This document shows positions 1 to 64,000 of a stretch of 64,000 bases of DNA, piece by piece. The notes below the pieces were generated by a model, which was not told the DNA's origin, made no database searches, and was given only the letters and a program-made list of their open reading frames with translations. The stretch lies in NCBI RefSeq assembly GCF_030063365.1, contig NZ_JASISY010000006.1:1-64000 (forward strand), written 5' to 3'. The DNA is from Cryobacterium sp. PH29-G1. Lineage in GTDB: Bacteria; Actinomycetota; Actinomycetes; Actinomycetales; Microbacteriaceae. The stretch's first letter is position 1; each line of letters begins with the position of its first letter. A program made the translations under genes and the position numbers.

Positions 1-98
1 GAAACGCCCGGTCACATTCCGAACCCGGAAGCTAAGACTCTCAGCGCTGATGGTACTGCAGGGGGGACCCTGTGGGAGAGTAAGACACCGCCGGACTT
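1..98 (+). rRNA. rrf: 5S ribosomal RNA, 3' part
   Basis: The first ~98 bases match the 3' four-fifths of a bacterial 5S rRNA. The conserved segments CCGAACCCGGAAGCTAAG (21-38) and GATGGTACTGCAGGGGGGAC (49-68) are present, followed by the GGGAGAGTA block and the closing CGCCGGAC. The 5' ~20 bases lie before the window, so an rRNA operon ends here. The exact 3' end is estimated to within a few bases. Confidence 0.95.
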
Positions 99-112
99 AA
101 CTTAGAAACACC

Positions 113-142
113 AGAATAGCCACCCCCAGGGGTGGCTATTCT
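113..142 (+). terminator. rRNA operon terminator hairpin
   Basis: AGAATAGCCACCCC and GGGGTGGCTATTCT form a perfect inverted repeat 15 bases after the 5S end. The practical stem is 12-13 bp with a small loop. Only a weak T-tract (GCTTTAAC) follows, and the hairpin could work in both directions. Confidence 0.8.
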
Positions 143-182
143 GCTTTAACACCACCCCACGCGCGACCGCATGCCCCACCAC

Positions 183-204
183 GGCCACCCACGGGTGGCC
201 TTTT
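183..204 (+). terminator. second tandem terminator after 5S
   Basis: GGCCACCC, a 2-base loop and GGGTGGCC are followed directly by TTTT. This second Rho-independent hairpin, 40 bases after the first, makes a tandem terminator typical of strongly transcribed rRNA operons. Confidence 0.75.
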
Positions 205-424
205 CTCGTTAACCCGACACGCATCCTCCAACGCACACTGCAACGCATCCAGCCGGCCAAGTCCACGACCAGGACTCCACCAGCGTGGGATCGCCACAGT
301 CAGCGCACGGGCTGGAAGCGCGTGGGCGCGGCATCCTGTTTGCTGAGCACTCAGCGGGGTTCTGCGTAAAGGTTTAGGCTGGGTATGTCTGTCGAAATGG
401 CGGACTAATTACACAGGAGATACA
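205..424 (+). other. intergenic leader of the 425 gene
   Basis: This 220-base non-coding stretch must carry the promoter of the following gene. I see no convincing -35/-10 pair. A small perfect dyad GCTGAG-CA-CTCAGC lies at 342-355, about 70 bases before the start codon, and a good ribosome binding site AGGAGA lies at 415-420. No tRNA or other RNA gene is recognisable. Confidence 0.4.
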
Positions 425-2338
425 GTGAGCCCTTCAGGACCCCGCGACGGCGATTCCCGTAACAACGGTCAGGATGACCGTCGTTCGAACCAGAGCGGCC
501 GACCCTCGAACGGGCGACCTTCCGGCGGTCGTGATGGCGCTAAGCCTCCGTACCGTGGCAATTCTGATCGCCCGCAGCAGGGTGGTGAGCGCCCTCCGTA
601 TCGGGGTAACCCGGATCGTCCTTCGCAGGGTGAGCGCCCTCCGTATCGTGGCAATTCCGACCGACCGCAGCAGGGTGGTGAGCGCCCGCCGTACCGTGGC
701 AATTCCGACCGACCGCAGCAGGGTGGTGAGCGCGCTCCGTACCGTGGAAATTCTGATCGTTCTTCGCAGGGTGAGCGTCCTCCGTATCGGGGAAATTCTG
801 ATCGTCCTTCGCAGGGTGAGCGTCCTCCGTACCGTGGCAATTCCGACCGACCGCAGCAGGGTGGTGAGCGCCCTCCGTATCGGGGAAACTCGGATCGTCC
901 TTCGCAGGGTGAGCGCCCGCCGTACCGTGGCAATTCCGACCGTCCTTCGCAGGGTGAGCGCCCTCCGTACCGTGGCAACTCTGACCGTCCTTCGCAGGGT
1001 GAGCGCCCTCCGTACCGTGGCAACTCTGACCGTTCCGCGCAGGGTGAGCGTGCTCCGTACCGTGGCAATTCCGACCGCCCGCAGCAGGGTGGTGAGCGTG
1101 CTCCGTACCGTGGTAACTCCGATCGCCCGCAGCAGGGCGGGGACCGCAAGCCTTGGGCCAAGGATGGGGCGCGGCCTGAGCGCAGCGACCGGCCCAGCAG
1201 CGACCGGCCCAGCAGTAACCGGCCCAGCAGCGACAGCAAGCCGTGGACCCAGCGGGGCGGCTCGCCGAACCGCGCCGGCGCTCCGCGCCCCGATGCCGGC
1301 AAGAAGCTGTGGACCCGCGATGGCGCTCCGGCCCGAAACGATCGTGATGCCCGCGTCGTCGAAGAGGAGATGACCGAAGAGCAGCGCATGCAGCGGGAGC
1401 TGCGTTCGGTGCGTCCGCGTCATGACGACCCGGAACTTCCCGACGATATTACGGCTAACGACCTTGACCGCATCGCGCGCAACGAGCTCAAGACTCTGAC
1501 CAAGGAGAACGCCGAAACCGTGGGTCGCCACCTGGCCATGGCCGCTCGTGTCATCGACGAAGACCCGCAGCTTGCCCACCGGCACGTGATGAGCGCCGCC
1601 CGTCGCGCCGGCCGCATCGGAGTGGTGCGCGAAAGCCTCGCTATCACCGCGTACGCGACCGGCGACTTTGCCTTGGCCCTTCGTGAGCTGCGCACCTACC
1701 GTCGCATTTCTGGTTCGAACGACCAGCTGCCGCTCATGGTCGATAGCGAGCGTGGCGTGGGTCGTCCCGACCGTGCCCTCGAGCTTGGCCGTTCCGTTGA
1801 CCGCAGCACTCTGCCGCCCGCCGTGCAGGTGGGCCTGGCCATCGCGATGTCCGGTGCACGTCTGGACCGTGGCGAAACGGATGCTGCACTCGTCGAGTTG
1901 GAAATTCCGCAGCTCAACCCCAATACGGCTTTCTCGTACAGCCCCGAGCTGTTCGCCGCCTACGCGGAGGTGCTAACCGAACTCGGCCGTGAGGATGAAG
2001 CCGACGAGTGGCTCGAGCGAGCCTCCCGTGCCGATGCAGCCCTCGGAGCCTCCGGCGACGATGACGAAACCATCGAGATTGAAGAGATGGACGAGGACGA
2101 CGACTCTCTCGCCTACTTCGCCGCGGACGCCGGCGACGGCGTCGACGCGGAGGAAACCGTTGCCGCCGGGGAAGCAGCGCGCGTCGTTGCTGCCGCCGGA
2201 CTGGCTCCGGTCGTTCAGACGCCGGCTGATGCTGATGATGCCGACGACATTGTCACTGAAACGGTCGACACCGCGGAGACCGATGACGAGTCCGACGCCG
2301 ACGAGACGGAGCCGGATGCTGCATCGCCGAAAGCCTGA
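425..2338 (+). CDS. repeat-rich disordered protein with C-terminal TPR-like domain
   Basis: A 637-residue protein with a GTG start 5 bases after AGGAGA. Residues 1-40 are polar. Residues 41-241 are 13 near-identical 15-16-residue repeats of the PPYRGNSDRPQQGGER type, very rich in Arg and Gly and surely disordered. A further basic linker runs to about residue 310. The region ~345-540 is helical and Ala/Leu/Arg-rich, like a degenerate tetratricopeptide array (for example ARRAGRIGVVRESLAITAYA). The last ~90 residues are very acidic. Its position before a HAD phosphatase and tlyA corresponds to Rv1691 of M. tuberculosis, whose function is unknown to me. The RG-rich array resembles RNA-binding low-complexity segments; this is inference. 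The HAD gene starts inside its 3' end. Confidence 0.85.
   Translation: MSPSGPRDGDSRNNGQDDRRSNQSGRPSNGRPSGGRDGAKPPYRGNSDRPQQGGERPPYRGNPDRPSQGERPPYRGNSDRPQQGGERPPYRGNSDRPQQGGERAPYRGNSDRSSQGERPPYRGNSDRPSQGERPPYRGNSDRPQQGGERPPYRGNSDRPSQGERPPYRGNSDRPSQGERPPYRGNSDRPSQGERPPYRGNSDRSAQGERAPYRGNSDRPQQGGERAPYRGNSDRPQQGGDRKPWAKDGARPERSDRPSSDRPSSNRPSSDSKPWTQRGGSPNRAGAPRPDAGKKLWTRDGAPARNDRDARVVEEEMTEEQRMQRELRSVRPRHDDPELPDDITANDLDRIARNELKTLTKENAETVGRHLAMAARVIDEDPQLAHRHVMSAARRAGRIGVVRESLAITAYATGDFALALRELRTYRRISGSNDQLPLMVDSERGVGRPDRALELGRSVDRSTLPPAVQVGLAIAMSGARLDRGETDAALVELEIPQLNPNTAFSYSPELFAAYAEVLTELGREDEADEWLERASRADAALGASGDDDETIEIEEMDEDDDSLAYFAADAGDGVDAEETVAAGEAARVVAAAGLAPVVQTPADADDADDIVTETVDTAETDDESDADETEPDAASPKA
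545..1147 (+). repeat. 13 tandem 45/48-bp coding repeats
   Basis: Thirteen consecutive units of 45 or 48 bp encode PPYRGNSDRPSQGER or PPYRGNSDRPQQGGER variants. The two lengths differ by one Gly codon. Units differ mostly at third codon positions (for example CGTGGCAATTCC versus CGGGGAAATTCT), so the array is not freshly duplicated yet keeps its amino-acid pattern. The first unit has Lys before PPY and several have Ala for the first Pro. Copy number is likely to vary between strains. Confidence 0.9.
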
Positions 2339-3344
2339 ATCGGCGACGCCGCTCGAGGGCGTTGATGTTCTGCTGGCTGATCTGGATGGCGTGGTGTACG
2401 CGGGCCCGACGGCAATTCCGCTGGCCGTTGAGAGCCTGAACCGTGCCGCCGAAAGCATCCGCGTGGGCTACATCACCAACAACGCCTCGCGCACCGATCA
2501 GTCGGTCGCCGACCACCTCACCCAGCTGGGGCTTACGGTGGCGGCAACGGATGTCGTCACCTCCCCGCAGGCGGCCGTGCGGCTGCTGGCTGAGCAGGTT
2601 GCTCCGGGATCGAGCATCCTCGTGATTGGTGGCGATGGCCTCGTCGACGAGGTGATCAAGGGCGGATTCGTGGTGACTCGATCGGCCGACGACAAGCCGG
2701 CCGCCGTTATTCAGGGCTTCGCACCGGATGTCGGCTGGGTACACCTGGCCGAAGCGGCGTTCGCGTTGAACGCCGATGGTGTGGGCACGGGCATCCCGTG
2801 GATTGCGACCAACACGGACTGGACGATTCCGGTTGCCCGCGGTATCGCGCCCGGGAACGGCACGCTCGTCTCGGCCGTGCACACGGCCGTCGGCCGGCTG
2901 CCGCTCGTGGCTGGTAAGCCGGAGGCGGCCATCTTTCTGGAAGCCACACGACGTTTCGGCGCGCAGAACGCGCTCTTCATCGGTGACCGACTCGACACCG
3001 ATATTCTCGGAGCCAATCGGGCCGGAATTGCTGCCGTACTCGTGCTGACCGGCATCGACCGGGCCAAGCAGGCCCTGGCCGCCGACAAGGAATCGCGGCC
3101 GGCGTTCATCATTGAAAACCTGCAGCAGCTGCACGAGCCCTACCCTGAAACCGTGTTCTCCAAGGATGGTTCGACGGCGACGGTGAACGGTGCGAGCGTG
3201 CGCATCAACGGCAACGACGTACAAATCGTCAAGGAGGGCGACGGCGGAATCAACCTATTGCGTGCCGCCTGCGCCGCGATCTACCGATCCGGGCGGGCGA
3301 TTTACGGGCTGAACGTTCCGGAGCGACTGTATCTCGCGCAGTAG
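2316..3344 (+). CDS. HAD-IIA family hydrolase (NagD-like phosphatase)
   Basis: A 342-residue protein starting at an ATG 23 bases inside the end of the upstream gene. Motif I is DLDGVVYAGP (residues 22-31, nucleophile Asp22, acid/base Asp24). A cap of the NagD/phosphoglycolate-phosphatase type follows (YITNNASRT contains motif II). The C-terminal GKPEAAIF and GDRLDTDILGANRAG segments give motifs III and IV. HAD-IIA enzymes dephosphorylate small metabolites in the cytoplasm; the substrate cannot be predicted. The ~70 residues after the catalytic core are an actinobacterial-style extension. An ORF open further upstream in this frame runs antiparallel to no gene but only duplicates the preceding coding region, so the ATG at 2316 is preferred. 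Confidence 0.88.
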   Translation: MLHRRKPESATPLEGVDVLLADLDGVVYAGPTAIPLAVESLNRAAESIRVGYITNNASRTDQSVADHLTQLGLTVAATDVVTSPQAAVRLLAEQVAPGSSILVIGGDGLVDEVIKGGFVVTRSADDKPAAVIQGFAPDVGWVHLAEAAFALNADGVGTGIPWIATNTDWTIPVARGIAPGNGTLVSAVHTAVGRLPLVAGKPEAAIFLEATRRFGAQNALFIGDRLDTDILGANRAGIAAVLVLTGIDRAKQALAADKESRPAFIIENLQQLHEPYPETVFSKDGSTATVNGASVRINGNDVQIVKEGDGGINLLRAACAAIYRSGRAIYGLNVPERLYLAQ

Positions 3345-3354
3345 CCTTGACAGT

Positions 3355-3528
3355 GTGAACTCCGAGCCTGTCCTGCCCGAACCCGAACCGGTCGATCTCG
3401 CCGCCCGCGCGGCCAACATCGAGGCCCAACCGCTCGAGCGGCGCGCCGAGGCCTTCGGAGAGTTACACGAGCAACTGCGCGTGCAACTCGAAGATCCCGG
3501 CACCGACGTGACAAACGGCCAGGCATGA
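3355..3528 (+). CDS. 57-residue conserved small protein
   Basis: This is a GTG-initiated ORF of 58 codons. It begins 10 bases after the HAD gene stop and its TGA overlaps the tlyA start codon (ATGA). The product starts VNSEPVLPEPEP and continues as an amphipathic, Glu/Leu/Arg-rich segment (AEAFGELHEQLRVQLED), predicted helical. A protein of the same size occupies the same place in M. tuberculosis (Rv1693, between Rv1692 and tlyA). That synteny and the tight coupling are the main support. The function is unknown. Confidence 0.75.
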   Translation: MNSEPVLPEPEPVDLAARAANIEAQPLERRAEAFGELHEQLRVQLEDPGTDVTNGQA

Positions 3529-4451
3529 CCGGCGACCGCATCCCCGGCGCCGATACCCCACACGACCCGGAAACAGACGCACCTATGCCTGAGCACCTGA
3601 ACGATGCCGACCTGAACGACGCAGGCCCACTTGACGGCCCCCCAGAACGGATGCCCGACTCCCGTCTCGACGCAGCCCTGGCCGATCGCGGATTGGTCCG
3701 TTCCCGCACCGTCGCCGCCAAACTCATCGCCGACGGCCTCGTCACGGTGAACGGCATCCCGGTCGTGAAAGCCAGTACCAAGGTCGCAGCGAACGCCGTT
3801 CTCGAGGTGGCAGCCACCGACCACTACGTCAGCCGGGGTGCGCACAAGCTCAATGCCGCCCTCGATTCCTTCAGCATTAGCGTCGCCGGCCGCACCGCGC
3901 TCGACGCCGGTGCCAGCACGGGTGGTTTCAGCCAGGTGCTGCTCGAACGCGGCGCCGCTCAGGTTATCGCCGCCGATGTCGGCCACGGCCAGCTCGCCGC
4001 GCAACTGAAGACCGAGCCGCGGCTCAAGCTGGTCGAGGGCTACAACATCCGCTATGCGACTCCGGAAACGCTCGCCGGGGCATCCGGAATCGTCACCCGC
4101 CCCGATCTCGTCGTGGCCGACCTGTCGTTCATCTCGTTGACGACAGTGCTGCCGGCTCTGGTCGCTACGGCCGCGCAGGGCGCCGACTTCGTTTTGCTGA
4201 TCAAACCGCAGTTCGAGGTGGGCCGCGGCGGAATACGGGAGGGAATCGTGCACGACAAGGGGCTGCGCTCCGACGCCGTGGCCGGTGTACTCTGGGCCGG
4301 CTGGGACCTCGGCCTGAAGACCTGCGGTGTCATCGCCTCACCCATTATTGGGGCGGCTGGAAATCACGAGTATCTGTGCTGGATGAGTGCCACGGCCGGC
4401 ACTAATCCGACAGAATGGATGGATCGGATCGAAACCGTGGTGGGGGCGTGA
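3525..4451 (+). CDS. tlyA: TlyA family rRNA 2'-O-methyltransferase
   Basis: A 308-residue protein. An N-terminal S4 RNA-binding domain (~45-105, RLDAALADRGLVRSR) is followed by an FtsJ-like Rossmann domain with AdoMet motif ALDAGASTGGFSQVLL (~125-140). The 2'-O-methyltransferase K-D-K-E tetrad can be read in AHKLN, DLSFISL, LIKPQFE and NHEYL. TlyA methylates 16S C1409 and 23S C1920 in mycobacteria and so sets capreomycin sensitivity. The first ~42 residues are unconserved and Pro/Asp-rich. An internal ATG at residue 43 is an alternative start, but the ATGA overlap with the upstream gene favours 3525. Confidence 0.92.
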   Translation: MTGDRIPGADTPHDPETDAPMPEHLNDADLNDAGPLDGPPERMPDSRLDAALADRGLVRSRTVAAKLIADGLVTVNGIPVVKASTKVAANAVLEVAATDHYVSRGAHKLNAALDSFSISVAGRTALDAGASTGGFSQVLLERGAAQVIAADVGHGQLAAQLKTEPRLKLVEGYNIRYATPETLAGASGIVTRPDLVVADLSFISLTTVLPALVATAAQGADFVLLIKPQFEVGRGGIREGIVHDKGLRSDAVAGVLWAGWDLGLKTCGVIASPIIGAAGNHEYLCWMSATAGTNPTEWMDRIETVVGA

Positions 4452-4455
4452 CGCG

Positions 4456-5376
4456 TTGAGTGAGACCCCGCGGTACTTTCTGATTGTGGCGCACACCGGC
4501 CGGGCCGATTCGCTCGAGGCTGCTGCCACGGTGTGCGAGCAGCTGATCGCGAGTGGCGCCGTTCCGGTGCTGGCCCTCGACGAACGCGCCGATCTGCTCG
4601 CCTCGTCACCCGAACTCAACGGGCACATCGCCATTCTCGGCGAAAGCGTGTCGACCGCTGACCTGGAATTGGTCATCGTGCTCGGCGGCGACGGAACCAT
4701 TCTGCGTTCCGCGGAACTCGTGCGCGGCTGTTCAGCACCGTTGCTCGGCATCAATCTCGGCCATGTCGGATTTCTCGCCGAGAGTGAGCGCGACGACCTC
4801 GGTGAGGCCGTGCGTCGCGCTCTCAAAGGCGACTACGAGGTTGAAGAACGGCTCGCCCTGTCGGTGCGGGTCAAAGTCGCCGACAAAGTCGTGTACGAAA
4901 CCTGGGCCCTCAACGAAGTCACCGTGGAGAAGGCCAGTCGCGAACGCATGATTGAGGTCGTCGTCGAGGTTGACGGTCGCCCGCTGTCGTCGTTTGGTTG
5001 CGACGGCGTTGTGCTGTCCACCCCGACCGGATCGACCGCCTACTCATTCTCGGCCGGCGGTCCGATCGTCTGGCCGGGCGTGGAAGCCCTGCTTCTGGTG
5101 CCGCTCAGCGCCCACGCCTTGTTTGCGCGCCCACTCGTTGTCGGCCCCGAATCATCCCTCGCCGTGGAGGTTCTGTCCCGTACCGGCGCCAGCGCCGTGC
5201 TCTGCGCCGACGGCCGACGCACCCAGGATCTGCCCAAGGGCGCCCGGGTGATCGTGCGTCGTTCCAGTGTTCCGGTGCGTCTGGCGCGCCTGCACATCGG
5301 CCCGTTCACCGACCGACTGGTAAACAAATTCAACCTGCCGGTCACCGGCTGGCGTGGTCCGGTGGGTCGCGAGTGA
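4456..5376 (+). CDS. nadK: NAD kinase
   Basis: Makes NADP from NAD and ATP. The TTG start at 4456 lies about 9 bases after a GGGGG purine run and gives 306 residues beginning LSETPRYFLIVAHTGR, the usual family N-terminus. Diagnostic motifs are GGDGT (77-81), LGINLGHVGFLAE and TPTGSTAYSFSAGGP. The reading frame is open for another 69 bases upstream inside tlyA, but no GTG or ATG there has a ribosome binding site. The stop overlaps the recN start by 4 bases (GTGA). Confidence 0.92.
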   Translation: MSETPRYFLIVAHTGRADSLEAAATVCEQLIASGAVPVLALDERADLLASSPELNGHIAILGESVSTADLELVIVLGGDGTILRSAELVRGCSAPLLGINLGHVGFLAESERDDLGEAVRRALKGDYEVEERLALSVRVKVADKVVYETWALNEVTVEKASRERMIEVVVEVDGRPLSSFGCDGVVLSTPTGSTAYSFSAGGPIVWPGVEALLLVPLSAHALFARPLVVGPESSLAVEVLSRTGASAVLCADGRRTQDLPKGARVIVRRSSVPVRLARLHIGPFTDRLVNKFNLPVTGWRGPVGRE

Positions 5377-7109
5377 TCGATGAACTGTACATCCGCGACC
5401 TCGGCGTAATCGCCGAGGCGACGCTGCCGCTGGGCCCCGGATTCACCGCCGTCACCGGTGAGACCGGCGCCGGAAAGACCATGGTGGTCACCGCGCTGGG
5501 ACTGCTGCTCGGCGACCGAGCGGATGCCGGCACCGTGCGCCAGGGCCAGCCCAACAGTTTTGTTCAGGGGCGGTGGGTCATCGACCCCACCAGCGCTGTC
5601 GCCGACCGGGTACGGGACGCCGGGGGAGACCTCGACGGTCCCGAACTCATCCTCGGTCGTTCCGTCTCGAGTGAGGGGCGCAGCCGCGCGGTTGTCGGCG
5701 GTCGTGGCGCGCCGGCCAGCGTGCTCGGGGATCTGCGCAACGACCTCGTTGTGGTGCACGGTCAAAGCGACCAGGTGCGCCTGCGCTCCGCCGCCGCTCA
5801 GCGTGATGCCCTCGACCGCTTTGCCGGCCCCGACCTCGCTGCCGTGCTCGAGGACTACCAGCACGTTTTTCACCGCTGGCAGGCCAACCAGGCCGACCTC
5901 GACCGGCTCCAGACTCAGCAGGACCTGCGCGCCCGCGAGGCCGAAGACCTGCGCGCTGCGATCGCCGAGATCGAAACTGTCGCCCCGCAGCGCGGCGAGG
6001 ACGCCGAGCTCGGCGAACGCGCCGAACGACTCGGAAACCTCGAAGAGCTGCGACTTGCCGGAGAACAAGCCCGCCAGCTCATTTCCGCTGAAGACAACCC
6101 CGACGACGTGCCCGACGTCGTCGCCCTGCTCGAAACGGCTCGACGCGCGCTCGACCGGGTTGCGGTGCACGATGTGGCCCTGCCGCCACTGGTTGCGGCC
6201 ATCGCGAATGTCGGTTTCGTCGTCGCGGACATCGCCGCCGAACTCTCCAGCTATCTGGCCGGCCTCGACGCGGACGGTGCCCGCGAACTGGAAATCGTTC
6301 AGGAACGCCGTGCCGAATTGGGCGTCCTCGCCCGCAAATACCCGGGCGGCCTCGAAGAAGCCATTGAATTTCAGACCGAGGGCAGCACTCGTCTGCTCGA
6401 GCTGGACTCGGACTCGGACCGCATCGAAACGCTCACGGCACAAGCGGATGCCGACCGAGCGCTGGTCACCGATCTCGCCGCCGCCCTCACAACGTTGCGC
6501 GCAGCGGCCGCTGTGCAACTCGGCGCGCGGGTGACCGCAGAGCTCGGTGCGTTGGCGATGCCGGACGCCGTTCTGCTCGTGGAGCTGGAAGGTGCAGCGG
6601 AGTTCACCGTCACCGGAAGCGACCTGGTTCGCCTGCTCCTGCAGCCGCACGTCGGTGCCGAACCGAGAGCGCTGGCGCGCGGGGCATCCGGTGGCGAACT
6701 GTCTCGGGTGATGCTCGCCATCGAAGTTGTCATCAACGCGACCGATCCCGTGCCCACCTTCGTCTTCGATGAGATCGATGCCGGAGTGGGCGGCGCCGCG
6801 GCGATTGAAATCGGACGCCGACTGGCTCGACTCGCCGAAACAGCCCAGGTGATCGTGGTCACCCACCTCGCCCAGGTGGCCGCCTTTGCCGGCAACCACC
6901 TCAGCGTTGTGAAAGACAGTGACGGATCCGTCACCGCGTCGAGTGTGCGCCAATTGCGAGGCGACGACCGTGCCGCTGAGATGGCGCGTCTGCTCTCGGG
7001 CCTGCCCGATTCCAAGAGCGGCCTCGAACATGCCAGGGAGCTGCTCGATCTTGCGCAGCCCCCGCCAGCCGCAATCCCGCCCGCACCGAAGAGCCGTACC
7101 GAAGAGTGA
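5373..7109 (+). CDS. recN: DNA repair protein RecN
   Basis: A 578-residue SMC-like ATPase for double-strand-break repair. Walker A is GETGAGKT (~29-36). It is followed by the HGQSDQVRL motif and two coiled-coil arms rich in Glu, Arg and Ala. The C-terminal half carries the ABC signature [15 protein letters not shown], Walker [13 protein letters not shown] and the H-loop [12 protein letters not shown]. The GTG start shares GTGA with nadK. The length is normal for actinobacterial RecN. Its own stop overlaps the pyrG start. Confidence 0.94.
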
Positions 7110-8839
7110 GTGACGAAATCGAAGTGATAGCATTGAAGCCCGTGGTGGAAAATATAAACGCGGACAGATCAAACGGCACAACAAAGCATATTTTTGTGAC
7201 CGGAGGTGTGGTCTCCTCGCTCGGTAAGGGCTTGACGGCGGCCAGCCTCGGAAACCTACTCACGGCACGCGGCCTGCGGGTCGTCATGCAGAAGCTCGAC
7301 CCCTATCTCAACGTCGATCCGGGAACGATGAACCCGTTCCAGCACGGCGAAGTCTTCGTGACCGACGACGGTGCCGAAACCGACCTGGATATTGGGCACT
7401 ACGAACGTTTTCTCGACATCAACCTCGGTCAGTCGGCAAACGTCACGACCGGTCAGGTCTACTCCGAGGTCATCGCCCGCGAACGTCGCGGCGAGTACCT
7501 CGGCGACACCGTGCAGGTTATCCCGCACATCACCGATGAGATCAAGCGCCGCATGCGCCTGCAGTCCAGCGACGTACCGCGGCCCGACGTGATCATCACC
7601 GAGATCGGCGGTACCGTTGGCGACATCGAGTCGCAGCCGTTCATCGAGGCCGCACGCCAGGTGCGTCACGAACTCGGCCGCAATAACGTGTTTTTTGTGC
7701 ACGTCTCCCTCGTGCCGTTCCTCGGTGCGGCCGGCGAGCAGAAGACCAAGCCGACCCAGCACTCCGTTGCGATGCTGCGCTCGATCGGTATTCAGCCCGA
7801 CGCGCTCGTGCTGCGCAGCGACCGCCCCGTCTCCGAGTCGAACAAGCGCAAGATCGCGCTCATGTGCGACGTCGACGAAGACGCGGTCGTGAACGCGGTC
7901 GACGTCGCGTCGATCTACGAAATTCCCACCATGCTGCACGATCAGGGCCTCGACAAGTACATTGTCAACGCCCTCGGCCTCGAGGCCGACACCGTCGACT
8001 GGACCGGTTGGGAGAACCTGCTCGAATCGATTCGCCACCCCAAGCACGAGGTCACCATCGGCCTGGTCGGTAAATATATTGACCTTCCGGATGCCTATCT
8101 GTCGGTCACCGAGGCGCTGCGAGCCGGTGGGTTCGCCAACCAGACCAAGGTGAAAATCGTCTGGATCGGATCAGACGACTGCGAGACAGAAGAAGGTGCT
8201 GCCCGGCTGCTCGGCGAGCTCGACGGCATCTGCGTGCCCGGCGGCTTCGGAATCCGTGGGATCGAGGGCAAGCTCGGCGCCCTCAAATTCGCGCGCGAAA
8301 ACGGAATTCCCGTGCTCGGCCTGTGTCTGGGGCTGCAGTGCATGGTCATCGAATATGCCCGGAACAAGGCGAACCTGCCGTTGGCTTCGTCGAGCGAGTT
8401 CGATCCCGATACCGAGTTTCCGGTCATCGCGACCATGGAAGAGCAGGTAGAGATCATTGCCGGCGGTGACCTGGGCGGTACCATGCGTCTCGGCCTGTAC
8501 CCGGCCGATCTGGCCGGAGGGTCCATCGTCGCTGAACTGTACGGTGCACCGGTCGCTTCCGAACGTCACCGTCACCGCTACGAGGTCAACAACGCCTTCC
8601 GCGATCAAATCTCCGCCGCCGGCCTCTCGTTCTCGGGAGTCTCACCTGACCGCAAGCTTGTCGAATACGTCGAACTGCCCCGCGATGTACACCCGTTCTA
8701 CGTGGGCACGCAGGCGCACCCGGAGCTGCGCTCTCGGCCGAACCACGCGCATCCGCTGTTTCGCGGGCTCATCGCTGCGGCGTTGGAACGCCAGGAATCC
8801 AGCCGGTTGTTCGAGGTGAAAGAAGAACTCAGTGCCTGA
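7106..8839 (+). CDS. pyrG: CTP synthase
   Basis: Converts UTP, ATP and glutamine to CTP. In the 577-residue product the N-terminal synthetase domain begins [17 protein letters not shown] at about residue 27. The C-terminal class I glutamine amidotransferase domain has nucleophile Cys in [10 protein letters not shown] and the His/Glu pair near the C-terminus (AHPELRSRP). The GTG at 7106 gives a 4-base overlap with recN. A second in-frame GTG at 7142 would shorten the unconserved N-terminal tail by 12 residues and cannot be excluded. M. tuberculosis has two genes between recN and pyrG that are absent here. Confidence 0.95.
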
Positions 8840-9467
8840 CGGCTCGTTGCAGGATGACGTCGCACCGGTAAATGTCACGGCGACTGACGTCGTCTTCGAC
8901 GGCGCCATCTGGAATGTGCGCCGCGACACGTTCGACTACAACAACGCGAGCATCACCCGCGAATACATCGACCACCCTGGCGCGGTCGCCGTGCTCGCCC
9001 TCGACGAACACGACCGCGTGCTCTTGATCAAGCAGTACCGGCACCCGACCGGTCTGCGCGGCTGGGAATTACCGGCCGGGCTGCTCGATGTGAGCGGCGA
9101 GCAGGCGCTGATCGGCGCCCAGCGTGAATTGGCCGAAGAAGCGGATGTCGTGGCCACCGACTGGGCGCTGCTGACCGAGTTCTACACCTCGCCCGGTGGC
9201 AGCAACGAAGCGATTCGGGTCTACCTGGCCCGCGGTGTCTCTGCGGTTGCCGCGTTCGAGCGCACCGACGAAGAAGCCGACATCGAACTGCGCTGGGCGT
9301 CGCTCGACGATTGCGTTGATGCCGTGCTGGCCCGCCGGATCGAGAACCCCATCCTGGCGCTCGGGGTGCTCGCTGCGCACGCGAGCCGTGCGCGCGGGTG
9401 GAGCACTCTCGCGCCGGCTGACCTGCCGTGGCCGCGGCATCCGCTGAACCGGCACGCCACGGTCTGA
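8832..9467 (+). CDS. NUDIX hydrolase, ADP-ribose pyrophosphatase type
   Basis: A 211-residue protein, GTG start overlapping the pyrG stop by 8 bases. The NUDIX box appears as GE-x6[11 protein letters not shown], with a Gly-Leu-Leu-Asp lead-in as in ADP-ribose pyrophosphatases; the usual Gly after EE is Ala. The preceding [22 protein letters not shown] and following [15 protein letters not shown] match the ADPRase subfamily (Rv1700 holds the same position in M. tuberculosis). It probably hydrolyses ADP-ribose or a related dinucleotide in the cytoplasm. Confidence 0.9.
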
Positions 9468-9484
9468 GAGCGATCGAACCGAGC

Positions 9485-10498
9485 ATGCCGGATGCGGGCA
9501 ACGTGCCGGCGGGCAACGTGATCGCCGCGGTGGACTCGTACCTGCGGCACGTCGCGGTCGAGCGCGGCCTGGCCACCAATACTGTCGCCGCGTACCGCCG
9601 TGACCTGGGGCTGTACACGGCGTGGTTGGCTGGCGAAATGAGTGTCGGCGAAACGGATGCCGGCGAGACCGCGAACGAGACGACCCCAGACGGCGCTGCA
9701 CGCCCGTCACGACCGATCAGTGACCTGCGGGCCATCACCCGGCCGCACATTTCGGCGTTCGTGCAATATCTCAGCTTGCGTCCCGAATCGCCGCTGACGG
9801 CCGCGTCAATCGCCCGAATACTTTCCACCGTGCGCGGTTTTCACCGGTTTCTGCAGGCTGAGGGCCTGGTCGACGTGGACGTCGCGCACGACACCAAACC
9901 GCCACGGCTGGCCCTGCGCCTGCCCAAAGCGATCTCGATCGAGCAGGTCACCGCGCTGCTCGCCGCCACCGATGGGGACGATATCCAGCGCCTGCGCGAC
10001 AAGGCGCTGCTCGAATTGCTCTACGCGACCGGCGCGCGGGTGAGCGAGGTGGTCAACCTCAACGTTGATGACGTGATCATGGAGGAATTCGACTCGGTGC
10101 GACTGACCGGCAAGGGCGACAAGCAGCGCATCGTGCCGGTCGGCAGCTTTGCCCGCGCCGCCGTCTCGGACTATCTCGTGCGGGCCCGGCCGATGTTATC
10201 GGCGCGCGGCCGGTCGACGCCGGCCCTCTTCCTCGGCCTGCGCGGACAACGGGTCAGCCGGCAGAACGCGTGGCTGATCATTCGCGCCGCCGCCGGACGG
10301 GCCGGTCTCACCGTGGCCGTGTCGCCACACACCCTGCGCCACTCTTTTGCCACTCATTTGCTCGCCGGTGGCGCCGACGTGCGGGTGGTGCAGGAGCTGC
10401 TCGGTCATTCCTCGGTCGCCACCACACAGATTTACACCCTGGTTACCGTTGATACCCTGCGCGACATGTACACGACCGCCCACCCGCGGGCGCGCTGA
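9485..10498 (+). CDS. xerD: tyrosine recombinase XerD
   Basis: With XerC it would resolve chromosome dimers at dif. From ATG 9485 the product has 337 residues. An alternative GTG at 9428 would overlap the NUDIX gene by 40 bases and add 19 unconserved residues. The N-terminal SAM-like domain (VERGLATNTVAAYRRDL) carries an odd low-complexity insert rich in Gly-Glu-Thr (GETDAGETANETT). Catalytic residues are visible: Arg in ATGARVSEV, Lys in TGKGDKQR, His/Arg in HTLRHSFATHLL, His in LLGHSSV and Tyr in TTQIYT. Its position between the NUDIX and parA-scpAB genes is standard for actinobacteria. Confidence 0.92.
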   Translation: MPDAGNVPAGNVIAAVDSYLRHVAVERGLATNTVAAYRRDLGLYTAWLAGEMSVGETDAGETANETTPDGAARPSRPISDLRAITRPHISAFVQYLSLRPESPLTAASIARILSTVRGFHRFLQAEGLVDVDVAHDTKPPRLALRLPKAISIEQVTALLAATDGDDIQRLRDKALLELLYATGARVSEVVNLNVDDVIMEEFDSVRLTGKGDKQRIVPVGSFARAAVSDYLVRARPMLSARGRSTPALFLGLRGQRVSRQNAWLIIRAAAGRAGLTVAVSPHTLRHSFATHLLAGGADVRVVQELLGHSSVATTQIYTLVTVDTLRDMYTTAHPRAR

Positions 10499-10659
10499 CC
10501 GGGTTCAGTTTTTCGGTTCTGGGTGGGCGCCTGGCGGCGGGTCCGGCGGCGAGTCTGGGCGGCGCGACCGTCCAACGCGGCGATCCTTGCGCCGACCAGC
10601 CGTTCCACTCGCTAGAATCGACCAAGTGATGGGTGCAGGACAAAATCAAGGGCGGGCCA

Positions 10660-11547
10660 GTGACGCGTAAATTGAGCGAGCGGATTTCGCTTCCCGGTTT
10701 CGACGACATTCCGGTCGGTCCGACCGGACGCGAAAAACATGAGTTTGCCGAACCGGAGCCGCTGAAAAGCCACGGTCCGGCCCGCATTATCTCCCTGTGC
10801 AACCAGAAGGGTGGCGTCGGCAAGACCACGACGACCATCAATCTGGGTGCTGCTTTGGCCCGCTACGGGCGCCGGGTGCTTGCCATTGACTTCGACCCGC
10901 AGGGTGCCCTCTCAGCCGGACTCGGCGTACCGACCCACGACGTCACGACCATCTACGACCTGCTGCTGAACGGCAAAGTCGACCCGAAAGAAGCCATCCA
11001 ACCGACCTCGGTCGAGGGCCTCGACGTTATCCCGGCCAACATCGACCTGTCCGCCGCCGAGGTTCACCTGGTGAACGAGGTTGCCCGCGAGCAGATTCTG
11101 ACCCGCGTGTTGCGCAAGGTCTCCGGTGACTACGACGTCATCCTCATCGATTGCCAGCCGTCACTGGGAATTCTCACCGTGAACGCGCTCACCGCCAGCC
11201 ACGGCGTGCTGATTCCGCTCGAGTGCGAATTCTTCGCCCTGCGTGGCGTCGCCCTGCTCATCGAAACCATCGACAAAGTGCGCGACCGGCTCAACCCGGC
11301 CATCGAACTCGACGGAATCCTGGCCACCATGTACGACTCCCGCACCCTGCACTCCCGCGAGGTACTCGAACGCGTCGTTGATGCTTTCGGCGACAGCGTG
11401 CTCGAAACCGTCATCGGGCGCACCGTGAAGTTTCCCGACGCGAGCGTGGCTGGTGTGCCCATCACCGACTTCGCACCCGAGCACGCAGCCGCCAAGGCCT
11501 ACCTGCAGGTGGCCCGCGAATTGATTCACCGTGGCGCAGTCGCCTAG
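10660..11547 (+). CDS. parA: orphan ParA-family ATPase
   Basis: GTG at 10660 follows an AAGGGCGGG purine run and gives 295 residues; GTG 10633 would add 9. After ~45 variable residues comes the deviant Walker A NQKGGVGKTTTTINL, then DFDPQGALSAGL, ILIDCQPSLGILTVNAL and the C-terminal dimer region. No parB or parS is nearby. This is the second, scpAB-linked ParA homologue of actinobacteria (Rv1708-like), thought to act in chromosome organisation with the ScpAB condensin parts. It overlaps scpA by 17 bases. The 160-base gap before it probably holds its promoter (TAGAAT at 10613-10618 is a possible -10). Confidence 0.9.
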   Translation: MTRKLSERISLPGFDDIPVGPTGREKHEFAEPEPLKSHGPARIISLCNQKGGVGKTTTTINLGAALARYGRRVLAIDFDPQGALSAGLGVPTHDVTTIYDLLLNGKVDPKEAIQPTSVEGLDVIPANIDLSAAEVHLVNEVAREQILTRVLRKVSGDYDVILIDCQPSLGILTVNALTASHGVLIPLECEFFALRGVALLIETIDKVRDRLNPAIELDGILATMYDSRTLHSREVLERVVDAFGDSVLETVIGRTVKFPDASVAGVPITDFAPEHAAAKAYLQVARELIHRGAVA

Positions 11548-12355
11548 CGCGGCCGAGAAGCCCGCGTTTTCGGTCGCCCTCGGCAACTTCGAGGGACCGT
11601 TCGACCTGCTGTTGAAACTGATTACCCGGCACGAACTCGACATCACCGAGATCTCGCTCAGCCGGGTCACCGATGAGTTCATTTCCTACCTGCGCGGACT
11701 CGACGCGGCCGAAGAACTCGACCAAGCCACCGAGTTTCTCGTGGTCGCCGCGACCCTGCTCGATCTTAAGGTGGCCGGCCTGCTGCCGCAGGGTGAACTC
11801 GTCGACGCCGAAGACGTGGCCCTGCTCGAAGCCCGCGACCTGCTGTTCGCACGCCTGCTGCAATACCGCGCGTTCAAAGAAGCCGCGACCTGGTTCGAGG
11901 GACGACTCGATATCGAGACCCACCGGCATGTGCGCTCGGTGCGCCTCGAGGAGAAGTACCGTCAAAAGACGCCCGAGCTGGTCTGGACGCTCTCGCTCGC
12001 CGACTTCGCCGCGCTGGCCGCCGTTGCGCTCGCACCGCGTGAAAAACCCGTTGTGGGGCTCGAGCACCTGCACGCGCCGCTGGTCAGCATCCGCGAACAG
12101 GCCGCCTACGTCGTAGCGATGCTGCAGCCGGGGCAGCCGGTCTCGTTTCGTGCGCTCATCGCGGGAGCAGACCAGAAGGGCGTCATCATTGCCCGCTTTC
12201 TCGCGGTGCTCGAGCTGTACCGCCATGGTGCGCTCTCGTTCGACCAGATCGAGCCGCTCGGTGAACTCACCCTGCGCTGGAACGCCGAGTCCCTCAACGG
12301 CGAGGCCTGGACCGACCAGAACCTGGCCTCTCTCGGAGCCGACTATGACAATTAG
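11531..12355 (+). CDS. scpA: segregation and condensation protein A
   Basis: A 274-residue kleisin of the bacterial SMC-ScpAB condensin. The signature NFEGPFDLLLKLI (residues ~19-31) is typical and is followed by the helical SMC-neck-binding region. The C-terminal winged-helix part contains FDQIEPLGELTLRWN. The GTG start lies inside parA and the stop overlaps scpB, so the three genes are coupled. Confidence 0.94.
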   Translation: MAQSPSAAEKPAFSVALGNFEGPFDLLLKLITRHELDITEISLSRVTDEFISYLRGLDAAEELDQATEFLVVAATLLDLKVAGLLPQGELVDAEDVALLEARDLLFARLLQYRAFKEAATWFEGRLDIETHRHVRSVRLEEKYRQKTPELVWTLSLADFAALAAVALAPREKPVVGLEHLHAPLVSIREQAAYVVAMLQPGQPVSFRALIAGADQKGVIIARFLAVLELYRHGALSFDQIEPLGELTLRWNAESLNGEAWTDQNLASLGADYDN

Positions 12356-13007
12356 AGACCAGAGCACCGAGAGTCGAGCAGCGGTTTCACGAGCGGATGC
12401 TGCGGCATCCATTTCCGCCGACACGCGTGCGCACGACACCGCTCGCGCCCTCGACCGCCAGCTCGAAGCCGTGCTCATGGTCGCCGACGAACCACAGAGC
12501 CTCGTTCATCTGGCGACTGCCGTTGGTCGGCCGATCACGGAGGTGGCGGCATCCATCGCCCGGCTCGTGGCCGATTTTGACGGTCACGCGGCGCCGGACG
12601 GAGTGCGCACCATTCGCCGCGGTTTCGAGCTGCGTGAGGTCGCCGGCGGCTGGCGCATTTACGTGCGCGCCACGCACGACGAGCTCGTGACTGATTTTGT
12701 GCTCACCCAGAATCCCAGCCGGCTCAGCCAGGCCGCCCTCGAAACGCTCGCCGTGATCGCCTATAAACAGCCGATCAGCCGCGGCCAGGTCGCGAGCATT
12801 CGCGCCGTCAACGTCGACTCCGTCGTGCGCACCCTGCTCGGTCGCGGCCTCGTCACCGAAGCCTCCACCGATAGCGAAACCGGCGCGATCAACTACGCCA
12901 CCACAGACTTGCTGCTCACCCAGCTCGGAATCAATTCGCTCGACGAATTGCCCCACCTATCGCCGTTGCTCGACGGCGGCACCGACGGATTTGAGGATCT
13001 ACTGTGA
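12345..13007 (+). CDS. scpB: segregation and condensation protein B
   Basis: A 220-residue dimeric winged-helix partner of ScpA. The ATG at 12345 lies 11 bases inside the scpA end. The first ~38 residues are an unconserved Ala/Arg/Asp tail. The core includes LEAVLMVADEP, LRGFELREVAGGWR-type strands and the conserved LSQAALETLAVIAYKQPISR. The stop shares GTGA with rluB. The frame is also open upstream inside scpA but without a reason to start there. Confidence 0.92.
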   Translation: MTIRDQSTESRAAVSRADAAASISADTRAHDTARALDRQLEAVLMVADEPQSLVHLATAVGRPITEVAASIARLVADFDGHAAPDGVRTIRRGFELREVAGGWRIYVRATHDELVTDFVLTQNPSRLSQAALETLAVIAYKQPISRGQVASIRAVNVDSVVRTLLGRGLVTEASTDSETGAINYATTDLLLTQLGINSLDELPHLSPLLDGGTDGFEDLL

Positions 13008-13831
13008 CCCACGACAACACCGGCTTTTCGCCGGACGCTGCCCGCGACCCCAATTTCAACCCCGAGGCCGCGGCCGACGGAGTACGACTGCAGAAGGTGC
13101 TCGCCTCCGCTGGCGTCGCCAGCCGTCGTGTCTCCGAAGACCTCATCACGTCCGGTCGCGTGCGCGTGAACGGCAAGGTCGTCACCGAGCTAGGCCGCCG
13201 GGTGCACCCCGAAACCGACCAGGTGGCCGTGGACAACGTTGCGGTGCAACTGGATACCTCGCGCCGTTACCTCATGCTCAACAAGCCCGTCGGCGTCGTC
13301 TCCTCGATGCAAGACGAGAGCGGTCGCCCCGACCTGCGCGAATTCACCGACCAGTTCGACGAACGACTGTTCAACGTCGGCCGGCTGGATGCCCAGACCA
13401 GCGGCCTGCTGATCCTCACCAACGACGGCGACCTGGCGCACGTGCTCGCCCACCCGTCTTTCGGCGTCTCGAAGACCTACATCGCCAAGGTTGAGGGTCG
13501 CGTCTCGCCGCAGACCATCGGTCAGTTGCAGAGCGGTATCGAACTCGACGACGGACCCATTCACGCCGACAAGGCGCGCATTCTCACGAGTCCTCCCGGC
13601 GGTGGCTACAGCATGGTCGAGCTCACCCTGCATTCCGGGCGCAACCGCATCGTGCGACGGATGCTGGACGCCGTCGGTCATCCTGTGGTCGACCTGGTGC
13701 GCCGTCAGTTCGGGCCGTTGAACCTCGGCACTCTGCAGCAGGGTGCCGTGCGTGAACTCACCCGCGAGGAACTCGGTCAGCTTCTCACCGTCTCCCGCCA
13801 GGCGCCCTCCGCGCGCCCTGACGCCGACTAA
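13004..13831 (+). CDS. rluB: 23S rRNA pseudouridine synthase RluB type
   Basis: A 275-residue protein of the RsuA/RluB/E/F family. The S4 domain (~28-75, RLQKVLASAGVASRR) is followed by the catalytic GRLDAQTSGLLILTNDG with active Asp. A second hallmark is RNRIVRRMLDAVGHPV. It modifies a uridine in 23S rRNA; the RluB assignment (near position 2605) rests on scpB neighbourhood and family. The GTG start overlaps the scpB stop by 4 bases. Confidence 0.88.
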   Translation: MTHDNTGFSPDAARDPNFNPEAAADGVRLQKVLASAGVASRRVSEDLITSGRVRVNGKVVTELGRRVHPETDQVAVDNVAVQLDTSRRYLMLNKPVGVVSSMQDESGRPDLREFTDQFDERLFNVGRLDAQTSGLLILTNDGDLAHVLAHPSFGVSKTYIAKVEGRVSPQTIGQLQSGIELDDGPIHADKARILTSPPGGGYSMVELTLHSGRNRIVRRMLDAVGHPVVDLVRRQFGPLNLGTLQQGAVRELTREELGQLLTVSRQAPSARPDAD

Positions 13832-13856
13832 CAACCAGCGATTTAGGGACTGAACC

Positions 13857-14939
13857 ATGGCTGAAAGCCGCCTCGTCGGCCCGGTGCGCATCGTCGGCGT
13901 CGGCCTGCTCGGAACGAGCGTTGGCCTGGGCCTGCGCAATCGTAATATCGAGACGATCCTCGCCGACGCCTCGCCGACCAACCTGAGCATCGCCATTGAC
14001 TACGGTGCCGGCCGTGCGGCTACGCCGGGTGATCTGCCGCAATTGATCGTGGTGTGTGTGCCGCCCGACGTCACCGCCGAGATCGTCGCACGTGAGCTTG
14101 AGGCTTACCCGGGCGCGATCGTGACGGATGTCGCGAGCGTTAAGCTTGCCCCGCTCGCGCAGCTGCGCGAGCGCGGGGCCGACGTCAGTCGCTATATCGG
14201 ATCGCATCCACTCGCCGGCCGAGAGAAAGGCGGCCCGCTCTCCGGTCGCGCCGATTTGTTCATCGGTCGGCCCTGGGTCGTGGCCGCGCACGACGCCATC
14301 AGCTACCAGCAGGCCGGTGCCATCGACGACCTCATCCTCGATCTCGGCGCCATTCTGGTGGAGATGACACCCGAGGAGCACGACCTCGGCGTCGCGCTGG
14401 TCTCGCACGTGCCGCAGGTCATCTCAACTCTGATGGCCCGTCGCCTGACCACGGCCACGCACTCCGCGCTCAACCTCGCCGGCCAGGGCCTGCGCGATGT
14501 CACCCGGGTCGCGGCGAGCGACCCCGACCTCTGGGTGCAGATTCTCGGCGCCAACGCCGGTCCGGTGCGCGACGTGCTGTTGGCCTACCGTGAGGACCTC
14601 AACCGGTTCATAGATGCCCTCGAAGATCCCGCCGCGCCCGGTGCGCAGCGGAGGGTGGCCGAAGAACTCGCCGGCGGCAACGCCGGGGTGGCCCGCCTGC
14701 CCGGCAAACACGGGCAGGACCGGCGATTCTCGTCGATGGTGGTCATGGTCAACGACAGGCCCGGTCAAATTGCGGCCCTGCTCAACGACATTGGTGACCT
14801 CGGTGTCAACCTTGAAGACTTACGCTTGGAACACTCGCCGGGCGCCCAAATCGGCCTCGCCGAAATTGCTGTCCTGCCCGAGGCCGTCAATCGCCTCACT
14901 GAAGAGCTGGCCGCCCGCGGCTGGCGGATTGCTGGTTAA
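13857..14939 (+). CDS. tyrA: prephenate dehydrogenase with ACT domain
   Basis: Oxidative decarboxylation of prephenate in tyrosine synthesis. The 360-residue product starts with an NAD-binding loop [16 protein letters not shown] (~11-26). Catalytic His appears in [12 protein letters not shown], and [10 protein letters not shown] follows the family pattern. The C-terminal ~70 residues form an ACT domain ([20 protein letters not shown]) that would mediate allosteric feedback. Starts 25 bases after rluB and ends 5 bases before cmk. Confidence 0.92.
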
Positions 14940-14944
14940 CGCAC

Positions 14945-15652
14945 ATGGCTCGTCCTTCCCTTCCCACCCTCGTCGCCATCGACGGGCCGGCCGGCAGCGG
15001 CAAGTCCAGCGTGAGCCGTGCCGTCGCACGGCGCCTCGGTCTGGGCTACCTCGATACGGGTGCCGCCTATCGTGCCCTGGCCTGGCTGGTACTCGAGCGC
15101 AATATCGATCTCACCGACCTGACCGAAACGGCGCACGCGGATGCCATCGACACCCTCCTGAAAGACTTCGACTATACGATCGGCATCGACCCCGACGAAT
15201 ACTTCGTCACGGTGGGTGAGACCGACGTGACCGACGCCATCCGTTCGCCCGAGGTGAGCGCTGTGGTCAGCTCCGTGGCTCGCGTTCCGGCGGTGCGCAC
15301 CGCTCTCACCGAGCTGTTTCGCAGCATCGCCGCGAACGCCGATCGCCCCGGCGTGGTGGTCGAAGGACGCGATATTACGACCCGGGTTGCCCCCGAAGCC
15401 GAGGTGCGCATTCTACTCACAGCTTCCGAGGAGGCTAGAATGGGGAGACGCTCTGCGGAAATAACGACCCAGTCGGCTGAAACCGTGGCAGAACAGCTGC
15501 GATCGCGTGATCGCGCTGACTCACAGGTTGTCGATTTCATGAGCGCAGCAGACGGCGTGATAACCGTCGACTCCACCCATCTCGACTTCGAGCAGACCAT
15601 TGAAGCGGTCATCGACGTCATACAAACACGCACGAAGCGGGCTTTTGAATGA
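14945..15652 (+). CDS. cmk: cytidylate kinase
   Basis: Phosphorylates CMP and dCMP. A 235-residue protein with P-loop [20 protein letters not shown] at the N-terminus, [12 protein letters not shown] for nucleotide monophosphate binding, and [18 protein letters not shown]. Length is normal. The TGA overlaps the der ATG (ATGA), as in other actinobacteria. Confidence 0.95.
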
Positions 15653-17160
15653 GTAACGAATACGACGAAACGAGCACAGCGCTCGACACCGAGCTGGCGG
15701 AACGACTCGCCAACCTCGATGAGGAACTCGCCACCCGGCGTTCCGCCGCGCTACGCACGGACCTCGACAACTACGACCTCGACGAGGAAGACCTCGACGT
15801 ACTGCAGACCGTCACCGACGACCCCGACGCGATCCAGTACCTGCCGGCCGTTCCGGTGATCGCCATTGTCGGTCGCCCGAACGTGGGCAAGTCGGCGCTG
15901 GTCAACCGTATCCTCGGCCGCCGTGAGGCCGTCGTCGAGGACACCCCCGGCGTGACGCGTGACCGCGTCGCGTACAAGGGTGATTGGAACGAGCGCAAGT
16001 TCAGTCTCGTCGACACCGGCGGCTGGGAGCCCGACGCCAAGGGCATCGACGCCTCCGTCGCTGCCCAGGCCGAGATCGCCATCGACCTGTCCGACCTCGT
16101 CATGTTCGTCGTCGACTCGAACGTCGGCCCGACCTCCACCGATGAGGCCGTCGTGCGCATGCTGCGCAAGAGCGGCAAGCCCGTCTTTTTGATCGCCAAT
16201 AAGGTCGATGACGTGCGCCAGGAGCCCGAAGCGGCCAGCCTGTGGTCGCTCGGTCTTGGTCAGCCGTGGCCGGTCTCCGCCCTGCACGGTCGTGGTGTTG
16301 CCGACCTGCTCGACGCGATTCTGCTCGTGCTGCCCGAAATTTCCAACGTCGCCAAGCAGGAGGTCGGCGGCCCGCGCCGCGTAGCCATCCTGGGCCGTCC
16401 GAACGTCGGCAAGTCCAGCCTCCTCAACAAGGTTGTGGGGGAGGAGCGCGTTGTCGTCAACGAGCTCGCCGGCACGACCCGCGACCCGGTCGACGAGCAG
16501 GTTGAACTCGGTGGCAAGGTGTGGCGTTTCGTCGACACCGCCGGCATCCGTCGACGCGTGCACCTCTCGCAGGGCGCCGACTTCTACGCGTCGCTGCGTA
16601 CCAGCGCCGCGCTCGAAAAAGCCGAGGTAGCCGTGGTGCTTCTCGACGTGACCGAGGTCATCAGCGAGCAGGATATCCGCGTCATCGACCTCGTCATCGA
16701 GTCGGGCCGTGCGCTCGTTCTGGCCTTCAACAAGTGGGACCAGATCGACGACGACCGTCGACGCTACCTCGAGCGTGAGATCGAGCAGGACCTGGCACAC
16801 GTGGCCTGGGCTCCGCGCGTGAACATCTCCGCTAAGACCGGTCGCCACATGGAGAAGCTGGTCCCGGCCCTCGAGCTCGCGCTCGAGTCGTGGGACACCC
16901 GCATCGCCACCGGCAAGTTCAACGCCTTCCTGGCCGAGCTCGCTGCCGCGCACCCGCACCCGGTGCGCAGCGGCAAGCAGCCGCGCATCCTGTTCGGCAC
17001 CCAGGCCTCGAGCCGCCCGCCGACGTTCGTGGTGTTCACCACGGGCTTCCTCGACCCTGGATACCGTCGCTACATCCAGCGTCGTCTGCGCGAAATCTAC
17101 GGTTTCGAGGGCAGCCCGATCAACCTCAGCATGCGCGTGCGCGAGAAGCGCAAACGCTAA
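15649..17160 (+). CDS. der: ribosome biogenesis GTPase Der (EngA)
   Basis: A 503-residue protein with two GTPase domains in tandem: G1 motifs [12 protein letters not shown] (~80) and [12 protein letters not shown] (~246), G3 DTGG and DTAG, G4 NKVD and NKWD. The C-terminal KH-like domain ends in KRKR. It is needed for 50S subunit maturation. An acidic N-terminal tail of ~65 residues precedes the first G domain, as usual in actinobacteria. It is the last gene of the housekeeping block, followed by a strong terminator. Confidence 0.96.
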
Positions 17161-17183
17161 AGTCGTAAAAAAGTTTCAATCGG

Positions 17184-17225
17184 ATGCGGCTGGGCCTGGA
17201 AAAGCAGGTCCGGCCGCATTTTTTT
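17184..17225 (+). terminator. Rho-independent terminator after der
   Basis: A 15-bp stem (17184-17198 with 17205-17219, two G-T wobbles) closes a GAAAAG loop and is followed by seven T residues. It lies 24 bases after the der stop. This is one of the best intrinsic terminators in the window. Confidence 0.93.
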
Positions 17226-17266
17226 CACACGTTCGGGTAATTATGTCTACCCCAAATCGGGGGGCG

Positions 17267-17292
17267 AAGCTGGCAAACCCATGTGCCAGCTT
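17267..17292 (+). promoter_or_regulatory. 9-bp inverted repeat upstream of secreted protein
   Basis: AAGCTGGCA, 8 bases, TGCCAGCTT is a perfect dyad ~100 bases before the start of the beta-helix protein gene. It may be an operator or a leader-RNA hairpin. A smaller GAGGC/GCCTC stem lies further downstream in the same 167-base gap. No known riboswitch consensus was found. Confidence 0.45.
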
Positions 17293-17392
17293 GCATCAAT
17301 GCCATTAGTGGGGAATGCTCGGGAAGTCATCGAGGCCCCTTACGCCTCTCGCTAGCACCTTCCGAACTTGTGCAATACACGAAATGTGATTT

Positions 17393-18715
17393 ATGTCTTT
17401 AGTTTCTACTTCCGCTTCGCGCCCCGCCGTTCGTTCGCCCCGCCGACTGGCACTCATCGCCTCGGCTGGCGCTTTCGCCGTAGCACTGGGCGGACTGGCT
17501 GTTGTCCCCGCTCACGCCGCAGAAAACACAACAACGCTCGGCGTGCCCGCCGGCAACAAGGTCGCCACTGACCTTGGTACCGTCCCATCCGACGCCGTTT
17601 CGGTCGATGTCACGTTTGACACCACGGCAGAGGCCAGCACTGATATTAAAGTACTTGTCGGCCCGGAGAACGTCCAGCGCTACTACTTCACCGCTCCCGC
17701 CGGCGAGGGCCCCGAGCGCACCTACACCGTGCCGGTCACCAGCCAGTCCGACGGCACCCTGACCGTCGCGAGCAGTGACGCCAATGTAAAGGTCGACATC
17801 ACCGTCGTGGGATACACCAAGGAATCCGCTTCCGTTGTGGCTCCGGTTCCCGCTCCGGCTCCGGCTCCGGTTCCCGCTCCCGCTCCCGCTCCTGTTCCCG
17901 CTCCGGAACCGGCGCCGGCTCCCGCGCCGACGCCACCTACGAGTGGTACTCCCACGGGCAGCAACACCGGTGTTCCGGCCGGTACCGCCCTCGAGGTCGT
18001 CAATGGTGACATCAATGTCACGACTGCTGGCACTGTGCTCAATGGTCTCGATGTGCGTGGCCTGGTTAAGATCAGTGCTCCGAACGTGACGATCAAGAAC
18101 TCGATTATTCGCGGCCGCACGATGAATGGTCCTGGTGCGCTGATCAACAACCTCGGTGGTTTCAGCAATCTCGTGATCACCGACACCGAGCTGTTTCCGA
18201 CCGTTGCCTCGCCGGACACCAACGGTATCTATGGGTACAACTTCACCGCGACCCGCCTGAACATCCACAACGTGATTGATGGTATCCATGTCACGGGCAG
18301 CAACGTGCTCATTGAGGAGAGCTGGATTCACGACCACATGCACTACACCAACGACCGGAACCAGGGCGGGTCGGCCAGTCATGACGACTCCATCCAGATT
18401 CAGGCCGGCAATAACGTGAAGGTCATCGGAAACCGCCTGACTGACTCGCACAGCGCTGCTGTGCAGATCACCCAGGACACGGGTAAAGTTTCCAACTTCG
18501 TCTTCAGCGGTAACTATGCCAATAACGGTGCGTGCACCGTGAATATCGCGGAGAAGTCCTATGGGCCCCTGGCTGGAACCGTCATCACTGACAATGAGTT
18601 CGGCCGGGACACCAAGGTCGCCAACTGTGCCGTGATCGCCAAGACCACGACGAAGATCGACTTCCAGCGCAACTTCTACACCGATAACACCGCGGTCGTG
18701 ATTAAGAAGGGCTGA
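17393..18715 (+). CDS. secreted protein: beta-sandwich, Pro-Ala linker, parallel beta-helix
   Basis: A 440-residue exported protein. The signal peptide has a basic n-region (RSPRRLA), a hydrophobic core and an AHA-AEN cleavage site near residue 42. Residues ~45-145 look like a small beta-domain. Residues ~149-193 are a linker of alternating Pro-Ala with Val and Glu. Residues ~200-440 carry short Ile/Val/Asn-spaced repeats (NVTIKNSIIRG, NVLIEESWIHDH, NVKVIGNRLTD) typical of right-handed parallel beta-helices found in polysaccharide-acting proteins. There is no sortase motif, so it is probably released or held by wall carbohydrate. Substrate unknown. It is monocistronic between two terminators. 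Confidence 0.85.
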   Translation: MSLVSTSASRPAVRSPRRLALIASAGAFAVALGGLAVVPAHAAENTTTLGVPAGNKVATDLGTVPSDAVSVDVTFDTTAEASTDIKVLVGPENVQRYYFTAPAGEGPERTYTVPVTSQSDGTLTVASSDANVKVDITVVGYTKESASVVAPVPAPAPAPVPAPAPAPVPAPEPAPAPAPTPPTSGTPTGSNTGVPAGTALEVVNGDINVTTAGTVLNGLDVRGLVKISAPNVTIKNSIIRGRTMNGPGALINNLGGFSNLVITDTELFPTVASPDTNGIYGYNFTATRLNIHNVIDGIHVTGSNVLIEESWIHDHMHYTNDRNQGGSASHDDSIQIQAGNNVKVIGNRLTDSHSAAVQITQDTGKVSNFVFSGNYANNGACTVNIAEKSYGPLAGTVITDNEFGRDTKVANCAVIAKTTTKIDFQRNFYTDNTAVVIKKG

Positions 18716-18749
18716 CCAGTCCGCTCCTAATTCCCTCGCAGGACCAAAG

Positions 18750-18781
18750 CGGGCCCCACGTGCACCAGCACGCGGGGCCCG
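18750..18781 (+). terminator. terminator-like hairpin after the beta-helix gene
   Basis: CGGGCCCC and GGGGCCCG enclose an inner CGTGC-ACCA-GCACG stem, giving a 13-bp hairpin with one mismatch, 35 bases after the stop. Only a weak T stretch (GTTCTG) follows. Confidence 0.65.
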
Positions 18782-18840
18782 TTCTGTGCGTGCCTGACCG
18801 TGTGTCGTTACGGGTGATCGCCTGCGGGCCCAGGTTAGAC

Positions 18841-18872
18841 AACCGGGCCCATGATCTATCGTGGGCCCGGTT
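18841..18872. terminator. bidirectional 11-bp GGGCCC hairpin between convergent genes
   Basis: AACCGGGCCCA, 10 bases, TGGGCCCGGTT is a perfect inverted repeat between the convergent beta-helix and RidA genes. It is directly followed by the GC-only 16-mer CCGGGCCCGGGCCCGG (18874-18889). It could stop transcription from both sides. The rest of the 253-base gap shows nothing recognisable. Confidence 0.55.
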
Positions 18873-18968
18873 TCCGGGCCCGGGCCCGGGCATGGTGGCA
18901 GGGTCGCACGGCACGGGACGGAGGCGTCTGGGGTTCTTCTGTGCCCAGGAACTCCGTGAGCGCCGGCC

Positions 18969-19361
18969 CTAGCGGTTGGGGATTGCGGCTATCGCCTCGA
19001 CCTCGACGAGGGCGCCCGGTCGCGCCGGCGTGACGGCGAGCACACTCACGGCGGTGCGATGATCACCCCAGACCGCACGACTGGCGGCAAAAGCCGCCGT
19101 GGGATCGATGCCGGCGGCGAGGTAGATCGTGAGTTTGGCAACGTGCTCAGGACCGGCGCCGGCCTCAGCGAGTACGGCGAGCACGTTACTCTGGGCCTGT
19201 GCGGTTTGCGCTTCGAGCCCGTCGAGCAGCACGCCCGTGCCGTCTATCCCGTTCTGCCCGCCCACAAAAAGTGTGGGGCCCGCGGGCACAATCATGCCCT
19301 GGGCAAAGGCGGGGCTTCGATACAGCTGCGGTGGGTCGACCGGCGTGGGCAGATGGGGCAT
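18969..19361 (-). CDS. RidA family (YjgF/YER057c/UK114) protein
   Basis: A 130-residue protein. The fold is shown by FVGGQNGIDGTG, AQAQSNVLAVLAEAGAGPEHVAKLTIYL and the C-terminal PGALVEVEAIAAI. The Arg that binds the carboxylate in imine-hydrolysing RidA proteins is kept (HRTAVSV), so deamination of reactive enamine/imine intermediates is possible. The subgroup is uncertain. ATG start with AAAGGATG upstream. A single gene, convergent with the beta-helix gene. Confidence 0.85.
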   Translation of the reverse strand: MPHLPTPVDPPQLYRSPAFAQGMIVPAGPTLFVGGQNGIDGTGVLLDGLEAQTAQAQSNVLAVLAEAGAGPEHVAKLTIYLAAGIDPTAAFAASRAVWGDHRTAVSVLAVTPARPGALVEVEAIAAIPNR

Positions 19362-19449
19362 CGTGGCATCCTTTCAAAAATTTTCCCCAGTATGCTGCGG
19401 ATCTCTGACACTTGACCACCCTGATTCATGCGGGGTGCACGTTCGTTGG

Positions 19450-19650
19450 TCAGGCACCGATTTGCTGCAAGACGTGAAACACGACGTAGACCGGCCAGAC
19501 GATGGCCTGCAGTAGCCCGAATATGACGCCCCGAAACGTTCCCTCTGACTGCCCAATGAAGTAAATTGCCGCGCCGATATACGCCAACAGAAAGACGAAA
19601 CCCCACGGGCCGTCCCGCACGATCACCCGCCCTCGACCGTTCCCAGCCAT
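19450..19650 (-). CDS. 66-residue membrane protein
   Basis: ATG start preceded by GGAGA. After a basic N-terminus (MAGNGRGRVIVRDGPWG) there are two hydrophobic segments: FVFLLAYIGAAIYFIG and VIFGLLQAIVWPVYVVFHVL. Small two-span proteins of this type are common in actinobacteria and have no assigned role that I know. It is divergent from the LAL regulator, 87 bases away. Confidence 0.7.
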   Translation of the reverse strand: MAGNGRGRVIVRDGPWGFVFLLAYIGAAIYFIGQSEGTFRGVIFGLLQAIVWPVYVVFHVLQQIGA

Positions 19651-19737
19651 CGATTCTCCAATCCCTGCGATTCATCCGCTTTGTGGCGACAACCTACTAC
19701 GCTGTGACCACCCCCGGCAGATTGATGTGAGGTGGTC

Positions 19738-22527
19738 ATGGCAGGCCCATTGCTCGAGACCAAGCTGCATCTGCCGTCGCGGCGCCCCGGACTGGTCACG
19801 CGCACGCGTCTGAGTGCCCGACTCAACTCCGAGGTCGCGTTGGTGCTCGTCTCCGCGCCGGCGGGGTTCGGCAAGACGACTCTGTTGACCGAGTGGCTGG
19901 CCGCTGATCCCCGACCCGTTGCCTGGGTCTCGCTCGACGCCGGCGACAACGACCCGGTGGTGTTCTGGGCCTACCTGGTCGCCGCGCTGAATCGGGCGAC
20001 CGGGCTGGCCCTGGACGCGACCACCGCGCTCGCCACACTGCTCAACGCACTGCAGTCGCTGTCGACAAAGGTCGTATTGGTGCTCGATGACTTTCACGTT
20101 ATCGAATCGCCCGAGGTGCAGCGAGACCTCGCTTTTCTCGTTGAGCACCTCCCCACACCGGTGCAGTTGGTCATAGCGACCCGCTCCGATCCGGCCCTGC
20201 CCCTGACGCGGATGCGGGTGCGCCGCCAACTCGCCGAGATTCGCGCCGACGATCTGCGCTTCAGCGTCGCCGAAGCAGCGGAATACCTGGGCGAGGTGAT
20301 GGGTCTCACCCTGACCCCGGCCGATGCCGCCGCTCTCGACGGCCGCACCGAAGGATGGATTGCCGCCCTGCAACTGGCCGCACTGTCAATGCACGGGCGC
20401 GACGACCTGACCGGGTTCATTGCCGAATTCTCCGGCGATGACCGCTACATCGTCGACTACCTGCTCGAGGAGGTTCTGCAGCGCCAGAGCGCCGCGGTGC
20501 AGACGTTTCTGCTGCACACCTCTATATTGGGTCGGCTGACCGGCCCGCTGTGCGATGCAGTGACCGGGCAGACTGGCGGCGGAGCCCGACTACGTGAGCT
20601 TGAGCGTGCCAACCTGTTTCTGGTAGCGCTGGACGACCACCGCCAGTGGTATCGCTACCACCATCTGTTCGCTGACGTGCTGCGTGCCCGCCTGCTCGAT
20701 GAGCAACCCGAGCGCATGCCGGAGCTACATGCGAGGGCCAGCGAATGGTTTGAGCAGAACGGGGAACCACACGAGGCGATCCGCCACGCTCTGGCCGGCG
20801 GCCAGTTCGAACGCGCCGCCGACCTGATCGAACTCGGAGTGCCCGCTCTGCGCGCACTCCGGCAGGAGATCACCCTGCTGCACTGGCTTAACCTCCTGCC
20901 GGGTGACCTGCTCGCCGCCCGACCCTCGTTGAGCGCTTTCTTTGCGGGGGCGCTGCTGATCACCGGCCAGACCGAGGGGGTCGAAGCCCGGCTGCAGGAT
21001 GCCGAGCGTTGGCGTGGGCACATAACCGCAGCGGCGCAGGAGATCGATGTCGATCTGCTGTCCGGGCCCGGGCCCGGAAACACTCGGAGGGCCGTTGCCG
21101 TGACCGCTCCAGGCCCCGACCCCGACCCCGACCGGCGGAGCTTACTCAGCAAGATCGCCATCTACCGTGCCGCCCAGGCGTGGGCGCTCGGCGATGTTCC
21201 CGCCACCATCCGCTTCTGTGGTCAAGCTCTCGACCTGGTCGGTGATGCCGACATCGCTGAACGCGGCGCGGCCTCCGGCATGCTGGGGCTTGCCCACTGG
21301 ACCCGCGGTGATCTATCGACGGCGTACGACTGGTGGGCGGCATCCGTGCAGCATTTGCGGCAGGCCGGACACCTGTCGGACGTGGCCGGATGCTCGCTCG
21401 CGCTGGGTGACATCCGCTTGACGCAGGGTCGACTCAGCGACGCACAGGCCGCCTATCAGCGGGGATTAGCGGCCGCGACCGCCCTCGACGGGTCGGCATT
21501 GCGCGGGGCGGCCGACATGCGCGTCGGTCTGGCCGACGTGTGCCGCGAGCGGGACGATCTAGATGCGGCCCGCGAGCACCTGCGTGCCGGCAGGGAGTTG
21601 GGGGAGTCGAGCGGGCTGCCACAGAATCCGTATCGCTGGCGGGTGGCGATGGCACGCATCCAGTGGGCTGACGGCGAAGTGGATGCCGCACTCCACTCGC
21701 TCGACGACGCCGAGCGGGTCTATGTGAGTGATTTCTTTCCGAATGTGCGGCCGGTGTCGGCGGTGCGGGCGCGGGTGTGGGCGCAATCGGGTCGCCTGAA
21801 CGAGGCCCTGGCGTGGGCGCGCGAGCGCGGACTGCACAGCGACGACGAGCTGTCCTACGTGCACGAGTATGAGCACGTAACTCTGGCCCGGGTGCTGCTG
21901 GCCGAGTATGCGGCCGGGCCTGGCCGGAGCGGCGGGCGAGCCGAGCGTGCGGAGAGGTACGGGAGCGGCGGCCCAGACCGGAACAAGTGGCACGAGCGGA
22001 TGCTCGTCGAGGCGACCGGGCTGCTGGCGCGGCTGTTGCAGGCGGCCGAGATGGGGGAGCGGACGGGGACTGTGATCGAAATTCTGGTTGTGCAAGCGCT
22101 CGCTGAACAGCTTCGCGGCAACAAGGCCGCGGCGCTCCAACCGCTGGGGCGGGCGCTCGCGCTCGCCGAGGCGGAGGGCTATGTGCGCATTTTTATCGAG
22201 GAGGGCGCTCCGATGCTCGCGCTGCTGCGGGCCGCGGCTACGCAGGGGGTGGCGCAGCGCTATGTACGGCGACTGCTCGCATCCGCTGACGGAGGGTGCA
22301 GCATTCCTACCCAGTCGGGCCTGATCGAGCCGTTGAGTCGGCGCGAACTCGACGTGCTGCGGCTTCTCGCGACCGATCTGACCGGCCCGGCGATCGCCCG
22401 CGAACTGGTGGTATCGCTGAACACGATTCGAACGCACATCAAGAATATCTACGCCAAGCTCGGCGTCGCCAGCCGTCGGGCCGCCGTGCGTCGCGCCGCC
22501 GAGCTCGGGCTGCTCGCCCGCCGCTAG
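19738..22527 (+). CDS. LuxR family regulator, MalT/LAL type
   Basis: A 929-residue STAND-type transcription factor. Walker A APAGFGKTT (~40-48) and Walker B VVLVLDDFH are in an N-terminal NTPase domain. A winged-helix linker follows (LHTSILGRL), then a long TPR-like sensor region. The C-terminal LuxR helix-turn-helix starts at LSRRELDVLRLLA and contains NTIRTHIKNIYAKLGV. ATG 19738 is preferred, with GAGG 6 bases before it; a GTG two codons earlier is possible. A Gly/Pro/Asp-rich low-complexity insert (GPGPG and PDPDPD) interrupts the TPR region. Its neighbours suggest it activates the downstream 75-residue/DUF4386 pair. Confidence 0.9.
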   Translation: MAGPLLETKLHLPSRRPGLVTRTRLSARLNSEVALVLVSAPAGFGKTTLLTEWLAADPRPVAWVSLDAGDNDPVVFWAYLVAALNRATGLALDATTALATLLNALQSLSTKVVLVLDDFHVIESPEVQRDLAFLVEHLPTPVQLVIATRSDPALPLTRMRVRRQLAEIRADDLRFSVAEAAEYLGEVMGLTLTPADAAALDGRTEGWIAALQLAALSMHGRDDLTGFIAEFSGDDRYIVDYLLEEVLQRQSAAVQTFLLHTSILGRLTGPLCDAVTGQTGGGARLRELERANLFLVALDDHRQWYRYHHLFADVLRARLLDEQPERMPELHARASEWFEQNGEPHEAIRHALAGGQFERAADLIELGVPALRALRQEITLLHWLNLLPGDLLAARPSLSAFFAGALLITGQTEGVEARLQDAERWRGHITAAAQEIDVDLLSGPGPGNTRRAVAVTAPGPDPDPDRRSLLSKIAIYRAAQAWALGDVPATIRFCGQALDLVGDADIAERGAASGMLGLAHWTRGDLSTAYDWWAASVQHLRQAGHLSDVAGCSLALGDIRLTQGRLSDAQAAYQRGLAAATALDGSALRGAADMRVGLADVCRERDDLDAAREHLRAGRELGESSGLPQNPYRWRVAMARIQWADGEVDAALHSLDDAERVYVSDFFPNVRPVSAVRARVWAQSGRLNEALAWARERGLHSDDELSYVHEYEHVTLARVLLAEYAAGPGRSGGRAERAERYGSGGPDRNKWHERMLVEATGLLARLLQAAEMGERTGTVIEILVVQALAEQLRGNKAAALQPLGRALALAEAEGYVRIFIEEGAPMLALLRAAATQGVAQRYVRRLLASADGGCSIPTQSGLIEPLSRRELDVLRLLATDLTGPAIARELVVSLNTIRTHIKNIYAKLGVASRRAAVRRAAELGLLARR
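21114..21131 (+). repeat. three CCCCGA hexamers inside the LAL gene
   Basis: Three perfect tandem CCCCGA units encode Pro-Asp repeats in a surface insert of the LAL regulator. Slippage here would change the protein by whole dipeptides without a frameshift. Confidence 0.75.
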
Positions 22528-22580
22528 CTGTACTGCCAGCCCTCGGCCCAGGACACCGAGTGCGCCGATTCACCACACTA

Positions 22581-22613
22581 ATCACCACATCGGGTGATGC
22601 CCGCTCACCCGAT
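22581..22613 (+). promoter_or_regulatory. overlapping dyads before the 75-residue gene
   Basis: ATCGGGTGA, 7 bases, TCACCCGAT (22589-22613) is a perfect 9-bp dyad. An alternative stem pairs ATCACC (22581-22586) with GGTGAT (22593-22598). The two cannot form together. The site lies 44 bases before the GTG of the next gene and could be the operator of the LAL regulator, its terminator, or an attenuator. Confidence 0.45.
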
Positions 22614-22656
22614 CGGCTTCTACGTTTCAAACACCACCGAAACCAAGGAGACCACC

Positions 22657-22884
22657 GTGACAGAAATCGGCCGTGAACCGCACTGGTTTGAGATCCGTGT
22701 GCGTGGGCACCTCGGCCCGCGCTGGGTCGCCTGGTTCGACGAGCTCAGTCTCGCCCCACAGAGCGATGGAACCACCCTCATCCGCGGTCTGATTCACGAT
22801 CAGGCGGCGTTGCACGGTGTGCTGCAGAAACTGCGTGACACCGGGCTGGCACTCGTGTCGGTCACCCAAATTGACGAACAGTAA
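22657..22884 (+). CDS. 75-residue conserved small protein linked to LAL regulator
   Basis: GTG start after a clear AAGGAG at 22645-22650. The product begins MTEIGREPHWFEIRVRGHLG and ends with a compact alpha/beta pattern (LIHDQAALHGVLQKLRDTGLAL). Proteins of this kind are commonly found next to LAL regulators and DUF4386 membrane proteins. The biochemical role is unknown; the fold suggests a small ligand or protein-binding domain (inference). It precedes the DUF4386 gene by 11 bases and is surely cotranscribed with it. Confidence 0.8.
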   Translation: MTEIGREPHWFEIRVRGHLGPRWVAWFDELSLAPQSDGTTLIRGLIHDQAALHGVLQKLRDTGLALVSVTQIDEQ

Positions 22885-22895
22885 AGGAGAACATC

Positions 22896-23591
22896 ATGAC
22901 TACGACCATCATCACCCCACGCATGACCGCGCTGCGAAAGTCCGCGCTCGCCGCGGGCATCTGCTACCTGATCACCTTTGTCTCCATCCCCACTCTCGCC
23001 CTCTACTCCGCCGTACGCGCTGACCCCGGGTACATTGCCAGTGCCGGCACTGTCACCCCCGTCGTCATCGGTGTCGTACTGGAAATCATCGTGGCTCTGG
23101 GCTGCATCGGCACGGCCGTGGCTCTCTACCCGGTGGTGCGGCGGCAGAATGAGGGTGTCGCGCTGGGTTTCGTCGCGGCACGCACGCTCGAGGCGGCCAC
23201 CATCTTCGCCGGAGTGGTGGCGCTGATGGCCATTGTGAGTCTCCGCCAGGCCGGAGCCGGACCCGATTCGATCGTCACCGGTCAAGCCTTGCTCGCGCTG
23301 AACACCTGGACGACGGTGCTCGGACAGGGCTTCATCCCCGCGCTGAATGCCCTGCTGCTCGGCTCGCTCCTGTACCGTTCGCGGCTGGTTCCCCGGGTTC
23401 TGCCGGTGCTGGGTTTTATCGGAGCGCCCATCCTGATCGCCTCGGTGATCGGCGCGCTGTTCGGGCTCTGGGGCCCGTCGTCGCTGCCCTCGGGCGTAGG
23501 CTCACTGTTTCTGGCCAGCTGGGAATTCTCACTCGGCCTCTGGCTGGTCGTGAAGGGCTTCAAACCATCGCCCGTCACGGCGGGGCTGTGA
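22896..23591 (+). CDS. DUF4386 family membrane protein
   Basis: A 231-residue integral membrane protein with about six hydrophobic segments, for example SALAAGICYLITFVSIPTLA, VVIGVVLEIIVALGCIGTAV and FIGAPILIASVIGALFGLWG. The ATG follows AAAGGAG. DUF4386 proteins have no known biochemical function. Operon with the preceding small protein and probably under LAL control. Confidence 0.82.
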   Translation: MTTTIITPRMTALRKSALAAGICYLITFVSIPTLALYSAVRADPGYIASAGTVTPVVIGVVLEIIVALGCIGTAVALYPVVRRQNEGVALGFVAARTLEAATIFAGVVALMAIVSLRQAGAGPDSIVTGQALLALNTWTTVLGQGFIPALNALLLGSLLYRSRLVPRVLPVLGFIGAPILIASVIGALFGLWGPSSLPSGVGSLFLASWEFSLGLWLVVKGFKPSPVTAGL

Positions 23592-23644
23592 TGTTGATCA
23601 CGCCCCGAGCGACGTCACCGGGCTCGGTCCCCTAGTCTCAGACG

Positions 23645-24040
23645 GTGAACATGTTTAAAGCGCGGCGGCGGCCGATAGTCGCCGCCGCTGGCGTCGCGGT
23701 CGTGTGTGTTGGGCTCATCGTGCACTTCACAGCGGTCGGAGCGGCTGCAGATTTTTTCGCCGACGCTCTCTACGCGGTCTTGATCTATCTCCTGTCGATT
23801 TTCTGCCTTCCGCGAATCGCACCGACCGCCAGTGCGGTCCTTACCTACGGCTTCTGCCTGCTGATCGAACTGGCCCAGCTGACGGGTGGGCCCGCGGCAT
23901 TGGCGGTAGCGTTCCCGCCCGCCCGACTCATTCTCGGCACGACGTTCGCGCCCGTCGACCTCATGGCGTATGCGGTGGGAGTGGCCGTTGTGTGGGCTGG
24001 GGACGCGCTCGTCGCGGCGCGGGGCGTTCGTCGAGCTTGA
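23645..24040 (+). CDS. DUF2809-like membrane protein
   Basis: A 131-residue protein with four predicted membrane spans (VAAAGVAVVCVGLIVHFTAV, FADALYAVLIYLLSIFCL, SAVLTYGFCLLIELAQL, DLMAYAVGVAVVWAGDALVA). The FCLLIELAQL and LILGTTFAPVDLMAY segments match the DUF2809 family. GTG 23645 or ATG 23651 could be the start. Function unknown. Confidence 0.72.
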   Translation: MNMFKARRRPIVAAAGVAVVCVGLIVHFTAVGAAADFFADALYAVLIYLLSIFCLPRIAPTASAVLTYGFCLLIELAQLTGGPAALAVAFPPARLILGTTFAPVDLMAYAVGVAVVWAGDALVAARGVRRA

Positions 24041-24113
24041 GGAACGGCGATCAACTCCTCGCCGGTCGTGTCCCTACCGGCGGGCAACGCGGTCGGCCAA
24101 GTACGATCAAGGG

Positions 24114-25040
24114 GTGCCTCCGCGTTCACCCCTCGTCCAGCGCCACGGGCTAGATGCTGCGTGGGTGTGCACCCCCGAGCGGATAGAGCCCCAGCCCTGG
24201 CTGACGATGGGGGGCTGGCTGGATGAACGGCTCTCGGAATTCGTGGACGTCGCCGGGTTTCTGAGTGACGCACGCTTTGTCTACGAGACCGGGATGCCCG
24301 TGGCGGGCCGCGACCCGTATCGGCCGCATACCTTCGTCTGGTTTCACCGCGACCTTGCCGACGAGGTCATCGTGCCGGGACCGATCCACCTGATCTACCG
24401 TGACGAACGAATCGTCGTTATCGACAAGCCGCCGTTTTTGTCGACGATTCCGCGGGGCCGACACGTCGTGCAGAGTGTCGTGGTGCGCCTGCGCGCCGAG
24501 CTGGGACTGCCCGAACTCTCGCCGCTGCATCGGCTCGACCGCGTGACCAGTGGACTGCTCATCCTGGCGACCGAACGACGCTGGCGTGGGGCATATCAGT
24601 CCCTGTTTCAACACGGCGCAATCGACAAGACCTACCGGGCGCTGGCCCCGCTGCGGCCGGGGCTTAGGCTGCCGATCACCGTGCGTAACCACCTCGCTAC
24701 CCGGCGCGGGCAGTGGCAGGCCGAGGTCGTGCCCGATGCCCCGGTCAATGCTGAGACGCTGGTCGAACTCGAGACCGAGCGGGGCTCCCAGGGGATCTAT
24801 CGGCTGTCGCCGCGCACCGGGCGCACACACCAGTTGCGCATGCACCTGCTGGGCCTTGGCATACCGATCATCGATGACCCGCTCTACCCCGCAGTAGTGG
24901 ATGTTTCCGTGCACGATTTCGCGCGCCCGTTGCAGCTGGTGGCCAGCAACGTGAGCTTTACCGACCCGATTGACGGGGGAGTGCGGGCGTTCGAGAGCGT
25001 GCGGCGATTGCCGCTCCTGGCTGAGATAGCCGGCGCCTGA
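24114..25040 (+). CDS. RluA family pseudouridine synthase
   Basis: A 308-residue protein. GTG at 24114 follows an AAGGGG purine run. The frame is open upstream but that part reads as unconserved Arg-rich sequence. The catalytic motif is LHRLDRVTSGLLIL with active Asp, and the C-terminal RTGRTHQLRMHLLGLGIPII is typical. No S4 domain. The target (rRNA or tRNA uridine) is not predictable. Confidence 0.87.
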   Translation: MPPRSPLVQRHGLDAAWVCTPERIEPQPWLTMGGWLDERLSEFVDVAGFLSDARFVYETGMPVAGRDPYRPHTFVWFHRDLADEVIVPGPIHLIYRDERIVVIDKPPFLSTIPRGRHVVQSVVVRLRAELGLPELSPLHRLDRVTSGLLILATERRWRGAYQSLFQHGAIDKTYRALAPLRPGLRLPITVRNHLATRRGQWQAEVVPDAPVNAETLVELETERGSQGIYRLSPRTGRTHQLRMHLLGLGIPIIDDPLYPAVVDVSVHDFARPLQLVASNVSFTDPIDGGVRAFESVRRLPLLAEIAGA

Positions 25041-25074
25041 GCGCGAGGCTGGAGTAGGCGGCCGAAGAAGCCAG

Positions 25075-25125
25075 CTGCCGAGTGCCGCGACGAGGAATCA
25101 GCGCAGGCATCCCGGCAGCCTTTTT
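25075..25125 (+). terminator. possible terminator between convergent genes
   Basis: CTGCCG and CGGCAG close an imperfect long hairpin with an inner GTGCC/GGCAT stem, followed by CCTTTTTG. It would end the pseudouridine synthase transcript before the convergent dioxygenase gene. Confidence 0.5.
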
Positions 25126-25136
25126 GCCTTCGACTC

Positions 25137-25988
25137 TTAGGCGGGATCGAGTAGGAAGTCGTAGGTGACCTCGCGACCGCTGTCGGTGGGGGTCGGACGA
25201 AGAATCAGCTCAGGTTTTACGGCCGAGGCGATGTCGTTGGACAGATAGGAGTCTCCCTCAAAATAGAGCTGGGCGGTGAGCAGCTGGCGGCCGGGAGCCG
25301 AGACTTTGAGGTGTAGGTGGGCTGGCCGCCAGGCGTGCCAGCCGGCGGCAGTGATCAGATTGCCGCAGGAACCGCCCGTCGGAATCTGGTACGGGGCCGG
25401 CTGGACAGTGTTGATCTCATAGTTGCCTTGTTCATCGGCTACAACGATGCCGCGCAGGTTCCACTGCGGCAGTCCCGGCGCAAATTGCGAATAAAAGCCG
25501 TCATCATCGGCGTGCCAGATTTCCACGTGCGCACCAGCCTGCGCGGTTCCATCAGTGCCGGTAACGGTACCGCGCAGCACGAGTGGGGTTCCTGGCTCGT
25601 CATCGCGCATGGGGAGGGTCGCGGGGGTCGCTTGCTGCGGCGCGTTCGGTACGTAGTACGGTCCCTCGATCGTGCCCTTGGACCCTGTGCGGCCACTGGT
25701 AGCAACCTCCTCGATGACGTGCTCGACCCACACATCAAGAAATAGCGGCCATTCACCGTCTTCGCCGACTTGAATGAGCCACGCTTTGAGCGCGTTGAAC
25801 TCCTCGTACGTCACCTCATGCTTGCGTACTGTTTCATACACGGCCGCAAGAACTTCGTTCGCGAGCAGGGAGACGCGCTCAGTCGATGCGGTCGCTCCGC
25901 CCGTTTTCCCACTCTGGCGAAATAGGTCGGTAGCGGCATTGCCAGAAGCGGCAGCCGAGGGTTCGAGATCGGTAACTTGGTGAGACAT
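25137..25988 (-). CDS. catA: catechol 1,2-dioxygenase (intradiol)
   Basis: Non-heme Fe(III) enzyme that opens catechol to cis,cis-muconate. From the second in-frame ATG (25988, GGAG 6 bases upstream) the product has 283 residues; an ATG at 26000 would add four. An N-terminal helical dimer domain contains EEFNALKAWLIQVGEDGEWP. Iron ligands are visible as Tyr166 (DGFYS), Tyr200 (PAPYQIP), His224 and His226 (WRPAHLHLK). It is last in the minus-strand amine-dioxygenase cluster, where its substrate would be catechol made from an aniline-type amine. No muconate cycloisomerase gene is in the window. A hydroxyquinol dioxygenase is the main alternative. Confidence 0.85.
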   Translation of the reverse strand: MSHQVTDLEPSAAASGNAATDLFRQSGKTGGATASTERVSLLANEVLAAVYETVRKHEVTYEEFNALKAWLIQVGEDGEWPLFLDVWVEHVIEEVATSGRTGSKGTIEGPYYVPNAPQQATPATLPMRDDEPGTPLVLRGTVTGTDGTAQAGAHVEIWHADDDGFYSQFAPGLPQWNLRGIVVADEQGNYEINTVQPAPYQIPTGGSCGNLITAAGWHAWRPAHLHLKVSAPGRQLLTAQLYFEGDSYLSNDIASAVKPELILRPTPTDSGREVTYDFLLDPA

Positions 25989-26153
25989 GTGGTGCTCCAT
26001 TTCTATTTTCTGTCCACATCTGGGCGATGTAGAGGTCGTGTAGGTAGCCAGGGGATGCCTATTTGGTCAGGTGCTAGGTGCCAGCGGAAATTTCACTGGT
26101 CGAGGCAGGGGACCTGATGATGGTGAACGGTATGGATTCAACCCGAGTGAATC

Positions 26154-27449
26154 TCACGGGCGCCTACCCGCCGGAAGGGGGGCGTCAACCGCGCGGATCA
26201 GAGCTTTGAGGGTGAAGTCCGTATTCGTCGCTTCCTCGGACGGAATAGTTGACCCGAGCGATAGCGCACGCTTAACAGCCATGAAATCGTGCGGCCGGTT
26301 GACCGCGTCGGCGGCGATCAGGTGTCCGTCTCGGTAGTACAACACAGAGAAGGATTCGCTGTCTGGTTCTCCGCGCACGACGAAATCGTCGAAGCCAGTC
26401 GACAAACCGGCGATTTGCAGTTTGAGGTCGCCCTGATCAGACCAGAACCAGGGCACGGTTGTCGGCGGGCGGTTCCTGCCAAGAAGCGTCGCAGCGGCCA
26501 CTTTTGCCTGGTCAACGGCATTCTGTACGGATTCTAGGCTAACCAGGGTGTCGGGATGCTGAGGGTGCGGCTGCACGGTGCAGTCACCAGCGGCAACGAC
26601 AGTCGGGTTGCTGGTGCGCGCGGATTCGTCTACAACGATCCCGCGCGAGCAGGTCAGTCCTAGCCGGTGAGCAAGTTCAATGCGCGGTTCGACGCCAATG
26701 CCGACGATGACGACATCGGCCGGCAAGACTGTACCGTCGGAGAGCTCAACACCCGTCACTCGTTCGTCTCCGTGGAGGGCGATGACACCGCTGCCTAAAC
26801 GGAAATGCACGCCGCGGCGGTCGTGGGCACCTCGATAGAACGCCGATACTGGCGGGGCGACCACACGCTGTAGCAACCGTCCGTACGATTCCACAAGCGT
26901 CACGTCGAGGCCGCGCCTGCGTGCTGCGGCGGCGGCTTCGAGGCCAATGAAGCCACCCCCGATGACCACGACGGTGTGTGCCACGCCGAGCAGGGTTCGA
27001 AGGTGTGTGGCATCGGGAATGCTGCGCAGGTAGCAGACGCCGGTCAGATCGGCCCCCGGAATGGTGAGTCGGCGCGGTCGTGATCCGGTCGTGAGCGCAA
27101 GTTTCTCGAAACCGAGGACGCGTCCGTCTCCGGTAAAGGCTTCCCCTCCGCGGCCCGATGCGGCTAGGCGGATGTCCCAGATCCGCGTTCCGATCCGCGC
27201 ATCAATCGCATTTTCGGTGTAGAAGTCCGTTGCTCTTAAAGAAAGGTTATCTTCGTCTACGTCCCCGTTCAGAAAAGACTTGGACAGGGGCGGTCGCTGG
27301 TACGCGCCCCACGGTTCAGCGCCCGCGATGGTGATGGGTGCAGAGTACCCGTTCTCACGCAGGGACACGGCGAGCTGCAGACCTGCCTGCCCGGCGCCCA
27401 CAATGAGTGTGCCAGTGCACGCCGTGACTGAGTTCGTCAAGAGGGTCAT
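26154..27449 (-). CDS. ferredoxin reductase, GR/putidaredoxin-reductase type
   Basis: A 431-residue FAD protein that passes electrons from NAD(P)H to a [2Fe-2S] ferredoxin. An N-terminal FAD loop IVGAGQAGLQLA (~16-27) and a second nucleotide loop VVVIGGGFIGLEAA are visible, with the FAD-ribityl motif VVAAGDC. The C-terminal reductase domain follows. The ATG at 27449 overlaps the ferredoxin stop (ATGA), so the two are translated together. This is the glutathione-reductase-fold class used by class IIA Rieske oxygenases and class I P450 systems, not the fused FNR type of classic aniline dioxygenases. Confidence 0.9.
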   Translation of the reverse strand: MTLLTNSVTACTGTLIVGAGQAGLQLAVSLRENGYSAPITIAGAEPWGAYQRPPLSKSFLNGDVDEDNLSLRATDFYTENAIDARIGTRIWDIRLAASGRGGEAFTGDGRVLGFEKLALTTGSRPRRLTIPGADLTGVCYLRSIPDATHLRTLLGVAHTVVVIGGGFIGLEAAAAARRRGLDVTLVESYGRLLQRVVAPPVSAFYRGAHDRRGVHFRLGSGVIALHGDERVTGVELSDGTVLPADVVIVGIGVEPRIELAHRLGLTCSRGIVVDESARTSNPTVVAAGDCTVQPHPQHPDTLVSLESVQNAVDQAKVAAATLLGRNRPPTTVPWFWSDQGDLKLQIAGLSTGFDDFVVRGEPDSESFSVLYYRDGHLIAADAVNRPHDFMAVKRALSLGSTIPSEEATNTDFTLKALIRAVDAPLPAGRRP

Positions 27450-27766
27450 TGTTCCGGGGCGATTTCGGCTTCGAGACCGTCGAGTGCAGCGGTCATTCGG
27501 ATCTGGCATGACAGGCGGCTATTTGGTTTACGAACTGAGGCGGTGTCGTCGAGCATTTCATCCTCAAAGTCATCGGCTTGACCGGTGAGATCGATGAAGG
27601 AGTCGGCGATGTAGACGTGGCAGGTCGCGCAGGACAATGCGCCGCCACACTCCGCGACGATGCCGGGAACCCCGTGTTTGACAGCGGTCTCCATTACGGA
27701 TGCGCCGATCTGGGCGTCGACGGTGAAGAGTGCCCCGGTGGGGGAGTGAAGGATGATCTTGGGCAT
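27446..27766 (-). CDS. [2Fe-2S] ferredoxin, putidaredoxin/adrenodoxin type
   Basis: A 106-residue electron carrier. Cluster ligands are Cys40, Cys46, Cys49 (CGGALSCATCHVYI) and Cys87 (LSCQI), the Cx5CxxC...C pattern of the adrenodoxin class. The acidic helix DFEDEMLDD would dock the reductase. ATG start; its stop overlaps the reductase start. It probably feeds the Rieske dioxygenase encoded upstream in the same cluster. Confidence 0.92.
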   Translation of the reverse strand: MPKIILHSPTGALFTVDAQIGASVMETAVKHGVPGIVAECGGALSCATCHVYIADSFIDLTGQADDFEDEMLDDTASVRKPNSRLSCQIRMTAALDGLEAEIAPEQ

Positions 27767-27798
27767 GAGAACCTACCTGATCTGTTGACGTGTCGGTT

Positions 27799-27831
27799 GG
27801 TGTGATCCGCCGAGATCGGGCGGATCACACC
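27799..27831 (-). promoter_or_regulatory. 13-bp perfect hairpin between ligase and ferredoxin genes
   Basis: GGTGTGATCCGCC, a 7-base loop and GGCGGATCACACC form a perfect dyad in the 88-base gap. There is no T-tract on either side. It could slow 3' decay of the upstream message or be an operator for a promoter in front of the ferredoxin gene. Confidence 0.6.
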
Positions 27832-27854
27832 GGTGACGAAGGGAATTAGAGTGG

Positions 27855-29363
27855 CTAGTAGAGCTCGAAGTATTCGCGGTGCTCCCAATCGGTCACACCG
27901 TTTACGTAGGTATCCGGGTCGGGGTTCGCGGTAACCCAGGCGTCGTACCGTGCCACTTCACTGCGCTTGATCGTGACCAGGTAATCGATGAAGTGATCGC
28001 CAAAGGCCCCACGGTAGAAGGTGTCAGTTTCCAGTGCGTCGATTGCGTCGGCGAGCGTACTGGGCAGCGCCACAACATCTGCGGCGTACGGGTCTTCGGA
28101 CAATGCGCCCGGACTGGTTTTGTTCAGAATTCCGTCCAGGCCGGCAGCGGCCTGCGCCGCAATATAGAGGTAGGGGTTTGCGGCCGAATCGCCGACCCGG
28201 TTTTCCACGTGGGACGATACATCCCCCGGCGCGCTGATGACACGCATCATGGCGGCCCGGTTGTCCTGTGCCCAGGTCAGCCGGTCGGGGGCGAGCGAAT
28301 ACGGGCGGCGTCGGCGGTATCCATTCACCGTCGGCGTCGTGAATACGGAGGCGGCCACGCCGTGGGCGAGAGTGCCGCCGACATAGTGTTGGCCCAGCTC
28401 AGACAGCGGCTCGTTGAGATCGGTGACCATGAGATTCTCACCGGACTCGATGTCGACGACCGAGGTGTGTAGATGCCACCCGCTCGCGTAGAACCCGGGG
28501 ACGGCAGGGGTGCACATGAAGGATGCGAGGTACCCGTTTCGCTTAGCGATTTGTTTCGTCGCCATGCGAAACATCACCGCAGCATCGGCGGCGGCCAATG
28601 CTTCGAGCACATCGAACGTGGTCTCAACCTGGCTGGGGGCCCACTCGTCGTCGATCGAGCGCAGCGGAAGGCCCATGTCCACGATCGCCTTGCGGATCGG
28701 GCGAAGGATGTCGTCGATTTCATCGAGGTGGTCACCGAGCAGGTAGCTATAGCCACGGGCCACCGGGGCCACCTTGGGCGGATCTGCGGGGGAGCCGGGA
28801 GCACCCAGAGAGCCGGTACCGAGGAGGTCATCAACGACACGGGTCAGGTACCACTCCATTTCGATTCCGGCGATGAGTTTGTAACCGTGTTCGGCCATCC
28901 GCTGCAATGCCTGACGCAGGATGGACCGGGGAGCGAAGGGAAAGAGCTGACCGTTTGACATGTAGAGGTCGCACAGAACGAATGCGGTCTCCGGCACCCA
29001 CGGCAATACGGTGAATGTGGCAGGATCTGGAACCATTTTCACATTGGGGCTGCCTCCTAGGCCCTCGATTCCGAAGCCGCCGTTGGCGGTAAAAGGATTA
29101 AGTACTATCGCATTTGCGGAGTCGAAGAAAAAAGGTGCCATGGTGATGTCCATGCCACTCTCCAAGGCGGACAGATATGCCTCTTTGGTCAGAGACTTTC
29201 CGCGCAGGAGACCGTGCTGATCCGGCCAGGCCAACCGAACGACCTCAATGCCCGCGGCGTCCATGGCGATCCGGGAACGCTCCGCAGCTTCCAACTGCTT
29301 CTCCGAGTAGAGGCCATGCTTCTCAATGAACTTCGCTCGGGGCAATGTGACTTGGTCCAACAT
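27855..29363 (-). CDS. glutamine-synthetase-like gamma-glutamylamide ligase
   Basis: A 502-residue enzyme of the GS fold. Typical segments are IEMEWYLT (Glu metal ligands), GWHLHTSVVD (catalytic-site His), FTTPTVNGYRRRRPYSLAP and SHVENRVGDSAANPYLYIAA. In the C-terminal half these match GS-like ligases (TdnQ/AtdA1, IpuC, PuuA), which attach glutamate to an amine, rather than housekeeping GlnA. Next to a Rieske oxygenase and a glutamine amidotransferase the best reading is ATP-dependent gamma-glutamylation of an aromatic amine such as aniline. ATG with AAGGAG upstream; a stable hairpin sits just before that site. Confidence 0.85.
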   Translation of the reverse strand: MLDQVTLPRAKFIEKHGLYSEKQLEAAERSRIAMDAAGIEVVRLAWPDQHGLLRGKSLTKEAYLSALESGMDITMAPFFFDSANAIVLNPFTANGGFGIEGLGGSPNVKMVPDPATFTVLPWVPETAFVLCDLYMSNGQLFPFAPRSILRQALQRMAEHGYKLIAGIEMEWYLTRVVDDLLGTGSLGAPGSPADPPKVAPVARGYSYLLGDHLDEIDDILRPIRKAIVDMGLPLRSIDDEWAPSQVETTFDVLEALAAADAAVMFRMATKQIAKRNGYLASFMCTPAVPGFYASGWHLHTSVVDIESGENLMVTDLNEPLSELGQHYVGGTLAHGVAASVFTTPTVNGYRRRRPYSLAPDRLTWAQDNRAAMMRVISAPGDVSSHVENRVGDSAANPYLYIAAQAAAGLDGILNKTSPGALSEDPYAADVVALPSTLADAIDALETDTFYRGAFGDHFIDYLVTIKRSEVARYDAWVTANPDPDTYVNGVTDWEHREYFELY

Positions 29364-29382
29364 ATGACTGCTCCTTGATTGG

Positions 29383-29401
29383 GCGGCTCCTGCGGAGCCG
29401 C
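29383..29401 (-). promoter_or_regulatory. 8-bp hairpin in the leader of the ligase gene
   Basis: GCGGCTCC-TGC-GGAGCCGC forms a tight hairpin 20 bases before the ligase ATG, next to its AAGGAG site. It has no T-tract. Control of translation or RNA processing is possible. Confidence 0.55.
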
Positions 29402-29432
29402 GTTCGGGTTGTGCACGTGATGCGGATCGATC

Positions 29433-29480
29433 GGTCAGTGAAATGAGGTCAGTGAAATGAGGTCAGTGAAATCAGGTCAG
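29433..29480. repeat. 14-bp tandem direct repeats upstream of the ligase gene
   Basis: Two identical GGTCAGTGAAATGA units (29433, 29447), one GGTCAGTGAAATCA (29461) and a partial GGTCAG (29475) stand head to tail without spacers in the 196-base gap between the amidotransferase and ligase genes. Such non-coding iterons often bind a regulator. The related core TTTCACTG recurs in the gap before catA near 26090. Confidence 0.85.
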
Positions 29481-29559
29481 CCACTGGGGCTCAGTGACGA
29501 GGCCGCAGTGACGGGGACTCAGCGGAATGCGCTGCCGAAACGAGCTCGGCGCAGCGCGT

Positions 29560-30285
29560 TCAACGGAATGGTTCGGTAGCACTTTCCGAAACCGCCGCAG
29601 CGAGCCAACCACCGACAACGCGCTGAGCGCCTCGCCAAGCACGCCCGCCATCGTCAACTGTTGCCGCGAGGAGTTCGGCCGTGTCTACTCCGCTTGCTCG
29701 TAATTTGGGCCCTTCAATGGCCAAGAGGTGGTGAATACCGACCGGTGAGATCTCGGGGTGGAATTGCACGGCCAGAGCTGAGCCCAATCTCCAGGCCTGC
29801 GGGTAGCGGTCGGAGACCGCTAGAAGCTCCGCGTCAACGGGTGGTCTGAAGGTGTCGCTGTGAAACGAAAAGAACCGACCCTCCAGCCCCGTCAGGTCCG
29901 TGACGTGCTGCCCGGGTGCGGGCAGCACGTCGATGAGTCCGTACTCCAAACCCGAAGGGCCGGGGATGGCCTCTCCTCCGAGAGCCCGAGCCAGAATCTG
30001 GGAACCCAAGCAGATTCCAAGAACCGGCACCTGTGCCTGAACCGCATCGCGCAGAAAGTTTTCTTCTCGGAGGAGGAAGGGATACTTTTCGGTGTCGTAG
30101 GCACTTTGCGGACCCCCCAAACAGATCACGGCGGCAACCGAGGTCACCTCAGGAAGCGCCTCGCCGGCAAAGGGTGAAACGGTTCGTGACGTCAAACCAT
30201 GATCGTCGATTAGTTGGTGGATCCGCTCAAGATCCGTACGCGCAACATGACTGATAATCAGCACGGTGCCGCCCGCCTGGGTCAT
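29560..30285 (-). CDS. class I glutamine amidotransferase-like protein
   Basis: A 241-residue stand-alone GATase. The nucleophile Cys92 is in VLGICLGSQILARALG and the His-Glu part of the triad in VQFHPEIS. The ATG at 30285 overlaps the stop of the preceding small gene (ATGA). In aniline clusters the homologue (TdnT/AtdA2) acts with the GS-like ligase and is thought to hydrolyse gamma-glutamyl intermediates. The same role is inferred here. The sequence resembles GMP-synthase-type GATases, so a general family call is safest. Confidence 0.85.
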   Translation of the reverse strand: MTQAGGTVLIISHVARTDLERIHQLIDDHGLTSRTVSPFAGEALPEVTSVAAVICLGGPQSAYDTEKYPFLLREENFLRDAVQAQVPVLGICLGSQILARALGGEAIPGPSGLEYGLIDVLPAPGQHVTDLTGLEGRFFSFHSDTFRPPVDAELLAVSDRYPQAWRLGSALAVQFHPEISPVGIHHLLAIEGPKLRASGVDTAELLAATVDDGGRAWRGAQRVVGGWLAAAVSESATEPFR

Positions 30286-30572
30286 GGCTGAGGCCGGGGT
30301 TCGATGTTGGAGTGCCAGGGACTCCAATGGTCGGTGCCCGCGAGGGCCTGCATTAGTTCGACCGCGTTCACTCGATCCAAGGCCAGCCAAGAATCATCGA
30401 GACTTACACCGTAGGGAGTGAAATCCCAGATCTTCAGGCGTTTCACCTCAGCGATCACCGGTCGCATCGTCGCGATTTCACGTTCCAATCGGGCGACCTT
30501 CTCGGTGAGGAGTATGTTTTCTCGTCGGATCAGATCGGTCTGCTCCCCAGGCTCCGGGGCATTCGAATTCAT
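30282..30572 (-). CDS. unrecognised 96-residue coiled-coil protein
   Basis: I do not recognise this protein. It sits 9 bases after the dioxygenase beta gene and shares ATGA with the amidotransferase gene, so it is surely part of the operon. Residues ~14-50 form a heptad-like, charged helix (LIRRENILLTEKVARLEREI). A short globular-looking part follows (KIWDFTPYGVSLDDSWLALD), then a Pro-rich tail. No such gene is part of the aniline dioxygenase operons I know. It might be an assembly or docking factor (inference). Confidence 0.75.
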   Translation of the reverse strand: MNSNAPEPGEQTDLIRRENILLTEKVARLEREIATMRPVIAEVKRLKIWDFTPYGVSLDDSWLALDRVNAVELMQALAGTDHWSPWHSNIEPRPQP

Positions 30573-30581
30573 CGTTTCCTC

Positions 30582-31175
30582 TCAAAAGACCAGGGTGAGA
30601 TTCTCGTGGCCGTGCTCAGAATCGAGAAGGTTGACCTGTTTGAGGCGAATCTTCCAGCCGTCGCCATCGGGCGCCAGCACGTGGCCATACCAGCCCGGAT
30701 AGGTTTTGCCGACCCCGGCTCGAAACTCGTGAACAATGAAGTTCGATCGCACCAAGCGGTACCCGGAACCCGGGTCATCAAGCACTTCAACGTTGGTGAT
30801 CAGGCGTCGGGTGCGCGACTGGGGAATCTGGCTGAATGCCAGTCCGGTGCGCAGCCAGAAGACGCGATCGGTGAGGCGGCGTCGGTCGTCGAACGCGTGG
30901 GAAACCTCCAGGCGGGGATTACCGCCTCCCGGGGTAATCGGAACCCAGTAGAGGCAATCGTCGGTGAACAGCTCGATCCAATCGTTGAATCGGGCCTCAT
31001 CGATGAGACGCGCCTCTCTGGACAGAAAACCTTCGGCTGATCTGGCCACATTGACATCAGCGACAGCCCAGTCCGCGGTGAACAGGTCCGCGAAGCGGTC
31101 GAGGTCCGCATAGAAATCAGCGTCCACGTGGTACGACCAACGCGAGGTATCCGAATAGTCGGTCTGCGCGTTCAT
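30582..31175 (-). CDS. aromatic-ring-hydroxylating dioxygenase beta subunit
   Basis: A 197-residue small subunit of the SnoaL-like fold. ATG 31175 overlaps the alpha stop (ATGA). Typical features are EARLIDEARFNDWIELFTDD, CLYWVPITPGG and RTRRLITNVEVL. It has no metal site and builds the alpha3beta3 oligomer. The frame extends upstream but only within the alpha gene. Confidence 0.9.
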   Translation of the reverse strand: MNAQTDYSDTSRWSYHVDADFYADLDRFADLFTADWAVADVNVARSAEGFLSREARLIDEARFNDWIELFTDDCLYWVPITPGGGNPRLEVSHAFDDRRRLTDRVFWLRTGLAFSQIPQSRTRRLITNVEVLDDPGSGYRLVRSNFIVHEFRAGVGKTYPGWYGHVLAPDGDGWKIRLKQVNLLDSEHGHENLTLVF

Positions 31176-32497
31176 GCGCGAGCCCCGTTCATCAGGCGCA
31201 GCCATTCCTGGAAGTAGCTGCGCATATGGATTTCATCGGTCACGGCTGAAACCACAACACCGGTTTCGTCCATGCTCTGCCACCCGTCGACGTTGAGGCC
31301 GCGATTCATGAGGATCCACTCGACTTCAGTGACAGCCAGACCGCGCTGGACCTCTTCGAAATTCGCTTGGTCGTCGGGTTCACCGAATGCGGGAAAGTCT
31401 TCCTGGGTACGCATTCGCATAGTGTTGACTTCTTCGGGCACACCGCCAATGCTCGTCGCATTCCACACCAACTGGGTCTTGTCGACGCTCAGGGGCTCGA
31501 TCACCTGAATCTGATTACCAATGATCAGAAGATTAGGAAAGATGCTCAGGTTGATTTGGGCCCCCGCGCTGATGTCCAAGAGTCGATCGGCATCCTCGGG
31601 GTACTTCGTACGAATCAGTTCTTCGAAGCGTTCCCGGCCAGGCTGCGGTCGCTGATTTGCCCAGATGCTACCGGGGCCGTCAAAATTGGGGCGTTGGTCG
31701 ATGACGCTGTGTCCGTTGCCGAGGGAGTAGATCTTCATCGCTCCGTCATCGGGGGTCTTGCCGAAGTAGGACATGTCCTTACTGTCGCCCAATCGCGACG
31801 CCATCTCGAGCAGAGAACGGTGCGAGAACGAGGGGTGGTATCCGTCGCCCCCGTTGTCGTAGGCAAGCTTCCAGTTGCCGCGGTAGACCATGCGGTGGGC
31901 TGCGGCGCGCACGATGACCTCACCGTCGGGCGCCCGGTCAATCCAGTAGTCCAGCCACGGTTTGGCTTCACCGAGAAAATCTTCCAGCGATGGCGCGGAT
32001 TCGTTCAGAGTGCCGAAGATAAATCCGCGGTAACTCTCGACGCGGGAGACCTTGCCGAGACCGAGTTCGGACTTGTTGAAATCCGCGCCGTATCCGCTGG
32101 GCCACGGAGCGCCGACGAGCTCGCCGGTGTTCCGAAACGTCCACCCGTGGTACGGGCACTGAAAGCTCTTTGCTACCCCGGCCTCCTCGCGGCAGATGGT
32201 TGCGGCGCGGTGAGCGCACCGATTGAAGACGGCGTGCAGTCCACCCTTACGGTCTCTCGTGATCACGATAGGACGTAGCCCCAACGTGCCGGTCACGAAG
32301 GAATTCTTCTCCGGGAGCTGGGACTCATGGGCCAGATATGCCCAGGTCTGCCCGAAAACTTTGACCATTTCCTCGGTGAATACCCGCTCCTCGGTGTAGA
32401 GCGACCTGTGCACCCGGTCTTCACGCACTAGGTCATCCCAGCACGGTGTCTTCGGATCCTTCACGGAATCCGTCACTACGGAAAGTACGTCCACCAT
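31172..32497 (-). CDS. Rieske dioxygenase alpha subunit, aniline-dioxygenase-like
   Basis: A 441-residue catalytic subunit. Rieske ligands are Cys94-x-His96 and Cys114-x2-His117 (CAHRAA and QCPYHGWTF). The mononuclear iron site has Asp218 (bridging), His221 and His226 in GGDGYHPSFSH; the third ligand lies nearer the C-terminus. It would add both atoms of O2 to an aromatic ring. The GS-like, GATase, ferredoxin and catechol dioxygenase genes downstream point to an aromatic amine. ATG with AGGAG 9 bases before it. A TATAGA on the minus strand at 32579-32584 could be the -10 of its promoter. Confidence 0.92.
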   Translation of the reverse strand: MVDVLSVVTDSVKDPKTPCWDDLVREDRVHRSLYTEERVFTEEMVKVFGQTWAYLAHESQLPEKNSFVTGTLGLRPIVITRDRKGGLHAVFNRCAHRAATICREEAGVAKSFQCPYHGWTFRNTGELVGAPWPSGYGADFNKSELGLGKVSRVESYRGFIFGTLNESAPSLEDFLGEAKPWLDYWIDRAPDGEVIVRAAAHRMVYRGNWKLAYDNGGDGYHPSFSHRSLLEMASRLGDSKDMSYFGKTPDDGAMKIYSLGNGHSVIDQRPNFDGPGSIWANQRPQPGRERFEELIRTKYPEDADRLLDISAGAQINLSIFPNLLIIGNQIQVIEPLSVDKTQLVWNATSIGGVPEEVNTMRMRTQEDFPAFGEPDDQANFEEVQRGLAVTEVEWILMNRGLNVDGWQSMDETGVVVSAVTDEIHMRSYFQEWLRLMNGARA

Positions 32498-32646
32498 CTG
32501 CTCGGCTCCTCAGAAGATCATGGCCTCGATGTTGGGGCCACTGAATTGAGCCGAGCCTATGGATCGCTTTTCGGAGCGTCTATAGAAGCGTGAGGAATTT
32601 CGTTAGGAAGAATTCGACGACCTAGATTTCTCTACAAGGAATGTGG

Positions 32647-33435
32647 CTAGCGATCCTGCAGGTCTGCCAGAGCCACCGAAGTCATGCGCTTCTCGACGGC
32701 TGCAGCCGCGGCCAACAGCGCCTGCGCGCACTCCTCGACCTTTTCTTTGCTAAAGCGGATGCTGGGAATGGCGGCGCTGATGGCGACTACCGGCCGCCCC
32801 TGCTGGTCGAGAACCGCGACGCCAATGCCGTTGACTCCCTGAGCCGCCTCCTCGATGTTGGTGGCATATCCCTGCTGGCGTACCGTCGCCAAGTGACGTT
32901 TCAAGGCCAAAACGCTCGAGATTCGGGTGGAGCGCCACGGCGGAAGACCTCCGCCGTGCAGGTGGTCAATCTGCGCGTTACTCAGCGACGCGAGCATCGC
33001 TTTCCCCCCGGCGGAGCAATATGCCGGAACCTGGTCCCACACGCCGACCCTAATTCTCAAGGTCTGGTCGCTCTCCACCCCGTCAACGTATCGAACTTGG
33101 GGTCCCTCGAGTACCCAGACCTGCACGGTCTCATCCAGTTGCTTGACCAATGATTCGAGAGTGGGACGCACGATCTGGCGCACGGTACTGATCGATCGCG
33201 TGCTGTCACTCCAGGAGGCCAGTTCCGGGCCGGCTCGATAGAGGCGCTCTCGATTCTGCATGGCAAAGCCGCCATGACACAGAGCTGCCAGAAGGCGATG
33301 GGCTGTCGAGGGGACCACGTTGAGTCGTTCGGCCGCCGCTTTGACGCTCATAACCTCGCCGTCCCGCAGCGCGACGATCAATTTGAGTGCCCGATCAACT
33401 GAATCGAGGGGAGGTTGTGGCTCAAGATTTCGCAT
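32647..33435 (-). CDS. IclR family transcriptional regulator
   Basis: A 262-residue protein. The N-terminal winged HTH (SVDRALKLIVALRDGE to NVVPSTAHRLLAAL) is followed by the IclR effector domain (PAYCSAGGKAMLASL, EEAAQGVNGIGVAVLD). IclR proteins often control aromatic catabolism with a pathway intermediate as effector. It lies between the dioxygenase operon and the divergent M24-hyuBA-ABC operon, so it may control either or both. The dyad in the divergent promoter (33463-33477) is a candidate site. Confidence 0.92.
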   Translation of the reverse strand: MRNLEPQPPLDSVDRALKLIVALRDGEVMSVKAAAERLNVVPSTAHRLLAALCHGGFAMQNRERLYRAGPELASWSDSTRSISTVRQIVRPTLESLVKQLDETVQVWVLEGPQVRYVDGVESDQTLRIRVGVWDQVPAYCSAGGKAMLASLSNAQIDHLHGGGLPPWRSTRISSVLALKRHLATVRQQGYATNIEEAAQGVNGIGVAVLDQQGRPVVAISAAIPSIRFSKEKVEECAQALLAAAAAVEKRMTSVALADLQDR

Positions 33436-33457
33436 AAGAGAATCTTTACACGATGCA

Positions 33458-33487
33458 TTGCGCTAGGGGAAACCTAGTTTATATAGT
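33458..33487 (+). promoter_or_regulatory. promoter with dyad in spacer, before the M24-hyuBA operon
   Basis: TTGCGC (33458-33463), 18 bases, TATAGT (33482-33487) is a good sigma-70-type pair. The spacer contains the perfect dyad CTAGG-GGAAA-CCTAG (33463-33477), where a bound protein would block or remodel RNA polymerase. It lies 80 bases before the M24 gene and just upstream of iclR, so the IclR protein is the likely binder. Confidence 0.55.
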
Positions 33488-33566
33488 CCGGGTATCGACT
33501 GGCGGTACGGGCCAGCAGAAACTCAGAGATCTTTAACAAATCAATCTGAAGAACGGGACGGTACTG

Positions 33567-34751
33567 GTGAGTACGAACTTAGATGAGCGGGATCGCCGCT
33601 GGGGTTTGCTCAATGATTCCATGCGCGAACACAGCATGGATTGCCTGATCTTTGCGGCCAACGACTACCGCGGTCACAAGGGCGCTTTGCGCTACGTGAC
33701 CGACTACAACTTATTTCATCGGTCCGGCAATGCGGTCATGTTTAAAAATGAGGAACCGATTGTCGTGTTGTCGGGGAGTTTGGCCGGCTCTCGCCGCCCG
33801 ACCACGGACTGGGTTGCCGACTACCGTTTTCCCGGCACCATCGCCCAAGGGCTGGTCGACGCCTTCTCAGGGCGCAAGAATGTCAAGCGAGTGGGCATTG
33901 TCGGATTCGGCCAGATCATGAAGGTCGACGAATACCTCGCGCTGACCGAGGGGCTGCCCGGGATTGAATTCTTTGACTACACGGCAAACTTCGAGAAGAT
34001 CCGCGTGGTGAAGAGCCCAGAGGAGATTATTGGAGTTGAAGAATCCGCGTACGTCTTAGACCAATGCTTCACCCGCCTGCTCGAAATTGCCCGGCCCGGC
34101 GTGACCGAGCGCGAGATTGGCGCCGAAATGTACAGAGTGGGATACAAGCTGGGCGGGGAAGACCCGCTCTTCCTCACCATGTACACCGAGAACCTCCATG
34201 ACGGAGTGTCGGCAAGTTTCGCGCCGCCGCGGGGACGAGAACTGAACGCACACGACCTGCACACCTTTTCTTTTGAAATCGTCGGTCCGCGCGGGTACTG
34301 GACCGAGCTCTCTCGTATGGTCACCTTTGCGACCCCGCACGACGACGATGTGCGAATGGCGAGGGCCGTCTCCAAGGGGATCACGGCCGCAGCCGCCGCG
34401 ATGAAGCCTGGAACATCACCCAATGCCGTACAGCAGTCCGTGCTCGCAGCAATCGAATCGGAGGGCGCGGTCTCCTCTTATTGGTCGGGGCACTCCCTCG
34501 GCCTGGACGTGCTGGAGCAACCGTGGATCGGACTCGACGTCGTCGAGGACGATGGCGGCCAGGCCAGCGACATCATCGAAGTTGGCAACGTCTTCACTAT
34601 TCACCCCATGGTCGTCGACCAGGTCAAGAAACGGAGCGGATATATGTCCGACACGTTCGTCATTGAGTCTGACGGCGCGCGCAAACTCTCCGAATTCAGC
34701 ACGGCTCTGCACTGCCTGACGAAAGGAAACGTCAATGTCATCGACTACTAG
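33567..34751 (+). CDS. M24 family creatinase-like hydrolase
   Basis: A 394-residue pita-bread-fold protein. The N-terminal creatinase domain is followed by the M24 catalytic domain. Comparison with Xaa-Pro aminopeptidase motifs shows that the metal ligands are mostly lost: the two Asp positions read Glu (SFEIVG, TELSR), the TIEPG Glu is His (TIHPM) and the RxEDT Glu is Ser (MSDTFVIE), while GHSLG keeps His. Loss of metal ligands is known for creatinase, which cleaves C-N bonds without metal. Adjacent hyuB and hyuA genes suggest action on an amide or guanidine-like substrate. GTG start with a weak ribosome site. Confidence 0.8.
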   Translation: MSTNLDERDRRWGLLNDSMREHSMDCLIFAANDYRGHKGALRYVTDYNLFHRSGNAVMFKNEEPIVVLSGSLAGSRRPTTDWVADYRFPGTIAQGLVDAFSGRKNVKRVGIVGFGQIMKVDEYLALTEGLPGIEFFDYTANFEKIRVVKSPEEIIGVEESAYVLDQCFTRLLEIARPGVTEREIGAEMYRVGYKLGGEDPLFLTMYTENLHDGVSASFAPPRGRELNAHDLHTFSFEIVGPRGYWTELSRMVTFATPHDDDVRMARAVSKGITAAAAAMKPGTSPNAVQQSVLAAIESEGAVSSYWSGHSLGLDVLEQPWIGLDVVEDDGGQASDIIEVGNVFTIHPMVVDQVKKRSGYMSDTFVIESDGARKLSEFSTALHCLTKGNVNVIDY

Positions 34752-36492
34752 TACCCGGATCGATCCAATCACCGCGTCCGTGCTCCAACGCCGCGTCGAC
34801 GCGATCGCCAAGGAAATGGCTGGAATGCTCATGCGGTCGTCGCGTTCACCAATTTTCAACGAGATTGGTGATCTAGTGACGGTCGTGTTCGATAAGCACG
34901 GAAACACGCTTGCTCAAGCCGAATTTGCGGCCATCATCGCGTTCGGTGCGCATCCCTCGCTTGAATTCATCATCAACTATTACGGTGACGACGTTCACGA
35001 GGGTGACGTCATTATTCATAACGACGTGTATTCCGGGGGAAATCAGAACGCCGACACCGGCATCTACGTGCCGGTCTTCGTCGACGCCGCCCTCGTGGGT
35101 TGGATGGCAGCCAAGGGGCACATGGCGGACATCGGTGGTATGACGGCAGGCGGCTATGACCCCAATGCGAAGGACATTTGGCAGGAAGCACTGCGTATCC
35201 CTCCCGTCAAAATCGTGCACCGTGGGGTTCTGCAGCGTGATGTTTGGGACTTCATCTCTGCGAATATCCGCATGGATTTTGTCATGGAAGACATCAAGTC
35301 CATGATCGGATGCTGCACGGTAGGGGGGCGACGCCTCATTGAGGTTATCCGGAGGTACACCCTGGAAACCTACGAAGACCACATGAACTACATTTTGGAA
35401 AGCTCCGCGCGTCAAGTTCGTGCTGAAGTCGGTCGGTGGGCCGATGGGCATTACTACGGCGAGAGCTGGATGGTTTCCGACGGGTTCGACACCACCAAAA
35501 GATACAAGATTGCCTGCGAGATTGAGGTCAAGGGCGAAGAGATCACCTTCGACTTCTCGTCGAGCGATGATCAGGCACCGGGAATCACGAATATGCCTCC
35601 CGCCTCGGCCAAGGGAGCCGTACGAATTGCGTTCCTCATGATCATGGCGGCGGGCGGCATCAACATTCCGACCAACCAGGGCCTGTTCGAACCTATCAAG
35701 ACGGTCTTCCGAGAAGGTTCCCTGCTCAATCCGCGGTTTCCCGCCGCAACCGTCTTCGGCAACCAGATGTGCGATGAAGTTGTTGAATGCATAATGACGG
35801 CCCTCTCCGGAATCCTGCCAGATCGGGTGACGGCCGGATGGAACAAATACCTCTGCACATCAACGCACGGAGTTGACCCGCGCACCAACGAGGCCTTTGG
35901 TACCCTCACGGTGTTCCAACGCACCGGCCCCGGCGGAATGCTCGGTACCGACGGCTGGGATGCGCTTGGTTTCACCGGAACGGCAGGCCAGATGCGCGCT
36001 CCAGACCCCGAGATGTTTGAACTAACTTCTCCTCACTTCCTCGAGTATCTGGAATACCTTCCCGACTCCGCTGGAGCTGGCGAATTTCGCGGCGGAATGG
36101 GTACCCGAACGGCGTGGAGCAACTATGGTCTGCACCAGCACGGCGTCACCCTCGGCGATAATGTTCGTCACGAAGGAGCCGTTCCCGCTCAGGGGCTGTT
36201 CGGCGGGTCGGATTCTGGCCTCAATGAGATCACGGTCACCTATCCGGATGGCCGGGAACATTTGTGGGGCTCGAAGGAGATCATCGAGCTCCCGGCCGGT
36301 ACCCGGATGGAATCCATCAGCGGGGGCGGCGCCGGCTATGGCGACCCGAGAAAGCGCCCCATCAAAAAGGTGCTCGCCGAGGTTCGTGACGGTGTCCTCA
36401 CCCGGGAGAAGGCACGCGAGGACTACGGCGTAGTTATCTTCGCAGACGGAGTGTCCGTCGACCAGGAACAAACCGCGGCTCTTCGAGCCTAG
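34735..36492 (+). CDS. hyuB: hydantoinase/oxoprolinase family protein, HyuB
   Basis: A 585-residue protein of the hydantoinase B family (subunit of ATP-dependent N-methylhydantoinase, 5-oxoprolinase or acetophenone carboxylase systems). Conserved segments are SRSPIFNEIGDLVTVVFD, GDVIIHNDVYSGGNQNAD, KGHMADIGGMTAGG and the C-terminal GGGAGYGDP. The ATG overlaps the M24 stop region by 17 bases. It would work with HyuA on ring opening of a cyclic amide; carboxylation is the main alternative. Confidence 0.88.
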   Translation: MSSTTSTRIDPITASVLQRRVDAIAKEMAGMLMRSSRSPIFNEIGDLVTVVFDKHGNTLAQAEFAAIIAFGAHPSLEFIINYYGDDVHEGDVIIHNDVYSGGNQNADTGIYVPVFVDAALVGWMAAKGHMADIGGMTAGGYDPNAKDIWQEALRIPPVKIVHRGVLQRDVWDFISANIRMDFVMEDIKSMIGCCTVGGRRLIEVIRRYTLETYEDHMNYILESSARQVRAEVGRWADGHYYGESWMVSDGFDTTKRYKIACEIEVKGEEITFDFSSSDDQAPGITNMPPASAKGAVRIAFLMIMAAGGINIPTNQGLFEPIKTVFREGSLLNPRFPAATVFGNQMCDEVVECIMTALSGILPDRVTAGWNKYLCTSTHGVDPRTNEAFGTLTVFQRTGPGGMLGTDGWDALGFTGTAGQMRAPDPEMFELTSPHFLEYLEYLPDSAGAGEFRGGMGTRTAWSNYGLHQHGVTLGDNVRHEGAVPAQGLFGGSDSGLNEITVTYPDGREHLWGSKEIIELPAGTRMESISGGGAGYGDPRKRPIKKVLAEVRDGVLTREKAREDYGVVIFADGVSVDQEQTAALRA

Positions 36493-36514
36493 AGAAGAAT
36501 TGGAAGACGACCTC

Positions 36515-38611
36515 ATGAGCATCAGAATCGGAATCGACGTCGGCGGTACCTTCACGGACTTCCTGGTGATCTACCCGGACGGCAAACGACGCATCCACAA
36601 GACCAGCTCCGTACCCTCCAACCCACCGATGGCCGTTCAGATCGGCTTGGCCGAAATCGCCACCGCCGAAAACAAAACCATCGAAGACTTCATGGCCGAG
36701 GTCGGGCTCATCGTGCACGGAACCACAGTGACCACAAACGCCCTGCTAACCCGTAATGGACCCACCACGGGTCTGCTGACCACCGAAGGATTCCGCGACG
36801 TGTTGCCCATGCGCGACGGCACTCGTGAGGAGGCCTACGACAACCGGCTTGAGCAGCCGGTGCCGCTGGTTCCTCGCTACTTGCGCCAGCCGGTCGCCGG
36901 TCGGGTCGACTACAAGGGCGACGTGCTCACGGCGCTCAAAGAGGAAGATGTTTACGCCGCCGCGGAGATTTTCAAGGCGAATGACGTGGAATCTGTGGCC
37001 ATCTCTTTCATGCATTCTCACGCGGAGACCAGCCACGAAGATCGTGCCGCGGAGATCATCGCCGAGGTCCTGCCGGGGGCTTACATCACGAAGTCCTCAG
37101 AACTGCTCGCCCAGGCTCGGTACTACCCTCGAATGAGCACCGCCGTGCTCAACTCCTATGCCGGGCCGATCATCAGCTCGTATCTGTCTACGCTCACCGA
37201 ACTCCTCGAGGAGGTGCACTTTTCGGGCATCCTGCTTCTTATGCAGTCCAACGGGGGTGTCGCCACCCCCGGTGAGCTCGCGAAGCGTGCCGCCCTGTCC
37301 TTGCTCTCCGGGCCTGCTTCAGGCCCAACTGCTGGCCTGCTGGTGACCGCGGCCCACGGCTGGGATTCCTGCCTGACCGTAGATATGGGCGGCACTAGCT
37401 TTGATGCCGCCGTGGTCAAAGACAACAAACCGCTCATCATGACCGATGGCATTATCGACCGTTGGAGGATCGCCCTGCCGATGGTTGACATCAACACCAT
37501 CGGCGCCGGCGGCGGCAGCATCGCCTCGGTCGACGAAGGTGGCCTGCTCCGAGTTGGCCCGCAGAGCGCTGGTGCCACGCCCGGACCTGCGTGTTATCGA
37601 CGTGGCGGGGTCAACGCCACCGTCACGGATGCCGACGTAGTGCTCGGCTACATCGATCCAGACACGTTTCTGCACGGCCAGATCGGGCTGGATCGCGAAG
37701 CGTCGATTCAGGCGATCAAGAACGATGTCGCCGACCCATTGGGCATCACTGTGGAGGAGGCCGCCTTTGGTATTTACCAGATGGTCAACGTAAACATGGC
37801 GACGGGCGTGCGGGACATCACCGTGCGCCGAGGCCTGGACCCGCGAGACTTTCCTATCGTGGTCGCTGGTGGAGCCGGCCCGGTGCACGCCGGTGCAATT
37901 GCCCGGGAGCTGGAAATTCCGATCCTGCTCACCCCCCGTGATTCCTCAATCTTCTGCGCGGCCGGCATGCTCGTCTGTGACTTCAAGCACGACTACGTTC
38001 AAAGTTCCAACCAGCGCTTGGAAAGCCTGTCCGACGAGTACCTGGTCGACACCTGGAAGGGCATGATGGCCGAGGGCCGCAAGACCCTGCACGCGGAGGG
38101 TGTGGCCGACGCAGCGATCTCATACGTGCCTTCCGTTGACCTGCGCTACAAGGGTCAGTGGTATGAGATCAACGTGGAAGTTGATCCCGCCAACCTCGTG
38201 TCGCCCAACATCGCCGAGTTCTATGCCTCGTTCCACAAACTCCACGACACGCTCTTCGGCTACAGCACCCTCGACATGCCCATCGACCTGCTTAACATTC
38301 GGCTGACGGTAGTCGGCACGACACCCAACGATCGGGTTGACCTGGCCGCCACTGCCGCGGGAGCCATTCCCGAGCACCGAAGACGCGACATCTACTCTCC
38401 ACTCCAGCGGCAAATGGTTGAGGTGGAGGTCTATCAGGGTGCAGCGATGGTTCCTCTCGACGAGATCGAAGGCCCCGCCATCATCGAACTCGGCACCACC
38501 ACCATTGTGGTGCTCGATGAATACAACACCGTCGTTGACAAGAACGGTTCCTTCGTGATGTATCTGCGCGACCAGAAGGACACGTTGAAGGCCAGGCTCG
38601 ACCTCTCGTAG
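36515..38611 (+). CDS. hyuA: hydantoinase/oxoprolinase family protein, HyuA
   Basis: A 698-residue ATP-dependent subunit. ATG 36515 follows GGAAG; a TTG five codons earlier is unlikely. The N-terminal RIGIDVGGTFTDFLVI and GTTVTTNALL form the ASKHA-type nucleotide site, with a second phosphate loop VDMGGTSFDAAV. The C-terminal half includes RRGLDPRDFPIVVAGGAGP. It pairs with HyuB just upstream (22-base gap). Substrate could be hydantoin-, N-methylhydantoin- or 5-oxoproline-like. Confidence 0.9.
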   Translation: MSIRIGIDVGGTFTDFLVIYPDGKRRIHKTSSVPSNPPMAVQIGLAEIATAENKTIEDFMAEVGLIVHGTTVTTNALLTRNGPTTGLLTTEGFRDVLPMRDGTREEAYDNRLEQPVPLVPRYLRQPVAGRVDYKGDVLTALKEEDVYAAAEIFKANDVESVAISFMHSHAETSHEDRAAEIIAEVLPGAYITKSSELLAQARYYPRMSTAVLNSYAGPIISSYLSTLTELLEEVHFSGILLLMQSNGGVATPGELAKRAALSLLSGPASGPTAGLLVTAAHGWDSCLTVDMGGTSFDAAVVKDNKPLIMTDGIIDRWRIALPMVDINTIGAGGGSIASVDEGGLLRVGPQSAGATPGPACYRRGGVNATVTDADVVLGYIDPDTFLHGQIGLDREASIQAIKNDVADPLGITVEEAAFGIYQMVNVNMATGVRDITVRRGLDPRDFPIVVAGGAGPVHAGAIARELEIPILLTPRDSSIFCAAGMLVCDFKHDYVQSSNQRLESLSDEYLVDTWKGMMAEGRKTLHAEGVADAAISYVPSVDLRYKGQWYEINVEVDPANLVSPNIAEFYASFHKLHDTLFGYSTLDMPIDLLNIRLTVVGTTPNDRVDLAATAAGAIPEHRRRDIYSPLQRQMVEVEVYQGAAMVPLDEIEGPAIIELGTTTIVVLDEYNTVVDKNGSFVMYLRDQKDTLKARLDLS

Positions 38612-38722
38612 CCCGCCAGACCACTCCTGACTCACCCGGTAGCCGCCACCGGTGGCTGCGCCCTACAACCATGCCCGAAAATCCATTTCTATCGCTTTTC
38701 CCGAGAGTAAGGACCGATTCAC

Positions 38723-39748
38723 ATGCTGAAAAAAACGCTCCTCCTGGCGGCATCCGCAGTATTACTGGTGTCCGTAAGTTCCTGCGCCGCATCCACGGAA
38801 AGCGCGGTCACCACCAGCGCCGGCGACAAAAAGATCACCGTCGGCTATTCCGGTGCCATCCAATCCAACCCGAACAACAAAGCAATCGAAGACGGCATCA
38901 GGGCCAAGGCCGACTCACTGGGGATGGATCTCATCGTCACCGACGCCCAGTACAACACCAGCAAACAACTCGCTGATATTCAATCGCTCCTCAACCGCAA
39001 CGTCGACGTTCTCATCGTGTGGCCGATCGACCCGCTTGGCATCCAGCCGGCCATCGAACAGGCCGATAGCCAGGGAGTTCCCGTTATTGTGCAGGACACG
39101 ACCGACGGGGGGCCGTACACGTCCAATTTCCAGGTCACCAATTACGCCTCGGCTCAACAGGCGGCAACGTTCATCGGTGAGAATGTCGAGGCCACCGCGA
39201 AGGTCGTGCAGATTGAGGGCGTGCCCACCGTTGGTGTTCTCGACGCGCGTAACAAGGGTTTCCAAGACGGTGCGAAGGAAACCGGCCTGAACATCCTCGC
39301 CAGCGAGGTCAATGGGCTGGACACTGCAGACGGCGCTCGCCCAATCGTCGACGCCTGGAAGTCGCGTTTCGGCACCGATATTCAAGCGATCTTTGCCTAC
39401 AACGACGACAGCGCCCTCGGGGCAGCCTCAGCCAAGGCAGGGGACTTCAACCCCATGGTCATCGGCATGAATGGTTCGCAGGAAGGTATCGACGGGGTTA
39501 AGGACGGTCGCTTGGCGGCCACCTTCGATTTTCACCCCGTGCAGCTGGGCATGGGTTTAGGCTGGGCAGCTCATGAGCTTGCCGAGGGGCGCAGTATCCC
39601 GAAGACCGTGGTGATGGAATCGACCCTAATCACCGCCGCGAACGCTTCGAGCTGGATTCCGATCAAAGCCTTGCTCGGCTCGCAGACCAGCGTCGATATC
39701 ACCACGAAGGACGGGGTCTCCACCCTTAATGTAACCGCGAGCAAGTAA
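38723..39748 (+). CDS. CUT2-type ABC transporter substrate-binding lipoprotein
   Basis: A 341-residue exported lipoprotein. The signal peptide KKTLLLAASAVLLVSVSSC ends in a lipobox with Cys21. The mature protein is a type I periplasmic-binding fold of the ribose/LacI-like class (VGYSGAIQSNPNNKAIEDG, DVLIVWPIDPLGIQPAI, QAIFAYNDDSALGAASA). Relatives bind sugars, AI-2 or nucleosides, so the catabolic context rather than the family tells the ligand. The stop overlaps the ATPase start (TAATG). The 111-base gap before it holds a small GCCACCGGTGGC palindrome (38645-38656). Confidence 0.9.
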   Translation: MLKKTLLLAASAVLLVSVSSCAASTESAVTTSAGDKKITVGYSGAIQSNPNNKAIEDGIRAKADSLGMDLIVTDAQYNTSKQLADIQSLLNRNVDVLIVWPIDPLGIQPAIEQADSQGVPVIVQDTTDGGPYTSNFQVTNYASAQQAATFIGENVEATAKVVQIEGVPTVGVLDARNKGFQDGAKETGLNILASEVNGLDTADGARPIVDAWKSRFGTDIQAIFAYNDDSALGAASAKAGDFNPMVIGMNGSQEGIDGVKDGRLAATFDFHPVQLGMGLGWAAHELAEGRSIPKTVVMESTLITAANASSWIPIKALLGSQTSVDITTKDGVSTLNVTASK

Positions 39749-41241
39749 TGATCTCGCTGGCCGGCATCACGAAGACCTACGGCGCTGTCACGGCGCTGTG
39801 CAACATCGACCTCACGGTGGACCGAGCAGAAGTCCTCGCCCTTGCGGGCGAGAACGGGTCGGGTAAATCCACCTTGGTAAAGATTCTGTCGGGTGTCGTG
39901 CTGCCGGACAGCGGAACGATCAGTATCGATGGTAGACCGGTCACTTTCACAACCCCGCTCGATGCGCTCGACCACGGCATCGCATTGGTGGCCCAGGAAC
40001 TGACTGTTCTACCTCACCTCCCGGTTTATGAGAACGTCATGTTACCTTTTCTGCGACACCGCACTCGCCGGTTGATTTCCCGCAGAAACCTCATCGCTCG
40101 CACCACCGGCATCCTCGACGCACTCGGAGTCCAGATTGACCCGTGTATACCGGTGTCTCGGCTCGGCCCGGTACAGCAGACCTTCGTCGAAATCGCCAAG
40201 GCGCTCGTTGTCGAGCCAAAACTGTTGATTCTCGACGAGGCCACGAGCCGACTCGGGGAGCAGGAGGTTGAATTCCTGTTGGCACTAATCAAACGGCTGA
40301 AGGTTCAAGGCTTGTCCACCATCATGATCACCCACCGCATCGCCGAAATGACATCGACCGCAGACCGGGCCTTCGTGCTTCGCGACGGAAAATTCGCCGG
40401 GCAGCTACTCCACGCAGAGCTCAACGAACACGAGTTAGTCAACCTGATGGTGGGTCGTACCATCGTGCCACGGGCTAAGAAACACGCCGTCTCCGTGGCC
40501 GCACCCCGGCTGCAGGTGCAGGACCTACAGCTGCAGGGGAGCCGGAAGCGGCTGACTCTTGAGGTGCAGGCGGGGGAGATCGTAGGACTGGCTGGCCTCG
40601 TCGGAGCCGGACGCACGGAACTACTCGAGGCCCTAGCCGGGGTTCGGCGAACCGGCGGCGGTACCGTTGCCGTTGACGGGCATCTGGTTCCGCCGAACAA
40701 CACCCGACGTTCCCTCCAACACGGCCTCGCTCTCGTACCGGAAGACCGTCATACCCAGGGGCTCATCGTGAGCGACAGCATCCACGAGAACTATGAGCTG
40801 GGAGCAGTGCCCTGGCACGGTCTGGTCAACCGAAAACGTGGTCGGGCTCGCACCCGAGACGCGGTCGCCCGATTCGGAGTGAAGACGGGAAACGTGCTCG
40901 CACCCGTCACCTCGCTCTCAGGAGGAAACCAACAGAAGATCGTCATTGCCAGAGCACTGTCTAAAAATCCGACCGTGCTCCTTCTCGACGAACCCACCCG
41001 AGGGGTAGATATCGGCGCCCGCGACGAGATTTACCAGATCATCGAGGAGCAAGCGCGCACGGGTATGGCAGTGCTTATGGCTTCATCGGACATGCTCGAA
41101 ATTCTCGGCGTCTGTGACCGGGTCCTGGTCATGCACGAAAACGAAATTGTCGGAGATCTGCACGGCGCACTCATCACCGAACACACCATTGCACTGCTCT
41201 CAACGGGCGGAAAGTTGGAGACCCATGTCAAAGCTCACTAG
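39748..41241 (+). CDS. CUT2-type ABC transporter ATPase (RbsA-like)
   Basis: A 497-residue double ABC protein. Domain 1 has Walker A GENGSGKSTLVKILSG and Walker B LLILDEATSR, but its signature reads RLGPVQQTFVEIAKAL instead of the usual LSVGQQQ. Domain 2 has the degenerate Walker A GLVGAGRTELLEAL normal for this family and an intact LSGGNQQKIVIARAL and LLLDEPTRGVD. It energises import with the neighbouring permease. Overlaps both flanking genes (1 and 17 bases). Confidence 0.92.
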   Translation: MISLAGITKTYGAVTALCNIDLTVDRAEVLALAGENGSGKSTLVKILSGVVLPDSGTISIDGRPVTFTTPLDALDHGIALVAQELTVLPHLPVYENVMLPFLRHRTRRLISRRNLIARTTGILDALGVQIDPCIPVSRLGPVQQTFVEIAKALVVEPKLLILDEATSRLGEQEVEFLLALIKRLKVQGLSTIMITHRIAEMTSTADRAFVLRDGKFAGQLLHAELNEHELVNLMVGRTIVPRAKKHAVSVAAPRLQVQDLQLQGSRKRLTLEVQAGEIVGLAGLVGAGRTELLEALAGVRRTGGGTVAVDGHLVPPNNTRRSLQHGLALVPEDRHTQGLIVSDSIHENYELGAVPWHGLVNRKRGRARTRDAVARFGVKTGNVLAPVTSLSGGNQQKIVIARALSKNPTVLLLDEPTRGVDIGARDEIYQIIEEQARTGMAVLMASSDMLEILGVCDRVLVMHENEIVGDLHGALITEHTIALLSTGGKLETHVKAH

Positions 41242-42259
41242 CCAGACCGCTCCAGCCGAACCAGCCAATCCGGTCGGCCGTGTCGGCTCGCGACCCCTCG
41301 GCAGAATCTACGAAAACACGCGCGTGTATATCGGAATCGGAACAATGCTCGTTCTGTTGGTGGTGTACCTCTCCGTCACCCAACCGACTTTCGCCACTGC
41401 ACAAAACCTCATCACCATCCTCGAAACTAACTCGGTACTTCTCCTAGTGGCCGTCGGACTCACCTTCGTGCTGTTGACTGGCGGGTTTGACCTTTCTGTG
41501 GGTGGGATGCTCGCCCTCTCAGGGATACTCCTGGCCAAGCTCATCGAAAGCGGCGTGAATTACTACTTCGCGGCCATCCTGGTGATCGTTGCCGCAGCCA
41601 TTCTCGGTGGAGTGCTCAACGGGCTACTGATCGGAAAACTCGGGCTTTCCTTTTTCGTCGTCACCCTCGGAACGATGTCGCTCTTTCGTGGCGCCGGGCA
41701 GGTTGTCACTGAGGGTCATGGTCTCTCGCTCTACGACGTGGAAGCGTCAAGGCTCATCGGGAGTGGCCGATTCCTTGGCATTCCTTGGCTGGTGATTATT
41801 GCGTTGACTGTACTATTGTTGGCCATATTCGTTACGCGTTACACCGGTTTTGGCCGCATGCTCTATGCCGTCGGCGGCAATGCGGAGGCAGCACGTTTGT
41901 CCGGAATCAAAGTCTGGCTGGTTCGGGCGGTGGCCTACGGTATCTGTGCGGGGCTCAGCGGTCTGGCCGGCATTCTGGAATCCAGCCGGCTCGCCTCAGC
42001 CTCGCCGACAGCGGCTACCGGACTGGAACTGATCGCGGCGGCGGCCGTGCTGCTCGGGGGAACAAGTTTCGCCGGCGGCGCTGGCAGCATGATCGGTACC
42101 CTGCTCGGAGCCCTCTTTTTGGGCATCATCTCCAACGGCATGACCATCAGCCAGATTTCGTCGTTCTGGCAGAGCGTAGTGACCGGTTTCGTGCTCTTGG
42201 CGGCGGTGCTGCTGGATTGGTTTCGGATGCGCAGGGATAAGCGAATGGCCGGCGTCTAA
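41225..42259 (+). CDS. CUT2-type ABC transporter permease (RbsC-like)
   Basis: A 344-residue membrane protein with about nine hydrophobic segments, starting at an ATG 17 bases inside the ATPase gene. Family features are VLLTGGFDLSVGGMLALSG, VGGNAEAARLSGI and GGAGSMIGTLLGALFLGIISNGM. The frame is open upstream but only in the ATPase gene. Last gene of the importer; a 228-base gap follows. Confidence 0.92.
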   Translation: MSKLTSQTAPAEPANPVGRVGSRPLGRIYENTRVYIGIGTMLVLLVVYLSVTQPTFATAQNLITILETNSVLLLVAVGLTFVLLTGGFDLSVGGMLALSGILLAKLIESGVNYYFAAILVIVAAAILGGVLNGLLIGKLGLSFFVVTLGTMSLFRGAGQVVTEGHGLSLYDVEASRLIGSGRFLGIPWLVIIALTVLLLAIFVTRYTGFGRMLYAVGGNAEAARLSGIKVWLVRAVAYGICAGLSGLAGILESSRLASASPTAATGLELIAAAAVLLGGTSFAGGAGSMIGTLLGALFLGIISNGMTISQISSFWQSVVTGFVLLAAVLLDWFRMRRDKRMAGV

Positions 42260-42318
42260 GCAGCGAAACCTCCTGTGAATGCCGCTTGCTATACGCCACG
42301 GGCGGTGAACTCCCCTCC

Positions 42319-42348
42319 CGGGGCGGCGTTGCTGCGTGTCGGGGCGGC
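42319..42348 (+). promoter_or_regulatory. two 9-bp direct repeats before the monooxygenase gene
   Basis: CGGGGCGGC occurs at 42319-42327 and 42340-42348, exactly 21 bases (two helix turns) apart, in the 228-base gap before the flavoprotein gene. A 6-bp dyad TCGAAG/CTTCGA follows at 42357-42381. These are candidate activator sites, perhaps for the LuxR regulator encoded downstream. Confidence 0.4.
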
Positions 42349-42487
42349 AGCATCCCTCGAAGGGGGGAAGCGAATCTTCGACCCGATCGAGTGATGTTGG
42401 TGAAGAATCGCACGAACCTACACTTGCAAAAATCCTGACGGCATCCCGCACAGGAGACAAGCAGTCCCCGTAGCAGGAGGAAAAGCC

Positions 42488-43891
42488 ATGAAGCAGATCT
42501 CGATCATCGGAGCCGGACACGCCGGAACGTTGTTGGCTGTCGGTCTCGTCAACGCTGGTTATGACGTGCAGCTGTTCAGCGACAAGGATGCCGAGGGCAT
42601 TCGAGATCAGACGTCACCGACCGGTACTGCCGCGATCTTCGCCGATTCGGTTGCCACTGAGCTGCGCCTCGGTGCCGCTGACTACTCGGGGCAGGGCGCC
42701 CCGATGGACGCGATTCATTTGTTCTTCAGCCCCAAGGTTGGGCAGGAACTTATCGGATTCGGAAGTGCACTTGAGGAAGCCACCGGATTGGCAACGGATG
42801 TGCGGCTCAAGTCGTACGACCGCATGAAGCAGCTGGAATCTTTCGGCAGTGAGGTGCACGTCGAGACGGTGAGCATGGACCGCCTCGATGAGATTGCGGA
42901 CGAGAGCGCCCTGACCGTTGTGGCCACCGGCAAGGGAGGCTTCTCTTCGCTGTTTCCTCGCGACGAGAAGCGCAGCGTGTATAACGCGCCTCAGCGCAAG
43001 CTCGCCATGGTCTTGGTGCGGGGTATAGCTTCCGATGGCTCGGCGTTCAGTAACCGTCTCCCGGGAATGACCCCAGTCTGCTTCAACCTTTTCGGTGGTG
43101 CCGGAGAGATTTTCTGGGTTCCCTTTCTGCATAAGAGCGGCGAGATGGTGTGGTCTCTCGTCTTCGAAGCCCGTGCGGGCGGACCGTTTGACCGGTGGGA
43201 CGACGTAACGAACATTCACGAGGCCTTTGCGACGGCGCAGAGCCTGATCAAAGAATTTGTCCCCTGGGATTGGCCGTCGATGAAGGACATGGAACCTCTT
43301 CTTGACGATCCGTTCAGTTGGCTTAAGGGATCGTTCGCTCCGTCGGTGCGCACCGGTTCGGGCGTCACACCCGGCGGCCATGTTGTGATGAGCCTGGGCG
43401 ACACCTCGGTCAGCTACGACCCGATCTGCGGCCAGGGTGCCGGCTCGGGAATCCGTCAGGGTGGCCAGTACTTCGATGCGATCCTCGCCCGAAGCGGGCG
43501 ACCGCTCGACCGTGAATGGATCGATGGTGTCTTCGAGAAGTTCTATTCCAGCCATGTCGAAGGCACTTACCGTTTCACGAATACCTTTCTGGAACCCCTC
43601 ACTTCGACGGGAGTGCGTGTCATGACGGCCGCGTTCGCCGACCCTCGTCTGCGTGGTCCATTATTGAAATCCTTCAATCGGCCTTCGACCGCATTTCCAT
43701 GGCTCTCGGAACGGAAAGATACCGATGCGTGGATCAAGACGCACACAGGGCGTTCGGCTTCATCGGTGGTGGCTCGCGGAAATGCCAAAGCCTTGGGTGC
43801 CATGATCAAGAATACCCTTACCGGTGCGAACTTTCCCCGAGCCGAGGCGACTGTGCCCAAGCCGGCGCTATTGGCGAGTCGACCACTCTGA
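42488..43891 (+). CDS. styrene-monooxygenase-like FAD oxygenase
   Basis: A 467-residue single-component flavin oxygenase of the StyA type. The N-terminal FAD loop is IIGAGHAGTLLAVGL (~5-19). The GDTSVSYDPICGQGAGSGIRQG segment is the FAD-binding Asp region near the middle. StyA proteins need FADH2 from a partner, and a matching flavin reductase is encoded at 45941. They epoxidise styrene or indole or oxidise sulfides; the substrate here is unknown. The product is longer than typical StyA by a C-terminal tail. AGGAGG ribosome site. Confidence 0.82.
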   Translation: MKQISIIGAGHAGTLLAVGLVNAGYDVQLFSDKDAEGIRDQTSPTGTAAIFADSVATELRLGAADYSGQGAPMDAIHLFFSPKVGQELIGFGSALEEATGLATDVRLKSYDRMKQLESFGSEVHVETVSMDRLDEIADESALTVVATGKGGFSSLFPRDEKRSVYNAPQRKLAMVLVRGIASDGSAFSNRLPGMTPVCFNLFGGAGEIFWVPFLHKSGEMVWSLVFEARAGGPFDRWDDVTNIHEAFATAQSLIKEFVPWDWPSMKDMEPLLDDPFSWLKGSFAPSVRTGSGVTPGGHVVMSLGDTSVSYDPICGQGAGSGIRQGGQYFDAILARSGRPLDREWIDGVFEKFYSSHVEGTYRFTNTFLEPLTSTGVRVMTAAFADPRLRGPLLKSFNRPSTAFPWLSERKDTDAWIKTHTGRSASSVVARGNAKALGAMIKNTLTGANFPRAEATVPKPALLASRPL

Positions 43892-43915
43892 GCGCCAGGT
43901 ACCAGGACCGCCCGT

Positions 43916-43929
43916 AACTGCGTGCAGTT
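43916..43929 (+). promoter_or_regulatory. palindrome AACTGC-GT-GCAGTT before the LuxR gene
   Basis: A perfect 6-bp dyad with a 2-base centre lies 25 bases before the LuxR ATG. It may be an autoregulatory operator. It also overlaps the only short gap in the monooxygenase operon. Confidence 0.4.
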
Positions 43930-43953
43930 CTAGACTTCTAAAGGAGATACCGC

Positions 43954-45108
43954 ATGGGCACCTCACCGAACGCTCTCGACACAGCGAATCAGCGCGACGC
44001 GTTTGCCGGCGGTCTGGCCGCATTCACGAATGCGCTCACTGAGGCTGCCACCCGCGGCGAGGTTCGAGACGTGTGCGTGGCTGCGCTGCCCGGCATGATC
44101 AGAACGAAGGCGTTCGGTCTTTACCTGTTCGAGGTTCCATTCGAGGCACCATCGCTGGCGGCGGCCAGCGGGGTGAGCGATCGTTTTCTGACGCTCTATG
44201 AGGACTTTGGACGCGATGCCGATCCAGTGCTGCGAAACGTGGTCGCCAGCAAGAAGCCAGTGCACAGCTCGGGGCTGATGTCGGAGACTGAATGGATTGA
44301 TTCGCCGTTCTTTCGGGAGGTACTTGCTCTGCACGACATGCGCATGGTTCTCGAAGCGCCCATCCTTTACCGCGGGAAAGTTCTGGGAACACTCAACTTC
44401 GCGGATCGTGACCAGAATGCTATGTCTACGTCGATGGACCACGCTCTGGCAGTTGTTTTGGGCAATATGGTCGGGCTAGCTGTTGGCGGAATGACGGAGC
44501 GCCAAGAAGTAGTGACGGATCGAGACCAATTGCTCGAGGCATTCGAACTGTCCGATCAGGCGATGGTTGTCAGTGATACCAAGACGGGAAAACGGCGCAT
44601 GAATTCGGCCGCGCTCGACATGCTGCGGACCTTGGACCCGCGCAATCCTGAACTGTGGTTTGAAGAATTGATGGCGGCTGCTCGGACGTCGACGGAGAGT
44701 CACTGCCAGGTTTTTTCCAGCGAAGTACTCGTGGCGGGTGAGGAACGCCGGGTCATACTTCGCAACTACCCGTCGATTTTAAAGGAACGCAACGTCTTAG
44801 TCAGCGTCCTACATCTGAGCGCGTCATTTCAATCGCCGACTGCGCTCCCCGCCGCATGGGTACGAGAACTTACTCCACAGGAGAGCAAGGTCACCGGCCA
44901 GGTGGTGTTCGGTCGTACAGACGAAGCGATCGCCAAACAGCTCTCCCTGAGCCCGTACACGGTCAAGCAACATCTCAAGGCGGTTTATCGCAAACTTGGT
45001 GTGCACTCACGAGTTGAGTTGACGCGGCTAGTACTCGGGGCGGTTGAGAGCTCCTACGCGACACCGTTCACCCGTCAACACAAATCCAACGATCGGAGCC
45101 AACCATGA
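43954..45108 (+). CDS. LuxR family regulator with GAF-like sensor
   Basis: A 384-residue protein with AAAGGAG before the ATG. The N-terminal ~170 residues resemble a GAF sensor (FGLYLFEVPFEAPSL, VLEAPILYRGKVLGTLNF). A PAS-like middle part follows (FELSDQAMVVSDTKTGKRRM). The C-terminal HTH reads LTPQESKVTGQVVFGRTDEA with VKQHLKAVYRKLGVHSRVEL. It probably senses a pathway metabolite and controls the flavoprotein operon in which it lies. It shares ATGA with the SDR gene. Confidence 0.87.
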   Translation: MGTSPNALDTANQRDAFAGGLAAFTNALTEAATRGEVRDVCVAALPGMIRTKAFGLYLFEVPFEAPSLAAASGVSDRFLTLYEDFGRDADPVLRNVVASKKPVHSSGLMSETEWIDSPFFREVLALHDMRMVLEAPILYRGKVLGTLNFADRDQNAMSTSMDHALAVVLGNMVGLAVGGMTERQEVVTDRDQLLEAFELSDQAMVVSDTKTGKRRMNSAALDMLRTLDPRNPELWFEELMAAARTSTESHCQVFSSEVLVAGEERRVILRNYPSILKERNVLVSVLHLSASFQSPTALPAAWVRELTPQESKVTGQVVFGRTDEAIAKQLSLSPYTVKQHLKAVYRKLGVHSRVELTRLVLGAVESSYATPFTRQHKSNDRSQP

Positions 45109-45908
45109 GCACGAATCCAGCAACCCCGGCGAGCGGCAGAAGTGTCATCATCACCGGTGGCGCAACGATGATCGGCGCTGCCGTCGCCGAGAATTTCGTT
45201 CAGAATGGCGACTCGGTCGCGATTTTCGACATCGATACCGAGGCGGGGGAGGAGGTTGCGCTGCGACTGGGCGAGCAGGCGCGCTTCTACGCGGTAGACA
45301 TCACAAACGATACCGCGCTCGCCCAAGCAGCGGCTGACGTTGCCGCCGAACGCGGGGGAGTAGATATCTTGGTCAACCTGGCTTGCGTCTATCTCGACAA
45401 CGGCTTATCGACCACGCGCGCCGACTGGATCGCGGCGGTGAATGTCAACGTCGTGAGTGCGGCGATTGCCGCACAAGTGCTGGTGCCGTACCTCCAAGTT
45501 CGACGCGGCGCATCCATCGTAAATTTCACGTCGATCTCGGGCGACGTGGCACAGGCTGGACGGTGGGTGTACCCGGCGAGCAAGGCCGCCATGGCGCAGC
45601 TAACTCGCAGCATGGCGATGGATCTGGCGCCGCACGGTATCCGCGTGAATTCGGTGTCTCCTGGGTGGACCTGGTCCTCGGTGATGAACAATCTCAGCGG
45701 CGGTGACCGCGCACGCACGGACGCCATCGCGGCGCCGTTACACCTGTCCGGACGCACCGGCGACCCAGCTGAAGTGGCGGCAGTGGTGGCATTTCTGGTC
45801 TCGCCGGGCGCCTCGATCGTGACCGGCGCTAATTACACGGCCGACGGCGGGTACTCAGCGATGGGCCCTGAACGGGCCGATCAACTTATGGCCGCCCTGG
45901 CCGATTGA
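45105..45908 (+). CDS. short-chain dehydrogenase/reductase
   Basis: A 267-residue SDR. Cofactor loop IITGGATMIGAAVAENF is a variant of TGxxxGxG (Gly replaced by Thr-Met-Ile). Catalytic Ser lies in NFTSISGD and Tyr/Lys in YPASKAAM. The NNAG motif reads VNLACVY, unusual. It may oxidise an alcohol product of the monooxygenase. The stop is followed 32 bases later by the flavin reductase gene. Confidence 0.87.
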   Translation: MSTNPATPASGRSVIITGGATMIGAAVAENFVQNGDSVAIFDIDTEAGEEVALRLGEQARFYAVDITNDTALAQAAADVAAERGGVDILVNLACVYLDNGLSTTRADWIAAVNVNVVSAAIAAQVLVPYLQVRRGASIVNFTSISGDVAQAGRWVYPASKAAMAQLTRSMAMDLAPHGIRVNSVSPGWTWSSVMNNLSGGDRARTDAIAAPLHLSGRTGDPAEVAAVVAFLVSPGASIVTGANYTADGGYSAMGPERADQLMAALAD

Positions 45909-45940
45909 CACTTAACCAATTCAAAGCGGAGGAAGACACA

Positions 45941-46492
45941 ATGGTACTTTCAGCTGAGACGGCCACGCCGTTTGACACGATCGACTTGCGGAACACCCTA
46001 GGCAAATTTGCCACGGGCGTCACCGTGATTACGACTCGAGGCGCAGATGGGCGGCACGTCGGAATCACCGCAAATTCATTCACATCCGTCTCGCTCGATC
46101 CGCCGCTTTTGCTGTTCTGCTTGGCCAATTCGTCGCCGATCTTGCCGGTCTTCGAGACGGCAGAGCACTTCGCCATTCACGTGCTCGCCGTGGATCAGCA
46201 TCAACTGTCACGACAATTCGCGACGCCGGCGATCGATAAGTTTAGCGGGCTTGCCGTGACCGAGGACGACGTGGGAACCCCCGAGATCCAGGATGTGCTG
46301 GCGCGATTCTCGTGCCGCACAGTGTCGCGCACCACCGAAGGTGATCACACGATCTTTATCGGACATGTGCGGTCGTACAAGCGACTCGAAGGAGACCCGC
46401 TCGTGTTCTTCTCTGGAAAATATCGGGTATCCCAAGACCACCCGGCGATTCTGCCCCGCCGCGCGGAAGGAGCCGCCGGGCACGTGGCCTGA
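45941..46492 (+). CDS. flavin reductase (HpaC/StyB type)
   Basis: A 183-residue NAD(P)H:flavin oxidoreductase. The ATG follows GCGGAGGA. Family motifs are LGKFATGVTVITTRG, GITANSFTSVSLDPPLLLFC and FSGKYRV near the end. It very likely supplies FADH2 to the StyA-like oxygenase at 42488; their genes flank the regulator and SDR in one operon. Confidence 0.9.
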   Translation: MVLSAETATPFDTIDLRNTLGKFATGVTVITTRGADGRHVGITANSFTSVSLDPPLLLFCLANSSPILPVFETAEHFAIHVLAVDQHQLSRQFATPAIDKFSGLAVTEDDVGTPEIQDVLARFSCRTVSRTTEGDHTIFIGHVRSYKRLEGDPLVFFSGKYRVSQDHPAILPRRAEGAAGHVA

Positions 46493-46642
46493 CGCGACGA
46501 TCGCCAGTGGGGCATCCGCTGGCTAGGCAGCCGCATCCGGAACGCGAGACCGACAGCTGCTCGGTAACGGGGGCGATCTGCAGCCCCAGCGCGCATTCTC
46601 ACCGGCGGAGTCCGCACGGCTAGGCTCGACAAAAGATGGGGG

Positions 46643-47551
46643 GTGCCGGGGATGCGTGCGCGAATGAATGTAGTGGCACTAAGTCTGCTCGTGGGAATGG
46701 GCTCGGCGATCGTCGGGCTACTGCCGTGGCTGATGACGGGCATGGTGCTGCCACTGCAGAATCTGTGGGCGCTCGATACGGCAGCCGACGAGATGCCGAT
46801 GGCTTTGCTCCCGTTCAGTCAATACCTGATCGGGCTCATTGCGGGGTTGATCGTGACGGGCTCGGCGATCGCCGGTGGCGTGGCGCGAGTGACGCGCGCG
46901 CGGCATCCGCTCGACCCGCGTGCGCTCGCCGTGGGTATGCTGATCGTTCAGCTGGGTTCGCTGGTGCAGACCGCAATTACGGTATTCCGGGGGCTGAGCG
47001 ACGACTGCGAATCCTGGATCTACCTGGCGGCATTGGTGGCCGGAACGCTCGTCGCCATTCTGCTCGGGCAGCTACTGCTGCTGCTGATCGCCCGGGCGGC
47101 AAGACCTGGCGCGGCAATCGCAGCCAGTATCGCCGCGGTTGCCTTGGGGCCGTGGCTGAATGCACTGGTGATTCAACCGTGGAGTCTGGTGACCCCGTCG
47201 AACCTGGCGCTGCTCGGCTTGGTGCGCTGGGTTCCCGCCGTGATCGTTGGAATCACCTTGGCCTGGTGCGGCCTCGCCACGATCAGGCGGGTCGTCGCTG
47301 CAATCGTGTGCCTACTCGTGCTCTGGATCGGGTCGGCGGCAGTCCCGGCCGTCGGCGCGGCCGTGGGAAGTCGAGTGCTCGCCCGCAATCCCGGGGAAAT
47401 GCTGCACTACGCCGGGCGAGTGTTCGTGAACGTGCTCATCGATGCGACCGCCTCGGCGTTGTTCGTGATCCTCGCGGTCGCCGTGATGGCCGGGGGGCTG
47501 GCGGTGCGCTGGGTAATCCAGCGGCGCAGGGTCACCGCCCTGCCCGCGTAA
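46643..47551 (+). CDS. polytopic membrane protein of unknown function
   Basis: A 302-residue hydrophobic protein with about seven or eight predicted spans (for example VVALSLLVGMGSAIVGLLPW, YLIGLIAGLIVTGSAIAGGV, TLVAILLGQLLLLLIARAA). GTG 46643 or ATG 46652 could be the start. I do not recognise the family. The 150-base gap before it shows no clear signals. Confidence 0.7.
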   Translation: MPGMRARMNVVALSLLVGMGSAIVGLLPWLMTGMVLPLQNLWALDTAADEMPMALLPFSQYLIGLIAGLIVTGSAIAGGVARVTRARHPLDPRALAVGMLIVQLGSLVQTAITVFRGLSDDCESWIYLAALVAGTLVAILLGQLLLLLIARAARPGAAIAASIAAVALGPWLNALVIQPWSLVTPSNLALLGLVRWVPAVIVGITLAWCGLATIRRVVAAIVCLLVLWIGSAAVPAVGAAVGSRVLARNPGEMLHYAGRVFVNVLIDATASALFVILAVAVMAGGLAVRWVIQRRRVTALPA

Positions 47552-47597
47552 CGGGCAACCCTCACGGCGCGGCCTGCGCGGCCGGCGGGGCGTCGGG

Positions 47598-48113
47598 TCA
47601 GTTAGCGGATGCATCCGCTCGGGTGGGCAGACGCCAGCCGGGACGCACAAAGTGGCAGGTGTATCCGTTCGGGTCTTTCTCCAGGTAGTCCTGGTGGTTG
47701 TCTTCGGCCTCCCAGAAGGCACCGGCCGGCTCAAGCTCGGTGACAACCGCGCCGGGCCACAAGCCGGAGGCATCGACATCCGCTATCGTCTCTTCGGCCA
47801 CCTGTTTTTGGGCGGGCGACAAGTAGTAGATGGCGGAGCGGTAGCTGCGCCCCACATCATTGCCCTGACGGTTGAGGGTCGAGGGGTCGTGAATCTGAAA
47901 AAAGAACTCGAGCACCTCGCGATAGCTGATCACCGTGGGGTCGAACTCGATCTCCACGGCTTCGGCGTGGTCGCCGTGGTGACGGTATGTCGCGTTCGGG
48001 GTGTCGCCGCCGGAGTAGCCGACCCGGCTCGAGAGGATGCCGGGGCGCTTGCGCAACAGCTGCTGGGCTCCCCAGAAGCAGCCGCCGGCCAGAATTGCAC
48101 GTTCCGTGTTCAT
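47598..48113 (-). CDS. msrA: peptide methionine sulfoxide reductase A
   Basis: A 171-residue repair enzyme for methionine-S-sulfoxide. The catalytic Cys12 is in [19 protein letters not shown] and [14 protein letters not shown] are typical. The ATG at 48113 has AAGGAGA in front; the open frame upstream adds only unconserved residues. A 7-bp dyad GGTGTCG/CGACACC lies 22 bases before the start. The end of the gene contains the 14-bp palindrome GCGGATGCATCCGC. Confidence 0.95.
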
Positions 48114-48246
48114 GGTTCTCCTTCGAGGTCGCGTGGTGTCGGCCTGAGTCGACACCTAGGGTGCAACGCTACGCGTCGTGCGAATGTTCCGAGTGCAGAA
48201 CAGGCATTTTCCCGGACTTTGTAAGGAATTGTACGGAGGTGAACTA

Positions 48247-48870
48247 TTAGTGGATGACGGCGAGCAGCACGCCGACACCGACGAAGAGCGTGCCGAAGAT
48301 TCGGTTCAGTACGCGCTGGCCTCGAGCGTTGCGGGTGAAGCGCTGAAACGAGTGCGCCGTTCCGGCGAAGAAGAACCACATCACCACAATGTCGATCGCG
48401 ATCACGGTCGCCGCGGCGATCAGATACTGCGGAAGCATCGGCTGGTCGACCCTGATGAATTGAGGCAAAAACGCGAGAAAGAAGACGATCGCCTTGGGGT
48501 TGAGAATATTGACCCAAAACCCGCGGCGAAACATCGACCAGCGTGGTTCATTGCGCAGCGCGTGCACACCCTCGCCGTCGACGGCTGGTTTGGCGAGAAA
48601 CTGACGGATGCCTAGATAAACGAGATACGCGGCGCCCGCGTAGCGAATGATATTGAACGCCAGTGGCGAACTGGACACGAGTAGCCCAAGACCGAGCGCG
48701 ACGACCACGATGTGAATGACAATCGCGGCTTGCTGGCCGAGGACACCCCAAAGGGAGCGCCGAAACCCGGAGTTGATTGCATTGCTCATGGTGTTGATCG
48801 CCCCGGCGCCGGGCGTGAAACTGATCAGGGTGCCCGCGCCGAGAAGGGCCAACCACAAAGAGAACTGCAC
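48247..48870 (-). CDS. LysE/RhtB family amino-acid exporter
   Basis: A 207-residue membrane protein with about six spans. The family hallmark is an N-terminal LISFTPGAGAINTMSNAINSG with conserved Pro, plus WVNILNPKAIVFFLAFLPQF. It exports an amino acid or homoserine lactone-like compound; substrate unknown. GTG start with a poor ribosome site. Confidence 0.9.
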   Translation of the reverse strand: MQFSLWLALLGAGTLISFTPGAGAINTMSNAINSGFRRSLWGVLGQQAAIVIHIVVVALGLGLLVSSSPLAFNIIRYAGAAYLVYLGIRQFLAKPAVDGEGVHALRNEPRWSMFRRGFWVNILNPKAIVFFLAFLPQFIRVDQPMLPQYLIAAATVIAIDIVVMWFFFAGTAHSFQRFTRNARGQRVLNRIFGTLFVGVGVLLAVIH

Positions 48871-48987
48871 CGGCCAAGTTTAGGTTGTGCGGGGCTGGCT
48901 ATATCGCCTGTGAGCGAGGACATGGACGTTTCGGTGTTTGCGGTGGAGAACGATCTCCCGCGCACACCGGGTCTATCGAGAGCAGCC

Positions 48988-50835
48988 CTAGGCCGTGATG
49001 GTGTTCTTCGAGTCTTGCTGGGGCGCGGCGTCGATGTGGCCAGGGGCGCCCGCGTAGAGGAGCTCGATCTCGCCCGCGAAGTCGTCAAGGATGACCGAGC
49101 GTTTCGTGGAGAGTTTCGGGGTGAGATGCCCGCTCTCTTCCGTGAACTCGGTGGGCAGGATGACGAAAGTGCGAATCGATTCTGCTCGTGAGACGTGCGA
49201 ATTACCGTAGTCAATTGCTCGCTGCACCTCGGCACGAACTTCAGGGTGTGCCGCGGCCACGTCGCGCGCCATCGCCGGGTCCAATCCGTTGTTACGAAGC
49301 CAGACCGGCAGCATCTCGACATCGAGCGTAATGAGAGCTGCGATGAAGGGGCGGCGGTCGCCGACGACCACCGCCTGCCCCACGATCGGGTTGCCCCGGA
49401 TCGGGTCTTCGAGAGCTGCCGGGGCCACATTCTTGCCACCGGCCGTAACGATGATCTCCTTCTTGCGGCCGGTGATGGTGAGGTTGCCCTTGTCATCGAG
49501 TGAGCCGAGATCTCCGGTGCGGAGCCAGCCGTCGTCGAATGCGGCAGCGGTGGCAGCGGGATTGCGCCAGTATTCTTTGAACACATTCACGCCGGTGATT
49601 TCGACTTCACTATCGTGCGCGATGCGCACGGAGACACCGGGCAGGGGCGGTCCGACCGTACCGATCTTGACTGACCCCGGCCGAGACACGGTGGCTGGGG
49701 CTGTTGTCTCCGTCAACCCGTACCCTTCGAGAATGCTCACGCCGAGACTGCGGTAGAAATGTCCGAGCCGCTCCCCGAGCGGGCCGCCTCCGGACACTGC
49801 GAACTGCATTCTTCCGCCGAGAGCGGTGCGCAGCTTGGATAGCACCAACCGGTCGAGTACGGCGAAGCGCACGCGGAGTCCGAATGGGACGTGGCCGTGG
49901 TCCAGAGCTTTCGAATAGGCGATCGCCGCTTCGGCGGCTTGTCGGAACAATTTTCCACGCCCGCCGGCTTCGGCGCGTTGCTCGCTCGAGTTGTAGACCT
50001 TTTCGAACACGCGTGGGACGGCGAGGAGGAAGGTCGGTTTGAACGCCCCGAGCGTCTCGATGAGCTTGTTCGTATCTCCCTGGTGGGCGATTCTCACGCC
50101 GGCATACACGCACACGACAGCTATGAAGCGTGCGAACACGTGGGTCAGTGGGAGGAAGAGCAGCGTGGATGCGCCGGGTGCCAATACTTCCGGGATGTCG
50201 GCTGCCGTATTGCGGCTCAACTCGACGAAGTTGCGGTGGGTCAGCACGCAACCCTTCGGGGTGCCGGTCGTGCCCGAGGTGTAGATGATCGTCGCGATGT
50301 CACCTTCGTTCGCGCGACTGCGTCGGCGTTCGAGCTCGATGTCGTCGATCCTGGTCCCGTGCGCGGCGAGCACGTCGAGATCACCGTCGTCGATCGTCCA
50401 GACCAGTTCGACATTCGGCAGCTCCGGCAACACGTCCCCCACGCGCGCACGCAGCGCCGAGTCCTCCACGATCACCGCAACCGCCTCGGAATCACCCAGA
50501 TTCCAGCGGATCTGGAACGGCGACGACGTTTCGTAGATCGGGACCAATACGACGCCGGCGAACCACGCCGCAAAATCGATCAGGCTCCACTCGTAGCGGG
50601 TGCGAGAGAGCAACCCGATGCGTTGCCCCGGCTCGATGCCGGCCGCGATGAATCCCTTTGCGAGACCCTGCACTTGCGCCAGAAACTCCGCTGCCGTGAT
50701 GTCCGCCCACCCGGACTCCGTGGCGCGGGAGAAGAGCACCAGATCGGGCGTTGCGGCGACTCGCTCCAGCAATAGGTCGCTCGCGTTCGCGGTGGGGGTC
50801 GCGGTCGTGCTGGCGGGTCGGTCGATCTGGTGCAT
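48988..50835 (-). CDS. fadD: long-chain fatty-acid-CoA ligase
   Basis: A 615-residue AMP-forming acyl-CoA synthetase. The ATP loop is IIYTSGTTGTPKGCVLTH, followed by the LFLPLTHVFARF linker, EGYGLTETTAP (A5) and WLRTGDLG-type A7. GRKKEIIVTAGGKNVAP gives the hinge region. AAGGAG precedes the ATG. The TetR gene 62 bases upstream on the same strand probably controls it. Long-chain substrates are inferred from similarity to the FadD15-like group. Confidence 0.9.
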   Translation of the reverse strand: MHQIDRPASTTATPTANASDLLLERVAATPDLVLFSRATESGWADITAAEFLAQVQGLAKGFIAAGIEPGQRIGLLSRTRYEWSLIDFAAWFAGVVLVPIYETSSPFQIRWNLGDSEAVAVIVEDSALRARVGDVLPELPNVELVWTIDDGDLDVLAAHGTRIDDIELERRRSRANEGDIATIIYTSGTTGTPKGCVLTHRNFVELSRNTAADIPEVLAPGASTLLFLPLTHVFARFIAVVCVYAGVRIAHQGDTNKLIETLGAFKPTFLLAVPRVFEKVYNSSEQRAEAGGRGKLFRQAAEAAIAYSKALDHGHVPFGLRVRFAVLDRLVLSKLRTALGGRMQFAVSGGGPLGERLGHFYRSLGVSILEGYGLTETTAPATVSRPGSVKIGTVGPPLPGVSVRIAHDSEVEITGVNVFKEYWRNPAATAAAFDDGWLRTGDLGSLDDKGNLTITGRKKEIIVTAGGKNVAPAALEDPIRGNPIVGQAVVVGDRRPFIAALITLDVEMLPVWLRNNGLDPAMARDVAAAHPEVRAEVQRAIDYGNSHVSRAESIRTFVILPTEFTEESGHLTPKLSTKRSVILDDFAGEIELLYAGAPGHIDAAPQQDSKNTITA

Positions 50836-50897
50836 GTGAACTCCTTTGTTCGTCGTAGCAGCCCTACCTAGGCCAGGGCGTTATGGAAAAGCGTGGA

Positions 50898-51554
50898 TCA
50901 GGCTGCTGCCCCGACCAGCGAGGTGCGCACAATCGGAGTCGTCATTCGGCTTAGTAGCGTGGGAAGGGTGCGTGTGACATACGACGACGTGTGAAAGTCA
51001 CGTTCGTCACCGCCGCCGAATACCCACGCCTCGAACGAGCGCTCATAGGTCTCGATAATGATGCGGGCGGCCAGCGAAGTCGGCCACAAGGCATCGCGGT
51101 TCAACTGACCGATCAGCTCGGCCACAACAGCACTGAGGGCGTCGAGTTGACGGTGCTCGGCGGCCAGGAGAGCGTTCGCGTCGTTCGGTGAGCGCAATGC
51201 GCGCAGCCGACGCTCAGATCGAATAATCACCGCGCCGCGATCAATCGGCCGCGACCGGGCGAGAGCAACCGCGGCAGCCTGCAACATCTGCACGTCTTCG
51301 AGTCCCGCGATCGCACCGAAACTTGAACGAAGCCGTTCCGCGCACTCCACAGCTAAAGTTTCCTGCACGGCGTCCAGAAAGGCGTCGTCCGTGGCGTAGA
51401 GCGTCCGAAACGATCGGGGGTGGATGCCGGCTTGGTCGCAGACATCGGCGATCAGCTGGGGGGTCACCCCTCCACCACCGGCAAGCGCAATGCGCCCGGC
51501 AAGCGTCAGACGACGGCGCGCCCCGTCGCGTTGCGATTCGGTCTTATTCTCCAT
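50898..51554 (-). CDS. TetR family regulator upstream of fadD
   Basis: A 218-residue protein. The N-terminal HTH is partly degenerate (ALAGGGGVTPQLIADVCDQAGI then FRTLYATDDAFLDAV), with a longer C-terminal ligand domain. Likely autoregulator and repressor of fadD. Divergent from a second TetR gene across 69 bases. Confidence 0.8.
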   Translation of the reverse strand: MENKTESQRDGARRRLTLAGRIALAGGGGVTPQLIADVCDQAGIHPRSFRTLYATDDAFLDAVQETLAVECAERLRSSFGAIAGLEDVQMLQAAAVALARSRPIDRGAVIIRSERRLRALRSPNDANALLAAEHRQLDALSAVVAELIGQLNRDALWPTSLAARIIIETYERSFEAWVFGGGDERDFHTSSYVTRTLPTLLSRMTTPIVRTSLVGAAA

Positions 51555-51569
51555 CGATTCGACCCCTCT

Positions 51570-51599
51570 GGTTTAAAGAAACATTAGTTGCTTTAATCC
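51570..51599. promoter_or_regulatory. imperfect dyad between divergent TetR genes
   Basis: GGTTTAAAG, 12 bases, CTTTAATCC is an 8-of-9 inverted repeat in the AT-rich centre of the 69-base divergent intergenic region. It lies where one or both TetR proteins would bind to repress in both directions. Confidence 0.5.
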
Positions 51600-51623
51600 G
51601 AGAAGGTCAAATAAAATATCCAC

Positions 51624-52295
51624 ATGAGCGAGCGCATCGACGAGCCGCGGGCACATATTACCGACGGAGTCTTCTTCACGATGCCGCCCGTCCTCAGCCG
51701 CGGCCGTCACGAACTGAGCCGTGATGAGGTCCTGGCGGTGCACCGGGAACGCCTGATGATCGCTGCGACCGAGTTGCTCGCATCCGATGGTTATCGCGGC
51801 GTCGGGGTGCGCGAGATCACAGCCCGCGCCCGCATTTCCCGGTCCGCGTTCTACGAGACCTTCGACGACAAAGATGCCTGCGTTTTTGCAGCCTACGACC
51901 GCTTCATCGAGGTTCTCCTGGGCCGACTGACGGCGGTCATTGCATCCTCCTCCACCGCAACGGCCACCGTGAATAGTCTTCTCGAGGCCTACCTCAGCAC
52001 TCTGCAGCTTGACCTTGTCGCGGCCCGTGCGTTTCACGTGGAATTCGAATCTCTCGGTGCCGCCGCTCGGGCATGCCGCCGCGCGGGAACCACCCGCCTT
52101 GCCGCCCTCATCCGCGATGCGCAACTAGCGATCAGCGACACTCCGCCGGCCCCGCTCAGCGATCACATTGGGGGCGTCTATGCAGTGCGTGATCTGGTTT
52201 CCGATGCCCTCGACCAATCTGTCGCACCGGAACTGCTCAGTCTGCTGCCCGTGATGTCGTTGTGGACCACGCGGCTCCTCACCCTCCACCGCTGA
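51624..52295 (+). CDS. TetR family regulator
   Basis: A 223-residue protein with a clear HTH (RLMIAATELLASDGYRGVGVREITARA then RSAFYETFDDKDACVF). ATG 51624 is far from any ribosome site; the internal ATG at 51681 is a possible alternative. Divergent from the fadD-linked TetR gene. It may control that operon or itself. Confidence 0.85.
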   Translation: MSERIDEPRAHITDGVFFTMPPVLSRGRHELSRDEVLAVHRERLMIAATELLASDGYRGVGVREITARARISRSAFYETFDDKDACVFAAYDRFIEVLLGRLTAVIASSSTATATVNSLLEAYLSTLQLDLVAARAFHVEFESLGAAARACRRAGTTRLAALIRDAQLAISDTPPAPLSDHIGGVYAVRDLVSDALDQSVAPELLSLLPVMSLWTTRLLTLHR

Positions 52296-52349
52296 GCCCG
52301 GCACCGCGCGAGCGCAGACGGATGCGCAGGACCGCCTGGCCGGTGCGAG

Positions 52350-53060
52350 CTACGGGCGGCCGGCCCGCGCGCTGACCCAGGCGTAGGGATTTGTGGGGGT
52401 GACGCCGTCGAGGAGAATCTCAAAGTGGAGGTGCGCGCCGGTGCTCTGACCCGTGCTGCCCACGCGTCCGATAATCTGACCGACGGACACAGTCTGCCCC
52501 TCGCGCACGGCGAGGCTGCCGAGCTGCATGTGGCCATACAAGCTGCTCACGAGCCGCCCGTTGATTGGGTGATCGATGATCACATGCACGCCGAGGCCGG
52601 TGTTGCCGTGTGGAGTCGCGAAACGGATGACCCCGGCAGCGATCGCGTGCACGGGTGTCCCGGCACCGGGGTTCATGTCGAGCCCCTTGTGAAAGCCGGA
52701 GCATCCAGCGCAAGGCGGAACACGGGGACCGTAGCCGCCGGCGATCGGCACGCTACCGTCGAACGGCCACCGGATCGCCGGGCCGGCGGAAAGGCTGGCA
52801 GCGGCCGCCGGCGCGGCCGGCTTGGGCGGAGCGGCCTGTGACGCGTACCCATCGCGCACGATGGTTTTCGCTGTCGTGCCAACCGGAAGGCTCTGCGAGG
52901 CGAGGGGAGTCGAGGGCGCTGCCGGCTCGATCGTCGGGGAAGCGGCGACGTCGACGGCGTGGGCCGGCAGCGAGATGCTGACGGTCAGAAGCGCGGTCAG
53001 AACCATCGCGGCGGCTTCGAAAGAGCTCTGTCGCAGTGGCGTCTTCGTGCGGCTACGCAA
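52350..53060 (-). CDS. secreted M23 family peptidase
   Basis: A 236-residue exported peptidoglycan endopeptidase. A long n-region (MRSRTKTPLRQ) precedes the hydrophobic core VLTALLTVSISLPAHA. A Pro/Ala linker precedes the LytM domain with metal ligands HKGLDM (H-x3-D) and HLHFEI (HxH), plus GGYGPR and GSTGQSTGAH. The first residue is from a TTG; an internal ATG directly before the hydrophobic core is an alternative. It is near no other wall gene. Confidence 0.88.
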   Translation of the reverse strand: MRSRTKTPLRQSSFEAAAMVLTALLTVSISLPAHAVDVAASPTIEPAAPSTPLASQSLPVGTTAKTIVRDGYASQAAPPKPAAPAAAASLSAGPAIRWPFDGSVPIAGGYGPRVPPCAGCSGFHKGLDMNPGAGTPVHAIAAGVIRFATPHGNTGLGVHVIIDHPINGRLVSSLYGHMQLGSLAVREGQTVSVGQIIGRVGSTGQSTGAHLHFEILLDGVTPTNPYAWVSARAGRP

Positions 53061-53432
53061 TGGCGCTCGGCATCGGTTCGGTACTGTGCGGTGGCATGAG
53101 TGTAGGCATGGACGTCATCCTTCATGGTCGTGACGAGCGCCGTGCGCCGGTCAGAGGTGTGCATCCTCGAGCTGCCCAGAGGGCAATCCCAGCCGCGTCG
53201 GGGGCTGGATCGCTGCGCTCAAGATCAGGGAGGATCCGTGGATGCGACGAGGGAATCTTCGTGAAGCCAAGCGCATTGCCGTCTACGCTATATTTCTAAG
53301 CTGTAAGAATGGTGATCAAGCCTCACCTTCTTGCGTAGGTGAGCTCAGGGCTAGGGCGCACTCGACGCGGCCACGGTCGCCGACTGGCTGGATCAGAATG
53401 CGTACGCTGATTCGATAGCCGGTGCCGGGGTG
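53061..53432. other. gene-free 372 bases
   Basis: The stretch between the M23 gene and the 120-residue gene holds no ORF with coding character that I trust. Base composition drops near 53285-53330 (TATATTTCTAAGCTGTAAG), where a promoter may lie. I looked for a c-di-AMP (ydaO) riboswitch, common before wall hydrolases in actinobacteria, and did not see its GGGGGAACC core. Confidence 0.4.
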
Positions 53433-53795
53433 TCAGGAAACCGCCCGCTGCACGGTAGTGATCTCCGTCATGGCCTGGATTCCTCCGGCGAGGTAAGCCT
53501 CCCAATCACGATCGGGTCGCGTCCCGGGCCGGACCTGGTCTGCCCAGCGCATCTTCACGGCGGTGGCCGAGGCCGAGATCAGCCCGGCATCGGTGTCGTC
53601 GGTTATTCTTCGTGACAGCTCGCCGAGTGCAGCCACCTTCCCCTCCTGAAACTTGGCGGCGGGGTGTGAGCGGCCGTCTTTGGCCAAGGCGCACGAGGCG
53701 ACGTCGCCCAGGGACAGCGACCATTGGTGAGCAGCTTCGGTACGGGCCTGTAGAACGCCGATTCTGGTGATTCTGGAATCAGACTCGTCAGGCAC
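53433..53795 (-). CDS. 120-residue protein of unknown function
   Basis: GTG start overlapping the stop of the Cys-rich small gene by 8 bases; an in-frame TAG lies just upstream. The product is helical and soluble: SRITRIGVLQARTEAAHQWS, SCALAKDGRSHPAAKFQEGK, DRDWEAYLAGGIQAMTEI. The spacing of charged and aromatic residues looks like a true protein. I do not know the family function. It is probably coexpressed with the upstream Cys-rich protein. Confidence 0.65.
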   Translation of the reverse strand: MPDESDSRITRIGVLQARTEAAHQWSLSLGDVASCALAKDGRSHPAAKFQEGKVAALGELSRRITDDTDAGLISASATAVKMRWADQVRPGTRPDRDWEAYLAGGIQAMTEITTVQRAVS

Positions 53796-53913
53796 CGGCA
53801 GCGCACGTGCAGCGATCGGATTCCGCTACGCCGTAGAGCGCGTCCTCGATGTGCTGACCGCAACCGTCCCATGTCGCTTTTTTACAGGTTGAACATATGA
53901 TCTGGTAGCACAC
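53788..53913 (-). CDS. 41-residue Cys-rich small protein
   Basis: A GTG start with a strong AAGGAGG site 6 bases before it. The product begins MCYQIICSTCKKATWDGCGQ and ends ALYGVAESDRCTCAAGA. Six Cys (positions 2, 7, 10, 18, 35, 37) plus His21 make a zinc or other metal site likely. Short proteins of this pattern (MCxxxxCxxCxKxTWxGCG) recur in actinobacteria with unknown role. The perfect CsoR/CstR-like palindrome lies 36 bases upstream, so copper or reactive-sulfur control is possible (inference). Confidence 0.75.
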   Translation of the reverse strand: MCYQIICSTCKKATWDGCGQHIEDALYGVAESDRCTCAAGA

Positions 53914-53949
53914 GGTGCTCCTCCTTCTATTCGTTATGAGGAGAATAGC

Positions 53950-53965
53950 ATACCCCTAGGGGTAT
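53950..53965 (-). promoter_or_regulatory. CsoR/CstR-type operator palindrome
   Basis: ATACCCCTAGGGGTAT is a perfect 16-bp palindrome with the ATACCC...GGGTAT ends typical for operators of the CsoR family (copper-responsive CsoR or persulfide-responsive CstR). On the minus strand it abuts a TATGCT -10-like hexamer of the Cys-rich gene promoter. No csoR-like gene is in the window. It could also affect the + strand gene at 54264. Confidence 0.65.
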
Positions 53966-53991
53966 CTTCTCTACATCGCGGTGAGCGGATG

Positions 53992-54007
53992 CAGCTGGTA
54001 CCAGCTG
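53992..54007. promoter_or_regulatory. second perfect 16-bp palindrome
   Basis: CAGCTGGTACCAGCTG is fully self-complementary, 26 bases from the CsoR-like site in the same 350-base divergent gap (53914-54263). Two TGTGAGACC direct repeats 11 bases apart follow at 54028 and 54039. No consensus is known to me. The rest of the gap up to the AAAGGAA site at 54251 has nothing else recognisable. Confidence 0.55.
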
Positions 54008-54263
54008 TAGCATCGTCGCCGCCCAGATGTGAGACCAGTGTGAGACCCCTGAGACTCGACGCTTTTCTTGACCACAACGGATGCCCCGGCACAGAACCCA
54101 GAGCCAGCCCACGAGCGCTCCGCACCCCAGTATCAAGCCACAAGGCGAACCTGTGTACTCAGCCGCCGGGGAGCTTGAGTAACGATTGGGTACATATGCT
54201 CGGGCCATGCCCAAGTGGCCGCCGACCCGGTCGGAGGTCACGAGCTATCGAAAGGAATTACAA

Positions 54264-55088
54264 ATGCCCCAGAACCACACCCACAAGGCGTTCAACACTC
54301 CGCTCAAGAAAAAGCTGTTCGGCGGCGCCGTCACCGTGATGACCGCAGGATCCCTGCTGGGCCTCGGTGCGGTCGGAGCCCAGGCAGCCCCGCTCGATCA
54401 GGTCGCCGACACCAGCGGTACGTCCACTCAGACCAGCGCCTCCGCCGAAGGCGAGGCCAGCACCACCGACGACGTGATCGCCGCGGTCAAGCAGCAGCTG
54501 CGCGCCGACATCCGGTCGGGCGGCAGCGTCGGAGAGATCGCACAGAACGTATCCATCACGCTCGAGAGCCACTCCGAGATCTTCGCCGGCCTGCCCGCAA
54601 ACCTGCAGGCCGACCTCACCGACTTCAACGCGGCCTCCGACACTGAGCGTGAAGCGCTCGCCGAACAGATCGGTATCACCGCCCTCGATGGCGGCTACGG
54701 TGCGGATGCGCAGAAGGTCGCGACGGCCGTACAGGACAACCCGAAGCATCCGCTGGCCGCGGCCGTGCGCGCACTCGTGTCGGCGGATGCCGGCCAGATC
54801 GATGAAGGTCGCGGTGCCAAGGCCGAAACCACGGCCGAAACGGTGACGAGCGCGCTGCTGAATAACCCGGAGCTCTTCGCGAGCCTGCCGACCGAACTGC
54901 AGGACGACCTGACGGCGCTCAAGGATTCCCCAGCCGCTGACCGCGCGGCCGATGCTGATGCCATTGAGGCCAAGGGTCTTGCGGGAGAGTACGGTACCGA
55001 GATCCAGAAGATCGCCGAGCACCTGCAGGCCGGCGGTGACGCGCACGCCGGCGGCAACGCCGGCGCCAAGGCCGACGCTGGCCGCTAG
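54264..55088 (+). CDS. secreted protein with an internal duplication
   Basis: A 274-residue exported protein. ATG 54264 follows GAAAGGAATT; the frame is open upstream without good start signals. The signal peptide (KKKLFGGAVTVMTAGSLLGL) ends at AQA-AP near residue 41. The mature part has two related ~65-residue helical units, about 92-157 and 190-256, sharing LPANLQADLTDF / LPTELQDDLTAL and GGYGADAQKVA / GEYGTEIQKIA. The tail is Gly/Ala/His-rich. No family is recognised. A terminator follows. Confidence 0.78.
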   Translation: MPQNHTHKAFNTPLKKKLFGGAVTVMTAGSLLGLGAVGAQAAPLDQVADTSGTSTQTSASAEGEASTTDDVIAAVKQQLRADIRSGGSVGEIAQNVSITLESHSEIFAGLPANLQADLTDFNAASDTEREALAEQIGITALDGGYGADAQKVATAVQDNPKHPLAAAVRALVSADAGQIDEGRGAKAETTAETVTSALLNNPELFASLPTELQDDLTALKDSPAADRAADADAIEAKGLAGEYGTEIQKIAEHLQAGGDAHAGGNAGAKADAGR

Positions 55089-55104
55089 CTACACCTGCAC
55101 GACG

Positions 55105-55132
55105 ATGGCCGGGAGCACACGCTCCCGGCCAT
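55105..55132 (+). terminator. terminator after the duplicated-domain gene
   Basis: ATGGCCGGGAGC, loop ACAC, GCTCCCGGCCAT form a perfect 12-bp stem, followed by TTT. It lies 17 bases after the stop. Confidence 0.8.
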
Positions 55133-55277
55133 TTCTGCGCCTCGACGCCGACGCCGCCGCGGACGAGGAGGCCGGCACAGACACACCGCCCGCCTGGACG
55201 GAGCAACCCACTACGTCCCACCCCGACCAGGAAGCAAACGACTAACTGCTGACCGGAGCGCTCCGCGCCGCCCTCCG

Positions 55278-57806
55278 CTATATGAACAGGGTCGTGGTCG
55301 ACTCGGCCGCCTCGCCGAGGAAGGTGGCAACCCCGCCGAGTTCGACACCGTCGATGAGATCAGACTCCGCGATCCCGAGCAGATCCATCGTCATGGTGCA
55401 GCCGATCACCCGCGCACCGTCCGCCATGGCGGATTCCATCAGCTCGCGCAGGGAATGCACGCCGTTCTTCTTCATAGTTTTCTTGATCATCGCTGTGCCC
55501 GCGCCCATCATATGCATCTGCGAGAGGGTGAGCTTGTCGGCTCCGGCGGGCATCATCCCGGCGAACAGCTTGTCCATGGTCTTGCGTTGACGCTTCGGCG
55601 GCTTGGCTTTGCGCAAGGCATTGAGCCCCCAGAACGTGAAGAACATCGACACTTCTTCGCCCATCGAGATGGCACCGTTGGCGATAATGAATGCGGCGAT
55701 GAGCTTGTCCAGATCGCCGGAGAACACGACGAAGGAAACCTTCGGGGTGGCGGGGGGTGCAACCGTTCCTGACGATGCCGCCCCGGCAAGGGCGAGTGCT
55801 TCCGGCCCGGCCTTGCGGAAGGTGGCAACGTAGCCGGGACCTTCCGGTTCGATGGACAGCAGTTCGTGGCCGTTGCGTCGTACCCACGCGGGGGCATCGC
55901 TGGCGAAGCCGGGGTCAGAAACGTGGACCACGATTTCGTCGCCGGGGGTCAGCCCCTTCATCTCGGTGGCGAGCTTCATGATCGGACCAGGACAGGCCAG
56001 GCCGGTGCAATCGAGGTTGACGGAGACGCCGGTGCCATTGGCCACGTGGGCGGCGACGCGAGCGGCGTTGAGAGTGTCGGCCGCTTCGGCGTAGGAAGTT
56101 TCCGGCTCGACCGGACCAACCGCGAGCGGTTCGACCTCGTGCCAGGCCCGGAACGTTTCAGACCCGCCCGATAGCGTCGCGACGTTGGTGAAGCCGAGCT
56201 GAACCAGGATGCGGTAGGCGAGGTAGCTGCGGAAACCAACCGAGCAGTACAACCTCAGCCCCGCTGCCTTGTCCCAGTCGGAAGTGTCGGTACGGATGGT
56301 TGCCAGAGGCACGTTCTCGGCGCTGGGCAGGTGCCAGATTGAGAACTCCTCGGCCGTGCGCACGTCGATAATGCGTGCGCCATCGGTTGCTTGCGGATAG
56401 TCCTGCGCGTACCAGAGGTTCAGGTCGCCCAGCAGCACGTTGCTGGCGACAAAGCCGGCCATATTGACCGGGTCTTTCGCTGACCCGAACGGCGGAGCAT
56501 AGGCGAGTTCGAGCTCCTCGAGGTCCCACACGGTGAGCCCTGACCGCAGGGCTGTGGCAAACACGTCGAGGCGCTTATCGACGCCGTCAAATCCGGTGAC
56601 CTGAGCGCCGAGCACCGCACCGGAGGTCGGCTCGAACAATAGTTTGATGTGCATCATGGCTGTGCCCGGATAGTAGCCAGCGTGACCGGACGGGTGCACG
56701 TGCACGGCACGGTACGGAATCTTGGCTGCGAGCAGTTGCCGTTCGGTGGCGCCGGTGCCGCCCGCGACCATCTCGAACACTTTCACGATCGAGGTGCCTT
56801 GGGTGGACTTGTATTCGGTGTCACGGCCGCAGATATTTTCTGCGGCGACGCGCGCTTCCCGGTTGGCAGGGCCAGCCAGGGGAGCCAGCCAGGATCCGGG
56901 GAGCACGGTATTGGGGGTTTCGACGGAGTCGCCAGCCGCCCAGATGTGTGGATCGGAGGTGCGCATGTGGGTGTCGACGGACAGCCCGCCATGCTCGCCG
57001 AGCTCTAGGCCGGCAGCGCGGGCGAGGTCGACGTTGGGCCGCACACCAACCGAGAGGATGACGATATCCGCGGCGAGGTTCGTCGAGTTGGTCAGTTCTA
57101 CCGTGATCCCGCCACCGCCACGACGGGTGAATGCCGCGGCCGCTGTGGCGAGGTGAAGGCTGATGCCTCGACTGCGCAGGTGGTGTTCGACCGGCACAGA
57201 CATCTCGTGGTCGAGGGGTGGGAGGATCTGGTCGCTCATCTCGACGACGTCCACGATCGCGCCGCGGTGTTTGAAGTTTTCGGCCATCTCGAGACCGATG
57301 TAACCGGCGCCGATGACGACGCAGCGCACGGGCCCGCGCGCGCCGCTGGCCGCCAGCACGAGGTCGCTGTCCAGTTCGGCTTTGATGACGTCCATGTCAC
57401 CGATGCGGCGCAGCACGTGGAGTTCTGGCAGATCGATTCCCGGCAGGGGCGGGCGGATCGCTTCTGCTCCAGTGCACAGAGCGAGGTTGTCATAATTTTC
57501 GACGTATTCTCGGCCGGTGTCGACTTCACGTACGGTGACGGTCTTGGCGACTCGGTCGATCACGGTGACCTCGCTGGCGATGCGCACGTCGATGTTGAGA
57601 GACTCGCGCAAGCTCTGGGTCGTCTGCAGCAGCAGTCGATCGCGCTCGGTGATGACTTCTCCGATGTGGTACGGCAGCCCGCAGTTCGCGAACGAGACGT
57701 GATGGCCGCGCTCCAGCACGATTATCTCTGCACTCTCGTCTAACCGGCGCGCGCGGGCGGCAACGGATGCCCCTCCCGCGACTCCTCCAACGACAACCAG
57801 TTTCAT
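55278..57806 (-). CDS. CoA-disulfide reductase fused to rhodanese, TusA and DsrE domains
   Basis: An 842-residue cytoplasmic protein with four sulfur-handling modules. Residues ~1-450 are an FAD/NAD(P)H disulfide reductase of the CoA-disulfide/persulfide reductase group (GGVAGGASVAARAR, active Cys42 in NCGLPYHIG). Residues ~465-560 are a rhodanese with Cys521 (LYCSVGFRSYLAYR). Residues ~595-665 are TusA-like (LDCTGLACPGPIMKL, Cys605). Residues ~688-842 are DsrE/F-like with Cys803 (RVIGCTMTMDLLG). Together they would reduce persulfides or polysulfide and pass sulfane sulfur between domains. ATG 57806 (AAAGG upstream) is preferred; GTG 57818 adds four residues. Confidence 0.9.
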   Translation of the reverse strand: MKLVVVGGVAGGASVAARARRLDESAEIIVLERGHHVSFANCGLPYHIGEVITERDRLLLQTTQSLRESLNIDVRIASEVTVIDRVAKTVTVREVDTGREYVENYDNLALCTGAEAIRPPLPGIDLPELHVLRRIGDMDVIKAELDSDLVLAASGARGPVRCVVIGAGYIGLEMAENFKHRGAIVDVVEMSDQILPPLDHEMSVPVEHHLRSRGISLHLATAAAAFTRRGGGGITVELTNSTNLAADIVILSVGVRPNVDLARAAGLELGEHGGLSVDTHMRTSDPHIWAAGDSVETPNTVLPGSWLAPLAGPANREARVAAENICGRDTEYKSTQGTSIVKVFEMVAGGTGATERQLLAAKIPYRAVHVHPSGHAGYYPGTAMMHIKLLFEPTSGAVLGAQVTGFDGVDKRLDVFATALRSGLTVWDLEELELAYAPPFGSAKDPVNMAGFVASNVLLGDLNLWYAQDYPQATDGARIIDVRTAEEFSIWHLPSAENVPLATIRTDTSDWDKAAGLRLYCSVGFRSYLAYRILVQLGFTNVATLSGGSETFRAWHEVEPLAVGPVEPETSYAEAADTLNAARVAAHVANGTGVSVNLDCTGLACPGPIMKLATEMKGLTPGDEIVVHVSDPGFASDAPAWVRRNGHELLSIEPEGPGYVATFRKAGPEALALAGAASSGTVAPPATPKVSFVVFSGDLDKLIAAFIIANGAISMGEEVSMFFTFWGLNALRKAKPPKRQRKTMDKLFAGMMPAGADKLTLSQMHMMGAGTAMIKKTMKKNGVHSLRELMESAMADGARVIGCTMTMDLLGIAESDLIDGVELGGVATFLGEAAESTTTLFI

Positions 57807-57865
57807 GGTATACCACACCTTTCGCGGCGGCCGCGCGACTGTTTGTCGCAGTCTTTTGGCCCATC

Positions 57866-57875
57866 TCGTATACGA
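57866..57875 (-). promoter_or_regulatory. GTATAC-centred palindromes before the sulfur protein
   Basis: TCGTATACGA (57866-57875) and TGGTATACCA (57806-57815, at the start codon) are two perfect 10-bp palindromes with the same GTATAC core, 60 bases apart. They may be binding sites for a regulator of the sulfur protein gene. The rest of the 208-base gap has nothing recognisable. Confidence 0.4.
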
Positions 57876-58026
57876 ATGCTAGTCCCCGGGCAGGTTAGAA
57901 CGCCGCCGCCATGACGAAGATACCGAACCGGATCGCGCCCCAACTTTCGGGCCTCATTCAGCATTCGGCGAGCAAGTTCGTTCATTCGGGTGACCCGATA
58001 GTGAAGGAATAAACCGGAGCGCTACC

Positions 58027-59505
58027 CTAGCTCTTCTGCTCGGAGAGGAGTTCGGCATGGCCATGCAGCGTGCCGGTGGCGAATCCGATGGATACCGGCA
58101 ACGGTGCGCCGCAGCAGGACTCGGCGGCCGTGCCAGGTGCGCCGCAGCTGGGTGTCGGTTCATCGGCCGCCGGCACGTCGCAGCAACCGCCCAGATCGGT
58201 GGAGCACACGCCGGTTTCGGGAAGTTGCAGCTCAACCCGGTCCGCGGCCATGCGGTCCCCGGCCAGAGACGCCGCGATCGAGCGAACCTGCTCGTAGCCG
58301 GTGGCGAGAAGAAATGTCGGTGCGCGGCCGTAACTCTTCATGCCGACGATGTAGAAATCGGTTTCCGGGTGCGCCAGGATTCGTTCTCCGTGAGCGGTAA
58401 CCGTGCCACAGCTGTGAAATTCGGGATCGATCAGCGGTCCGAGGGCGAGCGGCGCCTCCACGATCTGGTCCAGATCCAACCGCAGTTCCGAAAGGATTTT
58501 CAGGTCCGGACGAAATCCGGTGGCCGGGACCACGAGGTCAACGACGAAGCTGCGTTCGTCGGAAAGGTTCACTGTCAATCGTTCCCCGGCTTCTAAGGCG
58601 GCGACGGAAACGTTTTCGACCACGGTGATGTCACCGTCTGCCACGAAGCGGCGCAAGCTGGTGCCGAGTTGACCGCGGGCCGGCAGTTCATCGGCGGCCC
58701 CGCCTCCGTACAGGCGCACCGGGTTCGCCGGGCCGCGCAGACCCCAGAGGATGGTCGTATTGGGGTGTTGTTGGCGTAGTCGGCCGAGACTGATCAGGGT
58801 ATTGGCGGCCGAATGCCCGGCGCCCAGCACGAAAATGGTTTTCCCGGCGAAGAGCTTCTGATCGGTACCGAGTGGGTCCGGCAGGGGCGAGGTGATGAAC
58901 CCTGCCGATGTGGCCTCGGCTTCGCCGATGGCGTCGATGCCCGATCGGCCCACCGGGTTGGGTGTGTTCCAGGTTCCGGAGGCGTCAATGACCGCCCGTG
59001 CCAGCACATCCGTTGTTCCTTCGGGGGTGCTGGTGCGCACCAGAAAGAGCGACTCCGCGCGGCCGGGCGAGCGCGTTTTGTCGATACCCGGGCCGTTCGG
59101 GTGGATCCGGGTGATATTGGTGACGCGGTGGCGGTAGCTGATTCTGGGGGCCAGCGCCGGGTGGGCGGCCAATGGCTTCAGGTAATCGTTGACCAGTTCC
59201 ATTCCGGTGGGCAGCCGATCTTCCGTCGGGGCATCCCAATCAGCGGCGTAGTGCTCGGTGGGTGTTTCCAGAAGTCGACGTGCGGCGGCATCGATGTTGT
59301 AGAGCCAGGTAGAGAAGAGCTTGATGTGTCCCCAGTTTTGAATGGATGCACCGGCGCTGGCGCCGGCTTCCAGAACGAGAATTGCCTGGTGGCGTTCAAC
59401 CAGGTGTGCGGCGGCTGCCAGACCGATGGGTCCGGCACCGATGATTACGATGGGATAGGGCTGGTTCACGGACTTCATCTTCTGGAATGCGGCGGTATTC
59501 GTCAC
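58027..59505 (-). CDS. arsO: flavin-dependent monooxygenase ArsO
   Basis: A 492-residue FAD/NAD(P)H protein of the ArsO type. The GTG at 59505 has GGAGAGA in front. FAD loop VIIGAGPIGLAAAAHLVER is near residue 17 and a second loop lies in FVLGAGHSAANTL. The family marks NWGHIKLFSTWLYNIDAAA and RLPTGMELVNDYLKPLA are clear. The last ~60 residues are Cys-rich (CSTDLGGCC, SCGAP, SCCGAP), which could bind arsenic(III). It diverges from arsR over an ArsR-like operator. The enzymatic role of ArsO in arsenic resistance is not firmly settled. Confidence 0.87.
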   Translation of the reverse strand: MTNTAAFQKMKSVNQPYPIVIIGAGPIGLAAAAHLVERHQAILVLEAGASAGASIQNWGHIKLFSTWLYNIDAAARRLLETPTEHYAADWDAPTEDRLPTGMELVNDYLKPLAAHPALAPRISYRHRVTNITRIHPNGPGIDKTRSPGRAESLFLVRTSTPEGTTDVLARAVIDASGTWNTPNPVGRSGIDAIGEAEATSAGFITSPLPDPLGTDQKLFAGKTIFVLGAGHSAANTLISLGRLRQQHPNTTILWGLRGPANPVRLYGGGAADELPARGQLGTSLRRFVADGDITVVENVSVAALEAGERLTVNLSDERSFVVDLVVPATGFRPDLKILSELRLDLDQIVEAPLALGPLIDPEFHSCGTVTAHGERILAHPETDFYIVGMKSYGRAPTFLLATGYEQVRSIAASLAGDRMAADRVELQLPETGVCSTDLGGCCDVPAADEPTPSCGAPGTAAESCCGAPLPVSIGFATGTLHGHAELLSEQKS

Positions 59506-59525
59506 GGTATATTCTCTCCAACTAG

Positions 59526-59545
59526 ACATCGATGAACCTCGATGT
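59526..59545. promoter_or_regulatory. ArsR-type operator between arsO and arsR
   Basis: ACATCGA-TGAACC-TCGATGT is a perfect 7-bp dyad with a 6-base spacer, midway between the divergent genes. A second palindrome GACATTTGTC lies at 59568-59577. Bound ArsR would block both promoters until arsenite or a related metalloid releases it. Confidence 0.65.
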
Positions 59546-59618
59546 ATCGAGTATGCTTGCACATATCGACATTTGTCAATGTCCCGATTGCCGGTCGAAA
59601 GAAAGCGAGGGAAGGCAC

Positions 59619-60002
59619 TTGTCTCCACCTGTCGTCTCAGCACGCGCGAGGATTCCCGTAGCTGCCGTCAGCGCAACTAACGCGCCGTGCTGCTTCCCCG
59701 CTCAGGGCCGAGGATCGTTGTCGGCGGCGGAAGCCGCGGCTCTTGCCGCTCGGTTCAAGGCTCTGGCTGATCCCAATCGCCTGCGTATTCTTTCCATCGT
59801 CTCCTCCAGTCCCGAAGCCGAGACCTGCGTCTGTGATCTGCCCGAACCGCTGGGTTTGGGGCAGCCCACGGTGTCGCACCACCTGAAAATTTTGGTGGAG
59901 GCTGGCCTGCTCAACCGTGAAAAGCGTGGCGTCTGGGCGTATTACTCGTTGGTTCCTGGGGCGCTGAATTCTTTGGCTGACACCCTGGCTCCGAAGCCGT
60001 GA
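59619..60002 (+). CDS. arsR: ArsR family metalloregulator
   Basis: A 127-residue winged-helix repressor from TTG 59619, which has GAGGGAAGG before it. Starts further upstream would place the operator inside the gene. The HTH is GLGQPTVSHHLKILVEAGLL. Metalloid ligands are Cys-Val-Cys in ETCVCDLPEP at the start of the recognition region, and a Cys-Cys pair (NAPCCFP) near the N-terminus, as in actinobacterial ArsR proteins. Divergent from arsO. Confidence 0.85.
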   Translation: MSPPVVSARARIPVAAVSATNAPCCFPAQGRGSLSAAEAAALAARFKALADPNRLRILSIVSSSPEAETCVCDLPEPLGLGQPTVSHHLKILVEAGLLNREKRGVWAYYSLVPGALNSLADTLAPKP

Positions 60003-60052
60003 TGATGAGCGAGGCGCGCGCGGTCAGCTGTGCTGCCCCGATGGTCTGAGCG

Positions 60053-61309
60053 TTGGCCTTTACCCAGAGATTCGCGACCAGGCGCGACCACGTCATCATC
60101 GGTTTAGGTGTTGGGCAGATCCTTTCCTGGGGTTCGACCTTTTACCTGCTGGCTGTTCTGGCCGCTCCCATCGCCGCCGATACCGGATGGTCCGGTTCCC
60201 TGGTCGTTTCAGGCGTTTCGGTGGGACTGGTGATAGCGGGTCTGGGCTCGCCACGCGTTGGTGCCCTGGTTGCGAACGATCATGGGCGCACGGTTCTGAT
60301 CGTCAGTGCGCTGCTGCTCGCACTCGGTCTGACAGTGCTCGGTTTGGCCCCCGATCAGTGGTGGTACCTCGGTGCCTGGATGATTCTGGGTTTGGGCATG
60401 AGTGGTGGCCTCTATAGTGGGGCGTTTGCGGTTCTCGGGCACACCTATGGGTCCTCCGCGCGCTCGGCTATTACGCTCCTGACCCTGTTCGGAGGGTTCG
60501 CCAGCACCATCTGCTGGCCCCTGAGTGCCTTGCTGGTCAACGAGGTCGGATGGCGATGGACGGCTCTGGCCTATGCGTGCGCACACCTTCTCGTGACTGC
60601 ACCTCTCTATGCGCTTACGGTTCCGCGTCAACCCATTGTGCCCACGTCCGCTCGTGATGCCGGCGATGTACCCCAGGGTTCGCTTCCGAGCACGGCCCCG
60701 CGCTGGTTGGTAATTCTTCTGGTTGCCACTGTGTCTACCGTGGGAACATCCATCACAGCACTGATGTCGGTGCATATGTTCTCCTTGCTTGCCGGCATTG
60801 GAATCGCCGGAGCGGCAGCCATCGTGTTGGCCACAATGATTGGTCCTTCCCAAGTGGGTGCACGGTTTGTCGAATTGACCATCGGTCGACGGCACCACCC
60901 GCTGTGGACGCTATTGACCGCGACCTTCGCCATGGCAGTGGCCCTCAGTTTTCTCGGCTTCGGGTTGCTGGTACCCACGATTCTGATCATTGTGTACGGG
61001 GTCGGAATTGGTCTGGCGTCGATTGCCAACGGGACCGTGGCGCTGTCGCTCTTTGGTCAAACCCAGTACGCGCGCATCATGGGACGTATCGCTCTGCCTT
61101 CCCTCCTAGCCCAGGCGGCCGCTCCCATACTCGGTTCGATACTCATCCAAAACCTGGGGTACCGAGAGACACTGATTGTTTTGGGTTTCGTAGCGTTGCT
61201 GGCCTTTGGACTGGCGCTCTGGCTGGTGTTTCTTCTCCGGAGTGGGCGTAAAACGGCGATCGCCACGACAACCGGCGAATCATCCGCTCTGGGTGCGTTT
61301 CCGGCGTAG
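60053..61309 (+). CDS. MFS transporter of the ars locus
   Basis: A 418-residue protein with twelve hydrophobic segments. The TTG at 60053 directly follows an in-frame TGA, so the gene cannot start earlier. The signature loop between spans 2 and 3 reads GSPRVGALVANDHGRTV. It lies 51 bases after arsR and takes the place where arsB or acr3 usually stands. Export of an arsenical or its conjugate is inferred from this context; the family itself includes carboxylate and drug carriers. Confidence 0.8.
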   Translation: MAFTQRFATRRDHVIIGLGVGQILSWGSTFYLLAVLAAPIAADTGWSGSLVVSGVSVGLVIAGLGSPRVGALVANDHGRTVLIVSALLLALGLTVLGLAPDQWWYLGAWMILGLGMSGGLYSGAFAVLGHTYGSSARSAITLLTLFGGFASTICWPLSALLVNEVGWRWTALAYACAHLLVTAPLYALTVPRQPIVPTSARDAGDVPQGSLPSTAPRWLVILLVATVSTVGTSITALMSVHMFSLLAGIGIAGAAAIVLATMIGPSQVGARFVELTIGRRHHPLWTLLTATFAMAVALSFLGFGLLVPTILIIVYGVGIGLASIANGTVALSLFGQTQYARIMGRIALPSLLAQAAAPILGSILIQNLGYRETLIVLGFVALLAFGLALWLVFLLRSGRKTAIATTTGESSALGAFPA

Positions 61310-61363
61310 GACAACTATCTGCCGCCCCCGCTAGCGATATATCTGTGAGATACTAATCGAACT

Positions 61364-61374
61364 CGTTCAACGAA
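61364..61374 (+). promoter_or_regulatory. FadR-type GntR operator TNGTNNNACNA
   Basis: TCGTTCAACGA fits TNGTNNNACNA, the consensus for FadR-subfamily GntR regulators, and is embedded in a longer CGAACT/AGTTCG dyad (61359-61380). It lies 12 bases before the dehydratase ATG and downstream of a GATACTAAT -10-like sequence. A GntR regulator is the third gene of this operon. Confidence 0.6.
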
Positions 61375-61386
61375 GTTCGGAGACAG

Positions 61387-63096
61387 ATGTCACAGCGCGA
61401 TTTGCACCAGGGCGGCGGATCGCTCTTCCGTGACGACGGCCAAGACGGGCTCTTGCATCGAGCGTTCCTCAGAGCCGAGGGTTTCACCGCCGCGGAGGTG
61501 CGTCGAACCCCGGTCATCGGCATCGCAAACAGTGCAAGTGAACTGAACCCCTGCAACGCGGGGTTACGAGCCCTCGTTGAATTTGTCAAAGAGGGTATAC
61601 GAGAAGCCGGGGGACTGCCCCTGGAATTTCCGACGATTTCGATCTCGGAACCGTTTACCCGCCCAACAAGTTTGTACTTGCGCAACTTGATGTCCATGGA
61701 CGTTGAAGAGATGGTTTCCAGCTCGCCCATCGATGGCGTCGTGCTGCTCGGCGGTTGTGACAAGACTGTTCCGGCGCAGATCATGGGGGCGATCAGTGCG
61801 AACAAGCCCGCAATGATGCTGGTCGCTGGTCACCGCCCGATCTCCTGTTTCAAGAAGAACAAACAATTCACCGTTGATGATGTCTGGCCGGTGTGCGAGC
61901 AGCGCCGCGTCGGTGAGGTGAATGATGCCGACTGGCTTGAGCTTGAAGGCCAGGTGAATATCGGAGTGGGAACCTGCAACGTCATGGGTACGGCCACAAC
62001 CATGGCCGCCGCTGCAGAGATGCTCGGGTTTGCCCTGCCCGGTTCTACCCTGCAAGCCGCCGGCAGCCCGGCGCGCAATGAATTGGCTCGGGCGGTGGGT
62101 CGACAGATCGTGGCCAACGTGAACGCGAACTTACTCCCACGGGACCTGATTACGTCGGCTTCGCTGGAGAACGCCTTTCGAGTCGTTTCGGCCATCGGCG
62201 GCAGCACCAACGCAGTCATCCACCTTGAGGCCATCGCCGGTCGCGCCGGGCTCTCTATCGGAACGGACTCGTTCGAGGCGTGGTCGTCGACGACGCCCTA
62301 CGTGGCCAATGTTCGCCCCGGCGGAGCGATGCTCCTATCCGATTTGGATGAGGCGGGCGGTATCCCGGCGATCGTGAATCGAATCCGCGAGTTGATCCAC
62401 ACCGGTTCTGTGACCGCGACCGGACGGAGTTGGGAGGACGAGCTGAACAACTTCGAGTTCGTGGAACATCCGTCTATTGCTCCCGTTGGCGCCCCACTCT
62501 CCGAGCGTGGTGCTTTGGTCATGCTTCGGGGAAATCTGGCTCCGCGCGGCGCGGTCTTCAAAGCCGCGGGTGCACATGATCTGGCCTTGCAGCATCACCG
62601 AGGCCGCGCCGTCGTTTTTGATGGCATCGACGACTTGAACACCAGAATCGACGACCCAAACCTCGAGGTCGATAAGGACAGCGTGCTGGTTCTACGCGGC
62701 ATGGGAGTTCTGGGAGCACCCGGCATGCCCGAGGTCGGGCACATCCCCATCCCCGCCAAACTCGTCCGAGAAGGGGTCCGAGACATGGTCAGGCTCTCCG
62801 ACGCGCGGATGAGCGGAACGTCGACGGGAACCGTGGTCGTGCACATTACGCCCGAAGCCGTCGCTGGGGGACCGCTCGGGTTGCTGCGCACCGGCGATGA
62901 GATCGAGCTTGACGTCGACAGCGGAATCATCCGTCACTTCCTCGACGATTCCGAGTTGGCGTCTCGCACACCGCTCGCCAACCCCAGCACCGCCCGACGA
63001 GGTTTTGCCTGGTTGCACCAGCAGCATGTTCTGCAGGCGGATGGGGGCTGCGACTTCGACTTCTTGCGGGAACAAATGAAGGGGGAGCTGGCATGA
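61387..63096 (+). CDS. IlvD/Edd family dehydratase (sugar-acid type)
   Basis: A 569-residue Fe-S dehydratase. Cluster ligands Cys56 (LNPCNAG), Cys124 (GGCDKT) and Cys197 (GTCNVMGTATTM) are in place. The C-terminal RMSGTSTGTVVVHITPEAVAGG binds the substrate carboxylate. The HHRGRAVVFDG and partner SDR/GntR genes suggest a sugar-acid (aldonate) dehydratase rather than branched-chain amino-acid synthesis. ATG start behind CGGAG. Overlaps the SDR gene by 4 bases. Confidence 0.88.
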   Translation: MSQRDLHQGGGSLFRDDGQDGLLHRAFLRAEGFTAAEVRRTPVIGIANSASELNPCNAGLRALVEFVKEGIREAGGLPLEFPTISISEPFTRPTSLYLRNLMSMDVEEMVSSSPIDGVVLLGGCDKTVPAQIMGAISANKPAMMLVAGHRPISCFKKNKQFTVDDVWPVCEQRRVGEVNDADWLELEGQVNIGVGTCNVMGTATTMAAAAEMLGFALPGSTLQAAGSPARNELARAVGRQIVANVNANLLPRDLITSASLENAFRVVSAIGGSTNAVIHLEAIAGRAGLSIGTDSFEAWSSTTPYVANVRPGGAMLLSDLDEAGGIPAIVNRIRELIHTGSVTATGRSWEDELNNFEFVEHPSIAPVGAPLSERGALVMLRGNLAPRGAVFKAAGAHDLALQHHRGRAVVFDGIDDLNTRIDDPNLEVDKDSVLVLRGMGVLGAPGMPEVGHIPIPAKLVREGVRDMVRLSDARMSGTSTGTVVVHITPEAVAGGPLGLLRTGDEIELDVDSGIIRHFLDDSELASRTPLANPSTARRGFAWLHQQHVLQADGGCDFDFLREQMKGELA

Positions 63097-63815
63097 ACGA
63101 TCAGGTCGCAATAGTCACCGGCTCGTCGAGCGGAATCGGCAAGGCGATAGCCACGCGATTGTCCCGCGAAGGCTGGAGGGTTGTCTTGAATGGTTACCAT
63201 TCGCAAACCGAAGGTCAGTTGCTATCCGCTGAGTTGAGTGGATCCGTTTACATCGATGCGGACGTCAGTACTGCCGACGGCGCGAATAGCCTCGTTTCGA
63301 AGACCATCGACGAATTTGGTCGACTGGATGTCTTGATCAACAATGCGGGGATCGCTCGCCAGATACCGCATTCCGATTTGGATGCCGTCGACGATGAATT
63401 CTGGGATCAAGTGATGGCGGTCAATCTGAAGGGTCCGTGGAATATGTCCAAAGCGGCTCGTCCGCACCTCGTCGCGACCCGCGGTCAGATCATCAACACA
63501 GCTTCTTTGGCCGGTCTCAAGGCGGCCGGCAGCTCGATCCCGTATGCCATCAGCAAAGCCGGCGTCATTCATCTGACCCAGTTGCTGGCTAAGGCACTCG
63601 GACCCGATATCCGCGTCAATGCCGTGGCTCCCGGGTATATCGATACGCCGCTAACCCGAGACTGGCATCCGCTACGAGAGTTCATGGAAGAGAACACTCC
63701 GGCCAGACGGCTGGGGGTTCCGGAGGATGTTGCCGAGGTGGTGCACGGCCTGTTATCGATGCGCTACGTGACCGGCACCACGATTCCCATCGATGGAGGG
63801 GCTCACCTACTATGA
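63093..63815 (+). CDS. short-chain dehydrogenase/reductase
   Basis: A 240-residue classical SDR. Cofactor loop VTGSSSGIGKAIA, NNAG motif LINNAGIAR, catalytic Ser in INTASLAG, Tyr/Lys in YAISKAG. The Asp/Thr choice after the loop is not clear, so NAD versus NADP is open. Between the dehydratase and GntR genes (ATGA overlaps on both sides) it probably oxidises a sugar or sugar acid in the same pathway. Confidence 0.9.
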   Translation: MNDQVAIVTGSSSGIGKAIATRLSREGWRVVLNGYHSQTEGQLLSAELSGSVYIDADVSTADGANSLVSKTIDEFGRLDVLINNAGIARQIPHSDLDAVDDEFWDQVMAVNLKGPWNMSKAARPHLVATRGQIINTASLAGLKAAGSSIPYAISKAGVIHLTQLLAKALGPDIRVNAVAPGYIDTPLTRDWHPLREFMEENTPARRLGVPEDVAEVVHGLLSMRYVTGTTIPIDGGAHLL

Positions 63816-64000
63816 GCGACCGAACCGTAATACCGCTGCCAGAGGCAGATTCCATTAGCTCGCAAACTCGCCAGTCGCAGTCGGAACGTCTACGAAAGCT
63901 GTTTTGGGAACAGATCCTTCGAGGCGAACTGCGACCCGGCGAAATCGTGATCGAGTCTGAATTGGCGCGCAAGCACGATGTGTCCAAAACCCCGGTGCGA
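63812..64000 (+). CDS. GntR family regulator, 5' part
   Basis: The first 63 codons of a GntR-type regulator cut by the window end. The winged HTH begins at RLRKLFWEQILRGELRPGEI and runs into SELARKHDVSKTPVR. ATG overlaps the SDR stop (ATGA). Likely repressor of this operon through the operator at 61364-61374. The effector domain lies outside the window, so FadR versus other subgroup is not decided. Confidence 0.85.
   Translation, partial: MSDRTVIPLPEADSISSQTRQSQSERLRKLFWEQILRGELRPGEIVIESELARKHDVSKTPVR

Follow-up and report, generated by a model that had tools for sequence, protein, structure and literature searches.

Gene content and extent of the block

The window analysed here is a stretch of 64,000 nucleotides of Cryobacterium sp. 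PH29-G1 (assembly GCF_030063365.1, contig NZ_JASISY010000006.1, positions 1-64,000). It contains a dioxygenase operon on the minus strand, which is adjoined by a divergent operon on the plus strand (33567-46492) that comprises an M24 protein, a lactamase-type HyuB/HyuA pair, an importer, a styrene/indole-type flavin monooxygenase (FPMO), a LuxR regulator, an SDR and a flavin reductase. The predicted genes are listed below, together with ska names (mostly given by position) and amino acid identities to the counterparts in genome G499, which are discussed in the next section.

25137-26000, minus: catechol 1,2-dioxygenase (CatA), actinobacterial type; TIGR02438, 459.7 bits against a cut-off of 404.4
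26154-27449, minus: ferredoxin reductase (FdR), putidaredoxin-reductase type; Pyr_redox_2 and Reductase_C; start set by overlap with the ferredoxin gene
27446-27766, minus: [2Fe-2S] ferredoxin (Fd), putidaredoxin type; Fer2
27855-29363, minus: GS-like gamma-glutamyl arylamine ligase (Q), TdnQ/AtdA1/NpaA1 type; family and NpaA1 match; skaH by position; G499 69%
29560-30285, minus: class I amidotransferase-like protein (T), TdnT/AtdA2 type; PF00117; skaE by position; G499 47%
30282-30572, minus: small conserved orphan protein x, 96 aa; recurrence at homologous loci; skaZ by position; G499 47%
30582-31175, minus: Rieske dioxygenase beta subunit (A2, skaD); PF00866; G499 63%
31172-32497, minus: Rieske dioxygenase alpha subunit (A1, skaC); PF00355 and PF00848, tree; G499 70%
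32647-33435, minus: IclR-family regulator; PF01614 and PF09339
33567-34751, plus: M24 protein, creatinase/prolidase fold; family match; skaI by position; G499 54%
34735-36492, plus: HyuB, hydantoinase B-type, caprolactamase-beta-like (below that family's cut-off); skaJ by position; G499 72%
36500-38611, plus: HyuA, hydantoinase A-type, caprolactamase-alpha-like (below that family's cut-off); skaK by position; G499 68%
38723-39748, plus: ABC importer substrate-binding protein; PF13407
39748-41241, plus: ABC transporter ATPase; PF00005, two stretches
41114-42259, plus: ABC transporter permease, start uncertain; PF02653
42488-43891, plus: FPMO, SkaA counterpart; PF17885; G499 62%
43954-45108, plus: LuxR-family regulator, SkaR counterpart; PF00196; G499 42%
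45105-45908, plus: SDR short-chain dehydrogenase; family match; skaL by position; G499 65%
45905-46492, plus: flavin reductase, SkaB counterpart; PF01613; G499 57%

The genes named in a first-pass annotation all lie on the minus strand close to where it had placed them, each matches its family, and its small "x" is a real gene. For the beta subunit, the amidotransferase and the reductase, the longest-ORF starts lie too far upstream; in each, an ATG overlaps the stop of the preceding gene. The alpha subunit retains the Rieske residues C94/H96/C114/H117 and the iron site D218/H221/H226/D376, and the amidotransferase-like protein retains the triad C92/H176/E178, as in gamma-glutamylating systems; we take these residues to be the catalytic ones. 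Contig C3 of this genome carries a second copy of CatA, 80% identical, beside CatC.

That annotation had ended the unit at 32497. The dioxygenase operon stands as described, but the block continues to about 46447, and its two divergent halves form one block of about 21 kb (25139-46447). In blastn comparisons of fetched stretches (E up to 1e-20), DNA similarity to C. glaciale and to genome G093 stops at both 25139 and 46447, and these edges are thus common to three genomes. The G+C content is 59.9% in 25137-46492, and 65.4% and 63.0% in the left and right flanks, respectively. A viral scan gave merely two matches, both weak and short. Gene content, gene order, homology, conserved residues and the common block edges are all directly observed.

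Relatives of the genes and their linkage

The proposed homology to aniline-type (gamma-glutamylating) dioxygenases was borne out by the alpha subunit tree that had been suggested as a check. The alpha subunit groups with ligase-linked dioxygenases, inside an 85-row clade (support 100) and, within the tree, a 20-row actinobacterial clade (97), and outside a 14-row proteobacterial clade (98), at 12 of whose 14 loci a TdnB-type reductase match is found. It does not cluster with carboxylate- or hydrocarbon-type dioxygenases in this tree, where E. coli HcaE is the sole characterised member of the benzoate/anthranilate/phenylpropionate type. Identification as a benzoate, anthranilate or phenylpropionate dioxygenase was rejected, since the alpha subunit scores far below the cut-offs of those families.

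The ligase is likewise predicted to be of the arylamine type. It matches NpaA1 (8wwu), an aromatic-amine ligase whose glutamylation of arylamines was shown by others, at 586 bits, versus 165 bits for the next solved structure, and we therefore set aside a housekeeping or polyamine GS identity. Its residues F80, F91, W241 and E240 correspond to the NpaA1 tunnel residues F75, F86, W235 and E234.

A relative of x is present at 22 of the 25 loci examined, the window included (20/20 in the actinobacterial clade and 2/2 in Bacillus), and was not found at the proteobacterial aniline-type loci examined. A profile search assigned x to no Pfam or NCBIfam family. A role as ferredoxin partner was dropped because x also occurs with another electron pair at L138, and at L019, L025, L026 and L027, where no pair was found.

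The electron chain is class IIA-like, as had been claimed: a GR-fold reductase without Fe-S and a [2Fe-2S] putidaredoxin-type ferredoxin, the combination that defines class IIA. Of the 16 loci in the nearest alpha clade, counting the window, 15 carry the ferredoxin/reductase pair, and 14 of these have the window's order, A1-A2-x-T-Q-Fd-FdR. This order, which had been correctly read as far as Q, is shared by Corynebacterium, Dietzia, Rhodococcus, Gordonia, Pseudonocardia, Prauserella, Knoellia, Geodermatophilus and C. glaciale, and its recurrence exceeds chance.

HyuA, HyuB and M24 lie beside A1 at 7 of the 20 actinobacterial-clade loci and at both Bacillus loci, and HyuA matches of at least 44% are confined to the 7 genomes with this linkage among the 16 searched. 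Linked loci also occur in five genomes without a close FPMO (those of L018, L022, L024, L028 and L030): G002 gave one match of 29%, and the remaining four gave none (E up to 1e-20). The lactamase-dioxygenase pairing thus does not require the skatole step. The closest alpha subunit outside the genus, that of Corynebacterium occultum (80%), has neither HyuAB nor FPMO in the 15.6-kb stretch fetched. On the alpha tree, HyuAB linkage would have to change 7 times across 24 rows, so the alpha subunit does not sort by context. The closest curated families of HyuAB are the caprolactamase subunits (below cut-off), and a solved 5-oxoprolinase is likewise among its closest matches; a 5-oxoprolinase role in glutamate recycling was considered, but the linkage to M24 and FPMO would fit lactam opening better.

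The skatole cluster skaCDZEFGHAIJKRLB of Rhodococcus aetherivorans DMU1 has a skaA of 1,368 bp and a skaB of 531 bp with 7,058 bp between them (PMC13101512). We compared the window with this cluster via genome G499, which is tied to it by gene lengths, spacing and order: its 14 genes run A1 A2 x T FNR Fd Q FPMO M24 HyuB HyuA LuxR SDR FlvR, with an FPMO of 1368 bp, a flavin reductase of 531 bp and a spacing of 7057 bp. Twelve of the 14 have counterparts in the window, where the SkaA/SkaB-type monooxygenase and flavin reductase thus occur together with the Rieske set; the reductase/ferredoxin pair belongs to other families, and the genes lie in two divergent operons instead of one run. According to the 2026 report, SkaA oxidises skatole, ring cleavage is tentatively ascribed to the oxygenase set, further study is needed of how 3-hydroxy-3-methyloxindole forms and of the steps that follow, and Cryobacterium is already among the genera with SkaA homologues of at least 40% (PMC13101512).

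Proposed route and alternatives

We consider it reasonably likely that the dioxygenase operon and its divergent neighbour together make up a ska-type catabolic island of 21 kb that degrades an indole-type compound, with skatole or indole as the most likely substrate. Because the unit extends to about 46447 and matches the skatole cluster best, degradation probably does not start from free aniline. Against the ska reading stand the HyuAB/M24-linked loci in genomes without a close FPMO, the C. occultum locus, the failure of the alpha subunit to sort by context, the LuxR identity of only 42%, and the absence of CatA, IclR and the importer from the 14 genes of G499.

From these sequences we infer the substrate, lactam opening, release chemistry and electron route as follows. 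FPMO, flavin reductase and SDR would oxidise the pyrrole ring to an oxindole, e.g. 3-hydroxy-3-methyloxindole, whose lactam HyuB/HyuA, perhaps with the M24 protein, would open in an ATP-dependent reaction to give a 2-aminophenyl acid, that is, a substituted aniline. The GS-like ligase would couple L-glutamate to the aromatic amine. Electrons would then pass from NADH via the putidaredoxin-reductase-type flavoprotein and the [2Fe-2S] ferredoxin to the Rieske alpha/beta pair, which would dihydroxylate the ring at the nitrogen-bearing and neighbouring carbons, with glutamine leaving. The side chain would then be expelled in a retro-aldol step, a proposal of our own, as pyruvate in the case of skatole, and the catechol left behind would be opened by CatA; the amidotransferase-like protein may remove surplus gamma-glutamyl amide. 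The dioxygenation product is probably catechol: CatA lies inside the block, and CatA and CatC are encoded elsewhere in the genome as well. A literature search found no paper joining hydantoinase, oxindole and aminophenyl.

The last step may differ. Attack at C1 and C6 rather than C1 and C2, giving a 3-substituted catechol instead of catechol and a keto acid, is on chemical reasoning the regiochemistry most simply expected when an aniline is ortho-substituted; we regard it as rather unlikely, as the block's intradiol catechol 1,2-dioxygenase scores above its family cut-off and family profiles recognised no extradiol enzyme among the block's genes. Somewhat less probable is that another lactam or N-heteroaromatic compound (indole-3-acetate, dihydroquinolone) is opened to an arylamine and that skatole is not the main substrate of FPMO. 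The five HyuAB/M24-linked genomes without a close FPMO, the NCS1-type permease at L022 and L028 and the importer in the window favour this, and it is opposed by the 62% identity of the window's FPMO to the ska-type FPMO of G499, compared with at most 35% among the plasmid matches listed (15 of 50 records).

Least probable of these, and quite unlikely, is a simple aniline cluster like that of Rhodococcus DH-2 (aniline to gamma-glutamylanilide, catechol and muconate) with the divergent operon as an unrelated co-travelling neighbour. The gene set agrees with that described for DH-2 (PMC11596033), the ligase tunnel residues suit aromatic amines, and L004, L005, L006 and L023 have Fd, FdR and CatA without HyuAB/FPMO in the fetched stretches. 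Against it, the two halves are bounded by the same edges in three genomes, A1 is repeatedly accompanied by HyuAB and M24 in two phyla, and in the published ska cluster the same genes form one run (PMC13101512).

If the ska-type reading is correct, it narrows the downstream skatole route to testable steps, and the combination of both halves suggests how indole rings may be dismantled. In that case, "aniline" dioxygenases may also have a part in the natural degradation of indoles, beyond man-made amines, and the label "aniline degradation" can hide the real substrate. A general scheme, in which indole-type rings are mineralised via a hidden aniline (monooxygenation, ATP-driven lactam opening and glutamylation, and ipso-dioxygenation/retro-aldol to catechol) by an oxygenase that tolerates unrelated carriers, is speculative, and we would not expect it to hold.

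Comparison with known systems

In place of the fused plant-type ferredoxin reductase of the Tdn/Atd systems (TdnB/AtdA5), the window has a separate ferredoxin and reductase, so the cluster is not of the Tdn/Atd type in the strict sense. Both carriers match putidaredoxin and putidaredoxin reductase in sequence; that chain serves a P450, whereas the partner in the window is a Rieske dioxygenase.

The proteobacterial loci L007 (Delftia pLME1) and L010 (npa, Pseudomonas JS3066; PMC11335346) share the ligase, amidotransferase and Rieske pair with the window, whose alpha subunit is 49% and 45% identical to theirs, respectively. Unlike the window, the proteobacterial systems have the order Q-T-A1-A2-reductase and a separate alpha clade, and the reductase of L007 and L012 is one FAD/NAD/Fer2 protein. 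The first-pass statement that known clusters have a fused reductase and the order Q-T-A1-A2-B agrees with the gene order of the proteobacterial loci and with the reductase of L007 and L012, but not with Rhodococcus sp. DH-2, whose carriers are separate. The DH-2 cluster comprises cadB1 ([2Fe-2S] ferredoxin), cadB2 (reductase), cadQ, cadT, two oxygenase subunits and catA, and is said to resemble that of Rhodococcus AN-22 (PMC11596033). Compared by gene list, this set is complete in the window; the part of the description consulted does not mention the HyuAB/FPMO half. The separate-carrier layout is thus already known, and with the same order in other genera, the "new architecture" suggested earlier cannot be maintained.

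The closest likeness is to ska, with which the window shares the oxygenase pair, ligase, amidotransferase, small protein, FPMO, M24, HyuAB, LuxR, SDR and flavin reductase. The carriers of G499 are a thioredoxin-reductase-like flavoprotein and a Fer4 ferredoxin, in contrast to the putidaredoxin-type pair of the window, which has CatA, IclR and the ABC importer in addition. The window thus provides a second, distant version of the ska gene set that keeps most of its enzymes but has different carriers and an additional catechol dioxygenase.

Oxygenase genes, ligase and the placement of the alpha subunit

All of the genes that the first-pass annotation had named in the minus-strand dioxygenase operon are present, and their families had been read correctly. 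Starts corrected from the sequence give tight gene coupling, with overlaps of a few bases between the alpha and beta subunit genes (A1, A2), between the small protein x and the amidotransferase (T), and between ferredoxin and reductase. The Rieske, iron-site and amidotransferase residues are all intact. The host genome is 3.80 Mb, and the window lies on contig C28. A second catechol 1,2-dioxygenase (CatA), 80% identical to that of the island, is found on contig C3 (94333-95481, in locus L148), adjoined by muconolactone isomerase (CatC). The gap between the reductase and CatA genes is about 150 bp in the window (26000-26154) versus about 1.2 kb in Cryobacterium glaciale (L017 16227-17429).

The alpha phylogeny, which had been proposed as a check, was calculated from 106 rows, namely 105 tblastn matches with coverage of at least 70% (window included) and Escherichia coli HcaE as outgroup, after duplicate loci, fragment loci and two viral matches were left out. 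The genome scan kept at least 80 loci, and locus counts refer to this sample. In this quick tree, whose support is SH-aLRT only and which carried a long-branch warning, the window alpha belongs to a 16-row clade (100), which is nested in a clade of 20 actinobacterial rows (97). A separate clade of 14 proteobacterial rows (98) contains the 1-naphthylamine system of JS3066, and 12 of its 14 loci have a TdnB-type reductase match. The nearest alpha among the matches listed is that of C. glaciale (91%).

Among solved structures, the GS-like ligase (Q) matches NpaA1 with 586 bits and the next structure with 165. The NpaA1 tunnel residues F75, F86 and W235 correspond to F80, F91 and W241, and E234 to E240; departures are V201 to Y, M81 to I and E232 to D. 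In genome G705, the ligase gene (L127 12242-13727) is split over two frames, possibly by a frameshift or a sequencing error.

Electron carriers, gene order and the small protein

The nearest solved relatives of the ferredoxin are 4ltu, 3hui and putidaredoxin, and those of the reductase are 3fg2, 3lxd and putidaredoxin reductase. This pair stands beside the oxygenase in 15 of the 16 sampled loci of the 16-row clade (window included), the sole exception being Pseudonocardia halophobica (L019), where no pair is found in the stretch fetched. The order A1-A2-x-T-Q-ferredoxin-reductase is kept in 14 of the 15; in the remaining locus, from Amycolatopsis nivea (L022), Q is upstream and T was not found. 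Each of the three proteobacterial reductases tested (L007, L012, L009) is one polypeptide that includes a Fer2 domain, and in many other proteobacterial loci no reductase was recognised by the queries used. The claim of a new architecture went too far: separate carriers are already known in kind, because the clade loci share the layout and because the published cluster of this kind from Rhodococcus DH-2 has one gene for the ferredoxin and another for the reductase (PMC11596033). The reductase is not confined to these operons: plasmid reductases of Rhodococcus opacus (58% to that of the window) match it no less closely than that of Corynebacterium does (56%).

The small protein is as follows.

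30282-30572, minus-strand operon: x, small orphan protein of 96 residues, the "x" of the first-pass annotation

It matches no NCBIfam family, nor any Pfam family with E up to 1; some of its relatives have weak coiled-coil-type matches below the cut-off. A heptad-like start is followed by WDF.PY...W.A.DR...DHW.PW. The protein is present in 20 of 20 loci of the actinobacterial clade and in both Bacillus loci, and was not found in the Nostoc locus L029, L055 or L120. In a search of all plasmid records only three match x, each within such an operon. In Rhodococcus gordoniae pDND3A (L006 12461-13605), x and the amidotransferase gene, which is shortened, are separated by an IS3 transposase.

Other arrangements also occur. 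The Bacillus loci (L028, L030) carry genes for a creatinase/prolidase-fold protein (M24) and the hydantoinase-type subunits HyuA and HyuB, in the order M24-HyuA-HyuB, upstream of A1-A2-Q-x-T, and L028 also bears an NCS1-type permease, an intradiol dioxygenase and an Fe-ADH family protein. Alphaproteobacterial loci (e.g. L034, L038, L043 and L050; several from metagenome bins) have Q-A1-A2, and in their vicinity the queries used recognised neither an amidotransferase nor a reductase. Two Nostoc loci (L008, L029), one of them on a plasmid, have the order A2-A1-Q and alpha subunits 56-57% identical.

Extent and distribution of the block

The gene set of the originally described cluster stands, but its extent was under-read, as the divergent half had been left out. 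Divergent from IclR are M24, HyuB, HyuA, an ABC importer, a styrene/indole-type flavin monooxygenase (FPMO), LuxR, an SDR and a flavin reductase. Both halves occur in the same arrangement in C. glaciale and genome G093, and blastn similarity to the stretches fetched from these two extends from 25139 to 46447, with none outside (E up to 1e-20). The G+C content of the block is 59.9%, versus 65.4% and 63.0% in the flanks. Searches for the alpha gene at E up to 1e-90 gave matches in 3 of the 57 genomes of the genus and in 2 of the 299 of the family, the window's own genome being included in these counts; in the family of Gordonia alkanivorans (G004), 11 of 401 genomes have an alpha match, five of these with at least 70% identity. 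Among 396 genomes drawn from the phylum, only the window's own has the alpha gene at E up to 1e-150, and likewise FPMO at E up to 1e-100. The common block edges, the G+C contrast and the sparse occurrence fit lateral transfer of the block as a unit.

Proposed chemistry and comparison with the skatole cluster

HyuAB would act as a lactam-opening enzyme on the oxindole ring, a proposal that rests on its lactamase-type relatives, gene linkage and the precedent of IaaCE, which is hydantoinase-like and belongs to anaerobic indoleacetate breakdown. Counting against the overall reading of the block as an island for breaking down an indole-type compound, HyuAB linkage is scattered over the alpha tree (7 changes across 24 rows), five HyuAB-linked loci are in genomes without a close FPMO, and the closest relative outside the genus has no HyuAB in the stretch fetched; in several loci (e.g. 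L020, L023) the fetched stretch breaks off only a few kb from A1, and absence of a neighbour there is weak evidence. The product of the dioxygenation would be catechol, because the block itself contains CatA, because 7 of the 16 clade members (window included) have it in the stretches fetched, and because CatA and CatC are found elsewhere in the genome.

The skatole (ska) cluster of Rhodococcus aetherivorans DMU1 can be compared through genome G499, which has fourteen genes in a single run. Its FPMO (1368 bp), flavin reductase (531 bp) and their spacing (7057 bp) agree to one base with skaA (1,368 bp), skaB (531 bp) and the 7,058 bp between them, as given in PMC13101512. For the oxygenase subunits (C, D), the remaining two components of their three-component system (F, G), the monooxygenase (A), LuxR (R) and the flavin reductase (B), gene positions agree with the published lettering; the remaining letters were assigned by gene order alone. 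In the main text of that paper, the terms "glutamine synthetase" and "hydantoinase" are both absent. The window has counterparts of 12 of the 14 genes in G499, at 42-72% identity. The other two encode a thioredoxin-reductase-like flavoprotein and a Fer4 ferredoxin, instead of which the window has the putidaredoxin-type pair, and the carriers are located after Q in the window but between T and Q in G499. Judged from these gene matches, the block appears to be a ska-type island in which the electron carriers have been exchanged and a catechol dioxygenase has been added.
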